From: Larus michahellis
Taxonomy: Eukaryota; Chordata; Aves; Charadriiformes; Laridae
Reading direction: 5' to 3'
Length of the DNA: 64,000 nt
NCBI RefSeq assembly: GCF_964199755.1
Contig: NC_133898.1
Coordinates: 130,632,224-130,696,223 of the forward strand
Under the pieces are notes generated by a model, which made no database searches, was not told the origin of the DNA, and saw nothing but the letters and a program-made list of their open reading frames with translations. Positions 1-64,000 of the stretch are shown here, one piece after another. The position numbers and the translations under genes are program-made. Numbering within the stretch: position 1 is the stretch's first letter; every line of letters starts with the position of its first letter.

Positions 1-3000
1 TGAATCACAGGCTGAATTAGTCTTACCTTCCTTCCCTCCTCATAGCTCTTCACCCCAGGGCGCAAGAGTCTCCCTTTTTACCCTCTTGCACTAAGTCTTT
101 TGGACATAGCCCTGATGAAGAGTCCAGCAAGTTGTCCAAGGGCATCCTGCGTGGTTGGGTCCCCAGGTCAGCGTCACCACCATCTGTAGGCATCCATCCT
201 CCGACCACCAAAAGATCCCATCCTCCTGTGTTCCGTAACTCATTCCTCTTTTTTTTTTTCTATTTCTGCCATAGCGCCTCTTTTTCTCAGCCCAGTCTTC
301 CCCTAGTTACTTTTTTTTTTTTCCTTATTGGCCCCAATTCTGCTGCATCCACACTCAAATTTGTTATATCTGATGTCATTATTGAGGCAATCTTGGCCTT
401 CTATGGCATTACTGATATGGTTGCCCGTGTACAGGTGGTTTTGCAAGACCCTGCACCCCAAAACTCCCCTTCAGTTAGGGAGTTCATGCTGGACACATGC
501 TGAGTGCCTGGTATACAATTGTCCTGCCTCAGATGTGACTCCTCCACCTTGCCCCAACAGCTTCTCGTGCACAGATAGTCTGCACGCTGGAGGAACAGAC
601 AGAATAATGTGGTTTTCATGCTGTTTTGGGGTTCACACAGCGTCCCTTAGTCCCCCACAGAAGCCCCAGTGAGTTATGATGCCCGATGCTCACCAGTGCC
701 AGCTTCCCATGAATGAATGGCTGGTACCTTGCCCAAATTTATGATTTCTGAGAAACCAGCACGAGGGTATGGACTGGAGGAAGGACATCAAACAGCAGAA
801 CCGTCCCTGCACAGTGTCGGTGATGCACGAGCCAGGAAAAGCACCCAGAGCCCAGCAGCGGGTTGGTGGCAGGAAGATTCACCTTGGAGGCACTTCCAAG
901 ATGCTGTTCCTGTAGGTGCTTTGATCTGTTACGTGTCGCTTCACAGTGACGGGCACTTGTTTCCCCATGTGCAGGTCAGCAACGGAGCAGCATCTGTCCT
1001 GTCTGCTCTGAAGGACACCCAGGCATCCTCTGACTTTCAGGAGGTGCAACTCATATCACAGGTCTTGCTTGGGCTGGGATTTAAGGATGGGATTGCATCT
1101 GGCTTTTCAAACAGTAGAGCTGGGATCATGTGCAGAAGGTCTGTCCAGATCTCAGCCATGAAATATCTCCTTGGAAGGTTCCTTGAAGGCACCACACCTT
1201 TGTTTTGTGCTTTCCTCTTCTATGTCCTGGCCGTGCTGGGGGGATGGTGCTTCGGAAGAGGATTCCACCAGGCAGGCAAGGATTTGGCCTCCATCCCCTG
1301 CTCTCTGGTGTTTGGTGCGGGATGCCCAGGTGTGAGGCTCGGAGCTCTAACCCCTCACCCAGGTGTGGGTGTCTTCTGCCATTTGAGACTCGTGGGCTAT
1401 CAGAGGCCCATGGCACATGGGGTGGGCAAAGGGTGACATGGGACCCACAGGACACAGGGCCCTTGGGAGCCAGGTGGGAGACTGTGGCAGCATCTCAAAT
1501 GGCTCTGTGTGGTGACGTGAAGGTATTTGGCACCCCGGCAAGGCTAAGAGCAGCCTAAGTCTCATCACTGCAAGCCCCATATCCAGCCAGAGGGTGCCTG
1601 AGTTCCTCCCAGGATGGAGGGAAGAGAAGTGGGGCCAGTGTCCGCAAAACCGGCTCTCATACAGAAAGGGAAGGGTAAGCCTGGACTCCTGGTGCTCGTG
1701 TCCCATAGCTCATAGATAGGGGGACACCTCCCCTGCCTCTCCCCCTGTGTGGGGCTGACAACCCTGTTGGCTTCCCCTGAGGACAGGTGATGGTCCCGGT
1801 CCATGCGTCCGCTGGGTACGGGGCTTTGGGCAGGACACAGCAGCGTGGCTAAGCAAGAAACTCGTTAGAGCCCATCAAACGACCCCGTACGCTGCGCTGG
1901 GGGAGGACAGCGTGTCCGACTCTCCCCAGGACAGGGCTCCCGACTGCGAGCCTGGCTCCTCCTTCCTCCCTTCACACTCAGACTGACCCCGGCCTCGTTA
2001 ATTTGGCTGACCCCATTATAGTGCCGTCCAAAGTGATGTGGGGGCAAGAAATCGTATTGACAGAGCCTCATGGAGTGCAGCCGTGAGGCAGGCGCCCCGC
2101 CGGGTCCTGTGCAGGGCTGCACTAACCACACAGCCCTGCAGACCCCTGCGCTCACCGACACGCAACGTTCCTGCTGCGGAGCAGCGGCTGGCTCTGCGTG
2201 TGTCTTGCTGGGGGAACAGCTACGTGACCTGGCGTTGTTTTGGCTCACAGCTACCAAAGAAAGAGGAAGGTCCAAGGACAGTTTCCGTCTGACATGTTGG
2301 GTCAATGCAAGTAGTTCTATCTGTGTGATAATCAGGACGCGTTGTAATCTACTGGAGATGGAGAAGCTTTAGGAGGGCCACCAGCCTGTGGTCCCACGGG
2401 TCTCCAGTCCCATGGCTGGGAAAGGCATCTGAACTGAGACTGGAGGAAATGCAGCAAAGGGCTCCTGGAGCGATGGTCATTAAATAACCCTTAGTGAGGT
2501 GTCCATCGCCAGAGAGCTGGATCTTCAGACTCCTCGAGGATGGAGAGAAAGAGCCAGGGAGGGAGAAGAACAGGGACGTTAAACATAGAATCATAGAATG
2601 TGTTGCGTTGGAAGGGACCTTTAAAGGTCATTAACTATTCTAAATCACAATGCTGAAAATTATGGAAAAGATTAAAACTTGATCAGTTTAGGGAGGGGAT
2701 TATCTGAGGTGGATCACCTCTCTTTAGCCTAAGCCATCATCACCCCTCCCCCTTGACAGCAGTGGGAGAAAAATGAGGCTCTGAGGCCTTGCTGGAGCAC
2801 TGATCGTGTTCACTGGGATTTGGGCCACGGAGCAGGATGATCTGAGATGCAGGTGGTTTTGGGTGGGGTGGGTTTCTGCTCCAGGTGCCTGGAGAGAGTC
2901 GGGAGTTTTTAGGATTGTGCATCCTGACACCACCTGCATCACATTTTGCCTGGTTTTGACTCACCCTGATCCTCTTCAGATGGCCTCCTCCAAACAGCCA

Positions 3001-4519
3001 CCTCCTGACGGTGTTGGTGCCATCAGATGTGTCCCCATCATCATCTTCTTACCCTTGGGCCCCATTTTCCTCCCCGACACCCACTGGCTTGACCCCAGGG
3101 AGGGCTGTGCTCTTCTGGCTCTGCTCCTCACTTCTCTGCCACCCTCCTCAAAGCTTCTGGGTGCTTTTAAAGGCTCTTTGAAGGAAGGTCTTTTAGTCTC
3201 TCCCTATTTTCTTCATCTTCAGCCCAGCTTGGGTGCCCCTTTCTGTTGTGTCATGGTTCCTGCATCCCTTCGTGCCCATCAACGCACATGCTGTTGTGGG
3301 CTACGGCACAGAGTCCTGTGGCAGGAGAGTATATTTCATTATTCTTTGTTTATTCAAATCCGATATACCTAACAGAGCGGTATTTTATCTGCTGCAGGCT
3401 TACCCAGCTCCTACAAGTCTGCTGATGGTCACCCTCGAGACTCCTGTTGCCGTCATCTGTACCAGATGTATGCACCTTGCCTTCTTGACCCTGTGGCTTC
3501 TCCTCCCTTCTTGGGTGGAACAAGCTCTTCTGCACTCCCCAGGTCCTCTCCCAAATGGCTTCTGGGGGTTGCTAACTCATGTCCCACCGGTTCGTATGAC
3601 CATGGTGGACTCTGCCACCTCAACACTGACTCCATGTCCTTTTTTGCATGGTCCCTTTTGATGTGGACCCTTTGCTGTTGCACCTGAGCGTGATGGGAAC
3701 CCCTGAGCGTGGCTGCTGTGTTCACAGGGAGGTTTGAATCCCCTCCTGGGATTTGTCTTAATGTTGGCACTGAATCCCACACCCATGGGACCACCAGCTC
3801 CTTGGTTGGATGCCCATCTTCCAAGGCTTCTCAGGGTCAGGGAGAACCTCCTTAGCCCAGATCAGAGAAGATCAGGTCGGAGAGGACCTCCTTGGCCCAG
3901 GAGGAATGGGTGCTTGGCCTCCCTGGGAGGCTGGTGCTAAATTTTGGCGCCATCACCTCTCTCAAGGCTGGGCAGAGATGAGAGAGGAATTGGTACCACT
4001 TTCTCCATAGGGCTGGAGAAAAAGAACCCCCCTGGCTCCTCTCCTGGCACTGAGGACATGACCTTTTTCTTTTGTCTACTCTGTGCATAGACCAATGGGT
4101 CATCTGGCCTCAGCGTAGACCTTGGCGTGTGCCCGTCTACCTCCACGCTTCCTCCCCATGGCGGCCAACTCCTCATCTCCCAGCACATGGCAGAAGTTTG
4201 GCTCCAGCTCCCTGCTCTGGGTGTGTGGTGGGAGAGCATCGCCTCTGCGTGCCCCAGGGGCGCACGGCCGGGTGCAAGGGGCCGATAACGCTGGAGGGCC
4301 AAAGGAGCCCAAATCTGCTGCGGTCCCACCAGGCTGGGGTTGTTTGGGGCATGGGGATAAAACAGACCCGTCCCCCTGACGCACGTGCTGCCTTCCACCC
4401 TTATTTCCCCGCTCCCCCCGAGTCCCTTTCCCCTTCCCAGTGTAAGCGACACTGGGATGCGCCCACCCCACCCCCCCAAAAAAAAAAGGCCGCACACAAG
4501 AGACTGCACAGATCGTGAG
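1..4519. other. Intergenic region downstream of STMN4, no gene recognised
   Basis: No open frame here resembles a known protein, and no exon with a paired acceptor and donor plus recognisable coding content was found. It holds T-rich runs (about 251-325) and one short CR1 tail (2585-2646). It lies beyond the polyadenylation site of the minus-strand STMN4 gene. Unrecognised regulatory sequence or non-coding RNA cannot be excluded by reading alone. Confidence 0.5.
2585..2646 (-). mobile_element. CR1 LINE 3' end fragment
   Basis: The plus strand reads as the reverse complement of a CR1 3' end: two ATAGAATC-type octamers, then GGAAGGGACCTTTAAAGGTCAT. Only about 60 bp is recognisable, so this is a severely 5'-truncated copy inserted in minus orientation. 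Confidence 0.75.
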
Positions 4520-4524
4520 AAAAC

Positions 4525-6102
4525 AAAAGAAATGCCAAGGCAGTTTATTTACAACCGTTGTATACAAAAAAAGGACAGCTCGTGCCACAGCTAGAACAGC
4601 CCCCTCCGTCTCCTTCACCCACCGCCCTCTTCCATGCTCCCCCCCCAGCCCCGGGTGGTCCTCCCCGAGCCTCTGGGGTCCAGGCGAGCATCTCGCGGCA
4701 CAAGAAGAGACACGGTTCCCTCCAGACCCAAACCAGCTTTTGGAAAGCCTTGTCTGGCCATAGTGGAGATCCAACCCTCTGTTAGCATCAGGGTTGGAGG
4801 CTGGTGAGGTGCCAGGGCATCGCGGCACTGGGACCACTGCCTGCTGGCAACTGGGAGAGGAGGGGACATACCCACGCCCCTGGCAGGAAGCAGGATTTCC
4901 ACCTTCTCCCACTGGGAAGGATCTCGCTGCCACCTCTCTGCTTCGCTTGCCCTCCCTGGAGGCAAAGATCACCCAGGGGACTGCCCAGCAGCTCCCGCAA
5001 AGCACCTCCTGGGCTGGTCATGGGGTGGGAGGAGGTGTTGGTGGGGTCCCAAACCGCCCCGGTGTCACCAGGAGGTGCCATCACCAACCCCAGGAATTCC
5101 CTATGGCCGTTGTCTTCTCCTGCTCTCCAGAGAGGCATCTCCATCCCACCTCTGGATCTCCAGCCTGGGCTCCCCCAGCTCCTCTTTCCCTTTCGTTCTT
5201 CCCCATCCCTTCCATCATGGTTTCCACAGCCTTGCCCTGGTTTCCTCTCCTGCTCTTGCTCTCCATGGGGGTGATCTCCCTTTTCAAATAACCACCTCTA
5301 AAAGCTGAGGGCTTTCCAGCTGCTCGACAGCAGGAAAGAGGATTTCATCCAAGAGTTCCCACAAAGATGATTCTCAGGAGGTTCTTACAAAAAAAAAGCA
5401 GCTCTTTGGGAAGTCACGGGGCTTTTTAACTTCACCCTTGAAAAGGATCATCGGCGTCTCCTGCAGCTGGACAAAGGCTTTGGAGCAAGCGAGCCTCACT
5501 CTCTAACCACCTCCAATGGGGGGGGATGTCTCTTCTCCCCCTTCCCAAAAGTGGTTCTGTAAGGTCTATGGGCAAATAACGCCTGGTTTGGGCAAGAGGC
5601 CCTGAGTCCAGGCAGGAAAAAGGGAGGGGGGACACCAAGAGATGCCGCTGCCCGTTGATGGGGTGGGATGGAGGAGAAGAAGGAAGCTGGAGGGATGCCC
5701 ACCTGCCCGCCCTGCCTGCCCAGCACCAAATTAAAGTCACACACGACGCACATTCCCCCCCACTTCTTCCCTCCCCACCCGCTCTGTCCCCCCTGGCTTT
5801 TCCCCAGGGGGGCACCTCTGCCGCTTCGCCAGCCCTCGGCTGTCTCCTCTGGACCTGGTTGACGGGCGGCTCATGAGACCCACCAAGGAGGTGGGCATCC
5901 GAAAGCCGGCACCCTCCCGCCCACCCTCCCTTCTTTCTCCTCCCTCCCCACCCTCCCCGAAACGAATAGGATGGCTTCACTGGTCAACTCTTTACATTCA
6001 CGAACAAAGAAAGCAGAGGAACGTCCACCCTTCCACCATCCGACCTTGCGCTGCGGCAGCCTCCGCCACCTCCCCGGAGCTGTCAGTCCAACCATCGCCT
6101 CT
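4525..6102 (-). other. STMN4: STMN4 3' untranslated region
   Basis: This stretch runs from the STMN4 stop codon (6103-6105, TAA) to just past the first good AATAAA downstream on the minus strand (4544-4549). It is about 1.55 kb and has no competing gene. The boundary is inferred from the poly(A) signal rather than from transcript data. A second minus-strand AATAAA-like element was not seen closer to the stop codon. Confidence 0.7.
4544..4549 (-). terminator. STMN4: STMN4 polyadenylation signal AATAAA
   Basis: The plus strand reads TTTATT in the context CAGTTTATTTAC, giving AATAAA on the minus strand about 1.55 kb after the STMN4 stop codon. Cleavage would be expected near 4520-4530. Confidence 0.7.
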
Positions 6103-8901
6103 TTACCTGGAGGCTTCTTCCTTGAGCTCCTTGTTTTTCCTCACTTCTTCCGCGTGTTTGTCCTGTGGGAGGGGGGTGGGGGAGTAGGAGGGAAGGAGGA
6201 GGGGGGGACACGCGTTAGCTGGACGGACTTCGGGGTCCCCACGGGTGGGCCAGCGGCTTCGGAGGGGTTCGAAGGCACGAGGGCGTTTTGCGAGGTTCAT
6301 CCCCGGAGGGACACCACCGATGGGTCAACAGCGTCCTCTCCTCCCCTCTGGGGTGTTTTAAGGACTGTGGAGGCACTCAGGGACAGATTGTCCTCGCCCT
6401 CTAGCTAGGAGGTAGACGTCAACCAGACGGGATGGACCGGGAGCCCCAAGGAGATGGGGTTAGCTCGGATTGTCCTTCATTATCTCGTGCTCTCTGCCTC
6501 TGACCCAAGGCTAGCTGAGGCGTTTGGAGAAGGGCACTGGGCGAGCTCCTTGCAGAAGGGATGTTTTGGAGGGAGCTGGAGGTGGTGAGGGTGGGACCTT
6601 CCGTGCTGAGGTTGGGAACAGACCTGCTTCAGGGAGAGAGAAGAGGTCTGCACAGGCTGGCAGGGTGGAAGCATCTCCTAGAATGGCAGTACGGACCCCT
6701 CCAGCTCCGCCGGGGAGCTGACGGCTCCATGGCCTCTGGGGAAGGGGCCAGGGGAAGGTCTACCACCCGGGAGGTAGAAAAATTGCCAGCGGTGGGTCAA
6801 GGCCATTAGGGTGGGACACGGGGAAAGCAAAGGCTTTGCATGTCTGCGGACAAGATACGGGTCCCAGCTCTCCACCCACCAACCGCTCGTGAGCCTACGG
6901 ACACGTCAGGCTCTGTGGGTCCCTGGTCAGGACCCCCCACCCCAGGTGGGACGTTGTGTTTGGATATCGCTGCATGGTGGGAAGAGAAGAGGGAGTCCCC
7001 GCTTTGGTGGTGTCCCCAAGGGGAAATGCCACCCCAAGAACCATGCAGGGTGCCCAGGTGTCCTGTGACACCCTCCTGGACCAGTGTCCCAGCTCATCCC
7101 CCCCTGCCTCCCCACCATGCACTCACCTTCTCCTGCAAGCGCTCCAGCATGGCTGCTAAATGGGCCTCGCGGTTCTCCTTGTTGGACTCCATTTTCTGTG
7201 CCAGCTTCTCTTTGGCCATTTTGATGAAGTTGTTGTTCTCCTCGATCGCCTTCTGGATGACCTCCCGCTCGTGCTCCCGCTTCTCCGCCAGATGCTTCAG
7301 CAGCTCAGCCTCTTGGTACTGTGTGGGCAAAGCGGACACGATGGCCATGTGGACCATGGGTTCCTTACCCTCCTGGCCAAAACCATCCCCTCTAAACTCA
7401 GCAACGTCCCCAAAGGTGGGTGCACCTTGCTGAGCACCCCAAGTGCAAGGTGGCGTGTCCCCATGGCACGTCCCCCTGCTGCTGTACCATGCGCGAGTTG
7501 CTGGACTTACCTTCCTCCTCTCCTCCGCTGCCTCCAGCTTCTTCTGGATCTCTTCCAGGGATGGGTCGCGGCGCCGGGGCAGGGAGGCGTTGAACTCGGG
7601 GATGCCATCGAACGATGGGGGCTTCAGGATGACCTCAAAGGACTGCCCCGAGGTCCGCTTGTTGAGCTCGATGACTTCCATGTCGGAGATGACGCACCAG
7701 GTGAGGTCTACCGTGTCTGCTGGGAGAGCGGCACGGGCTGAGCGCCGGCACGGGTGCATCCCACTCCAGTGGGAAACCATCCCGGGGTCCCACAGCCCCC
7801 TCAATGTACCACCACCTTCCCCAGTCCCCACGGGTTCCACCCAAATCCCCGCACACCCCGAATGCACCCCTGCGGTTCAGCCCCAACGTCGTGGGTTGGG
7901 GCAGGGACTTCAAGACACCCATGGAGGGGGCTGAGCTGGGAATATTTGGGCAAGCTGAGGGGCTGGGCAGCCCCTCGAGGGAGAAGCGAGCAAGCAGGGC
8001 AACGTTCAGCCCTGCTTTGAGGACTGGGAATGGGACCGTGAAGACCAGATCCCCCCGCAGCTGGCCGGGAAGAGCCCCCCCGAGGCTGGGCATCCCCCTC
8101 CGTCGCCGCTGTCGCCTCTGGACCCGCCGACATGAATCAGGCTGAATCACCCGACGCCGTCTGCCTAAAAATACCGAGCCCACGCCTGGCGCTTCGTGCA
8201 GCGGAGCCGTGGTGGAGGGCGGGGGGGGGTGCTTGTACCAAGGTGGGGGGTGTCTGCCTCCCCCACCATCCGTGTGCATCCTTCGTCCATGGGCGGGCTG
8301 CAGGCTCCTACCTTCATACGTGTACGTCGGCTTGTTCAGGGGGTCCGAGAGGAAACAGGAGCAAAAGAGGGAGACGAGGGGCAGCTCCTTCATCTTCTCT
8401 TTGTAAGCTGGGAAGAGATGGTGGGACGGGGGTCAGAGGGGTGGGGGGGGCGTCCTGCCGGGTGTCCAGGGCAGGGGCTGCCACGCGCCAGGGAAGGTCT
8501 GGGACGGAGGCGGTGGCTGGCTCCAAAGTTTGCCCAGATATTGCAAACAGAGTGATCTGGGTGGGGGAAGCAAGGTGTGCAAAGGGGAAACTGAGGCATG
8601 AAGGGGGGGTGGGGAGGGGGGCGTGTTTTACTCATGGCCACATGGGTGGTGTCTGTCCTGGTGTGTTCCCCACACACACGAGCCCTCCCCTGTCACCACT
8701 TGGGTGCTGTGAGCGTCCCAGGGCAGGGGTTAGCCCGGGGTAGGGCCAGCCCTGGGGGGCGGTTGGATGGGGCCCCACTCAAACTAGGGGTGCCCCAGCA
8801 TGGGGTAGGTGCCAGGGTTGGGTTCATGGGCATGGGTGAGCCGTGCTGTCCCCCTGTCCCCACGCGCAGCCCCGCGATGGTGCCGTACCAGCCAGAGTCA
8901 T
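6103..8901 (-). CDS. STMN4: Stathmin-4 (RB3), tubulin-sequestering phosphoprotein, five coding exons
   Basis: The spliced frame gives 189 aa, the length of mammalian RB3. Exons (minus): 8889-8901, 8312-8407, 7511-7719, 7127-7318, 6103-6162; all have GT donors and AG acceptors and phases agree. The protein starts [20 protein letters not shown]; cysteines 20 and 22 of the FCSCF motif are the palmitoylated Golgi/vesicle anchor known for neuronal stathmins. The stathmin-like domain follows, from [20 protein letters not shown] through the long charged helix ([26 protein letters not shown]) to the end [11 protein letters not shown]. The family binds two tubulin heterodimers and promotes microtubule disassembly; RB3 is mainly neuronal. 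The sequence matches mammalian STMN4 much better than STMN2 or STMN3, notably in [12 protein letters not shown] and ADTVDL. A 5' exon and possible N-terminal extension lie at 12967-13012. Exon 3 has a CAGCAG tandem acceptor (7717-7722). I did not find a convincing counterpart of the extra RB3'' exon. Confidence 0.96.
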
Positions 8902-9119
8902 GGCGTGGAGATCCTTGGGCGTCTGCAGCAAGAGCGTTCCTGGGGGAAAGAGAGAGACAGGTTCAGTGTGGGGTGTCCTTGGGGCTGGGGACATCCCCTG
9001 GCCCTGCCCACCCATGTCTGCCCTCCGTGGGGTGTCCCAGAGGCTGGGGGCATCCCCTGGCCCTGCCTGTCCCCTGCAGGCAGTGGGACATCTGCCCACG
9101 CATGGCCTTGGGAACACGT

Positions 9120-10090
9120 TGGGGTTGCTGTGGTGGGCACCATCTGGTGTGATGTGATGGGGACGTGCTGTTGGGTTGAGCACACACTGGTGTGGTGTGG
9201 TGTGAGGGACACACTGGTGCGATGGGCACACGCTGATGCGATGTGATGGGGACATGCTGTTGGGTTGAGCACACTGGTGTGGTGTGAGGGACACGCTGGT
9301 GTGATGTGATGGGGACGTGCTGTTGGGTTGAGCACACACTGGTGTGGTGTGGTGTGAGGGACACACTGGTGCGATGGGCACACGCTGGTGCGATGTGATG
9401 GGGACATGCTGTTGGGTTGAGCACATGCTGGTGTGGTGTGAGGGACACACAGACGTGGTGTGATGTGATGGGGATGGGAACACTGGTGTGGTGTGAGGGA
9501 CACACAGATGTGGTGTGATGCAATGAGGACGTGCTGTTGGGTTGGGCACACGGTGATGTGGCGTGAGGGACACTGGTGTGATGGGCACACAGATGTGGTG
9601 TGATGTGGTGGGGACATGCTGTTGGGTTGGGCACACGCTGGTGTGGTGTGATGGGCATGCGCTGGTGAGGTGGGAACATGCTGGTGTGGCGTGAGGGACA
9701 CTGGTGTGATGGGCACACACTGGTGTGATGGGATGGGGAGGTACTGTTGGGATGGGGACACACCGGTGTGATGGGCAGGCAGACGTGATGGGCAGGCAGA
9801 CGTGATGGGGACGTGCTGTTGGGTTGGGCACACGCTGGTGTGGTGTGAGGGACACACTGGTGTGATGGGCACACAGATGTGGTGGGTACGTGCTGTTGGG
9901 ATGGGGACACACTGGTGTGGTGTGATGGGCATGCACTGGTGAGGTGTGAGGGACACAGCGGTGCGATGGGCACACGGATGTGGTGGGTACGTGCTGGTGG
10001 GATGGGGACACACTGGTGTGGTGTGATGGGCACGTGGTGGTACGCTGAGATGGGCACACGCTGGTGTGATGGGGACACACACACACACAG
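9120..10090. repeat. GT-rich minisatellite in STMN4 intron 1
   Basis: Irregular tandem units built on phrases such as TGTGGTGTGAGGGACAC, GATGGGCACACGCTGGTG and ACGTGCTGTTGGGTTG alternate for nearly 1 kb. Units vary in order and length, giving a higher-order pattern. The array is free of stop codons over long stretches on the minus strand, which makes large but meaningless open frames rich in His, Pro and Thr. Confidence 0.85.
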
Positions 10091-11158
10091 AGCTCGTGTC
10101 TAGAGAGCGCCAGTCCTCAGCTCGCCCCTTGCCAGACCACACGCAGGGGGGCTGACGCACCGGGACCCTCTCCGGGGGTCTTTGTGGCTGTGGGTCAGGC
10201 GTGGGGGCATCCCGGGACCCCCGCCCATCCCCGGGGTGCAGAGCCCCGGGGCAAGCGCAGGACCCAGCATCGGGGCGGCAACACCCAGAGCCTCATTAAG
10301 GCCCAGGTAATCCCGGGCTGTCCCCCTTTCCCAGGGTTTCTGGGGACACAGACGGGATGTCGGCGCCACCAGAGGCGGTTTCCGGGTGGAAATGCCCTTC
10401 CCGGCTGTGCCAAAGTGGGGGCTGAATTTGGGTTTTGGAATTATCCACGGCTTTTGTTTCTAATGGTAAAAAAAAAAAAAAAAAAATAAATCCGTTTTAA
10501 AAATAAGGACTCTTAAATCCTCGCAGCTTCCCCCAGGGAAGGGACAACCCCCCCACCCCGCCGTGGGCATCCTGGGGCTGCCAGGGCACTGCCAGCTCCC
10601 GCAGCCGCAACACACCCCGACCCAGTTGGAACTGGGGGATCCCGAGAAATCCCCACCCCTTGTCCCCCGTCCTGCCGGGATCGGACGCGGGGATCACTCA
10701 AATAACCCCCCCGCAGCTGCCGGGGAGGGGGGGAAATGGGGACAAAATGGGGACAGGGTGACAGAGGCACCACCCCGGAGATGCTCCCCTTTTTCTAGGT
10801 GACGCCCTGAGCGGGGGCTGGTTGAGTTTGGGGGTTCCCAGGGTTGTACCCCCCCCCCCCGCCACGGCTTTCCCCTTGGGTTTGCTCCGGGTGGCTCCTG
10901 CCAAGCGCGGTGGGGATGCTCCGGTGGCTCGTGTCCCCACACAAGGCTGTGCCCGGAGCTGTGACAGCCCGGCACGCAGGCAGCCAAAGCCTTTGCCATC
11001 CCCATCCCTCCCCGCTCCTTCCATTATCACCCCAATTCCTCATTTTTCCTGGGCTCGCTGGGGGCAGGGGGGGGACCTGGATGCATTTCATGCCACAGAA
11101 AGCTTTCTTCCAGGCGTTCCTGCCCTGGCTGGAGGGGGAAATGCAGAGATCCCCCCCC

Positions 11159-11510
11159 GCATCAGACCCAAAATGGGGAGGAGGATGGGGTCCATGCAGA
11201 GACCCCCCCTCTGTCAGACCCAAAATGGGGAGGAGGATGGGGTCCATGCAGAGACCCCCCCCCGTCAGACCCAAAACGGGGAGGAGGATGGGGTCCGTGC
11301 AGAGACCCCCCCTCCGTCAGACCCAAAATGGGGAGGAGGATGGGGTCCATGCAGAGACCCCCCCCCGTCAGACCCAAAACGGGGAGGAGGATGGGGTCCG
11401 TGCAGAGACCCCCCCTCCGTCAGACCCAAAATGGGGAGGAGGATGGGGTCCGTGCAGAGACACCCCCCCCACCACCACCCCCGTCAGACCCCAAACAGGG
11501 AGGAGGATGG
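11159..11510. repeat. Minisatellite, about 53-bp unit, six to seven copies
   Basis: The unit begins near TCAGACCCAAAATGGGGAGG and ends in a C-run. Copies alternate between AAAATGG and AAAACGG variants and between TCCATGC and TCCGTGC, so pairs of units have been duplicated together. It lies in STMN4 intron 1. Confidence 0.85.
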
Positions 11511-11548
11511 GGTGGGTCCATTCCGGGGGGTGCCACCAGCTGTGGAAT

Positions 11549-11592
11549 TGGGGGAGGGGGGGGTGAGTTGGGGGGGGGGGGGGGGGGGGGGA
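11549..11592 (+). repeat. Long G-run
   Basis: Runs of G up to about 20 nt with few interruptions. This is a potential G-quadruplex and a likely sequencing or assembly weak point. It is in STMN4 intron 1. Confidence 0.7.
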
Positions 11593-11807
11593 GGTTGGCC
11601 ACCAGCCCCACTCCTCCTCGCTGGATGAAGATGCTGGTCGAGGCGTTTGGAGGCTCCTCCAAGAAGACCCCCACCCCCGCCTCCCCGTGCTGAGCCCCCT
11701 CCCTCTCTGCCTCCCAGCCCCACTGTCCCACCCCCCCCCCCCCCAAACCAGTACGCCCAGCCCAAGGGGAGCGGGGTGTGGTTGGGGCTCTGTGGGGACT
11801 GTCACCC

Positions 11808-11890
11808 CCAGGTTAAACCTGTCATCCCCAGGCTGAAAACCTGTCCCCCCCAGGCTGAAACCCGTCCCCCCCCAGGCTGAAAACCCGTCT
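11808..11890. repeat. Short tandem repeat, about 24-bp unit
   Basis: Four imperfect copies of CCCCAGGCTGAAAACCTGTC follow each other. No function is suggested. Confidence 0.7.
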
Positions 11891-12966
11891 CAAACCCCCA
11901 GGGCGGGGAGGCTGCGGGAGCGATCCTGCTCCCAGCGAGGCGCACGTGGCAGGGAGGGGGCCCGATCCCACTCCAAAGGGCTGGGACCCCCTTTCACACC
12001 CCCACCGAGGCGGTGGGGACCCCCTCCCCTCCCCCCCCCCCCGCCCCCTCGCCCCATTTCCCATCCCCTTCCCTGGGAGAAGCCCCCAGCGATGGAGGGA
12101 GGGGATGGAGAGGCGGAGGGGGCTGCCTCCCTTGAAGCTTGGCAAGCGACGGATGCTTCCCCCCCCCTCGACATCTCCGGGGGAGAGGCAGGATGGCAGC
12201 CGCCTCCTCCCTCCCTCCCCCTCGTTTTTCCGCCCCCCCTCCCTGGAATAAATATTTCAGCGCCTGCTGAGAGCGGGTCACCTCCGCCAGCATCCTGCCA
12301 CCATCAATAATTCAGCCCGGTCCTGCCCTCCGGGGTGGGGTTGGGGGGCTCCGCACCCCATTTTAAGGGGGGGGGTGGGTGTCCCGGGGAGGCGACGCCC
12401 CCCCCGGGGTTCCCGAGGATGCTGGTGGTGCGCGTCCCCCGGGGATGCGGGGGGCGAGGAGGAGGATGCTGAGCTCCATCCCTGCATCCCCGCAGCGTGG
12501 GGCGCCCCACGCCCCCCCCCCACCCGTGGCAGGGCAGGATGAGGGGTGCGGAGGTAAAAGGGGGCGCGGGGGGGGATGTCTCGGCTGTCGAGAGGAGTGT
12601 GGGGGGGGAAAAGAACCCCAGGCTGATGGCAAAAGCCCCGCCGGGGGGGGGGGGGGGGATCCGTTCCTGCTCGGGTGGGTGGCGATGAGGCGGGGGGAGC
12701 ACCACCCCAAAAAGGGGCGAGAGCGCGGGGGTGGGCTGGGGGCTGCCCCAAGCCGGGGGGAGGGTGAATGCTGGAGGGATGTGGTGGGGTTGGGGGGGAC
12801 ACAAAGAGGGGGGTCGCGGCCAGAGAGCGACATCCAGGGACCCCCGGAAAAAAAAAAATCCTCCCCCCCACCCCAAAAACTTTTAAACCAAAAAACACCA
12901 CCCCCCCCCCCCAACACACATATTAAACAAAATTCTGCCCCCCCCCCCCCCCATCAGGACACTCAC

Positions 12967-13012
12967 CCCACCGCCGGACCTCGGGCTGCTTCTCCGCGCT
13001 CTCCGGGCTCAT
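12967..13012 (-). other. STMN4: STMN4 first exon, ATG-containing, possibly encoding an N-terminal extension
   Basis: An ATG at 13012, directly preceded by an in-frame TAA, opens a frame MSPESAEKQPEVRRWG that runs into a consensus donor (GTGAGT at 12966-12961). Splicing to the acceptor at 8940-8942, which has a strong pyrimidine tract, continues in frame through TLLLQTPKDLHA into the usual MTLAAYKEK start. The full extension is 28 residues. The first ATG has T at -3 and A at +4, a weak context; the second has G at -3. Most ribosomes may therefore use the downstream start, and this exon may serve mainly as 5' UTR. Confidence 0.6.
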
Positions 13013-13059
13013 TTAACGCGGGGCGCGGGGGTCTGCGCGGAGCATCCCAGGCGGGGCGG

Positions 13060-13215
13060 GAGCGGGGGGGGCTCCCAGCGCCTCCCCCCTCCATCCCCTC
13101 CCCTCGCCCCCCCCCTAAATGACATCACCTCCCCGGCCGGCGATTGGCGCAGCAGCGCCGCCGCCCCTGATTGGCCGGGGGACTGTGCGAACCGGGGACC
13201 AGCCCGGTGACATCA
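13060..13215 (-). promoter_or_regulatory. STMN4: STMN4 promoter: two CCAAT boxes and two TGATGTCA sites
   Basis: Immediately upstream of the first exon the minus strand has CCAAT boxes at 13143-13147 and 13170-13174 and CRE/ATF-like TGATGTCA sites at 13120-13127 and 13208-13215, in GC-rich sequence without an obvious TATA box. The position and composition fit a CpG-type promoter for STMN4. The start site itself is not determinable here. Confidence 0.6.
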
Positions 13216-13246
13216 CGCCCAGCAGCTATTTTCGGGGCTGGGCCCG

Positions 13247-13441
13247 AAAAAAAAAAATGAAAAAAAAAAAAATTAAAAAAAAAAATAAAAAAAAAATAAA
13301 AGGGGAAAAAAAAGGAGAAAAAAATTAAGAATTAAACCCGATATTTTTAATTTTTTTAATTTTTTTTTTCCTAATAAAATCCTAGGGGAGAGATAAAAAA
13401 AAAAAAGGACATTAAAAAAAGGGAGGGAAAAAAAAATTATA
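13247..13441. repeat. A-rich low-complexity block upstream of the STMN4 promoter
   Basis: About 190 bp of A-runs broken by single G, T or C, with one T-rich centre (13340-13372), inside otherwise GC-rich sequence. It ends in TTATAAAAGGCGGGGG, which looks like a plus-strand TATA box but may simply be the edge of the block. Confidence 0.75.
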
Positions 13442-15838
13442 AAAGGCGGGGGAGGGGGTGGGTAAGGGGCTGGATTCGGCCCAAAAAAGCGGTTTTTGGG
13501 GGGGTTCTGGGGGGAAGACGATGGGGTGAAAGGGCTGAGCGCAGGGTGGAAGGGAAGCTCCAGCTTTCTGATGGAGCAGGACAAAGCTGGAGAGGGACAA
13601 AGTGACAAAGAAGGGGACTGGGAGGGTTTAACAGAGCCCCGGTGGCAGCTCCAAAGGGGACAACCCCCCCCCAGCTCCGCTCCCCTGGACCCCACGCAGG
13701 ATGTGGGGTGTCCTCTCCGTACTGGGGAGCGATGGGGTGCCTTCTCCATCCTCCCGGGACGTGTCCCAAGCCTGGCGTGACCGGTTCCCAGCCCCGAAGC
13801 CACGTGAGGACCCGTTTTCCTCCTCCAAACCGGGCAATGGGACCTCAGAGAGGCCGAGTCCCAGATCCCGAAACTATTCTGGTGCGACGCCGGGGCGAGT
13901 GGGGGGGTCCCCGGGGAGCCCCGCCAGAGCCAGGGCATCTCTCAGGCTTGTGTCCTTCCCAAAACCCGACTCTCCTTCCCCCAGCTCCGCTTTGTCCCGG
14001 CCTATTTATCACCGACGGCTCCGTCTGATGGCGAGCACGAGCCCGGCACCTCCGGGGAACCGTGCGGGTATATTTAGGCACCGGTCCCCGCCGTTACGCC
14101 AAGAGCATCAGGGCAGTTGTGGGGGGAGGTAGTTCCCCCCTCCCGCGCCCTGGAAAACGAATCTAGGGTGGCTTTGTAAAGCCCGTGGCCTCAGGACACG
14201 GGGAAGGACAGGGTGACCCAGCTGGAAACTGGGGGGTGACAGCGCCTGGGTGACACCGCAGCTCGTGGTGGGGCGTCTGTGACACATCCCGGTGGAACTC
14301 AACGGGGCAAGGCGTCCCTCCCGAAGGATTCTCCGATGGTGGGGCGATGAGCGAGCTCCGCGCAGGACTGCCCCCCCCCCCCCAAGCTCGGCAGGGTTTG
14401 GGTGCCCGTGGGACACGCGAGGAGGTGCAGAGGGGACAGAGCACAGCCCCGAGACCGAGGGGGCCAAGGGGACGAAAGAGTTGAGGCGCAGCAGCCAAGT
14501 GGGGGACAAAGAGCCATTGTGGGGACCCATGTGGCCGCAGGACGGTCCCCGCCGTGGCTGGCACCGGGATGTGTGACACCCCGCGGTGGGGGGGTGCAGG
14601 GGGCTCTGCTCAAATGCTCCTTTGAGCTCCCCACGGGTTCTGGTTCAGGGCACAAACCCCTCCTGCCCCGCCATGTTGATGGCCACAGGCTACCTGCATG
14701 GCTGGCTGCGGTCGCTGGAGCTGGAGGAGATGCTGGGAGCCCTGGGGGGGTCACATCTGGAGGTGCCTCCTTGTCCCCCAGCTCCACAGGATCAGCGTTT
14801 GGGGGGGACAGAGCTTGGTTTGAGCTCCTGGAGCCCCTGTGTAAGGCTGTGGCTCTGGGGACGCTTGGTGGCCACCATCCCCTAAGGGCTGTCACCCTCC
14901 ACCCCGCAGAGCCTCCCGGGGACCGCTCTGCTCCGGCAGCACGTGCTGCTCTAAAATAAAGGCGGCGCAGGAAAAAGGAGGCCAAGGAGATTTGGGTCTC
15001 CCCAGGGCGATGGGGACTGCAGGCTGCCACAGGCCACCACCCGTCCCCAGGGTGTCAGCCTGGCGTGGGGCTGTCCCCAGCTCCGGGGTGGGACACGGCA
15101 GGAGGTGGCTTGGGGGGAGCTTGGTTATGGAGCCAGGCTGATGCTGGCGGGGGAAAGAGCCCCAGCAGCAGAGGATGCTCTCAGAGGGAAGCCTTGCGCC
15201 ATTGAGTCTCACTGGGATGTGTCATAGATGCCCCACCATGTGTCACACAGGGGATGTCACCCCCCTTTCCAGCTGGGTCACCCTGCGGCCAGAGGAGGCC
15301 ATGGGAGGTGAAGGGTTTGCCTCCTCCCATGGCTGCAGCATGCTGGCTTCGGGAAACTTGCTCTGCATCCCAGTACCAGCGTCCAAACCCTTCCCGGCAC
15401 AGGCTGGGGGGGGTGGGAGAGATGGGGGGAACCTTTCGCCATGGGACCCATCTGCAGCCTGTGGTCCATGGGCCTGGAGCACAAGGACAGCCATGCAGGA
15501 GGGTCCCTGTGTCCTGGGAGGGACGCGGCACCCAAGGGAGACCCTAAGGATGGGGAGAGGGTACATGATGTCCCCCGCCCCGCCAAGCCCTTTCCCACGC
15601 TTCAACTGTGCTGGGGGTGGGGGGGTTGCAGGTCTGGACGTGGGCTCTGCATCCCCCTCCCCCTGGATTCCTCTCTCAGGACAACTCCAGCCTCCCCCCA
15701 GAGGCTCAGCATCCCCAGATCCTTCAAGGAAGGAGACCCACGGGGTTGGGTCTTCCGAAGGATTCCTGGCCCTGGGAAGAGCTGGAGCAGATCCCGGCCA
15801 TCACTCCCAGGGCACGGGCTTAGCCCCAACCCGCCTGT
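13442..15838. other. GC-rich intergenic sequence, no gene recognised
   Basis: Open frames exist on both strands, but none has family resemblance or paired splice sites that I can support. The base composition alone explains the lack of stop codons. Confidence 0.4.
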
Positions 15839-16200
15839 CCCAGCGCTGGGGACCCGGTGCAGGATGTGTCCCCAGGACCCTGCATCCCCCCCGGCTGCCC
15901 CAGCGCTGGGGACCCGGTGCAGGATGTGTCCCCAGGACCCTGCATCCCCCCCGGCTGCCCCAGCGCTGGGGACCCGGTGCAGGATGTGTCCCCAGGACCC
16001 TGCATCCCCCCCGGCTGCCCCAGCGCTGGGGACCCGGTGCAGGATGTGTCCCCAGGACCCTGCATCCCCCCCGGCTGCCCCAGCGCTGGGGACCCGGTGC
16101 AGGATGTGTCCCCAGGACCCTGCATCCCCCCCGGCTGCCCCAGCGCTGGGGACCCGGTGCAGGATGTGTCCCCAGGACCCTGCATCCCCCCCGGCTGCCC
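15839..16200. repeat. Six identical 60-bp tandem repeats
   Basis: Six successive units of exactly 60 bp, 15841-15900 through 16141-16200, are identical in the sequence given. Each begins CAGCGCTGGGGACCCGGTGC. Because 60 is a multiple of three and the unit lacks stops, every frame shows a 20-residue repeating peptide. That is a property of the array, not evidence for a protein. Perfect identity means very recent expansion, active homogenisation, or an assembly artefact. Confidence 0.95.
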
Positions 16201-16402
16201 GAGGGCTCCACACCCCCCGGGAAACCTCCTTTGTTGGCGGGGGGTGGTGTGTGTGTCCCCCAACTTCGTCCCCATCCCTCCGGGATGCGCCGTGCCCCGG
16301 CGCTGGCTGGTACCCGGGGAGAGGGAGGGCGAGGGGGGGCGGGGGGGGGGGGGGGGAGGGAGGCGGGGAAAAGGTGCTGTCCTCCCTCGGATTGGGCAGA
16401 AA

Positions 16403-16475
16403 TGACATCACCGCCGGGCTGCCAGCCAATGGGAGAGCCGCCTGCTCCTCCGAAATATCGCCCGTCCCTATAAAT
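16403..16475 (+). promoter_or_regulatory. Plus-strand core promoter candidate: CRE-like, CCAAT and TATA in order
   Basis: TGACATCA (16403-16410), CCAAT (16426-16430) and TATAAAT (16469-16475) occur in the order and spacing of a classical polymerase II promoter, predicting a start near 16500 on the plus strand. A reverse-orientation CCAAT is at 16391-16395. The phrase AATGACATCACC is shared with the STMN4 promoter at about 13118-13129. No coding exon was identified downstream, so any product would be a non-coding or unrecognised transcript. Confidence 0.5.
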
Positions 16476-18340
16476 CAAGGGGGGGGAGATGCGGGGGGGG
16501 GGGGGGTTCAGTACAGTCTGATGTGGGGGGGCGTGTGTGTGTGTGGGGGGGCTTCATTGCAGCAGCCCCCAGCCCTCCCCTGCTTGGATTCACGCCCCCT
16601 TTCCCCCACCCCACCCGTGGACCAGGGGTTCCAGGGTGGATGGGGATGGGCATCCCGAGCATCCTGGATGCTGTCGATCCCCATCCTCCTGAGGAGCCGC
16701 CAAAAACGATGCTAAAAAAACGCTAGTGCTACCAATAATAATAATAATGATTTATGAGATCCTTCTAATTGCTGCGAGGAGGAAGGTCTGAGCCTGGAAA
16801 AGGTCCTGCCGGTACCCAGCGTGTCCCCGGGTGGGATCTCAGGATGCGATGGCTGCGGAGGAGGGTCCCAGGGAAAACCCGCCTGTTCCTTATGGGAGGT
16901 TCCCCCAAATTTGTGCTCCAATGTCGGATGCGCGAGCAAACGTTCAGTCCCGGGGAGACACCACCCGCGGCTGCAGGGTTTAACTCCCCGCTTAAAGCCG
17001 GTTCTCTGCCCCTGTGGGGATGGGATTGAGCTCAGGGGGAGACGCAGGTACCATTTATTACACTAAAAAAAAAAACCCGCGGAGGCTTGGGGAGCCGAGC
17101 AGTTCATTAATTCATGTTGCCTCCTGCAAAGCAATTTTTCACGAAACGCTTCAGAAAAAAAAAAAGTCAAAACGCTTCAGTTTCGCCATCCAAAGCGATG
17201 CCTCATTTCACCCTTTATTGCCGTTTTTATGCCAGGCACCTGCTCTGGCAGCCGCGGGAGGGAAACGCTCCCTTTGGGCCTGGCAAAGAGAAATTCCTCG
17301 TCCTGCTCCAGCCCTGGCGACTCAAAGGAGCTTCGCCGGCTTTTTATTATTCCCAAATAACGCCTTAATTGTGCCTCAGTTGGCTGCGGGGTGCCCAAAT
17401 TCCCAGGCGCCGCCAGCTTTTTGGGAGGCGACGGGCAGCATCGGGACGCGGCGCAGGGAGGCAGATGGGATGCTCGGGCTGATGTTCCTCCTTTCCCCGT
17501 ATCCGGGGATTGCTCGGCTGGAGATAGATAACGTCACCCGACGTAAGGGAGGCGGAGGACCCCCGGGGTCGCCCCCGCACCGCACGCCTCCGTCAGCTCC
17601 CTTTTGTTTTTCCGCCACCAGCTCTCGTTCCTAAGGAGCATCCTATGCAGATGGCGAGAAACCATGGAAACCAGCCGCTAATAGCGGCATCCCGCCAGCG
17701 AGGTCCCGGCCGGGCACCGTGGCCCACCAGGCACCCTCCCTGTCCCCAGGCCACCACCTTTCAACCCCCAGCGCTCACCAGGATGGAGGAAAAAGCCTTT
17801 TTGGCACGTTATGATGGGGCTGGACCCAGCCCGGGGTGGCAGAGGGGGGGGGTTTTTTTGCCTCCCTTCATCCCACCTCCGAGCCCCCTCCTCCACCTCC
17901 GAAGACCAACCGCGCGTCATCCCCTGAGTCCCGGAGCTGGGGATTTATGGAAAAGCCCCTCGGAGGGGTAAAAGCCGCAGGGAGAAGGGTTGGAGGAGAT
18001 GGGTTGTTACTCTCAAGGATGTCCCCCTTCATGGTTTTTCTTGCCGAGGGGAAACGCACGCTTCTGCCTGCATCTGTCAGGCCGTGCGGGACCTCACCGT
18101 CCCCAAGGTCTGTGGGCAAAAGCCACCGTCCCCTGCTTCACCCACCGCAGGGAGACTTGGAGCCCTGCAAGCTGCAACGCTCGTAGAAGCTTGGAAAAGC
18201 CCCCAGGTGATTTAATTTACTATTTCCAGCCCCCCGGCACCTCCCCGAGACCTTCTCAGCTTTGATCCACGACGGAGAGGGGCAGGAAAGGAGCCAGGGC
18301 AATTGAGGCAGAGAAGTGCGGAGCCATACGAGAACAGCCG
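16476..18340. other. Intergenic sequence between the candidate promoter and TRIM35
   Basis: It holds a short (AAT)n run (16735-16749) and otherwise unassigned sequence. No exon or element is recognised. Confidence 0.4.
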
Positions 18341-18344
18341 CATG

Positions 18345-18350
18345 TTTATT
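18345..18350 (-). terminator. TRIM35: TRIM35 polyadenylation signal AATAAA
   Basis: The plus strand TTTATT, in CATGTTTATTAATG, gives AATAAA about 150 bp after the TRIM35 stop codon on the minus strand, implying a short 3' UTR. Confidence 0.6.
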
Positions 18351-18497
18351 AATGATTTAAAAAAAAAAAAAATGAAGCAATACATACATACATACTTTTT
18401 GCCCCCCCTTTTTTTTTTTTCCAAAGGAAAGTTGAAATAAAGCACCTGGACAACTCCAAATGCAGGCAGAGGCAGTGGCAGCAGGAGATGGTGGCCC

Positions 18498-21400
18498 CTA
18501 GACGGGGACATCCTCATGGACACGGACCCGGAGGGGACAGATGCGGAGCGCTTTGGGCAGCGTGCCCTCCGGCCGCGCCCCCACGTAAAAATAAGGGAAG
18601 ACGGTGCCGCCGAACTTCTCGTGGAAGGTGTAGATGTGGGTCTGGGCGTCGGCGTCGTAGAAGGAAAGCTCCCCTTCGTTGCAGTCCAGCTCCACCCGGA
18701 TCCGCCTCAGGTCGCCCACCACCACCTCCGAACGCGCCAGGTTGGATGCTTGGCACGTCTCGCTGTCCTTCCCAGGCAAGTGGTAGATGTACCAGAAGCC
18801 GGAGCGAGCATCGTGGTGCAAGCTCCAGCGGGTGCCACCGCAGGGCCGGGCCACCCCCACCCGCCAGTTTGTGATGCCACCCAGGTCCACCTCCCAGGTG
18901 TGGAAGCCAGTGGAGAAGCCGCGGGAGCCCAGGATGCAGGGGGCCGAGGCGAAGCGCTCGGGGTTCTCCACCAGCAGCTTGTAGCCCTCGTTGGTGATGC
19001 TGGTGAGGTCCTCAGACACCGAGAGCCAGCAGCCCGCGGAGTTGGGGTTGAAGCTGAAGGGGACTGTGGTGGGGACATGCGTGTTAGGAGCCTGGCTCAC
19101 TGCAGGGATGAGCTTAGAGGGGGCACCACGGCCCTGAAGGTATCCATCCCTCCCTAACCCACCTCACCACGGAGAAATGCACCCTCCAGGGCTTCCCTTT
19201 TGGGGTGTAAGTGCCCCAGAGCACCCTCTGTGCTCTCCAGTTCTCTTCCCCAAGGCTCATCAGCCGTGGGCATGGCTGCTCCATGCTCCTCTTCTCTCCT
19301 GCACCCACCACCCCTGGGGCTGCCCCATGCAAAGGTTACTTTAGCCATAGAATCACAGAATGGTTTGGGTCAGAAGGGACCTTAAAGGCCACCCAGTGGC
19401 ACCCCCTGCCCTGGGCAGGGACACCTCCCACCAGCCCAGGTTGCTCCAAGCCCCGGCCAACCTGGCCTTGAACCCCTCCAGGGATGGGGCAGCCACAGCT
19501 TCTCTGGGCAACCTGGGCCAGGGGCTCACCCCGCTCACACCAAAGGATTTCTTCACAATATCTCATCCAAATCTCCCCTCTTCCAGTGTAAAACCCTTCC
19601 CCCTCGTCCCACGGCTCCCCTCCCTGCTCCAGAGTCCCTCCCCAGCTTTCCTGGAGCCCCTTGAGGGACTGGCAGGGGCTGGAAGGTCTCCGCGGAGCCT
19701 TCTCTTCTCCAGGCTGAACCCCCCCAGCTCTCTCAGCCTGTCCTCCCAGCAGAGGGGCTCCAGCCCTCCCAGCATCTCCGGGGCCTCCTCTGGCCCCGCT
19801 CCAACACCTCCGTGTCTCTCCTGTGCCGAGGCCCCAGCGCTGGAGGCAGCACTGCAGGGGGGTCTCCCCCGAGCGCAGCAGAGGGGCAGAATCCCCCCCT
19901 CGCCCTGCTGCCCACGCTGCTGGGGATGCAGCCCAGGCTGCGGGGGGGTATCTGGGCTGCCAGCGCACGGTGCCAGCTCATGGCCAGCTTTTCATCCACC
20001 AGCCCTGGGACAACCACCCTTCGGGGAGGACCCACGTGTCCCCAAGGCCCAGCACCTCACCTACGGTGATGGTATCCAGCATCTTCTTCCACACGTTGTA
20101 CTGCAGCGAGCCCAGGTACTTGGCGACATCGAGGAGCATCCCTGAGGGCACAGCCTCGGGCTCCTCGGCCGTGCAGGCGATCCTTGGGCAGGGGCGGAGG
20201 ACGGAGACGGGTCAAGGATGGAGGAAGAGTCTGGGCTGGGTCTCCTGGCACCTTGTGTTTTGGAAGGGACTTCCCCACCAGCACCCCACACCTCCTCGTG
20301 GGCTTTCCCCATAGCTTGCTCTCACCCCAGGAAGGTGGTGAATCACCCCAGGAGGGTCCCAGTACCAAATTCCCCCCACCATCAGGGTTTTAACGCTTCC
20401 CCCAGGACCTGCAATGCTTCTCTGTGTCAGGATGGACCCCCATCCTGCCCGGAGGCACCCTGGGGTGCTGCCTGGCCTCGGGGACCCCCAGCACCGCCTT
20501 CTGCTGGAGCACCAAGAGGGGACACAGGGCTACAGGAACTCAGTTGGGGCAGAGACCTTGCAGAAGACCCTGTTCAGCCCCATGGAGGGGGTGCCCCCGA
20601 GCCCCCAGTGTGACCAGGCAGGGGACATATCGGGGACCGGGACTTACCTGCGCTTGCGGTTCTTGTGGCTCTGAAAGAGAAGGAGACACCGGGCCATCAG
20701 ATCCCAAATTACGGGGGGGTCACGGGGGCTTGCAAATGCCCAAAGCATCACCCAGCGCCCTGCTCGCACCCCGGCAGGGGCAGGAGGGTGCCACAGCGAG
20801 GGTGACACCCCGCAGGGTACGGGGCAGCACCCCGGCGGGGCCGTACCATGAGGAAGGTGTAGTCGTCCTCCTTGAGGTCCGCCTGGAGCTGGAGGGCTTC
20901 GTTGAGCAGGGCCTGTCTCTCCTTCGCCAGCCGCCTCATCTTGCCCTCGATGAGGCCGCGCTTGTGCCGCGTCTCCTCCTGCAGCTGGGCCAGCAGCGCC
21001 TTCTCCTCGCCCCGCAGGAACTCGTGCAGCTTCTCAAACTCCTTCCTGATCCGCTCCTCCAACCGTACCTCTTCCACCTGCCCCATATGGGGATGTCACC
21101 ACCTCCCTTCGGAGCCCCCGGCTCCCCTTGGCTCCCCCCCCATCCATCCCCCTAAACGCTCCTCCGGAGTCCTCCGACCAGCTCCACAGCTCAGGAACTC
21201 ACTGGGACCACGCTGCCCTCCCAAAATCAACGTGTGCCAGCTGACACAGCAGCCCCAACCCCATCCCTCTGGTCCCCAATTCCCCATCCGAGTCCTTTCC
21301 TCCCCTCCAGCATCCCTCCCCGCTCAGGGGCGGAGCAGCCCAGCATGGGTGCAGCGCTCCACTCCATTCCCAGCCGCATTCCTGCCTGGGGTGTGTACAT

Positions 21401-23001
21401 GCATGTGCATACATGTCCACACATGTGTCAGGATCGGGCCCGTTGCCTGCCCGCCCGCCAGGAGGTACCACGCACCTGGTTGTGTTTGGAAATGGACTCG
21501 TAGGAGCGATGCACGGCCCAGAAATCCTTCACCTTATCCCGCAGGGAGGTCTCCATGTACTTCAGCTTGGCCTGCGGGGAGGACATGCCTTCAGCACCCT
21601 CGCAAACCTACGCCCGGGGTTCCCAGTGCGGAAAGACAAGAGCCCCAAACCCAGGAGGAGGAGGTTAAGCAGGATCCTTGCTCCATCCACCCTTTCCCCT
21701 CCGGCGGCCAAGCTCCAGGGTCAGTTCCACGCTGACCCATCGTGTCCGCACCAGACGCGACGGCTCAAAGCAGCGAGGCAGAGGGGAGCTTTGCTCCACG
21801 GCGAATCCTCCCCCTCTGTTTTTAAGCCCTTCTGAGGCCGCGCCGTCAAGCCCCTGCCTGCCCCCGGCAGCCGGCCAAGCCTTGCGAAACATCAGCCCCG
21901 CGGCCGCCCCGCCACATTTGAAATCTGGCCAGTTTCCCGCGGGCTGAGTCAGGCCGGGAAACGCGGCGGGTGCTGGCAGGATGCCCGTCTCCTCCTCTTC
22001 CTCCTCCCCGCGCAGCCACGGCCCCGTCCTGCCCCGTGGGGCTCGGGGCTGCCTCCCCATCCCGCATCCCTCCCCGGCTGGGGGAATTGTGCAACCTTCC
22101 CCCCCTGGGGTCCCATCCCAAATAGGCTCCCAACCCCGAGGCGCTGCTGCAATAACCAGTTGCTGCAACAACCAGCGCGGCCGAATCCAGCCCAGCGGAG
22201 GGTGAACGAGCCAAAGAAAGGCGGGGACCGGGACAAAACCCTGGGAGCATCACCCCGCTCCCCCCTCCTGCGGGGCAAAGGGCTGTGCCCCCAGGGGATG
22301 GGGTGGCCCTGGGTAATTATTAGGCAGGGAGAGCGTGGGGCGGCGATGCGGCAGGGGCACTCCCGTGGGGGACGCACCCTCGGCAGCGTGGCATCTTTCA
22401 TCCCGGCACGCCGGCAGGCACAACCACGCCGGGCACGAGCCAAAGCCGTGCGTTGGCAAGTTTGTGCCACGGCCTGCGTGGGTTGTACCCCTCTAGACAC
22501 TGGGGTCCATCTCCGTGCCATCTATCCCCCCCCCACCCTTCCCGGAGCATCCCTCACCCTGAAATCCGCCGCCACCTCCTGCACCAGCCGCATCTTGTGC
22601 CCTTCGTGCTGCTTGGAGCTCTGGCAGACGAAGCACGCCAGCTCCTTGTCCTCCAGGCAGAAGAGTTTGGCTTCTTCTTGATGCAGGGGGCAGAGGACGG
22701 ACGCCCGGCCCTGCGACTGTCCTTCCTCCTTGAGGATCATCTCTACCAGGTTGTTGAGGGTGTGGTTGACGCGGAGGTCGTCGAAGGAGGAGGTCTCCTT
22801 GCAGACGGGGCACACGTGGTGCCGATGCTCCCAGGAGCGGCTCACGCAGGCCTTGCAGAAGTTGTGGCCGCAGCAAAGCGTCACGGCTTCACGGAAAGGC
22901 TCGTAGCAGATGGGACACAGCAGTTCCTCCTTGAAGGTGGCCGTGGAGGACGAGGCCGAGGCCACCGAGCTGCTGGTTGAGGGTCTGGCTTCCTTCTCCA
23001 T
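18498..23001 (-). CDS. TRIM35: TRIM35, RING/B-box/coiled-coil/PRY-SPRY E3 ubiquitin ligase
   Basis: Six coding exons (minus): 22558-23001, 21476-21571, 20847-21077, 20648-20670 (23-nt micro-exon), 20061-20182, 18498-19063. Lengths sum to 1482 nt, giving 493 aa, the size of human TRIM35. The RING spans residues 29-67 (CPIC...CGHNFC...CPVC) and the B-box 2 about residues 104-135 (CPLH...CLED...CFVC...HEGH). The coiled coil follows, with motifs RLEERIRKEFEKLHEFLRGE and KEDDYTFLM. The PRY-SPRY begins near residue 306 (VPFSFNPNSAGCWLSVSEDL) and contains FHTWEVDLGG, RSGFWYIYH, GELSFYDAD and FPYFYVGA. Proteins of this family ubiquitinate substrates bound by the SPRY domain; mammalian TRIM35 has been linked to pyruvate kinase M2 and interferon regulatory factor 7 control. 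All zinc ligands are present and nothing looks broken. A CR1 sits in the last intron. The first coding exon has an AG acceptor just before the ATG, so a 5' UTR exon lies upstream. Confidence 0.97.
19345..20010 (-). mobile_element. CR1 LINE 3' fragment in TRIM35 last intron
   Basis: The plus strand shows the complement of a CR1 3' end (ATAGAATCACAGAATGG, then AGAAGGGACCTTAAAGG) running back into the C-terminal reverse-transcriptase coding region. It belongs to the same subfamily as the copy at 62205-62665, which matches it closely for more than 400 bp. The copy is 5'-truncated and in minus orientation, the same as the host gene. Confidence 0.9.
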
Positions 23002-23279
23002 GTCACTGTGGAGAGACGGGATGGAAGGATGGAGGGATTGGGGCTTTCCGGGAGCCCCAGCTTGGAAAAACAGCCCCGTTCCTGATGCAATCGGTTTCCT
23101 GCCTGTGACTCACCCCGCAGCTCCCTCCCCGGGCAGCCACCCGCCTGAGTGACACCGTCCCGGGCCACTGGCAGCCGCCAAGGGCGGGCAGGCTCCGGCG
23201 GGGCCGCGGGAAAGGGCCCGGGGGCGACCGGACGCTGTCTGGGACTTGCCGTGGTCCCGCAGCCCAGCCCCGGGTCCGC

Positions 23280-23960
23280 CCCGGTGCTCGGACCCCCCCC
23301 TCACTCCCGGTGCTCTCCCCCAGTTCCCAGAGCGGAACCTTCACCCCTTGGTGCCCCGACCGGGACCCCCAGACCCCGGGGCAGCGCCGGGACCCGGCCC
23401 GGGATCCCCGGTGCTCGCCCCCGGTGCCAGGACTTGGCTCCCCAATCCTGTGTCTGCCCCGGCCCTAAACCCCCGCTCCGGTGCCCCGACCGGGACTCTC
23501 AGCCCCCAGGGCAGTCCCAGACCGGGACCCCCAGCCCCAGGGTCTGCCCCAGACCCGGACCCCACCCCTAGGAATGCACCGGTGCCCGGCCCCGGCCCCC
23601 CAGCCCTGGCCCTCCAGCCCCTGGGATGCTCCCGTGGCCGGACCCCCAGCGCCCGGGGTAGCCCCGGTGCCCCAACCTCGGTGCTGTTCCTGTGCCCGGA
23701 CCGGGACCCCCAGCTCCAGGGCTGCTCCGGTGCCGGGACCCCCAGCGCCCGGGGTAGCCCCGGACCGGGACCCCCAGCGCCCGTCCGGCGTAGCCCCGGA
23801 CCCGGGACCCCCAGCGCCCGCCCGGGGTAGCCCCGGACTCCCACTCCCGGGGGCGCTCCGATTCCCGGACCGGACCCCCTACCTCCAGGGCTACTCCAGT
23901 GCCCGGACTCCAGCCCACGGGGCAGCCCCGGTATCCGAACCCCCGCGCTTCCCGGTGCCC
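23280..23960. repeat. GC-rich degenerate minisatellite upstream of TRIM35 exon 2
   Basis: Phrases such as CCGGACCGGGACCCCCAGC, GCCCGGGGTAGCCCCGG and CGGTGCCCGGA recur irregularly for about 650 bp in the 5' intron of TRIM35. It is extremely GC-rich and lacks stops in several frames. Confidence 0.75.
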
Positions 23961-23999
23961 GTGCATGGCGGGGGGGTGCTCAGTACCGTGCACGCCGCG

Positions 24000-24030
24000 G
24001 GGGGGGGGGGGGTGGGGGGTGGGGGGGGAG
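24000..24030 (+). repeat. G-run block beside the TRIM35 5' exon
   Basis: Runs of G separated by single T just downstream (minus-strand sense) of the predicted TRIM35 first donor; a potential G-quadruplex on the non-template strand. Confidence 0.6.
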
Positions 24031-24039
24031 TGTCCCTAC

Positions 24040-24240
24040 CTTGCCGAGGGCGGGAGGCAGCTCTTGCAGTGGCCCCTCCGCCGCGACGAGCGGAGGGGGG
24101 CTCGGGCGTGGGCGTGCGCCTGCGGCATCCCGGTACCGGGGCTCGTCCGGTGCTGGCGGCAGCGAGGGCACCCGGCGGGGCGGGACGGGGCGGGACGGGG
24201 CGGGCTGCGGCCGCCGGGGAGGGCCCTCCCCCGGGCACGG
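24040..24240 (-). other. TRIM35: Probable TRIM35 non-coding first exon and CpG-rich promoter
   Basis: The minus strand has a consensus donor (CAAG then GTAGGGAC, boundary at 24040/24039) in a very CpG-dense stretch with tandem GGGGCGGGAC-type Sp1 boxes (24176-24210). An acceptor (CTCTCCACAG) lies just upstream of the TRIM35 ATG near 23006. Together these suggest a 5' UTR exon here. The transcription start is a guess. Confidence 0.5.
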
Positions 24241-24269
24241 CCCTCCCCCGCCCCACTGCCCCCTCTCCG

Positions 24270-25420
24270 AGCCTCTCCCGGCCCGGACCACCCCCCACAC
24301 CCCCCCGCATTTCATCCCCCCTGCTGCTGCTGGGGGGGGGGCATCTTCATCGGGTCACGACTCCCCCCCACCCATCCAGTGACCGTCCAGTTTGACTGTC
24401 ACCCCCCCACACACAGTGACTCCAGTGCGGGGTGGGGGGTTTAGGGCTCTCCTGCCCTCCGCCCCCCCCCCCCCCCCCGCCCCGTGGGGCTGGGACCCCT
24501 GACGCCCACTTGCTCTGTGATTAGAGGCTCCCGGTGGTCCCGGGAGCCCGGAGCCGAGATGTGCCGAGCGGTGTCTGCCGCTCCCCTGCCCATCCCTGCC
24601 CCAAACCCTTTCCCTGCCTCCCACCCCCCACCCCCCCCGCCCCAGCCTTGGGCCTTTTTGTTGGCATTTCTGCCCTGTGGATCCCGCTGTACCCCAGGGG
24701 TACAGGGAGCGAGCCGTCCCGCGGGATCGCCCGTCCCCGAAGCTGGGCAGGGGCCCTGATAGGGACTGGGAGAAAAGTGAAAACTATTCAAGGGCACAGA
24801 TACCCAGGGAGCAAAAAAAATGGTGTTATTCTGCTCTGGTATGAGAAACATAGCGTGAGGCAGGGGAGTCAAGGCTACAGATAAAGCTGGCCAGGGAGCC
24901 CGTACTGGGAATGAGATAGAACTGGTGTGAAGCAGAAGGGTGGAAGGGAGTCATGGATGGGACGCGGCCTCTCCTGGAGACAACTCTGCCCGTAGCACCG
25001 CTTTGGGCTGATGGTGCCTCGGAAATGTAAAATTTAGGTACGGATTTAGCAGCCCGGGGACCGATGAGAGAAAAGTAATTGGGTGGGGATTGTTTGGGAG
25101 GATCCCAGCAGGGAGAAAAAGCGTTGGGAAAGAAAAAAGTGGAATAAGGTGTAAAATCAGTTAAAGAAAGGTGGGCTCTGCCGAAGCCAGGATGCCTAGG
25201 GACGGTGGGGACGCTGGCCTGCGGGAGGTGAAGGCTTCTGTCTGACTTCAGCTCTGCGGAGGAAAGGGAGGACACAGGCTTTGGGGCACAAGTGGGGAAA
25301 TGCTTTCCCGTGAGTCCCCTGGATTGGGGGGACGCTTGGTTGTGGCTCCCCGCCACCCCCAGAGGCGAGAGGGACATTCCTCGCAGGCCACACGCACGCT
25401 CCCGGCCCAGGTTTGGGAAG
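24270..25420. other. TRIM35-DRC1 intergenic spacer
   Basis: About 1.15 kb between the TRIM35 CpG-rich promoter and the DRC1 poly(A) signal. It contains C-runs (24462-24480) and a more AT-rich part (24770-25190) without recognisable genes or repeats. Confidence 0.45.
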
Positions 25421-25422
25421 GG

Positions 25423-25428
25423 TTTATT
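25423..25428 (-). terminator. DRC1: DRC1 polyadenylation signal AATAAA
   Basis: Plus strand TTTATT in GGGTTTATTAATGCC lies about 80 bp beyond the DRC1 stop codon, giving a very short 3' UTR. Confidence 0.7.
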
Positions 25429-25506
25429 AATGCCTGCCAGGAAGCCCTGGCTCTGGGCACAGCTTCAGCTGGGGACAGAGAAAAGCCTTGTCCTGGCCCT
25501 GGGCAC

Positions 25507-40671
<15,165 letters not shown>

Positions 40672-40704
40672 GCGGCCCCGTCCCCGCGGCCGGGGCGTCC
40701 CGCC

Positions 40705-40717
40705 GTCGCCTGGCAAC
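40705..40717 (-). promoter_or_regulatory. DRC1: RFX X-box in the DRC1 promoter
   Basis: The minus strand reads GTTGCCAGGCGAC, a perfect RYYNYY-N-RRNRAC X-box, and the plus strand GTCGCCTGGCAAC also fits. It lies 34-46 bp upstream of the DRC1 ATG. RFX factors activate motile-cilium genes through such sites, which fits DRC1's role. Confidence 0.85.
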
Positions 40718-40899
40718 GGGGGGCGCGCGCCCGCCCCCCCGCGGCCGCCGTGGCTGCGCGTGCGCCGGGCTGAGGCGGCGGCCGGTGGCCACGGGGCTAC
40801 TGAGGGGCTGGGCCATGGCGGGGAGCGGCGGGGGCAGCGGCCGGTGCCGCCCCCGGCTCGGGCAGGGCCGCCACAGGCGGGGATGGAGTCGTGGGATCG

Positions 40900-41870
40900 T
40901 CGAGGTGGGGAAAGGCCTTTGGGCTCATCGAGTCCAGCCGTTAACACAGCGCTGCCGAGGCCACCACTAGCCCACGGCCCTCAGCACCGCGTCTGCCCGG
41001 CTTGGAAACACCTCCAGGGATGGCGACTCCACCCCTGCCCTGGGCAGCCTCTTCCAATGCTTCACAACCCTTTCCGGGAGGAAATTGTTCCCAATATCCA
41101 TCCTAAACCTCCCCTGGCACAACTTGAGGCCGTTTCCTCTTGTGCCATGGCCTGTTCCTTGGGAGAAGAGCCCGACCCCCAGCTCCCTCTGGGCAGCCTG
41201 TGCCAGGGCTCTGCCACCCTCACGGCAAAGAAGTTCCTCCTCACGTTGAGATGGAACTTCCCGTGTCCCACTTTGTGCCCGTTGCCCCTTGTCCTGTCCC
41301 CGGGCACCACTGAGAAGAGCCTGGCCCCATCCTCTTGCCCCCCGCCCTTTAGCTATTGCTGAGCATTGATGAGATCCCCTCTCAGCCTGCTCTGCTCCAG
41401 CTCAACAGCCCCAGGGCTCTCGGCCTTTCCTCAGCACAGAGATGCTCCATCTCTTGATCATCTCAGTAGCCCTTTGCTGTCCCCTCCCCAGCAGTTCCCT
41501 GTCCTTCTGGACCCGGGGAGCCCAGAACTGGCCCCAGTGCTCCAGCTGTGGCCTCCCCAGGGCAGAGCAGAGGGGGAGGATGACCTCCCTCCACCTGCTG
41601 GCCACACTCTTCTTGATACCCCCAGGAGACCATTGGCCTTCTTGTCCACGAGGGTACATTGCTGGCTCATGGGCATCCTGTTGTCCCCCAGGACTCCCAG
41701 GTCTCTTTCCACAGAGCTGCTCTCCAGCAGGTCACCCCCAACCTGTCCTGGTGCAGGGGGTTATTCCTCCCCAGGTGCAGCACCCTACACGTGCCCTTGT
41801 TGAACTTCCTTAGGTTCTTGCCCACCCCCAGCCTGCTGGCCTTTGAGGGGGCTTGGGGAGACAGCCTTGG
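40900..41870 (-). mobile_element. CR1 LINE fragment just upstream of DRC1
   Basis: Nearly 1 kb of the complement of a CR1 3' half, with coding-derived motifs on the minus strand ([40 protein letters not shown]). It starts only about 190 bp upstream of the DRC1 X-box. The 3' octamers are missing or decayed. It is 5'-truncated and shifted in frame. Confidence 0.88.
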
Positions 41871-42790
41871 TGCTATGCGAGAGCGGCTCATCAATAGCCA
41901 AAATGCTGCATTACCAACACCGCTCTAGCTACAAATACAAAGCACAGCACCATGTGAGCTGCAGGGAGGAATGCTGACCTCATCCCAGCCAGATCCAGTA
42001 CACAACTCAATCCCCAAGGGGAGTTCACAATCAGGATTAGATCTGGGGTTGGCAACCAGGGTGAGAAAGCATCCTGAGCATTTTTCCTTAGTCCCCCCCT
42101 ACCCCAGATGACTGCCCAGGAGGTGGGAAGGAGGGATCGTGCCAATGGGAGCTTCCAAAAGTCCCTGTTCCCCAAAGCTGCAGGTGCAGGACCAAATTTC
42201 AGGTGGCTTTTCAGCAGAAGACAACCCTGCATCCATCCCATCAGTGATGGCAGCAAGACGTGCCAAGATCTTAACATTCCTGGGGAGAGAGATCACGGCT
42301 GGTCTTTGGGGTTCTCTGCTGCTGGAGGCCTCCAGAGATAACAGTCAGATCTTTGCTCTGTCCCAGTAAAGCATGAGGCACTTGAAGGCTCCTCTTGTCC
42401 CTGGTCCCAGGGCTGCAAACCAGTCTGGGCTCTGCCCTCCCCTCTGGGCAGGACGGGGGCAGGCAGACAGCAAGGTCCTGCAGCTGCTGGTGGTGCTGGT
42501 GGCATGTGAAGGACAGGCGTGTGTTGGACATGCCCAGACTGTCCTTACCGGGGGGTCTGACCTAGTCCAGCAGCTCATGGTCTTCCTCGCTGAGCTCAAC
42601 CGTCTGGCTGGCCCCAAAATGGACACGTGTCCATGTGCACGGGTCAGTTGATGGTGAGGCTGGCAGGTCTTTGGGCACTTCTGCATGTCTTGGGACATCC
42701 ACCAGTGGGACTGAGGGGTGGCTGTTGGGCAGGGAACCCCCCGGTCACTTCTCTTTGTCATCTGCTGGCTGCACTGGTGGGGCTGCCCAG
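41871..42790. other. Unassigned sequence between the CR1 and the membrane-protein paralogue
   Basis: The part at 42420-42500 (GGGCAGGACGG...CAGACAGC) resembles 43930-43985, so it belongs to the duplicated locus described nearby. The rest is unassigned. Confidence 0.4.
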
Positions 42791-42799
42791 TGGGTAGTC

Positions 42800-43428
42800 C
42801 CTTCTTGGCCAGCCTAGAAGAGAGAAAGGAGGTGAGGGGGGACCCCTGGGCTCCATTTGGGCTCCGATGGCCAGCTCAAAGCCCAGCCCCAGTTCCAGCT
42901 GTAGGTCCTCCTCGTGCACCAGGATGTCCGCAGTGCAGAGGATGGCAGCCAGCGTGGGCAAGTCTCGATCTGCTGCAGCTTCCTTCTATCTGGGGCTACC
43001 TTCAGCTTACCCAGCAGGTCTCGGCAGATTTGGGTTATGCCCAGGGACTCCATCAAGGATGTTGTGAGCTCCTCCGTGTCAGTGGGGGAGAGCTGGTTCC
43101 TGAGGAGCTCGGAGCTGGTGGCAGCACTGACATTTCCACCTTGAGCCAGGTCTCCTGTCTCCTGGGGGAGCTCCCTTGCAGAAGCCTCTTCCCTGCACAC
43201 TTGCTTCCCCACTATCCTCTGCCACGGAGCTTTTTCCATCTGTGGGGGGAAAGACGATCTGGACTGTGGGGTTCCTGTGGGACAGGACGGACCCAGCACT
43301 GATGGGTGCCGGGGCCCATGCCACCGTGGGGGAGAATGGGTCCTGCAGAGAGCCCTGGGGCTGCGCAAGGGGCTGTCCCTGCCCGTCCCTCCCCGTGGTT
43401 CCAGGGAAATGTCCAGCAGCTCAAACAC
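42800..43428 (-). pseudogene. Decayed paralogue of the membrane-protein gene, exon 4 region
   Basis: The minus strand encodes ARELPQETGDLAQGGNVSAA, then SELLRNQLSPTDTEELTTSL and LGITQICRDLLGKLK, aligning closely with exon 4 of the gene at 45458-47445. After this the copy lacks the segment encoding the cysteine cluster (about 100 bp missing) and then continues with matching nucleotides in a shifted frame to the LQLELGLGFEL region. No membrane exon is seen upstream. It could be a truncated gene using alternative splicing (there is an acceptor near 42813), but a pseudogene is more likely. Confidence 0.65.
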
Positions 43429-43699
43429 CTCCCAAAGGTGACCGACATCCCCGGGGGCTCACAGGGAGCCAGGGTCCCCAGCACAGCGTGAACTCCCTGC
43501 GGCCTTCTGGATTCTTGGTTTATGCTGCTCGGATTGATCTGTGTTGCGGCTGGAGTCTTTCTTGCCGTGTGTATTAGGGAAGGGCTCTTTTCTCAGCTGG
43601 CTGCAAGGTTCAGCTGCGGAAAAGCCACCTTTCCCAGCTTCCGGCGTGCAAGGCCCTCACTGAGTAACTGAGGAGATCTTGGGGAAGTTTTCAGGATAC

Positions 43700-44305
43700 T
43701 ACTGTTTTAATCAGTCAATAAAAGCCGACTTTCACGTCCGCGTTCTCCACCACGGTCTCACGTTAGTGGGGACATGGCTCATTGCTCCAGAGGAGCCTGT
43801 TCCTCCTTCCCTCCGTCTCCCCGCTGTTTCCCGGTCGCAGCCTCTTCTCCCGCAGCCTCTCCCGGTTCCCGTGCCCAGGGCGGCAGCCTGGTCCCTCCGC
43901 TGCACGGGGAGCAAACCCGGCCGGGCCCTGCTGTCCCCTCTGGGCAGGACGGCAGTGGGCAGACAGCCACGTCCTGGGGACAGCAGGGACCTAGAGGGGC
44001 GGTGATGGGCAGGAGACTCCTGGTCACTGCTCTCCATCATCTGCCAGCTGCACTGGGGGCGCCGCCCAGCGTGTGGGGTCTTCTTGGCCAACCTTAGGAG
44101 AGAGAAAGGAGGTGAGGAGGGACCCCTGGGCTCCAGGCTGGGGGCAGAGGAGGGCTCTGGGGTCCAAGCAGGGGACCTGAGCAGCGGGCATCTCCTGGGC
44201 ATCCCTGGCATTAGCCCTTGCCCTCCGCAAGCCCTGCAGGACACGCCCCTCCCCTGGCCTCTTCCAGGCATGGTGGCCCTGCGCCTCTCTGGCTCTGTGC
44301 CGCAT
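43700..44305 (-). pseudogene. Second partial copy from the same duplicated locus
   Basis: The region 43930-44130 matches 42420-42460 and 42795-42850 in pieces (TTGGCCAAGAAGACCCC-type, GAGAGAAAGGAGGTGAGG and GGGCAGGACGGCAGTGGGCA-type sequences). It looks like the 3' portion of another paralogue. No complete exon is recoverable with confidence. Confidence 0.45.
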
Positions 44306-44672
44306 CCTGCCTCTTCACGTGCTTTCCCTCCCGGCAGTCACATGGACATCTCCCTGCTGGCCAGCATCCCCACAGGCCCCAGTGCCGGTCCCCAGGAGAG
44401 CCCAGCAGGGTCCCCTTGCTGGTGGAGGGCACCGGGGGGGGTGACATTGGGGTGCCCCTGCTAACTGCCATGACCGTCCTCCAGAAAACAGACACGCTCT
44501 GGACCCAGACAAAGGGGGAGCGAGCAGGCTGATGGTCAGCTGGCTCAGTGCGGGCAGAAGCCCTGTGGTTGTCTGCTGGAACATCTCCGCAGGGGACAAA
44601 GGGACCACACTGTGCAGGGAGTCATTTGGTGTCAGTCCCACTCCTCATTAACAGCCCTGTGCAAACCCCAAA

Positions 44673-45281
44673 TCAACGAGAGGTCACCACATCTTTCACC
44701 GTCATCCCAACACTCCCAGACCACAGCACCTTGTCCCACAGAAACTCCTCCGGAACAACACCAAAGTCTGCTCTCTCGAAGTCCAGGGTAGTGGGCTTGC
44801 TGTGTGCTCTCCTCGCTGCCCAAAGGATCTTGAATTCCACCATTTCATGATCACTGCAGCAGAGGCTACCCTTGAGCTTGACACTCGCCACCAGCCCCTC
44901 CTTGTTGGTAAGGACAAGGTCCAGCATAGTTCCTCTCCTTGTTGGCTCCCCTACCATTTGAAGAAGAAAGTTGTCATTGACACATTCCAAGAACTTCCTG
45001 GATTTCCTGTGCCCCACTCTGCTGTCTTTCCAACAGATACCGGGGTGGTTGAAGCCCTCCATGATGACCAGTGTCTGTGAACACAATGCCGCTCCTATCT
45101 GTCTGTGGAGGGCCTCATCCGCTCTGTCATCCTGGTCAGGTGGCCTGTAGCAGACCCTTACTGTAATGTCCCCTGCCTCTGCATTCCCTTTAATCTTGAT
45201 CCATAAGCTCTCCGTTGGGTCTTCATCCATCCCCAGGTGGAGCTCCATGGACTCCAGCTGTTCATTGACATAGAGGGACAT
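44673..45281 (-). mobile_element. CR1 endonuclease-domain segment, inverted relative to its tail
   Basis: A minus-strand frame encodes the CR1 apurinic endonuclease region (motifs VRVCYRPPDQDDRADEALHR, FNHPGICWKDSRVGHRKSRK, EPTRRGTMLDLVLTNKEGLV, GSLCCSDHEMVEFKIL). It abuts a plus-oriented CR1 3' end at 45283-45376, an arrangement typical of 5'-inverted LINE insertions. Confidence 0.9.
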
Positions 45282-45282
45282 G

Positions 45283-45376
45283 GGTTAGTGGTGTGCTTGG
45301 CAGAGTTGGGTTGATGATTGGACTGGATGATCTGAAAGGTCCCTTCCAACTGAGACAATTCTATGATTCTATGGTT
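45283..45376 (+). mobile_element. CR1 3' tail joined to the inverted segment
   Basis: Plus-strand TTGGACTGGATGATCTGAAAG-like sequence, then GGTCCCTTCCAACTGAGACA and three ATTCTATG/GTTCTATG octamers. Only about 95 bp of the 3' end remains in this orientation. Confidence 0.9.
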
Positions 45377-45457
45377 CTATGACCCATCCCTGTCCTCCCG
45401 AGCTGTGCTCGCCCTGCCCACGCTCTTCCCTGTCCCACCTTTTCTTGCCGGTGCTCC

Positions 45458-47445
45458 TTACACCACCATCAGCGTGGTGTGTTTGTGCGCGTACACCTTG
45501 CGTTGGATATGGAGTGGCAGCTCCTGGTCCCCTTCCCTGCTGCTGCTGGGCGCTGGGACGTCCGCTATCCAACACCAGCCGCACTCCTCTTCAATGGTCC
45601 TCCAGATGCTGGCCTTGGCTTTGTACCACCACAGCCGGATGCGCCGCAGACTCACCCCCTTTCCCATGCCCTTGAACTCCACCGAGGGCAGGGGCCCCAT
45701 CCCAGCTCTCAGCAGCCGCTCCAGGGCCGCAGGGGAGGGGGGCTGTGCCCATGGGGGCTGGGGCCGCGTGGGGACCTTGGTGGGGAGACCCTCCCCGTCT
45801 CCAGCTGGCTGCAGGTCTGCACTGCTGCTGTCACCGCCTCGTGTCTGTGCCTGCGAGCTCCTGGGCAGAGGCGCGTTGCAGTCCCTGCAGCATCTCTCAG
45901 AGGGTATTTCGGGGAACCGCTGGGTGCTCTCCCACGCATAGACCAGCTCCCCACCCATGGCCAGCTCAAAGCCCAGCCCCAGTTCCAGCTGTAGGTCCTC
46001 CTCGTGCACCAGGATGTCCGCGGTGTGGAGGATGGTGGTCAGCGTGGGCAGGTCCTGTTCTTCCGAGGGTTCGCTGCAGTGCGGGCAGCTGCCGGTGATG
46101 CATCCGCCGCACTGCAGGCAGATGAGGTATTCTCTCCTCACGGCTCCACACAGGACCGGAGCGGTGCTATCCGGAGCTTCTTTCAGCTTGCCCAGCAGGT
46201 CTTGGCAGATTTGGGTTATGTCCAGGGACTCCATCAGGGATGTGGTGAGCTCGTCCATGTTGGTGGGGGTGAGCTGGTTCCTGGGGAGCTCGGAGCTGGT
46301 GGCAGCACTGACATTTCCACCTTGAGCCACGTCTTCTGTCTCCTGGGGGAGCTCCCTTGCAGAAGCCTCTTCCCTGCCGCAGTCGGTTTCCCACCATCCT
46401 TCTCCTTGGGGCTTCTCGCACCTGGGGGGGGAAATACTGTCTGGACTGTGGGGGCTGCTGTGGGACGGGATAGACCCAGAACCCTCTCTCTGCCTTCTCC
46501 TGACCGACTGGGGGGTTTCCCAGCTCCCCAGGGCCAGCCCTGATGGCTCTGGGATGCTCTGGGGTCAGGTGGGTTCTCGGGGGACATGGTGCAAGTCCAG
46601 CCCAGCATAGTGAGGTGTTGGGCACCTTCCAGCCCAAGGAGAAAAGTCCCAGCCCAGAGCAGGGGCTGAGGACAGAGCACTGGGGCCACCAGTGGCCTCT
46701 ATGGGATGGGGTATGGTGGGTCCCAGCAGATGGAAACCTGCCATCCCCGCAGGGGTTTGCCCTGGCCCTCTACCAGGGAAGGGCTCTTCTTACCCATCGT
46801 TCAGGCTCCCTGTAGACCCCTCCACACCTTCTGAGTGGGCGACGACTCCTGGGGGAGAAGGCAGAAGGAGAACAACAAGGACAGACATCGTGGGGGCCAT
46901 GCAATGGGGTGTCTCTCTCGGCCGGGAGCTGCTGCAGAGCCTGCCACAGCTCTGGGATGGGGACACTCACCTCTCGCGTCCTCCCTCCTGTGTTTCTGAC
47001 TGCTCTTCGCTGCAGAGGTCCCTTGCCCTCCGAAAGCAAGGCCTGGGTTAGTGCAGGGTGTCCCTCGGCCAGGAGGGCCCCTGCCCAGGAAAGGAGGACC
47101 CTGGGAAGAGTAACTGGAGTTAGAGCGACAGGAGCATCCCTGTCCCCAAGCCTGGTGCCCCAGAGGAGATGGCTTGGTGGCTCCAGAGCAGGGGGTCTGG
47201 CTGGGTGGGCAATGGCCACTGTTCACTGCTCCCTCTGAGCACCCCGGGGATGGGGTCTGCCCCGGGCTGCCCCCACCCAGGGAGTGTTTGCCAAGACAGA
47301 TGCCTACCTTGGCCTTGGTCTTAAAGCAGCAGATCCTGGAGACGACCACAGTGAATATGGCCAACAAGCCAAGGATGCAGGGAAGCAAGAGCACGCAGAA
47401 GACCCAAAAGCCTGAGATGAAGGGCAGCTCCATCCACTGCTCCAT
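45458..47445 (-). CDS. Unrecognised single-pass membrane protein, four exons, 428 aa
   Basis: Exons (minus): 47308-47445, 46971-47100, 46794-46848, 45458-46421. Each boundary has a GT donor and AG acceptor and the phases (0, 1, 2) agree, giving 1287 nt. Exon 1 encodes MEQWMELPFISGFW and then a strongly hydrophobic segment (about residues 13-36, VFCVLLLPCILGLLAIFTVV) followed by SRICCFKTKAK, so a signal-anchor with a basic cytosolic stop-transfer side is likely. Exon 4 holds an acidic helix-like part (TSLMESLDITQICQDLLGKL), a cysteine cluster at about residues 209-223 (CLQCGGCITGSCPHC, possibly metal-binding), a second CCRDC, a conserved-looking EEDLQLELGLGFEL motif shared with the paralogue, and a basic aromatic end (RRIRLWWYKAKASIWRTIEE). 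I do not recognise the family. N-terminal anchors with long Ser/Pro-rich tails occur in testis SPATA31/FAM205 proteins, but no shared motif was identified. The start is the first ATG before the membrane segment; an upstream exon may exist at 51699-51775. Confidence 0.6.
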
Positions 47446-47654
47446 CTTGCCCAGGAAGTGCCAGCGTCTCCTGCGGGGTTCTGCATGATGATGGAAGTGC
47501 AAAGGGGTCAAGTGGGGAGGCCGAGGAACCCAGCGAGATCCCCTGAGGGGAGGAGAGGTTGGGGTGACACTGAATCACCCCGTTTGGTGTTTGCTTTTCT
47601 TCCTACTTCTGATGTGATTTTCACATGCTTGCCCAGCAGCTTGCTTGCTCAATG

Positions 47655-49290
47655 TCTCGCAGTGAATCCCAGAATCCCAGACCGGCAAGGGTTGGAAGGG
47701 ACCTCTGGAGATCATCCCGTCCAACCCCCTGCCAGAGCAGGGTCACCCAGAGCAGGTGGCACAGGAACGCGTCCAGGCGGGGCTGGAATGTCTCCAGAGA
47801 CGGAGACTCCCCCACCTCTCTGGGCAGCCTGTGCCAGGGCTCTGCCACCCTCACAGCAAAGAAGTTCCTCCTCACGTTGAGATGGAACTTCCCATGGTCA
47901 AGTTTGTGCCCGTTACCCCTTGTCCTGTCCCCGGGCACCACTGAGAAGAGCCTGGCCCCATCCTCTTGCCCCCCACCCTTTCAGTATTTACAAGCGTTGA
48001 TAAGATCCCCCCGCAGTCGTCTTTTTTCCAGACTGAAGAGACCCAAATCCCTCAGCCTTTCCTCATCAGAGAGATGTTCCAGTCCCCTCATCATCTTGGT
48101 AGCCCTTTGCTACCAAGGGTAGGCCTGAGCAGTAAAGACCGAAGCAAAGGTGACATTCGATAACTCCACCTTCTCTGCATCCTCTGTCACCATGGCTCCT
48201 GTCTCATTCAACAGCGGGCCCACATTTTCTCTAGTTTTCCTTTTGCCTCCGATATACTTGAAGAAACCCTTCCTGTTGACCTTGACATCCCCTGCCAGGT
48301 TTAATTCCAAGGGGGCCTTGGCTTTCCTTGTTTCATCCCTGCACGCTCTGACGACATTCTTCTAATCTTCCCAAATGGTCAGTCCCGTCTTCCACATACT
48401 GTAAACTTCCTTCTTCCACTTGAGCTTTTTCAGAAGCTCCCTGCTCAACCATGCAGGTCTCCTACTTCCCTTGCTCCATTTCTTGCTCTTAGTGATGCAC
48501 CCATACTGAGCCTGGAGAAAGTGATGTTAGAATACCAACCAGCTTCTTGAGCCCCCCTGCCTTCCAGAGCCCTAGCCCACGGGATTTATCCAAGCAGTTT
48601 CTTGAAGAGGTCAAAGTTAGCCCTCCTGAAGTCCAAGGTTGCGATCCTACTTGGTGTTTTGTGCGTACTACCCATGATCCTGAACTCTATCTTCTCACGA
48701 TCACTACAGCCAAGGCTGCCCCCGGCCTTCACGTCCTTCACCAGTCCCTCTTTGTTTGTCAGTACTAGGTCCAGTAGTGCTCGTCTCCTTGTTGGCTCCT
48801 CCACCACCTGAGTCAAGAAGTTATCATCCATACACTGGAGGAGCCTCCTGGACTGTGCATACCTGGCTGTGTGGCCTTCCCAGCAGATATCAGGGTGATT
48901 GGAGCGCCTCAAGAGAACCAAAGCCTGTGATGGCGAGGCTACTTTCAGCTGTTGGTAGAAGGTCTCATCAGCTTCCCCATCCTGATCAGGCGGCCTGTAA
49001 TAAACACCCACAACAGTGTCTCTCATATCGGCCTGCCCCTTAATCCTCACCCACAAGCTCTCGACTCTCTCTTCCTCTGCCCCCGGGGAGAGCTCGATAC
49101 ATTCCAGATGCTCTCTCACACAAAGAGCAACTCCGCCACCTTGCCTCGTTTGCCAGTCTTTCCTAAAACGGACACGGCTGTCCACGCCAGCGTTCCAGGC
49201 ACGTGAGCTGTCCCACCACGTCTCAGGAATTGCAGTGAGATTGTGTCCCTGCGACCGCACGCAGATCTCCAGCTCTTCCTTTCTGCTTCG
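47655..49290 (-). mobile_element. CR1 LINE with endonuclease and 3' end but lacking the RT core
   Basis: Read on the minus strand, it starts in the endonuclease (RSQGHNLTAIPETWWDSSRA at about 49260), continues through VVGVYYRPPDQDGEADETFY and TRRRALLDLVLTNKEGLV, and reaches the linker (GFFKYIGGKRKTRENVGPLL, about 48290-48230). At about 48115 it jumps to the C-terminal RT region and 3' UTR, ending with the tail near 47660. The catalytic reverse-transcriptase part is absent. This is one element with an internal deletion, or two adjacent pieces. Confidence 0.85.
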
Positions 49291-49295
49291 ATTCT

Positions 49296-51513
49296 GCGAG
49301 AAGCAAGGAGAGGGGTCAGCAGAACTGCTACCTTGGACTTCTGGAGGGCGGACTTTGGGCTTTTCAGGAGCCTGGTTGACAAAGTCCCCTGGGAGGCAGT
49401 CCTCCAGGGCAAAGGAGCCCAGGAAGCCTGGATGATTTTCAAGAAGGAAGTCTTAAAGGCGCAGGAGCAGGCTGTCCCCATGTGCCAGAAGACAAGCCGT
49501 CGGGGAAAAAGGCCGGCCTGGCTAAACAGGGAGCTAGTGTTGCAACTTAAGGAAAAAAAGAGGATCTATGGCCTCTGGAAGGAAGGGCAGGCCACTCAAG
49601 ACGACTACAAAGAGGTAGTGAAGCTATGTAGGGAAAAAATCAGGAGGGCCAAAGCCCAGCTAGAGCTAAACCTGGCTTCTGTTGTCAAGGACAACAAAAA
49701 AAGTTTCTATAAATATATTAGCAATAAGAAGAGGACTAAGGATTATCTCTGTCCTCTAGTAGATAGGGCCGGCAACATAGTGACCAAGGATGAGGAAAAG
49801 GCTGAGGTACTTAATGAAGTCTTTGCCTCAGTCTTCAGCAGTAGGACCAGTTGTTCCCTGAGCACCCAGACCCCTGAACTAGAAGACAGGGATGGGGAGC
49901 AGAATGAAGCCCCCGTAATCCAAAGGGAAATGGTGAGGGACCTGCTTCAGCACCTGGAGGTGCACAAATCTATGGGGCCGGATGGGATCCACCCAAGGGT
50001 ATTGAAAGAGCTGGCGGAGGTGCTCGCCAGGCCACTTACTTTGCATCATTTATGAGCAGTCCTGGACAACCGGGGAGGTCCCAGCTGACTGGAGGGTAGC
50101 AAATGTGACACCCATCCACAAGAAGGGCCGGAAGGAGGATCTGGGGAACTACAGGCCAGTCAGTCTGACCTCGGTGCCTGGGAAGGTCATGGAACAGATC
50201 CTCCTCGGTGCCATTACACGGCACATGCAGGAGAACAGGGTGATCAGGCCCAGTCAGCATGGGTTTGTGAAGGGCAGGTCATGCCTATCAAACCTAATAT
50301 CCTTCTATGATAAGGTGACCCACTTAGTGGATGAGGGAAAAGCTGTGGATGTTATCTACTTGGATTTTTGCAAAGCTTTTGACTCTGTTTCCCACAGCAT
50401 TCTCCTGGAGAAACTGGCTGCTCATGGCCTGGACAGGTGTACTCTTCGCTGGGTAAAAAACTGGCTGGATGGCCGTGCCCAGAGAGCGGTGGTAAATGGA
50501 GTTCAATCCAGTTGGTGTCCAGTCACAAGTGGTGTCCCCCAGGGTTCGGTGCTGGGGCCGGTTCTCTTTAATATCTTTATCAATGATCTGGATGAAGGGA
50601 TTGAATGCACCCTCAGTAAGTTCGCAGATGACACTAAGCTGGGCGGGCGTGTTGATCTGCTTGAGGGTAGGTTGGCTCTGCAGAGGGATCTGGACAGGCT
50701 GGACCAATGGGCTGAGACCAGTGGTATGAGGTTCAACAAGGCCAACTGCCGGGTCCTGCACTTGGGTCACAACAACCCCATGCAGCGCTACAGGATTGGG
50801 GCAGAGTGGCTTGAAAGCAGCTCGACAGAAAAGGACTTGGGAGTGTTGGTTGACAGCCGACTGAATATGAGCCAGCAGTGTGCCCAGGTGGCCAAGAAGG
50901 CCAACAGCATCCTAGCCTGTATCAGGAATAGTGTGGTGAGCCGGACTAGGGAAGTGATCATCCCCCTGTACTCGGCACTGGTGAGGCCCCACCTCGAGTA
51001 CTGCGTTCAGTTTTGGGCCCCTCGCTACAGGAGGGACATTGAGGTGTTGGAGCGTGTCCAGAGAAAGGCTACAAAGCTGGTGAGGGGTCTGGAGGACAAA
51101 CCTTATGAAGAACGACTGAGGGAGCTGGGGTTGTTTAGCCTGGAGAAGAGGAGGCTGAGGGGAGACCTTATCACCCTCTACAACTACCTGAAAGGAGGTT
51201 GTAGAGAGATGGGGGCTGACCTCTTCTCCCTGGTGACAAGTGAGAGGACGAGGGGAAACGGGTTCAAGTTACGTCAGGGGAGGTTTAGATTAGATATTAG
51301 GAAACATTTTTTCACTGAAAGGGTTATTAAACATTGGAATAGGCTGCCCAGGGAGGTGGTGGATTCACCATCCCTGGAGGTGTTTAAAAAAAGGGTAGAT
51401 GGGGCACTGAGGGACATAGTTTAGAAGTGGCTCTTGTCAGGGTAGGCTAAAGGTTGGACTCGATGATCTTAAAGGTCCCTTCCAACCTCAACAATTCTAT
51501 GATTCTATGATTC
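49296..51513 (+). mobile_element. CR1 LINE, long 3' half with reverse transcriptase
   Basis: It starts in the C-terminal endonuclease region (TATLDFWRADFGLFRSLVDK), then the linker ([37 protein letters not shown]). The reverse-transcriptase frame is open from 50105 to 51424 with canonical motifs [59 protein letters not shown] and the active site FADDTKL. One frame change near 50040 separates the linker frame from the RT frame. The element ends with GGTTGGACTCGATGATCTTA, AGGTCCCTTCCAACC and ATTCTATGATTCTATGATT. It lacks the 5' UTR, ORF1 and most of the endonuclease, so it could not move on its own. It is one of the least decayed CR1s in the window. Confidence 0.95.
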
Positions 51514-51698
51514 CTCTTTATTCCCCATGCTGCGTGCGTCAGTGTAGAACCATCTCGGAGAGGGAGTCGAGCATATTGTGCTGCCACCCAACTGTGGTGC
51601 CGCACCCTGTTTGCCCCCGTTTCGCAGCTTCGAAAAGCTCCAAAACCAGCCCTTTGCTGTCTCTCTTTGCCACTATTCCCTTCCCCAGCACGGACTTA

Positions 51699-51775
51699 CC
51701 TGCAGTGGAGCTGGTCTCCTTGGCGAGTGAAGGTGACACCCAAGTCTCCCTGAAACCCACGAAAGAGCCACCATT
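51699..51775 (-). other. Candidate upstream exon of the membrane-protein gene
   Basis: The minus strand has an ATG near 51773 followed by 25 open codons to a consensus donor (CTGCAG then GTAAGTCC, boundary 51699/51698). No gene is known here. The nearest gene in the same sense is the membrane-protein gene, with the two CR1s lying in what would be its first intron. The short frame would not join in frame to the membrane exon, so it would be a 5' UTR exon. Confidence 0.35.
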
Positions 51776-51786
51776 GTGATGCAATG

Positions 51787-51804
51787 GTGACATCACGTCA
51801 TGTC
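51787..51804 (-). promoter_or_regulatory. Composite CRE-like site
   Basis: TGACATCACGTCATGTCA is nearly palindromic and contains TGACATCA, TCACGTCA and TCATGTCA, all close to the CREB/CREM core TGACGTCA. It sits about 10-30 bp upstream (minus sense) of the candidate exon at 51699-51775, as in many compact testis promoters. Confidence 0.5.
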
Positions 51805-52057
51805 ACAGAAGCCCACCCCCCTCAGGACATAGCCCAGGGCCAGCTGGGGAGCAGGCAGTCCCTCTGGGCCACCCATCTCCATCCCTAGACCAGGATGGGC
51901 CGCTCCGGTGGCTGCCTGGTCCTGGTGGCACCAGGGCTGCTCTGGTGGCCTGGGGGACCTGCTGATCCTGCTAGGGGACTTCTGCTGGACATCTGCTGTG
52001 GCCCAGAAAGCTTCAAGCAGTCTAGTAGACTCTTGGTGTGCATTGATAACTTCCTGA

Positions 52058-52195
52058 TCCCTCTTTAAACTGAAAGAGGGTAGGTTTAGATCAGTGATAA
52101 TGAAGAAGTTCTTTAGAAGGGTGGTGCAACGTGGGAACAGGTTGCCCTGAGAAGCTGTGGATGCCCCATCCCTGGAAGTGTTTGCCCAAGAAGTC
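52058..52195 (+). mobile_element. CR1 coding-end fragment
   Basis: Plus-strand GGTAGGTTTAGATCAGTGAT, GAAGAAGTTCTTTA and GATGCCCCATCCCTGGAAGT correspond to the end of the CR1 reverse-transcriptase frame. The 3' UTR and octamers are missing, and the fragment ends where the left inverted-repeat arm begins. Confidence 0.8.
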
Positions 52196-52199
52196 CCTT

Positions 52200-52369
52200 G
52201 CCCAGCCCAGCCCTGTCATCCCCCTCCTGGTGCTTTGGCTCAGCCACGATGGGTTCCCTCAGCCCAGCAGAGCTGAGCTCCTGCCAGGGGCTTGGAGCAA
52301 CCCCAAAGCCCTTCCCCGACACCCCCCTTTGGAGGATGCCTTTCGGTTCTGCCTGCCTCCTGTCCCACA
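52200..52369. repeat. Inverted repeat, left arm
   Basis: About 170 bp that is the reverse complement of 52967-53132 at roughly 85% by eye. Shared phrases (this strand) include GATGGGTTCCCTCAGCCCAG, GGGGCTTGGAGCAACCCCAA and CCCCCCTTTGGAGGATGCCT. Confidence 0.88.
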
Positions 52370-52584
52370 ACCCCTAGGGAGGAGAGAGGACACGCAGCCA
52401 GCAGAGCCACTTGTAACAGGCTCCAGCAGGGAGGTTCGGTTCCCTGGAAAGGGAACATCTTCAAGGAGGGCAAGAAGGGGGACGTGAGGAACCACAGATC
52501 GGTCAGACCTGTAACTCCTCCATCTGGGGCCCGGGGGACATCCTGGCATCCCTGGCAGCAGCCCCCCACTCCCAGCCTCCTCCC

Positions 52585-52598
52585 GTCTCCATGGCAAC
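52585..52598 (+). promoter_or_regulatory. RFX X-box-like motif with repeated half-sites
   Basis: GTCTCCATGGCAAC fits RYYNYY-NN-RRNRAC. Two further CATGGCAAC half-sites follow within 45 bp (about 52614-52632). No gene start is assigned here. Confidence 0.5.
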
Positions 52599-52966
52599 CA
52601 CAGATACAAAAACCATGGCAACCCCATGGCAACAGCACAGGCAATGCCACCAGTTCCCACAGCCTGGAGGCGGGCGGGTGCCCGGGCGTGCTGAAGCCGG
52701 AGATCTCTTCTTCTGCACTTCATGGCCACCACCCTTCCAACCCTGCAGTGGTGACCACTGGCAACTCTGGATGGAGGAGAAGGGGTTGTCCTGCTGCCCC
52801 GAGGTGGCCAGATATGGTCATCTCAGACTCACCCATCGCTGTCATCCCACGGTTGGGGGAGCAGGTCCCCCACCCCAGCACAGTCCTGTCTCTCCAGGTC
52901 CACATCAGCTGCTCCATGTCCAACCTGGACCTCCGGAAGCCCCTTTCAGAGGGCACTTATTTTCCC

Positions 52967-53132
52967 TGGGACAGGAGCCAGGCAGAATCCGAAGGCATCC
53001 TCCAAAGGGGGGTGTCAGGGAAGGGTTTTGGGGTTGCTCCAAGCCCCCAGCAGGATCTCGGCTCTGCTGGGCTGAGGGAACCCATCGCAGCTGGACCAAG
53101 GCACCAGGAGGGGAATGACTGGGCTGGGCAAA
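52967..53132. repeat. Inverted repeat, right arm
   Basis: Reverse-complement partner of 52200-52369, separated by about 600 bp of unrelated sequence. No target-site duplication or transposase was seen. Confidence 0.88.
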
Positions 53133-53629
53133 GGAGGACAGTCCGGGGTCTGACTTGGGGTCAACGAGCAGGGATATGTCTGTAGACAATTTGTGGAGGA
53201 CCCTACTGGCTTCTAGGATGGCTCAACTGGCCGTCCCCACTGCCTGCTTGGCCCCCTTGGAGGTGTCATGGGTGGAAGAGCTCCAGGACCAAGCGAGCCA
53301 AGAAGTCTCCTCACCAGCGACCATCAGAGGACAAAAGTAGAGCAGATCCAGCTCCATATTGGGCGCTTTCCTGCTAATCCTTGGCGTCTGCCCCCCCCCA
53401 TCCCCTCCCAGCCCTGAGGGCCCGACCCTACTGCTCCCAAGGGCTGAGCAGAGATGGGGTGCTGGTGGGGAGCAACCCCCTGGGGACCTCCTGGTGCCCA
53501 CACAGGCGGTGGTGATCCCATCGGGGCACCCTCCATCGTTACCACTTGTTCTGGCTCCTACTGACAGCCCCCCAGAAAACACCCAGCATCGCAAATCTTG
53601 CTCCAGCATCCCACCCACGGCTCGGCACC

Positions 53630-53720
53630 CCGCTGGCGCGTCCCCATCGGCGTGTCCCCATCGGCGTGTCCCCATCGCTGCCCGTGGCAGACACCCACCC
53701 ACCCACCCACCCACCCGTCC
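53630..53720. repeat. Short tandem repeats: GTGTCCCCATCGGC units and (CACC)n-type run
   Basis: Three copies of a 15-bp unit with core GTCCCCATCGGC are followed by a CACC/CCCA tetranucleotide run (about 53693-53716). Confidence 0.75.
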
Positions 53721-53939
53721 TTACTCCTGGTTTCAGGGCTTTGGGGCCTGAGCCGCTTGGGAAAGGGGTTTTTTCATCCCCCTAAAGGCAAAAACAAGAT
53801 TGATTATCAAAGTAAATAATAAAAATAACTGCTTTGCTGGAACTTGCTGTAGGTTGTGGGGACCAGAGCTGGGGGGAACCCCCCACTTTTCGGGGTACTG
53901 TGGGGGGGCAGAGGGTATTTCTCCGGCTCAGGGGGTGCC

Positions 53940-54237
53940 GGCCTCAAGATGGCAGCAATAACCTGCAGCATCCCTCTCCCCGCTTCGAGCGAGCGGGGAC
54001 GGCTCCATCCCAACCTTCCTGGCTCCAAGGACACCCCCGGCTGCCTCTCCTGGCATCGTCTCCCCGCTTCTTCTCCTGCGCCACTCCGGCGCCACGCAAC
54101 TTCTTCTGCTCCTTCTTGGTGCCCCCCACCCCCCCTGCTTCTTCCCCCCCAAACATCTGCTGGTGGCTCTGGAGCTGCAACCGATGTCCTCCTCCGTCAC
54201 CCCGACCTTCCGGCCCCGGCCCTGCTCCTTGGAAAAA
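53940..54237 (+). other. Candidate non-coding first exon on the plus strand
   Basis: AAGATGGCAGCAATA (about 53946) resembles the YY1-type initiator of many CpG promoters. The stretch is GC-rich and ends at an excellent donor, AAAAA then GTAAGTTGG (54238). No protein resemblance was found, so this is only a possible 5' UTR exon. Confidence 0.25.
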
Positions 54238-54477
54238 GTAAGTTGGTGCCTTTCTCCTTCGCCGGGATGCTCGAAGCCGTTTCCGAAGCACCGCTCCCTA
54301 GTGATGGGAAGAGGTGCTATTAATAAATCCCGTCAGATTTTATCGCTTCTCTCTGTGCCAATGAAGAGGGTGGTTTGGGGAAAGGCGGGGGGTGGGGGGG
54401 GGTGGGGGGTGGGGGAGGCGGGGGGGAAACCTGTTTCTCGGGAGCGTTTCGTAGCTACGAGCTCACCCTCGGCGCAG

Positions 54478-54518
54478 GAGCATGGGATGGCTCAGCAGGC
54501 TGTTCAACCAGCTTTCCT
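54478..54518 (+). other. Candidate small exon with start codon
   Basis: Acceptor CCTCGGCGCAG precedes a 41-nt segment whose ATG (54482) encodes MGWLSRLFNQLS, directly followed by the donor GTAAGTCAC. The paired strong sites and an open short frame suggest a real exon, but I cannot assign a gene or find the next exon. Confidence 0.3.
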
Positions 54519-54519
54519 G

Positions 54520-57500
54520 TAAGTCACGGGGCTGTGGGGGCTTGGAGGGGGCGGGGGGGGGGGTGGCGGTGGTGGATTTTGGGTTAATTTTTGGCAGGGA
54601 TTAGCTGGGGGAAAGGGTTGCCTGGCTCCCCGGGGGCTGCGCTGGCCGGGGGCACGGGAGCAGCGTGCCAGGGTTTCTCCCAAACTTGTGCGGAGACACC
54701 TCCTTGGGAGCGCGTGGGCGAGGTGGGAGCAGGGCGAGGGGATGGAGAAAGAAAGGGATGAGGGGGAAAGGGGTGCGCGGGGCTGGTGCACCTCCCCGGA
54801 GCCGCGGCAGCGAGCGGAGGGGTCCCCGGAGCCGGTGGTCTCCGTCCCCCACCCCTACCCCTGCCCCTTACCGGGCGATGACGGCCCACCCGCGGCGTGC
54901 GGAGGTAGCTCCATCCCTTTTGAGGGGATTTAGGTGTTTAAATAGCTGGGCTGGCTTCGGGCAGGAGAGTGGGCGCAGGCTGTCAGCGCTGCTCTCCCTG
55001 CGTGGGAGAGCTGCCGCCGGAGCTCCAGGCACCGCTGGCGGCTGCGCTGGGCTGGGAAGAGGGTGACGGTGGTTGACCCCGTGTCCATCCGAAGCCCCTG
55101 AGATGGTCTTGCTCGTGGCCAGAAGCTTTTTGGTCTCTGTGCCTCATCCCTCCCAACACCTCTCAGGGTGCAAGGAGGGTCCTGCCGCCCCTCCGTGCTG
55201 CGGGGATGCTCCGAATGTCTTCCAGTGGCTGTAGCGGGAAGGGCTTGTATCCAGTTTGTTCCTGGTGTAGCACCAGTCGCTCCCGGGCATCACACCTCGA
55301 GGAGGGGGGTAATTTGAGGGCAGCAGGGGAGGAGAGGGAGCGGAGCGGAGGAGGAAGGGATGGGAAGGAGACGGGGGGAGACCTGCCTCTGAACGCCTCT
55401 CCAAAGCAGGGGATGCCACGCAGGGGGGCACCCTGCTGTGTGACGGGGTGCAGGGAGCCGCTGAGCTGCCGGTGGGGGGGTCCCCAGCGGGCTGCAGCTC
55501 CCCGCGACCCTGCAACCTCCTGCCCGGGGTTTGGGGAACTGCCCGACCAGCTGCGTCCCACCACTTCCCCATTCCCGCTCGCCATGGGGGTGGCCCCCGT
55601 TGCCTCCACCACCCCCTGGGATGCCGTGGGGCTGGGGAAGGGGGTGCACACCATTGCTCCCCTCCTCCTCCACCTCTTCCTCAGCCCCTTGGCGTCCCCA
55701 AACCATTTTGGCAGCGCCCTGGGGTTGGGGTCAGATCTTCTGAGGGCCTGGGTGGCCTGACTTGATGTCCGGCCATGGCGGGGGTCCTCAGAGGAGGGTT
55801 AAAGCAAGCGTTAAAGGGGGACCCGGTGCACCCCAGAAGTTGGGGGGTGTTGCTGCAGCCCGGGGGTGTGGCGGTGCCGGACGGCCGCCCCATGACTGCC
55901 AACGTCGTCCCCGGCGGCTCTTGCACCATCCTCCTTCCTGCCTCGGGTTCTTCCGCAGTGCTGGGGCGTCCCCCGGGAGCCGTGGGGTTTGGGGGGGGCT
56001 GGGGGACCCCTGGGGCGGTGGGGGCTCGCCGTCCGGGGGGCAGCCTGCCAGCTCCTCCCAGCTACCAGCGGCACCAGCCGGAACGCCGGCTGCCTCGGGC
56101 TCCGTGCCCAAATTCCCGGCTGATCCCAAGACCTGCCCCAACCCGCCCACGGGACTGAGGTGGGCGAGTGAGGGGTCCCAGGGCCTTCCTCGCCTCTCCG
56201 CCTTCCTCTTCCTCCGTGGCGTCGGCAGCACCCGCCAGCCCCGGTGAGCCCTTTCCGGAAGCGGGTGGCAGGGAGGAGTGGTTTCACCACCGGTACCAGC
56301 CCGCGGGACACGCACCCAACGGGCCAACCCTCCCCGTCGGCGACGCCACCGCCCGTCCCCGCCACCGCCGGGGCGAAGAGCGGGTCCGGCCAGGGGGGGT
56401 GAAGGCGGCTCCCGCCAAGGTGAGACCCTCTGCCTGCTCCCGGGGGGACGCTTGGGTGCCATGGGGGACGTGGGAGAGCCAAGGGAGGGCCGGCAGTTGG
56501 GTGGGTGCAGGAGGAGGACGTGTGGCAGCGGTGCCGGGGTGCTCCGGAGCTTGGGGACACGAGGGCAGGGCGCTCCCCCGGTGCTCCCCGCCCTGCAGCC
56601 GGCGATCGGGAGGTGCCTGGGCTCCGATATCTCCTGCCAGCGTCAATGTTTGCCCAACGGCGGGGCGGTTCCTGCCGGCCAACATGCCTGCCTTGTGCTC
56701 ACTGGCACGGCATGGAGCCCGTGAGGACACGGGGGAGGAAAGCCGGAGACGGGAGCGTTTCAGTCCTGGGGGGCTGATGCAACAGCTCCGTGCGTTTTCC
56801 GCCAGGGTTCGATGCAGCCGGGGATGCATCATCCCAGCGGAGGATTCCCCCGGGAACACGCTGCTCCTCCTAACCCAGCCTTGGCTGGGGAAATCAGCCG
56901 TCTGGAAAGGGTGATCCCACCGCCAGGTCCCCCAGCACAGGGACATCCCGGGGATGTCTGACCGCTTGGCCAGGGATCGGAAGGGACCCCTGGGACTGTC
57001 CCAGGGAGGTGGCAAGGAGCCGGTGACACGCAGTAGCCGGGGAAGGCCAGGTGTGTCCCCCGTGCTGGCAGCGGGACGAGGTGCCGGCGTCAGGGCAGGG
57101 AGGTGGGGAGAGGGCAAGGGCTGAGCGTGGTGTGTCCTGGGGGCTTCATGGGCAAGGTCATGCTGCCCACCGCCGTCTGGGCCCGAAACAGTGCCCGGCA
57201 CAGGGGTATTTCCAGCATGAGGTGGCCATCGTGGCCCTGAGCTGTGCCGGGGAGGGGACAGCCAGCTCCGGTGTCCCATTGCATCTGTCACATACCCCTC
57301 CTTGCCGGAGGAAGGGGTGACAGCGGGGCTTGTTGGGGCGCAGAAACACCCCGGGAATGATCCTGTTCCCACCCCTCGCTCCCGTGGGCGGAATCACCTC
57401 CTAGTGCCCCGCTGGCATCGTGGGGGATGCTCCAAGTCCACCTCGGCGGGTGAGAACAGGGGGACGCGGAGGGTGACGTGGGACAGCAGTGCCACCGCCG

Positions 57501-58980
57501 GCAGTCGCCGCAGGGGACAGGGGCCGCGTGCTCTGCGGGGTCTGCAAAAGACGGGCAGGGATGCACACACGCACGCGGGGAGCCCGCCCTTGCCATGCTT
57601 CGCACACGCTAGTGAGATGCGCACACGCCTGTGCAAGGGCACGCAGGGGTCCGGCGCGCAGGGCCGCAAGTGCCACTGTCCCCAAGCCCTGCGTTCTCAT
57701 GCCTTCGCGCTCAGCTGTCATTAATACCCAGCACAAAGGCTCTTCCAGGCGCTGGGGGCTGGGGAAGCAGCAGCTGAATCATTTTGCTTTTTCCCCGGCA
57801 GAGTTATTACTCATGAGGGGTAGACGGAGCGGGGAACCTTTCCTGCAAAACCTTGCTCGTGTTCCAAATTACAGCGGTGGCAGACCCCGTGTCACACCCG
57901 CGTCCCCTCCACCGAGGCAGCCTGGCACACGGGGAGGGGTAAAACCCGGGATGCCCAGCACGAAAATCCCAGGGAGACCTTTCCCTGAAGAACCAAGGGG
58001 GTAAAATGGGATTTTCCCCTCGGAAAATCCTCCCCAGGGATGGGAATCCCTCTGGCTTGGTTGCGTTTTCCCCTGGGATGGGGCTGGCGGGCCGTGGGGC
58101 AGGGAAGGGACGGTGACAGTGGCTGCGGTGGCAACGCGGCGAAGCCACCCAACTCTGTTTGGGGAAGCGGCTGCAAAGAGGGAAGAGGAACATGACACGG
58201 AGACGCGGCTCCCGTCAGCCCCCGGGGAAACCTCGCAGGACTCCGACAGGCTTTTCGTTTTGGGGCGGTTTGCCATGTTTCATGTTAAAAAATGGCTAAA
58301 AACTATATATATATATATATGGTTTTAGCAGAACACCCCGTTCCTGCAGGGGAAAACCCAGCAGCCGCGTCCTGGGGTGGGGGAAGGCTGTAACCACCAG
58401 TAAGGCAGGTTAGCTGGTGCGCGGGGGTGAACTGGGATGGCCCCTGCTGTGCGGAAAAGCGCGGTGGAGGGAAGGAAGTGCTGCAGATTCGGGGCAGGCA
58501 GCTCTGCGCACCCCTTTTCTCTGAGCAAAATGCTGCTTGAAGGCACGAGCCGGGCTCCGCTTGGGAAAAAAACCCGGAGTTTTTAGGGTGAGAGTTATTT
58601 CTTCCCAAGGAGAACGTGGAAACTGTGGCCTAAAAGTGTCCGCTCCTCTCCGTTGGGCTGGAAAGGTGCAGGGTGGTGTCTTGCCCCGCGGAGGTGATTT
58701 CCAGAGAGGTTTTCGGTGTCTTGGCCCCGTTGATGGGTGCGGAGAGCTCTGTCCGTCCCCTGTCCCCATCCCCGCGCGCTCGGCCCCCAGCTCTGCCCCC
58801 CAGCCTCAGCCCAACGCGGGCTCCACGGGTTTCCAGCTCAGCAGAACTGCTGCCATGGGCAAGAGCTTGCCATGGTCAGGAGCTTGCCAGGGGCAACCTG
58901 CCCTCGGTCTTGTGGCCTCATCTGGCTCCAGCGAGTATGGCCGCGGGGGGCAGGGGGGGGCTCTGCCTCTCAGCTTCCTG
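54520..58980. other. GC-rich region, no gene recognised
   Basis: It contains many long open frames from composition, a strong plus-strand donor at 56419 (GCCAAG then GTGAGACCC), and a short (AT)n run at 58302-58320. I see no protein family. It could be the 5' part of a gene extending beyond the window. Confidence 0.35.
58302..58320. repeat. (AT)n dinucleotide repeat
   Basis: About nine AT units (CTATATATATATATATATGG) within otherwise GC-rich sequence. Confidence 0.9.
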
Positions 58981-58984
58981 CAGG

Positions 58985-60960
58985 ATGCTGCACAACCGGC
59001 CACGCTGGGCACCCTGCCACACTGCAACCTGCCACGCTGCGCGCCGTGCCATGAGTGCACCCTGCCACGAGTGCACCCTGCCACACTGCACCCTGCCACG
59101 CTGCGCGCCGTGCCATGCGGTGTGCCATGCCACGAGTGCACCCTGCCACACTGCACCCTGCCACGCTGTGCGCCGTGCCATGCGGTGTGCCATGCCACAC
59201 TGTGCACCCTGCCACACTGCACCCTGCCACGCTGCGCGCCGTGCCATGCGGTGTGCCATGCCACGAGTGCACCCTGCCACACTGCACCCTGCCACGCTGC
59301 GCGCCGTGCCATGAGTGCACCCTGCCACGAGTGCACCCTGCCACACTGCACCCTGCCACGCTGCGCGCCGTGCCATGCGGTGTGCCATGCCACACTGTGC
59401 ACCCTGCCACGCTGCACCCTGCCACGCTGCGCGCCGTGCCATGCGGTGTGCCATGCCACGAGTGCACCCTGCCACACTGCAGCCTGCCACGCTGCGTGCC
59501 GTGCCATGAGTGCACCCTGCCACGAGTGCACCCTGCCACGCTGCACCCTGCCACGCTGCGCGCCGTGCCATGCGGTGTGCCATGCCACACTGTGCACCCT
59601 GCCACACTGCACCCTGCCACAGTGCGTGCCGTGCCATGAGTGCACCCTGCCACGAGTGCACCCTGCCACGCTGCACCCTGCCATGCTGCGCGCCGTGCCA
59701 TGCGGTGTGCCATGCCACGAGTGCACCCTGCCACACTGCACCCTGCCACGCTGCGCGCCGTGCCATGAGTGCACCCTGCCACGAGTGCACCCTGCCACGC
59801 TGCACCCTGCCACACTGCGCGCCGTGCCATGCGGTGTGCCATGCCACGAGTGCACCATGCCACGAGTGCACCATGCCACGCTGTGCGCCATGCCACACTG
59901 TGCACCCTGCCATGCCGTGCGCCATGCCACGAGTGCACCATGCCACACTGTACACCCTGCCATGAGTACACCCTGCTATGCTGCACCCTGCCACGCTGTG
60001 CACCCTGCCATGAGTACACCATGCCACGAGTACACCCTGCTGTGCTGCACCCTGCCACGCTGTGCGCCATGCCATGCTGTGCGACCTGCCATGCTGCGCA
60101 CCCTGCCACGAGTGCATCCTGCCACGCTGTGCACCCTGCCACGCTGTGCGACCTGCCATGCTGTGCACCATGCCACGAGTGCACCATGCCATGCTGTGCA
60201 CCATGACACGCTGTGCAGCCTACCACGAGTACACCCTGCCGTGCTGCACCCTGCTACACTGTGCGCCATGCCACGAGTGCACCACGCCATGCTGCGCGTC
60301 ATGCCATGCTGCACACGTGTGGCACATTGCACACCCTGACATGCAGCATACTGTGCCATGCCGCACACCCGGCCATGCCGTTCACCGTGCCGTGCTGCGC
60401 ACTTGTGCCATGCTGCACACCATGACACGCTGCACACCCTGCCGCACCATACACCCAGCCATGCAGCACACTGTGCCACGCTGCACGCCCGGCTACATTG
60501 CACAGTGTGCCGTGCTGTACACCCCGCCAGGCTGCACAGCTTGCCACCCTGCACACTGTGCTACATCGCACACCCTGCCACGCTGCACACCCTGCCACGC
60601 TGTGCACCCGACTGCCCTGCACGCCTGGCCTTGCAGCACACCCTGCCACGCTGCGCACCCTGCTGTTGTCCCAACACTGCCGCGCTGCACACCCAGCCAC
60701 GCTGCACACCCTGCTGTTGTCCCAACACTGACACACTGCACACCCTGCCACGCTGCACACCCTGCTGTTGTCCCAACACTGACACACTGCACACCCTGCC
60801 ATGCTGCACACCCTGCCGTATTGCACACCCTGCCATATAGGACACCCTGCCGTATTGCACACCCTGCCGTATTGCACACCCTGCTGTATTGCACACCCTG
60901 CCGTATTGCACACCCTGCTGTATTGCACACCCTGCCGTACTGCGCACCCGGCCACGCTGC
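58985..60960. repeat. Satellite-like array of about 15-17-bp units with higher-order structure
   Basis: About 2 kb of CACCCTGCCACGCTG-type units. In the first part (to about 59850) 15-bp units alternate with CGCCGTGCCATGCGG and TGTGCCATGCCACGA variants in a repeated higher-order order. The middle is more degenerate, and the end (60810-60950) is a 17-bp CCGTATTGCACACCCTG run. Because the main unit is a multiple of three and has no stops, both strands show open frames of 380-600 codons rich in Cys, His, Ala and Pro. These are not supported as genes. Confidence 0.93.
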
Positions 60961-62200
60961 ACGCCCCGCTCCCGCTGCCCAGCTTTCCCCGCGCATCCCT
61001 GCGGATAAAAATCCTCTCTTCCCTTTCCAGACCCCACCGGGCTCTTCCCTCCTCGTTCCCGGGGGGGCTGGTTGGGGCCCCCGTCCCTGCTCTGACCCCC
61101 AGCAGGGCAGAGGAGGAGGAGGAGGAGGAAAGGGGGTTGCCGTCACATCCCTCTGCCACTACAGCCAGAGGCGAAATACCTGCCTGCGCTGCCAGGAGCT
61201 GGCCCGTCCCATGGGGCCCTGCCGGGGCCACTTCCAGCGAACAGGGAATTTCCGTCTGGCAGAAACCGGGGCGTTTTTGCTGCCTGGGTTTTTATCTCGG
61301 AAGGTTGAAGCACGGAGGGATTTCAGAGGGGAAATTCCCAAACTCTTCCCCTTGCAGAGACAGCACGGGATGCTCCGCTCCGTAGCCAGAGCATCGCCGC
61401 CCCGGCCGTGGCGTGTGGAAACGGGGTGAGGTGGAATGAAGGTGCCTTTTCCCCTGCTGGGACCCCCCACTCCCGGCCCCAGAACAAAAGAAAACCTCGA
61501 GATTAAAAACTAGGGACCTCCCACTGAAAAAAAGTTTAAAATCACCCAGTTTGGGGGAGTTCAAGGGGAATAAATATCATGTTTTTGGCCCGAGATGGTG
61601 CGTCTGTGGCTCAGGTGGGGCAGGCAGAGTCGTGAAGGCACCTCGGAGGGTCACTTGGGCTATTTCATTTTTTTAAAATGGCACTTTAAACGTTTATCTT
61701 TCCGAGCAAAAGCCCAAAAACTTTGCAGAGGGTAAAAAAACTTCCAGTTCAGCGGCGAGCGGGTCTTGCGCAAGCCCGTGCCGCAGCGTGATAGTGCAGG
61801 GCCAGGAATGGTTGACGAGCCAGAAAAGAAAACGCTTAATTAAATGATGGCAATTAATTTTTGCCCAAACCCAGCCATATTCCCTTGGGTAATGCAAACT
61901 TCCCGCGTTTCGCAACCCCAGCTGCGGGTGCTGGGACGGCCCAGCTGGAAGGCAGTGTGGCCGCGGGGCTGCGGCCGTACAGGAGAGCGTGGAAAATGTA
62001 ATGGGGGGCCTGGGACCCGCTAACGAACCCGCCAAGCGTCCTGAGAGGGCTCGGTGGTGGAGCCCGGCAGTTTGCAAAGGGAAACGAGTTTCAAAGCAGG
62101 GCTCGGGGGTGACTTCCCAGCTGCTGCTCGGTGTTTCTCGCCCGGGGAAGTTGTCACCACGTGGTGTGACCATGGCCGAGGGCTTTTACAGGCTGCGGAG
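60961..62200. other. Unassigned intergenic sequence
   Basis: No exon, repeat or element is recognised; moderately AT-rich around 61480-61880. Confidence 0.4.
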
Positions 62201-62204
62201 ATCA

Positions 62205-62665
62205 TAGAATCATTGAATAACGGTTTGGGTGGGAAGAGACCTTCAAAGCCCACCCAGTGGCACCCCCTGCCCTGGGCAGGGACACCTCCCACCAGCCCAG
62301 GTTGCTCCAAGCCCCGGCCAACCTGGCCTTGAACCCCTCCAGGGATGGGGCAGCCACAGCTTCTCTGGGCAACCTGGGCCAGGGGCTCACCCCCCTCACA
62401 CCAAAGAATTTCTTCCCAATATCTCATCTCAATCTCCCCTCTTCCAGTGTAAAACCCTTCCCCCTCGTCCCATGGCTCCCCTCCCTGCTCCAGAGTCCCT
62501 CCCCAGCTTTCCTGGAGCCCCTTGAGGGACTGGCAGGGGCTGGAAGGTCTCCGCGGATCCTTCTCTTCTCCAGGCTGAACCCCCCCAGCTCTCTCAGCCT
62601 GTCCTCCCAGCAGAGGGGCTCCAGCCCTCCCAGCATCTCCGGGGCCTCCTCTGGCTCCGCTCTAT
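62205..62665 (-). mobile_element. CR1 LINE 3' fragment
   Basis: Complement of a CR1 tail (ATCATAGAATCATTGAATAA) and C-terminal coding region, closely matching the copy in TRIM35 at 19345-19800. It is truncated earlier than that copy, at about 62665. Confidence 0.92.
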
Positions 62666-62720
62666 TTTCCTTTCCCTTCCAAAAACGAAGCAGGAACAGC
62701 ATCTCTCGTGATTCCCATGG

Positions 62721-62733
62721 GTTGCCTGGCGAC
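62721..62733 (+). promoter_or_regulatory. Perfect RFX X-box without an assigned gene
   Basis: GTTGCCTGGCGAC fits RYYNYY-N-RRNRAC exactly and is followed by a CpG-rich patch (CCCGCCGGCGCGCTTCCCGC). This is the arrangement seen at the DRC1 promoter, but no coding start was found nearby. Confidence 0.5.
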
Positions 62734-63126
62734 CGGGATGCTTAGCGACCGGGACCCGCCGGCGCGCTTCCCGCCGTGCCAAAAACGATGCTGCAAGCCC
62801 TTTCCTTCTCCCGCAGAAAGGTTACTGGGAAAGACGCCCACCTTGTTCCTGGGAAGCTGTTTCCCCTCCCCGAGGGGAGGCTCTGAGCGCTGCTCCGGGC
62901 TTATTTTTAGCCTGGCGGCGTTGTGTGAGCTCGGGCGCTTTGGTTTTGGGGGGGAAGGTTGAGCCCTGCCAGCCCTCTCCAGCCTCATGGCGTGGGGATG
63001 GTGTCTCAGCCCCGTCCTCCTGCATCATCCCAGAACAAGAAGCATCTCCAGCATCTGCCCTACAACATCCTCAGGGGTTTTCAGAGCCCCCCAGGCCTGA
63101 TTTTGGGAGCTCTTCCAGGCTATTGA

Positions 63127-63335
63127 GCCCCTGGCCCAGGTTGCCCAGAGAAGCTGGGCAGAGAAGCCCAGCTGGCTGCCCAGAGAAGCCCCATCCCTGG
63201 AGGGGTTCAAGGTCAGGTTGGCCGGGGCTTGGAGCAACCTGGGCTGGTGGGAGGTGTCCCTGCCCAGGGCAGTGGGGTGGCACTGGATGGTCTTTAAGGT
63301 CCCTTCTAACCCAACAATTCTATGATTCTATTGGC
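63127..63335 (+). mobile_element. CR1 LINE 3' fragment
   Basis: Plus-strand CCAGGTTGCCCAGAGAAGC, CCATCCCTGGAGGGGTTCAA and TTCTAACCCAACAATTCTAT with a final GATTCTATTGG. It is short and contains a small internal duplication near 63150-63180. Confidence 0.92.
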
Positions 63336-64000
63336 ATGTTTGACCCTTTTCCTTACACCGCAGTCGTGTTGCTCTTGGCTGGAGCCGTGTTGGGTCAATT
63401 TTTGGTTGTGAAGGTATAAGAAAAAACATGGACCAAATGATAATTCCGTTATTAATTGTAAGAATGAGTGGGACCCCCATGACGAGCCCCGTGGCAGGGG
63501 ACTGGAGCACGTCTGTGGGACCCTGGGACCTTGGTCCCTTAGTAGGACGGGCTGAAACCAGGTCTCAGAACCTGCCCGTGATCCTTTTTGGGTCCGGCAG
63601 CTGCAGGCAGCAGAGAGGGGGGTATAAAAATGCAGCTTTGCTGGCTCAGGTGTGAGTTGTTTCTCTCCTGGCATAAAAGGTGAGGGATTTAGGGCTTCCT
63701 GCAATGCCTGGGGCTGCTCGGGTGATGTCTTTTCCCACTGTGGTTGCAGGATTGCTCCCAGTTGGAGCAGCGTGGAGAAGCCGGTGGCTCTGGCATGGCC
63801 AAGGGGCAGCGCTCGGGCAGTTCTGGCAGGAAGATCTCCACCAGAGTGGAGACCATTGGAGCAAACCTTGCATCCGAAACCTGGGCAGTCTGCCCTGGGA
63901 AGAGGATGCCGTGTCCCCCCCTGCGGCCATGGGGCCCACGAGATTCATGGGGGGTGGCTGCAGAGGTCCCATGCCCAGGGAGGAGGCGACCAGGAGCAGT
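63336..64000. other. Right end of window, unassigned
   Basis: A TATA-like GGGTATAAAAATGC (about 63630) and scattered short open frames are present, but no gene or element can be named. Confidence 0.35.

Follow-up and report, generated by a model that had tools for sequence, protein, structure and literature searches.

Genes and repeats at the locus

The region analysed here, referred to as the window, is a stretch of 64,000 nucleotides of the genome of the gull Larus michahellis (C3:130632224-130696223), and positions below are counted from its first letter unless stated otherwise. Its minus strand carries, in this order, a stathmin gene, a TRIM35-like gene, DRC1, a degenerate copy of the candidate and the candidate gene itself. 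The stathmin-family exons (7094..7867, minus strand) matched Pfam Stathmin with an E-value of 8.5e-43 and presumably belong to STMN4. The gene at 18498..23001 (minus strand) encodes RING, B-box, PRY and SPRY domains in the frames 18498-19100 and 22522-23001, and we assume that it corresponds to TRIM35. DRC1 (29022..36713, minus strand), the next gene downstream of the candidate, was recognised by its match to dynein regulatory complex protein 1 in the PDB and to Pfam NYD-SP28; the two exons tested, 29022-29465 and 36528-36713, gave PDB E-values of 2.9e-25 and 1.8e-15, respectively. Scans of the window for Rfam families (at the gathering threshold) and for tRNA genes were empty.

Beyond the window on the candidate's side lie exons for a kinase and a focal-adhesion-targeting domain, a nicotinic receptor and an HAD-hydrolase-like exon just under the Pfam cut-off, followed further out by exons with FAD-binding and ALO domains; POMC is found on the opposite side. 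We take these genes on the candidate's side to be PTK2B, CHRNA2, EPHX2 and GULO, respectively. The last of them is represented by L-gulonolactone-oxidase-like FAD_binding_4 and ALO exons (L015:5501-5635 and L017:2126-2362) about 75-92 kb past the right end of the window; L-gulonolactone oxidase is the vitamin C enzyme that has been lost in many birds. The neighbourhood mixes genes of human 2p23.3 and 8p21, and its gene content, like the CR1-like repeats, is consistent with a bird genome. DRC1 lies here between the TRIM35-like and PTK2B-like genes, and a ferlin gene, presumably OTOF, is located about 0.5 Mb away at 131.14 Mb (C3:131.136 Mb). DRC1 and OTOF are adjacent in human, so a rearrangement would explain their separation in the gull.

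The window also contains a 2-kb tandem array (58985-60966) with nested periods of 17, 64, 129 and 195 bases, which has several open frames on either strand, with translations rich in Cys and His or in Trp and Gly, and probably gives rise to spurious long frames. Three more minisatellites were found at 9144-10079, 11141-11470 and 15830-16207. The last consists of 6.3 copies of a 60-base unit with 98% matches between units, and is therefore probably young.

Repeats closely flank the candidate gene. A repeat copy at 47664..48111 ends about 220 bases before the start codon, and a repeat at 45273..45376, apparently the antisense 3' end of a CR1 element, begins about 80 bases past the stop codon. 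Next to it lies a retrotransposon endonuclease fragment (44673..45281, minus strand; Pfam Exo_endo_phos_2, E-value of 2.9e-8).

Gene model and features of the product

When spliced in silico, four minus-strand exons at 47445-47308, 47100-46971, 46848-46794 and 46421-45458 gave exactly 428 codons and a TAA, a frame of 1287 nt whose sole stop is at the 3' end. The initial annotation had proposed a four-exon frame of 428 codons with proper splice sites, and all its coordinates proved exact to the base. The exons measure 138, 130, 55 and 964 nt and the introns 207, 122 and 372 nt, with GT..AG boundaries in all three. The donors read AAG/GTAGGC, GAG/GTGAGT and TGG/GTAAGA, and the acceptors end in TCTTCCCAG/G, TCTCCCCCAG/G and CCCCCCCCAG/G. 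When a consensus matrix was applied to the same strand of the window, the donors ranked in the top 0.8, 0.2 and 1.6% of all GTs; the corresponding values for the acceptors among AGs were 0.9, 0.4 and 2.5%. The start codon at 47445 stands in the context AAG-ATG-G, with A at -3 and G at +4.

Exon 1 (47308..47445), defined by splice signals, hydropathy and third-position G+C, encodes a short acidic N-terminus, a hydrophobic signal-anchor helix and the stretch RICCFKTKAK. Exon 2 (46971..47100) encodes a Gly/Pro-rich part followed by a basic linker, and exon 3 (46794..46848) a polar linker; the basis for both is their splice signals only. The main part of the protein, residues 109-428, and the stop codon come from exon 4 (45458..46421), identified by splice signals and codon-position rank. 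Downstream, among the three poly(A)-signal-like words tried on the same strand from 45460 to 42000, we found only ATTAAA, at 45194 and at 43711. The former falls inside the endonuclease fragment and could be the transcript end.

The signal-anchor helix and the cysteine cluster noticed in the initial annotation are both present. The best 19-residue Kyte-Doolittle mean reaches 2.92 at residues 17-35, within a helix of about residues 12-36, and never exceeds 0.94 in windows starting beyond residue 45. The cluster CLQCGGCITGSCPHC, with the spacing CX2CX2CX4CX2C, occupies residues 209-223 (46076..46120, minus strand). When the protein was shuffled 5000 times, five cysteines within 15 residues turned up in 149 cases (about 3%), which makes such a cluster only mildly unusual. 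AlphaFold2 run on exon 4 alone gave no usable structure model (pLDDT 35).

Coding signal and chance expectation

Coding DNA in GC-rich regions is expected to show a codon-position G+C profile like that of exon 4 (0.63, 0.51 and 0.77 at positions 1, 2 and 3) and of exon 1 (0.39, 0.37 and 0.85). As a null for rarity we used 244 kb of real DNA, genes included, made up of the window plus 180 kb of flanking sequence, and scored stop-free segments with a codon-position model which, like the splice matrices, used rough consensus values. Among the 4434 segments remaining once low-diversity segments were dropped, exon 4, represented by its best sub-segment (45461-46354), ranked 12th with a score of 35.3. 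The best antisense segment scored 9.6 (rank 234), and we rejected an antisense artefact for exon 4 on this difference. Seven of the 11 segments with higher ranks are Pfam-identified exons or reverse transcriptase: a nicotinic-receptor-like exon, POMC, stathmin, TRIM PRY/SPRY, TRIM RING/B-box, a focal-adhesion-targeting exon and a reverse transcriptase. The other four lie at window positions 111116, 20847, 49330 and -14458; a Pfam search of the frame 49243-50055, which overlaps the segment at 49330, returned no family.

The front exons behaved differently. Exon 1 scored 11.0, below the 19.9 of its antisense segment. Exon 2 scored -12.0, which gives no support, and exon 3 showed neither codon-position support nor a notable segment on the sense strand; both exons are short. 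With this signal absent, exons 2 and 3 have the support of splice signals alone.

The open frame of exon 4 (368 codons from stop to stop) is the 39th longest in the 244 kb. Of the 38 longer frames, 25 are repetitive (3-residue-word diversity below 0.8), and the remaining 13 include one reverse transcriptase and one receptor-like exon. Since long open frames are frequent in the region, frame length alone is weak evidence.

We then looked on either strand of the 244 kb for ATG-started chains of four exons. The thresholds were chosen in knowledge of the candidate: a donor score of 3.8, an acceptor score of 4.2, at least 900 nt for the last exon, and bounds on the sizes of exons and introns. A single terminal exon, the candidate's own, was obtained. 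The result was unchanged when the last exon was allowed to be as short as 600 nt or the splice scores were moderately lowered. At the loosest settings, the sole additions were three starts at 99.3 kb that overlap one another and fall at or within the nicotinic-receptor-like exon.

These results bear on the possibility that there is no gene at all, and that open frames and splice-like sites have lined up by chance in GC-rich DNA. Long frames are indeed abundant here, only exon 4 and, to a small degree, exon 1 have codon-position support, and the cysteine cluster is of a kind that 3% of shuffles produce. Against this, at the candidate's own thresholds neither strand of the 244 kb holds a further such chain, and exon 4 ranks 12th among 4434 segments, so that we consider a chance line-up highly improbable. 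The initial annotation had argued that the phase agreement itself is unlikely to arise by chance. Taken alone, phase is weak evidence, but combined with the strength of the splice sites and the codon signal of exon 4 it does count.

It is also conceivable that exon 4 is truly coding while the front exons are other than modelled, in which case the true protein may have no helix. The missing codon-position signal in exons 2 and 3 and the higher antisense score at exon 1 agree with this, as does a second chain that passes the same thresholds: it starts at 47486, uses another frame of exon 1 and another acceptor for exon 2, shares the last two exons with our model and loses the helix. Yet the modelled splice signals fall in the top 0.2-2.5%, and exon 1 as modelled combines a hydropathy peak of 2.92 with a third-position G+C of 0.85; we regard a different front end as very unlikely.

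A disabled copy next to the gene

The DNA alignment revealed a degenerate partial copy at 42864..43299 (minus strand), which corresponds to the last stretch of intron 3 and a portion of exon 4. Its segments 43299-42986 and 42964-42864 are 86% and 92% identical to the gene, respectively. The copy has a frame shift of one base and a 91-base gap (46166-46076 in the gene) that deletes the cysteine cluster, and its C-terminal half is missing. Past the shift 89 codons are aligned, of which 9 differ synonymously and 14 nonsynonymously; with 32.5% synonymous changes expected in the absence of constraint (P 0.32), there is no signal of selection between the copies.

The initial annotation had cited a nearby paralogue with several preserved peptide motifs in support of the gene. 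This argument does not survive: the copy is partial and frameshifted, has no cysteine cluster and bears no mark of selection, and DNA identity of 86-92% by itself accounts for the peptides that it has in common with the gene. Being truncated, frameshifted and devoid of the cluster, it offers no independent coding evidence. A functional second copy was likewise rejected, the local copy being disabled by the frame shift and the gap.

Two further pieces, at 42713-42855 and 42415-42480 (minus strand), match 43994-44135 and 43911-43976, which indicates that the duplicated unit extends past the gene; neither piece provides coding evidence. The segments 43994-44135 and 42713-42855, one beside each exon 4 copy, are 81% identical. 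With a pyrimidine tract resembling that of a splice acceptor, this duplicated piece may represent a further 3' exon or UTR of the gene.

The state of the copy is pertinent to the idea that the candidate itself is a relic, its frame intact in the assembly while transcription has ceased or become rare, hemmed in by retrotransposon insertions. Repeats ending about 220 bases upstream and beginning about 80 bases downstream would fit such a history, as would a tandem copy that is already disabled and a selection test on that copy that came out neutral (P 0.32). On the other hand, the 428 codons and all six strong splice signals are undamaged and exon 4 has a strong codon-position signal, and this makes a relic quite unlikely in our estimate.

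Search for relatives

The initial annotation could not place the protein in any family, and this still holds against Pfam and the PDB. The 428-residue product matched no Pfam family at E-values up to 10. Searches with the exon 4 frame and nearby frames found no family either, apart from one match of a nearby frame at chance level (E-value of 6.7). The best hit in a PDB sequence search of the product had an E-value of 0.27, which we took as chance, and collections of viral and prokaryotic contigs yielded no relative.

We further searched the whole genome (1.4055 Gb, 616 contigs); only the best candidates are scored in this matching, and the copy numbers are therefore lower bounds. Exon 4 was found in at least one full copy and the local fragment, together with a chance-level match with an E-value of 5. 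Among the best candidates scored, the helix of exon 1 retrieved itself and one match with an E-value of 1.45. A transposable element or retrogene was rejected, given that no second full copy appeared among the scored genome candidates and that the gene has three introns; one full copy in 1.4 Gb is not what a transposon would leave. In those parts of the literature consulted on SPATA31, PRR30, the neighbouring genes, bird orphan genes and unannotated testis genes, we came across no account of this gene.

Among known systems, we compared the candidate first with the SPATA31 (FAM75) family. In SPATA31, the final coding exon is exon 4, which is also the longest (PMC5338094). The layout of the candidate is similar, with short exons of 138, 130 and 55 nt before a long fourth and last coding exon of 964 nt. 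The domain comparison came out otherwise: FAM75 (PF14650) and DUF4599 (PF15371) are absent from the product in Pfam searches with E-values up to 10, and among the 32 genome candidates scored for DUF4599 nothing exceeded the cut-off (best E-value of 0.18). Membership in SPATA31 was thus rejected on the domains despite the agreement in exon layout. SPATA31 proteins share with the candidate an N-terminal hydrophobic helix, are much longer than its 428 residues and differ from it in that the candidate carries the cysteine cluster. The DUF4599 search of the genome also recorded, below the cut-off, a tandem repeat family on another contig (G000:C19:3505960-3539390), with eight weak DUF4599 matches spaced by 4.7-4.8 kb, each in an open frame of 414 codons.

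The two neighbouring CXXC pairs recall zinc ribbons and rubredoxin-like knuckles. A classical zinc ribbon needs wider cysteine spacing than the candidate has, and the candidate differs further in having no Pfam match.

The remaining comparison is with PRR30, and the question is whether the candidate is a divergent avian member of a mammalian germ-cell group such as the kin of this protein, an identity that would overlap with its being a real gene. The middle part of human PRR30 (2p23.3) reads approximately EYPICLxC...GIGFGL, where the candidate has REYLICLQC...LGLGFEL; a module resembling EYPICLxC...GxGFxL would thus occur in the same order. PRR30 is not known to have an N-terminal membrane helix like that of the candidate. 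A local alignment of exon 4 with an approximate PRR30 segment scored 52, a value also attained in 5 of the 2000 shuffles. In the genome, a degenerate DNA pattern for EY[PLSF][IV]C[LF]xC had 20 matches, and the reversed control had 5; the candidate's match lies in its 368-codon frame and the 19 others in frames of 13-169 codons.

When the same approximate segment was searched against the genome, the locus was absent among 131 matches with E-values up to 10 (best 0.32; 150 of 272 candidates scored), and the product has no Pfam family. The human gene lies between TMEM214 and CAD. Both of these neighbours are on the candidate's chromosome, at 131.88 Mb (TMEM214) and 131.96 Mb (CAD-like), but the locus itself, at 130.68 Mb on C3, lies about 1.2 Mb from the pair and not between them. 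We treat PRR30 kinship as a lead suggested by a short sequence module, and as an identity it seems rather unlikely.

Proposed role of the protein

We consider it likely that the locus holds a real, intact gene of four exons, whose product would most likely be a single-pass membrane protein of 428 residues with a cytosolic cysteine-rich tail; its role as a spermatid scaffold is a guess. Its kind is probably ordinary, while its identity, judged by Pfam and the PDB, is new. The rarity lies in the complete chain of four exons with good splice sites.

By the positive-inside rule, an established principle of membrane topology, an acidic N-terminus, a single helix and a basic stretch after it suggest insertion with the N-terminus out and the C-terminus in. 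The acidic N-terminus would then be outside or lumenal, the signal-anchor helix would cross the membrane, and RICCFK with the basic stretch would face the cytosol. Located beside the membrane, RICCFK could carry palmitoylation. The long cytosolic tail would be mostly disordered, and the CX2CX2CX4CX2C hairpin within it probably holds zinc. Together, the predicted hairpin and the basic-aromatic C-terminal helix would dock a partner at the membrane. Our first guess for such a protein, a spermatid membrane scaffold, takes its cell type from analogy only: it follows from the absence of a family, an exon layout in which short exons precede a long final one, and the site upstream of the axonemal gene DRC1.

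A more specific version of this proposal would make the gene a bird-restricted orphan that started a protein family of its own. It would have arisen in the interval from DRC1 to PTK2B, would encode a sperm adaptor that is anchored in the membrane and carries the cysteine cluster, and would already have produced one dead duplicate. In this narrow form we find it doubtful. Our broader reading is of a fast-evolving or lineage-restricted gene whose product would be a signal-anchored membrane protein, possibly of sperm.

Being one uncharacterised gene, it is of modest importance more widely. If expressed, it adds to the DRC1-PTK2B interval a gene outside the coverage of Pfam and the PDB. Fast-evolving membrane proteins of this sort, probably of the germline, are easily overlooked in annotation, and they bear on sperm biology and on the origin of new genes.
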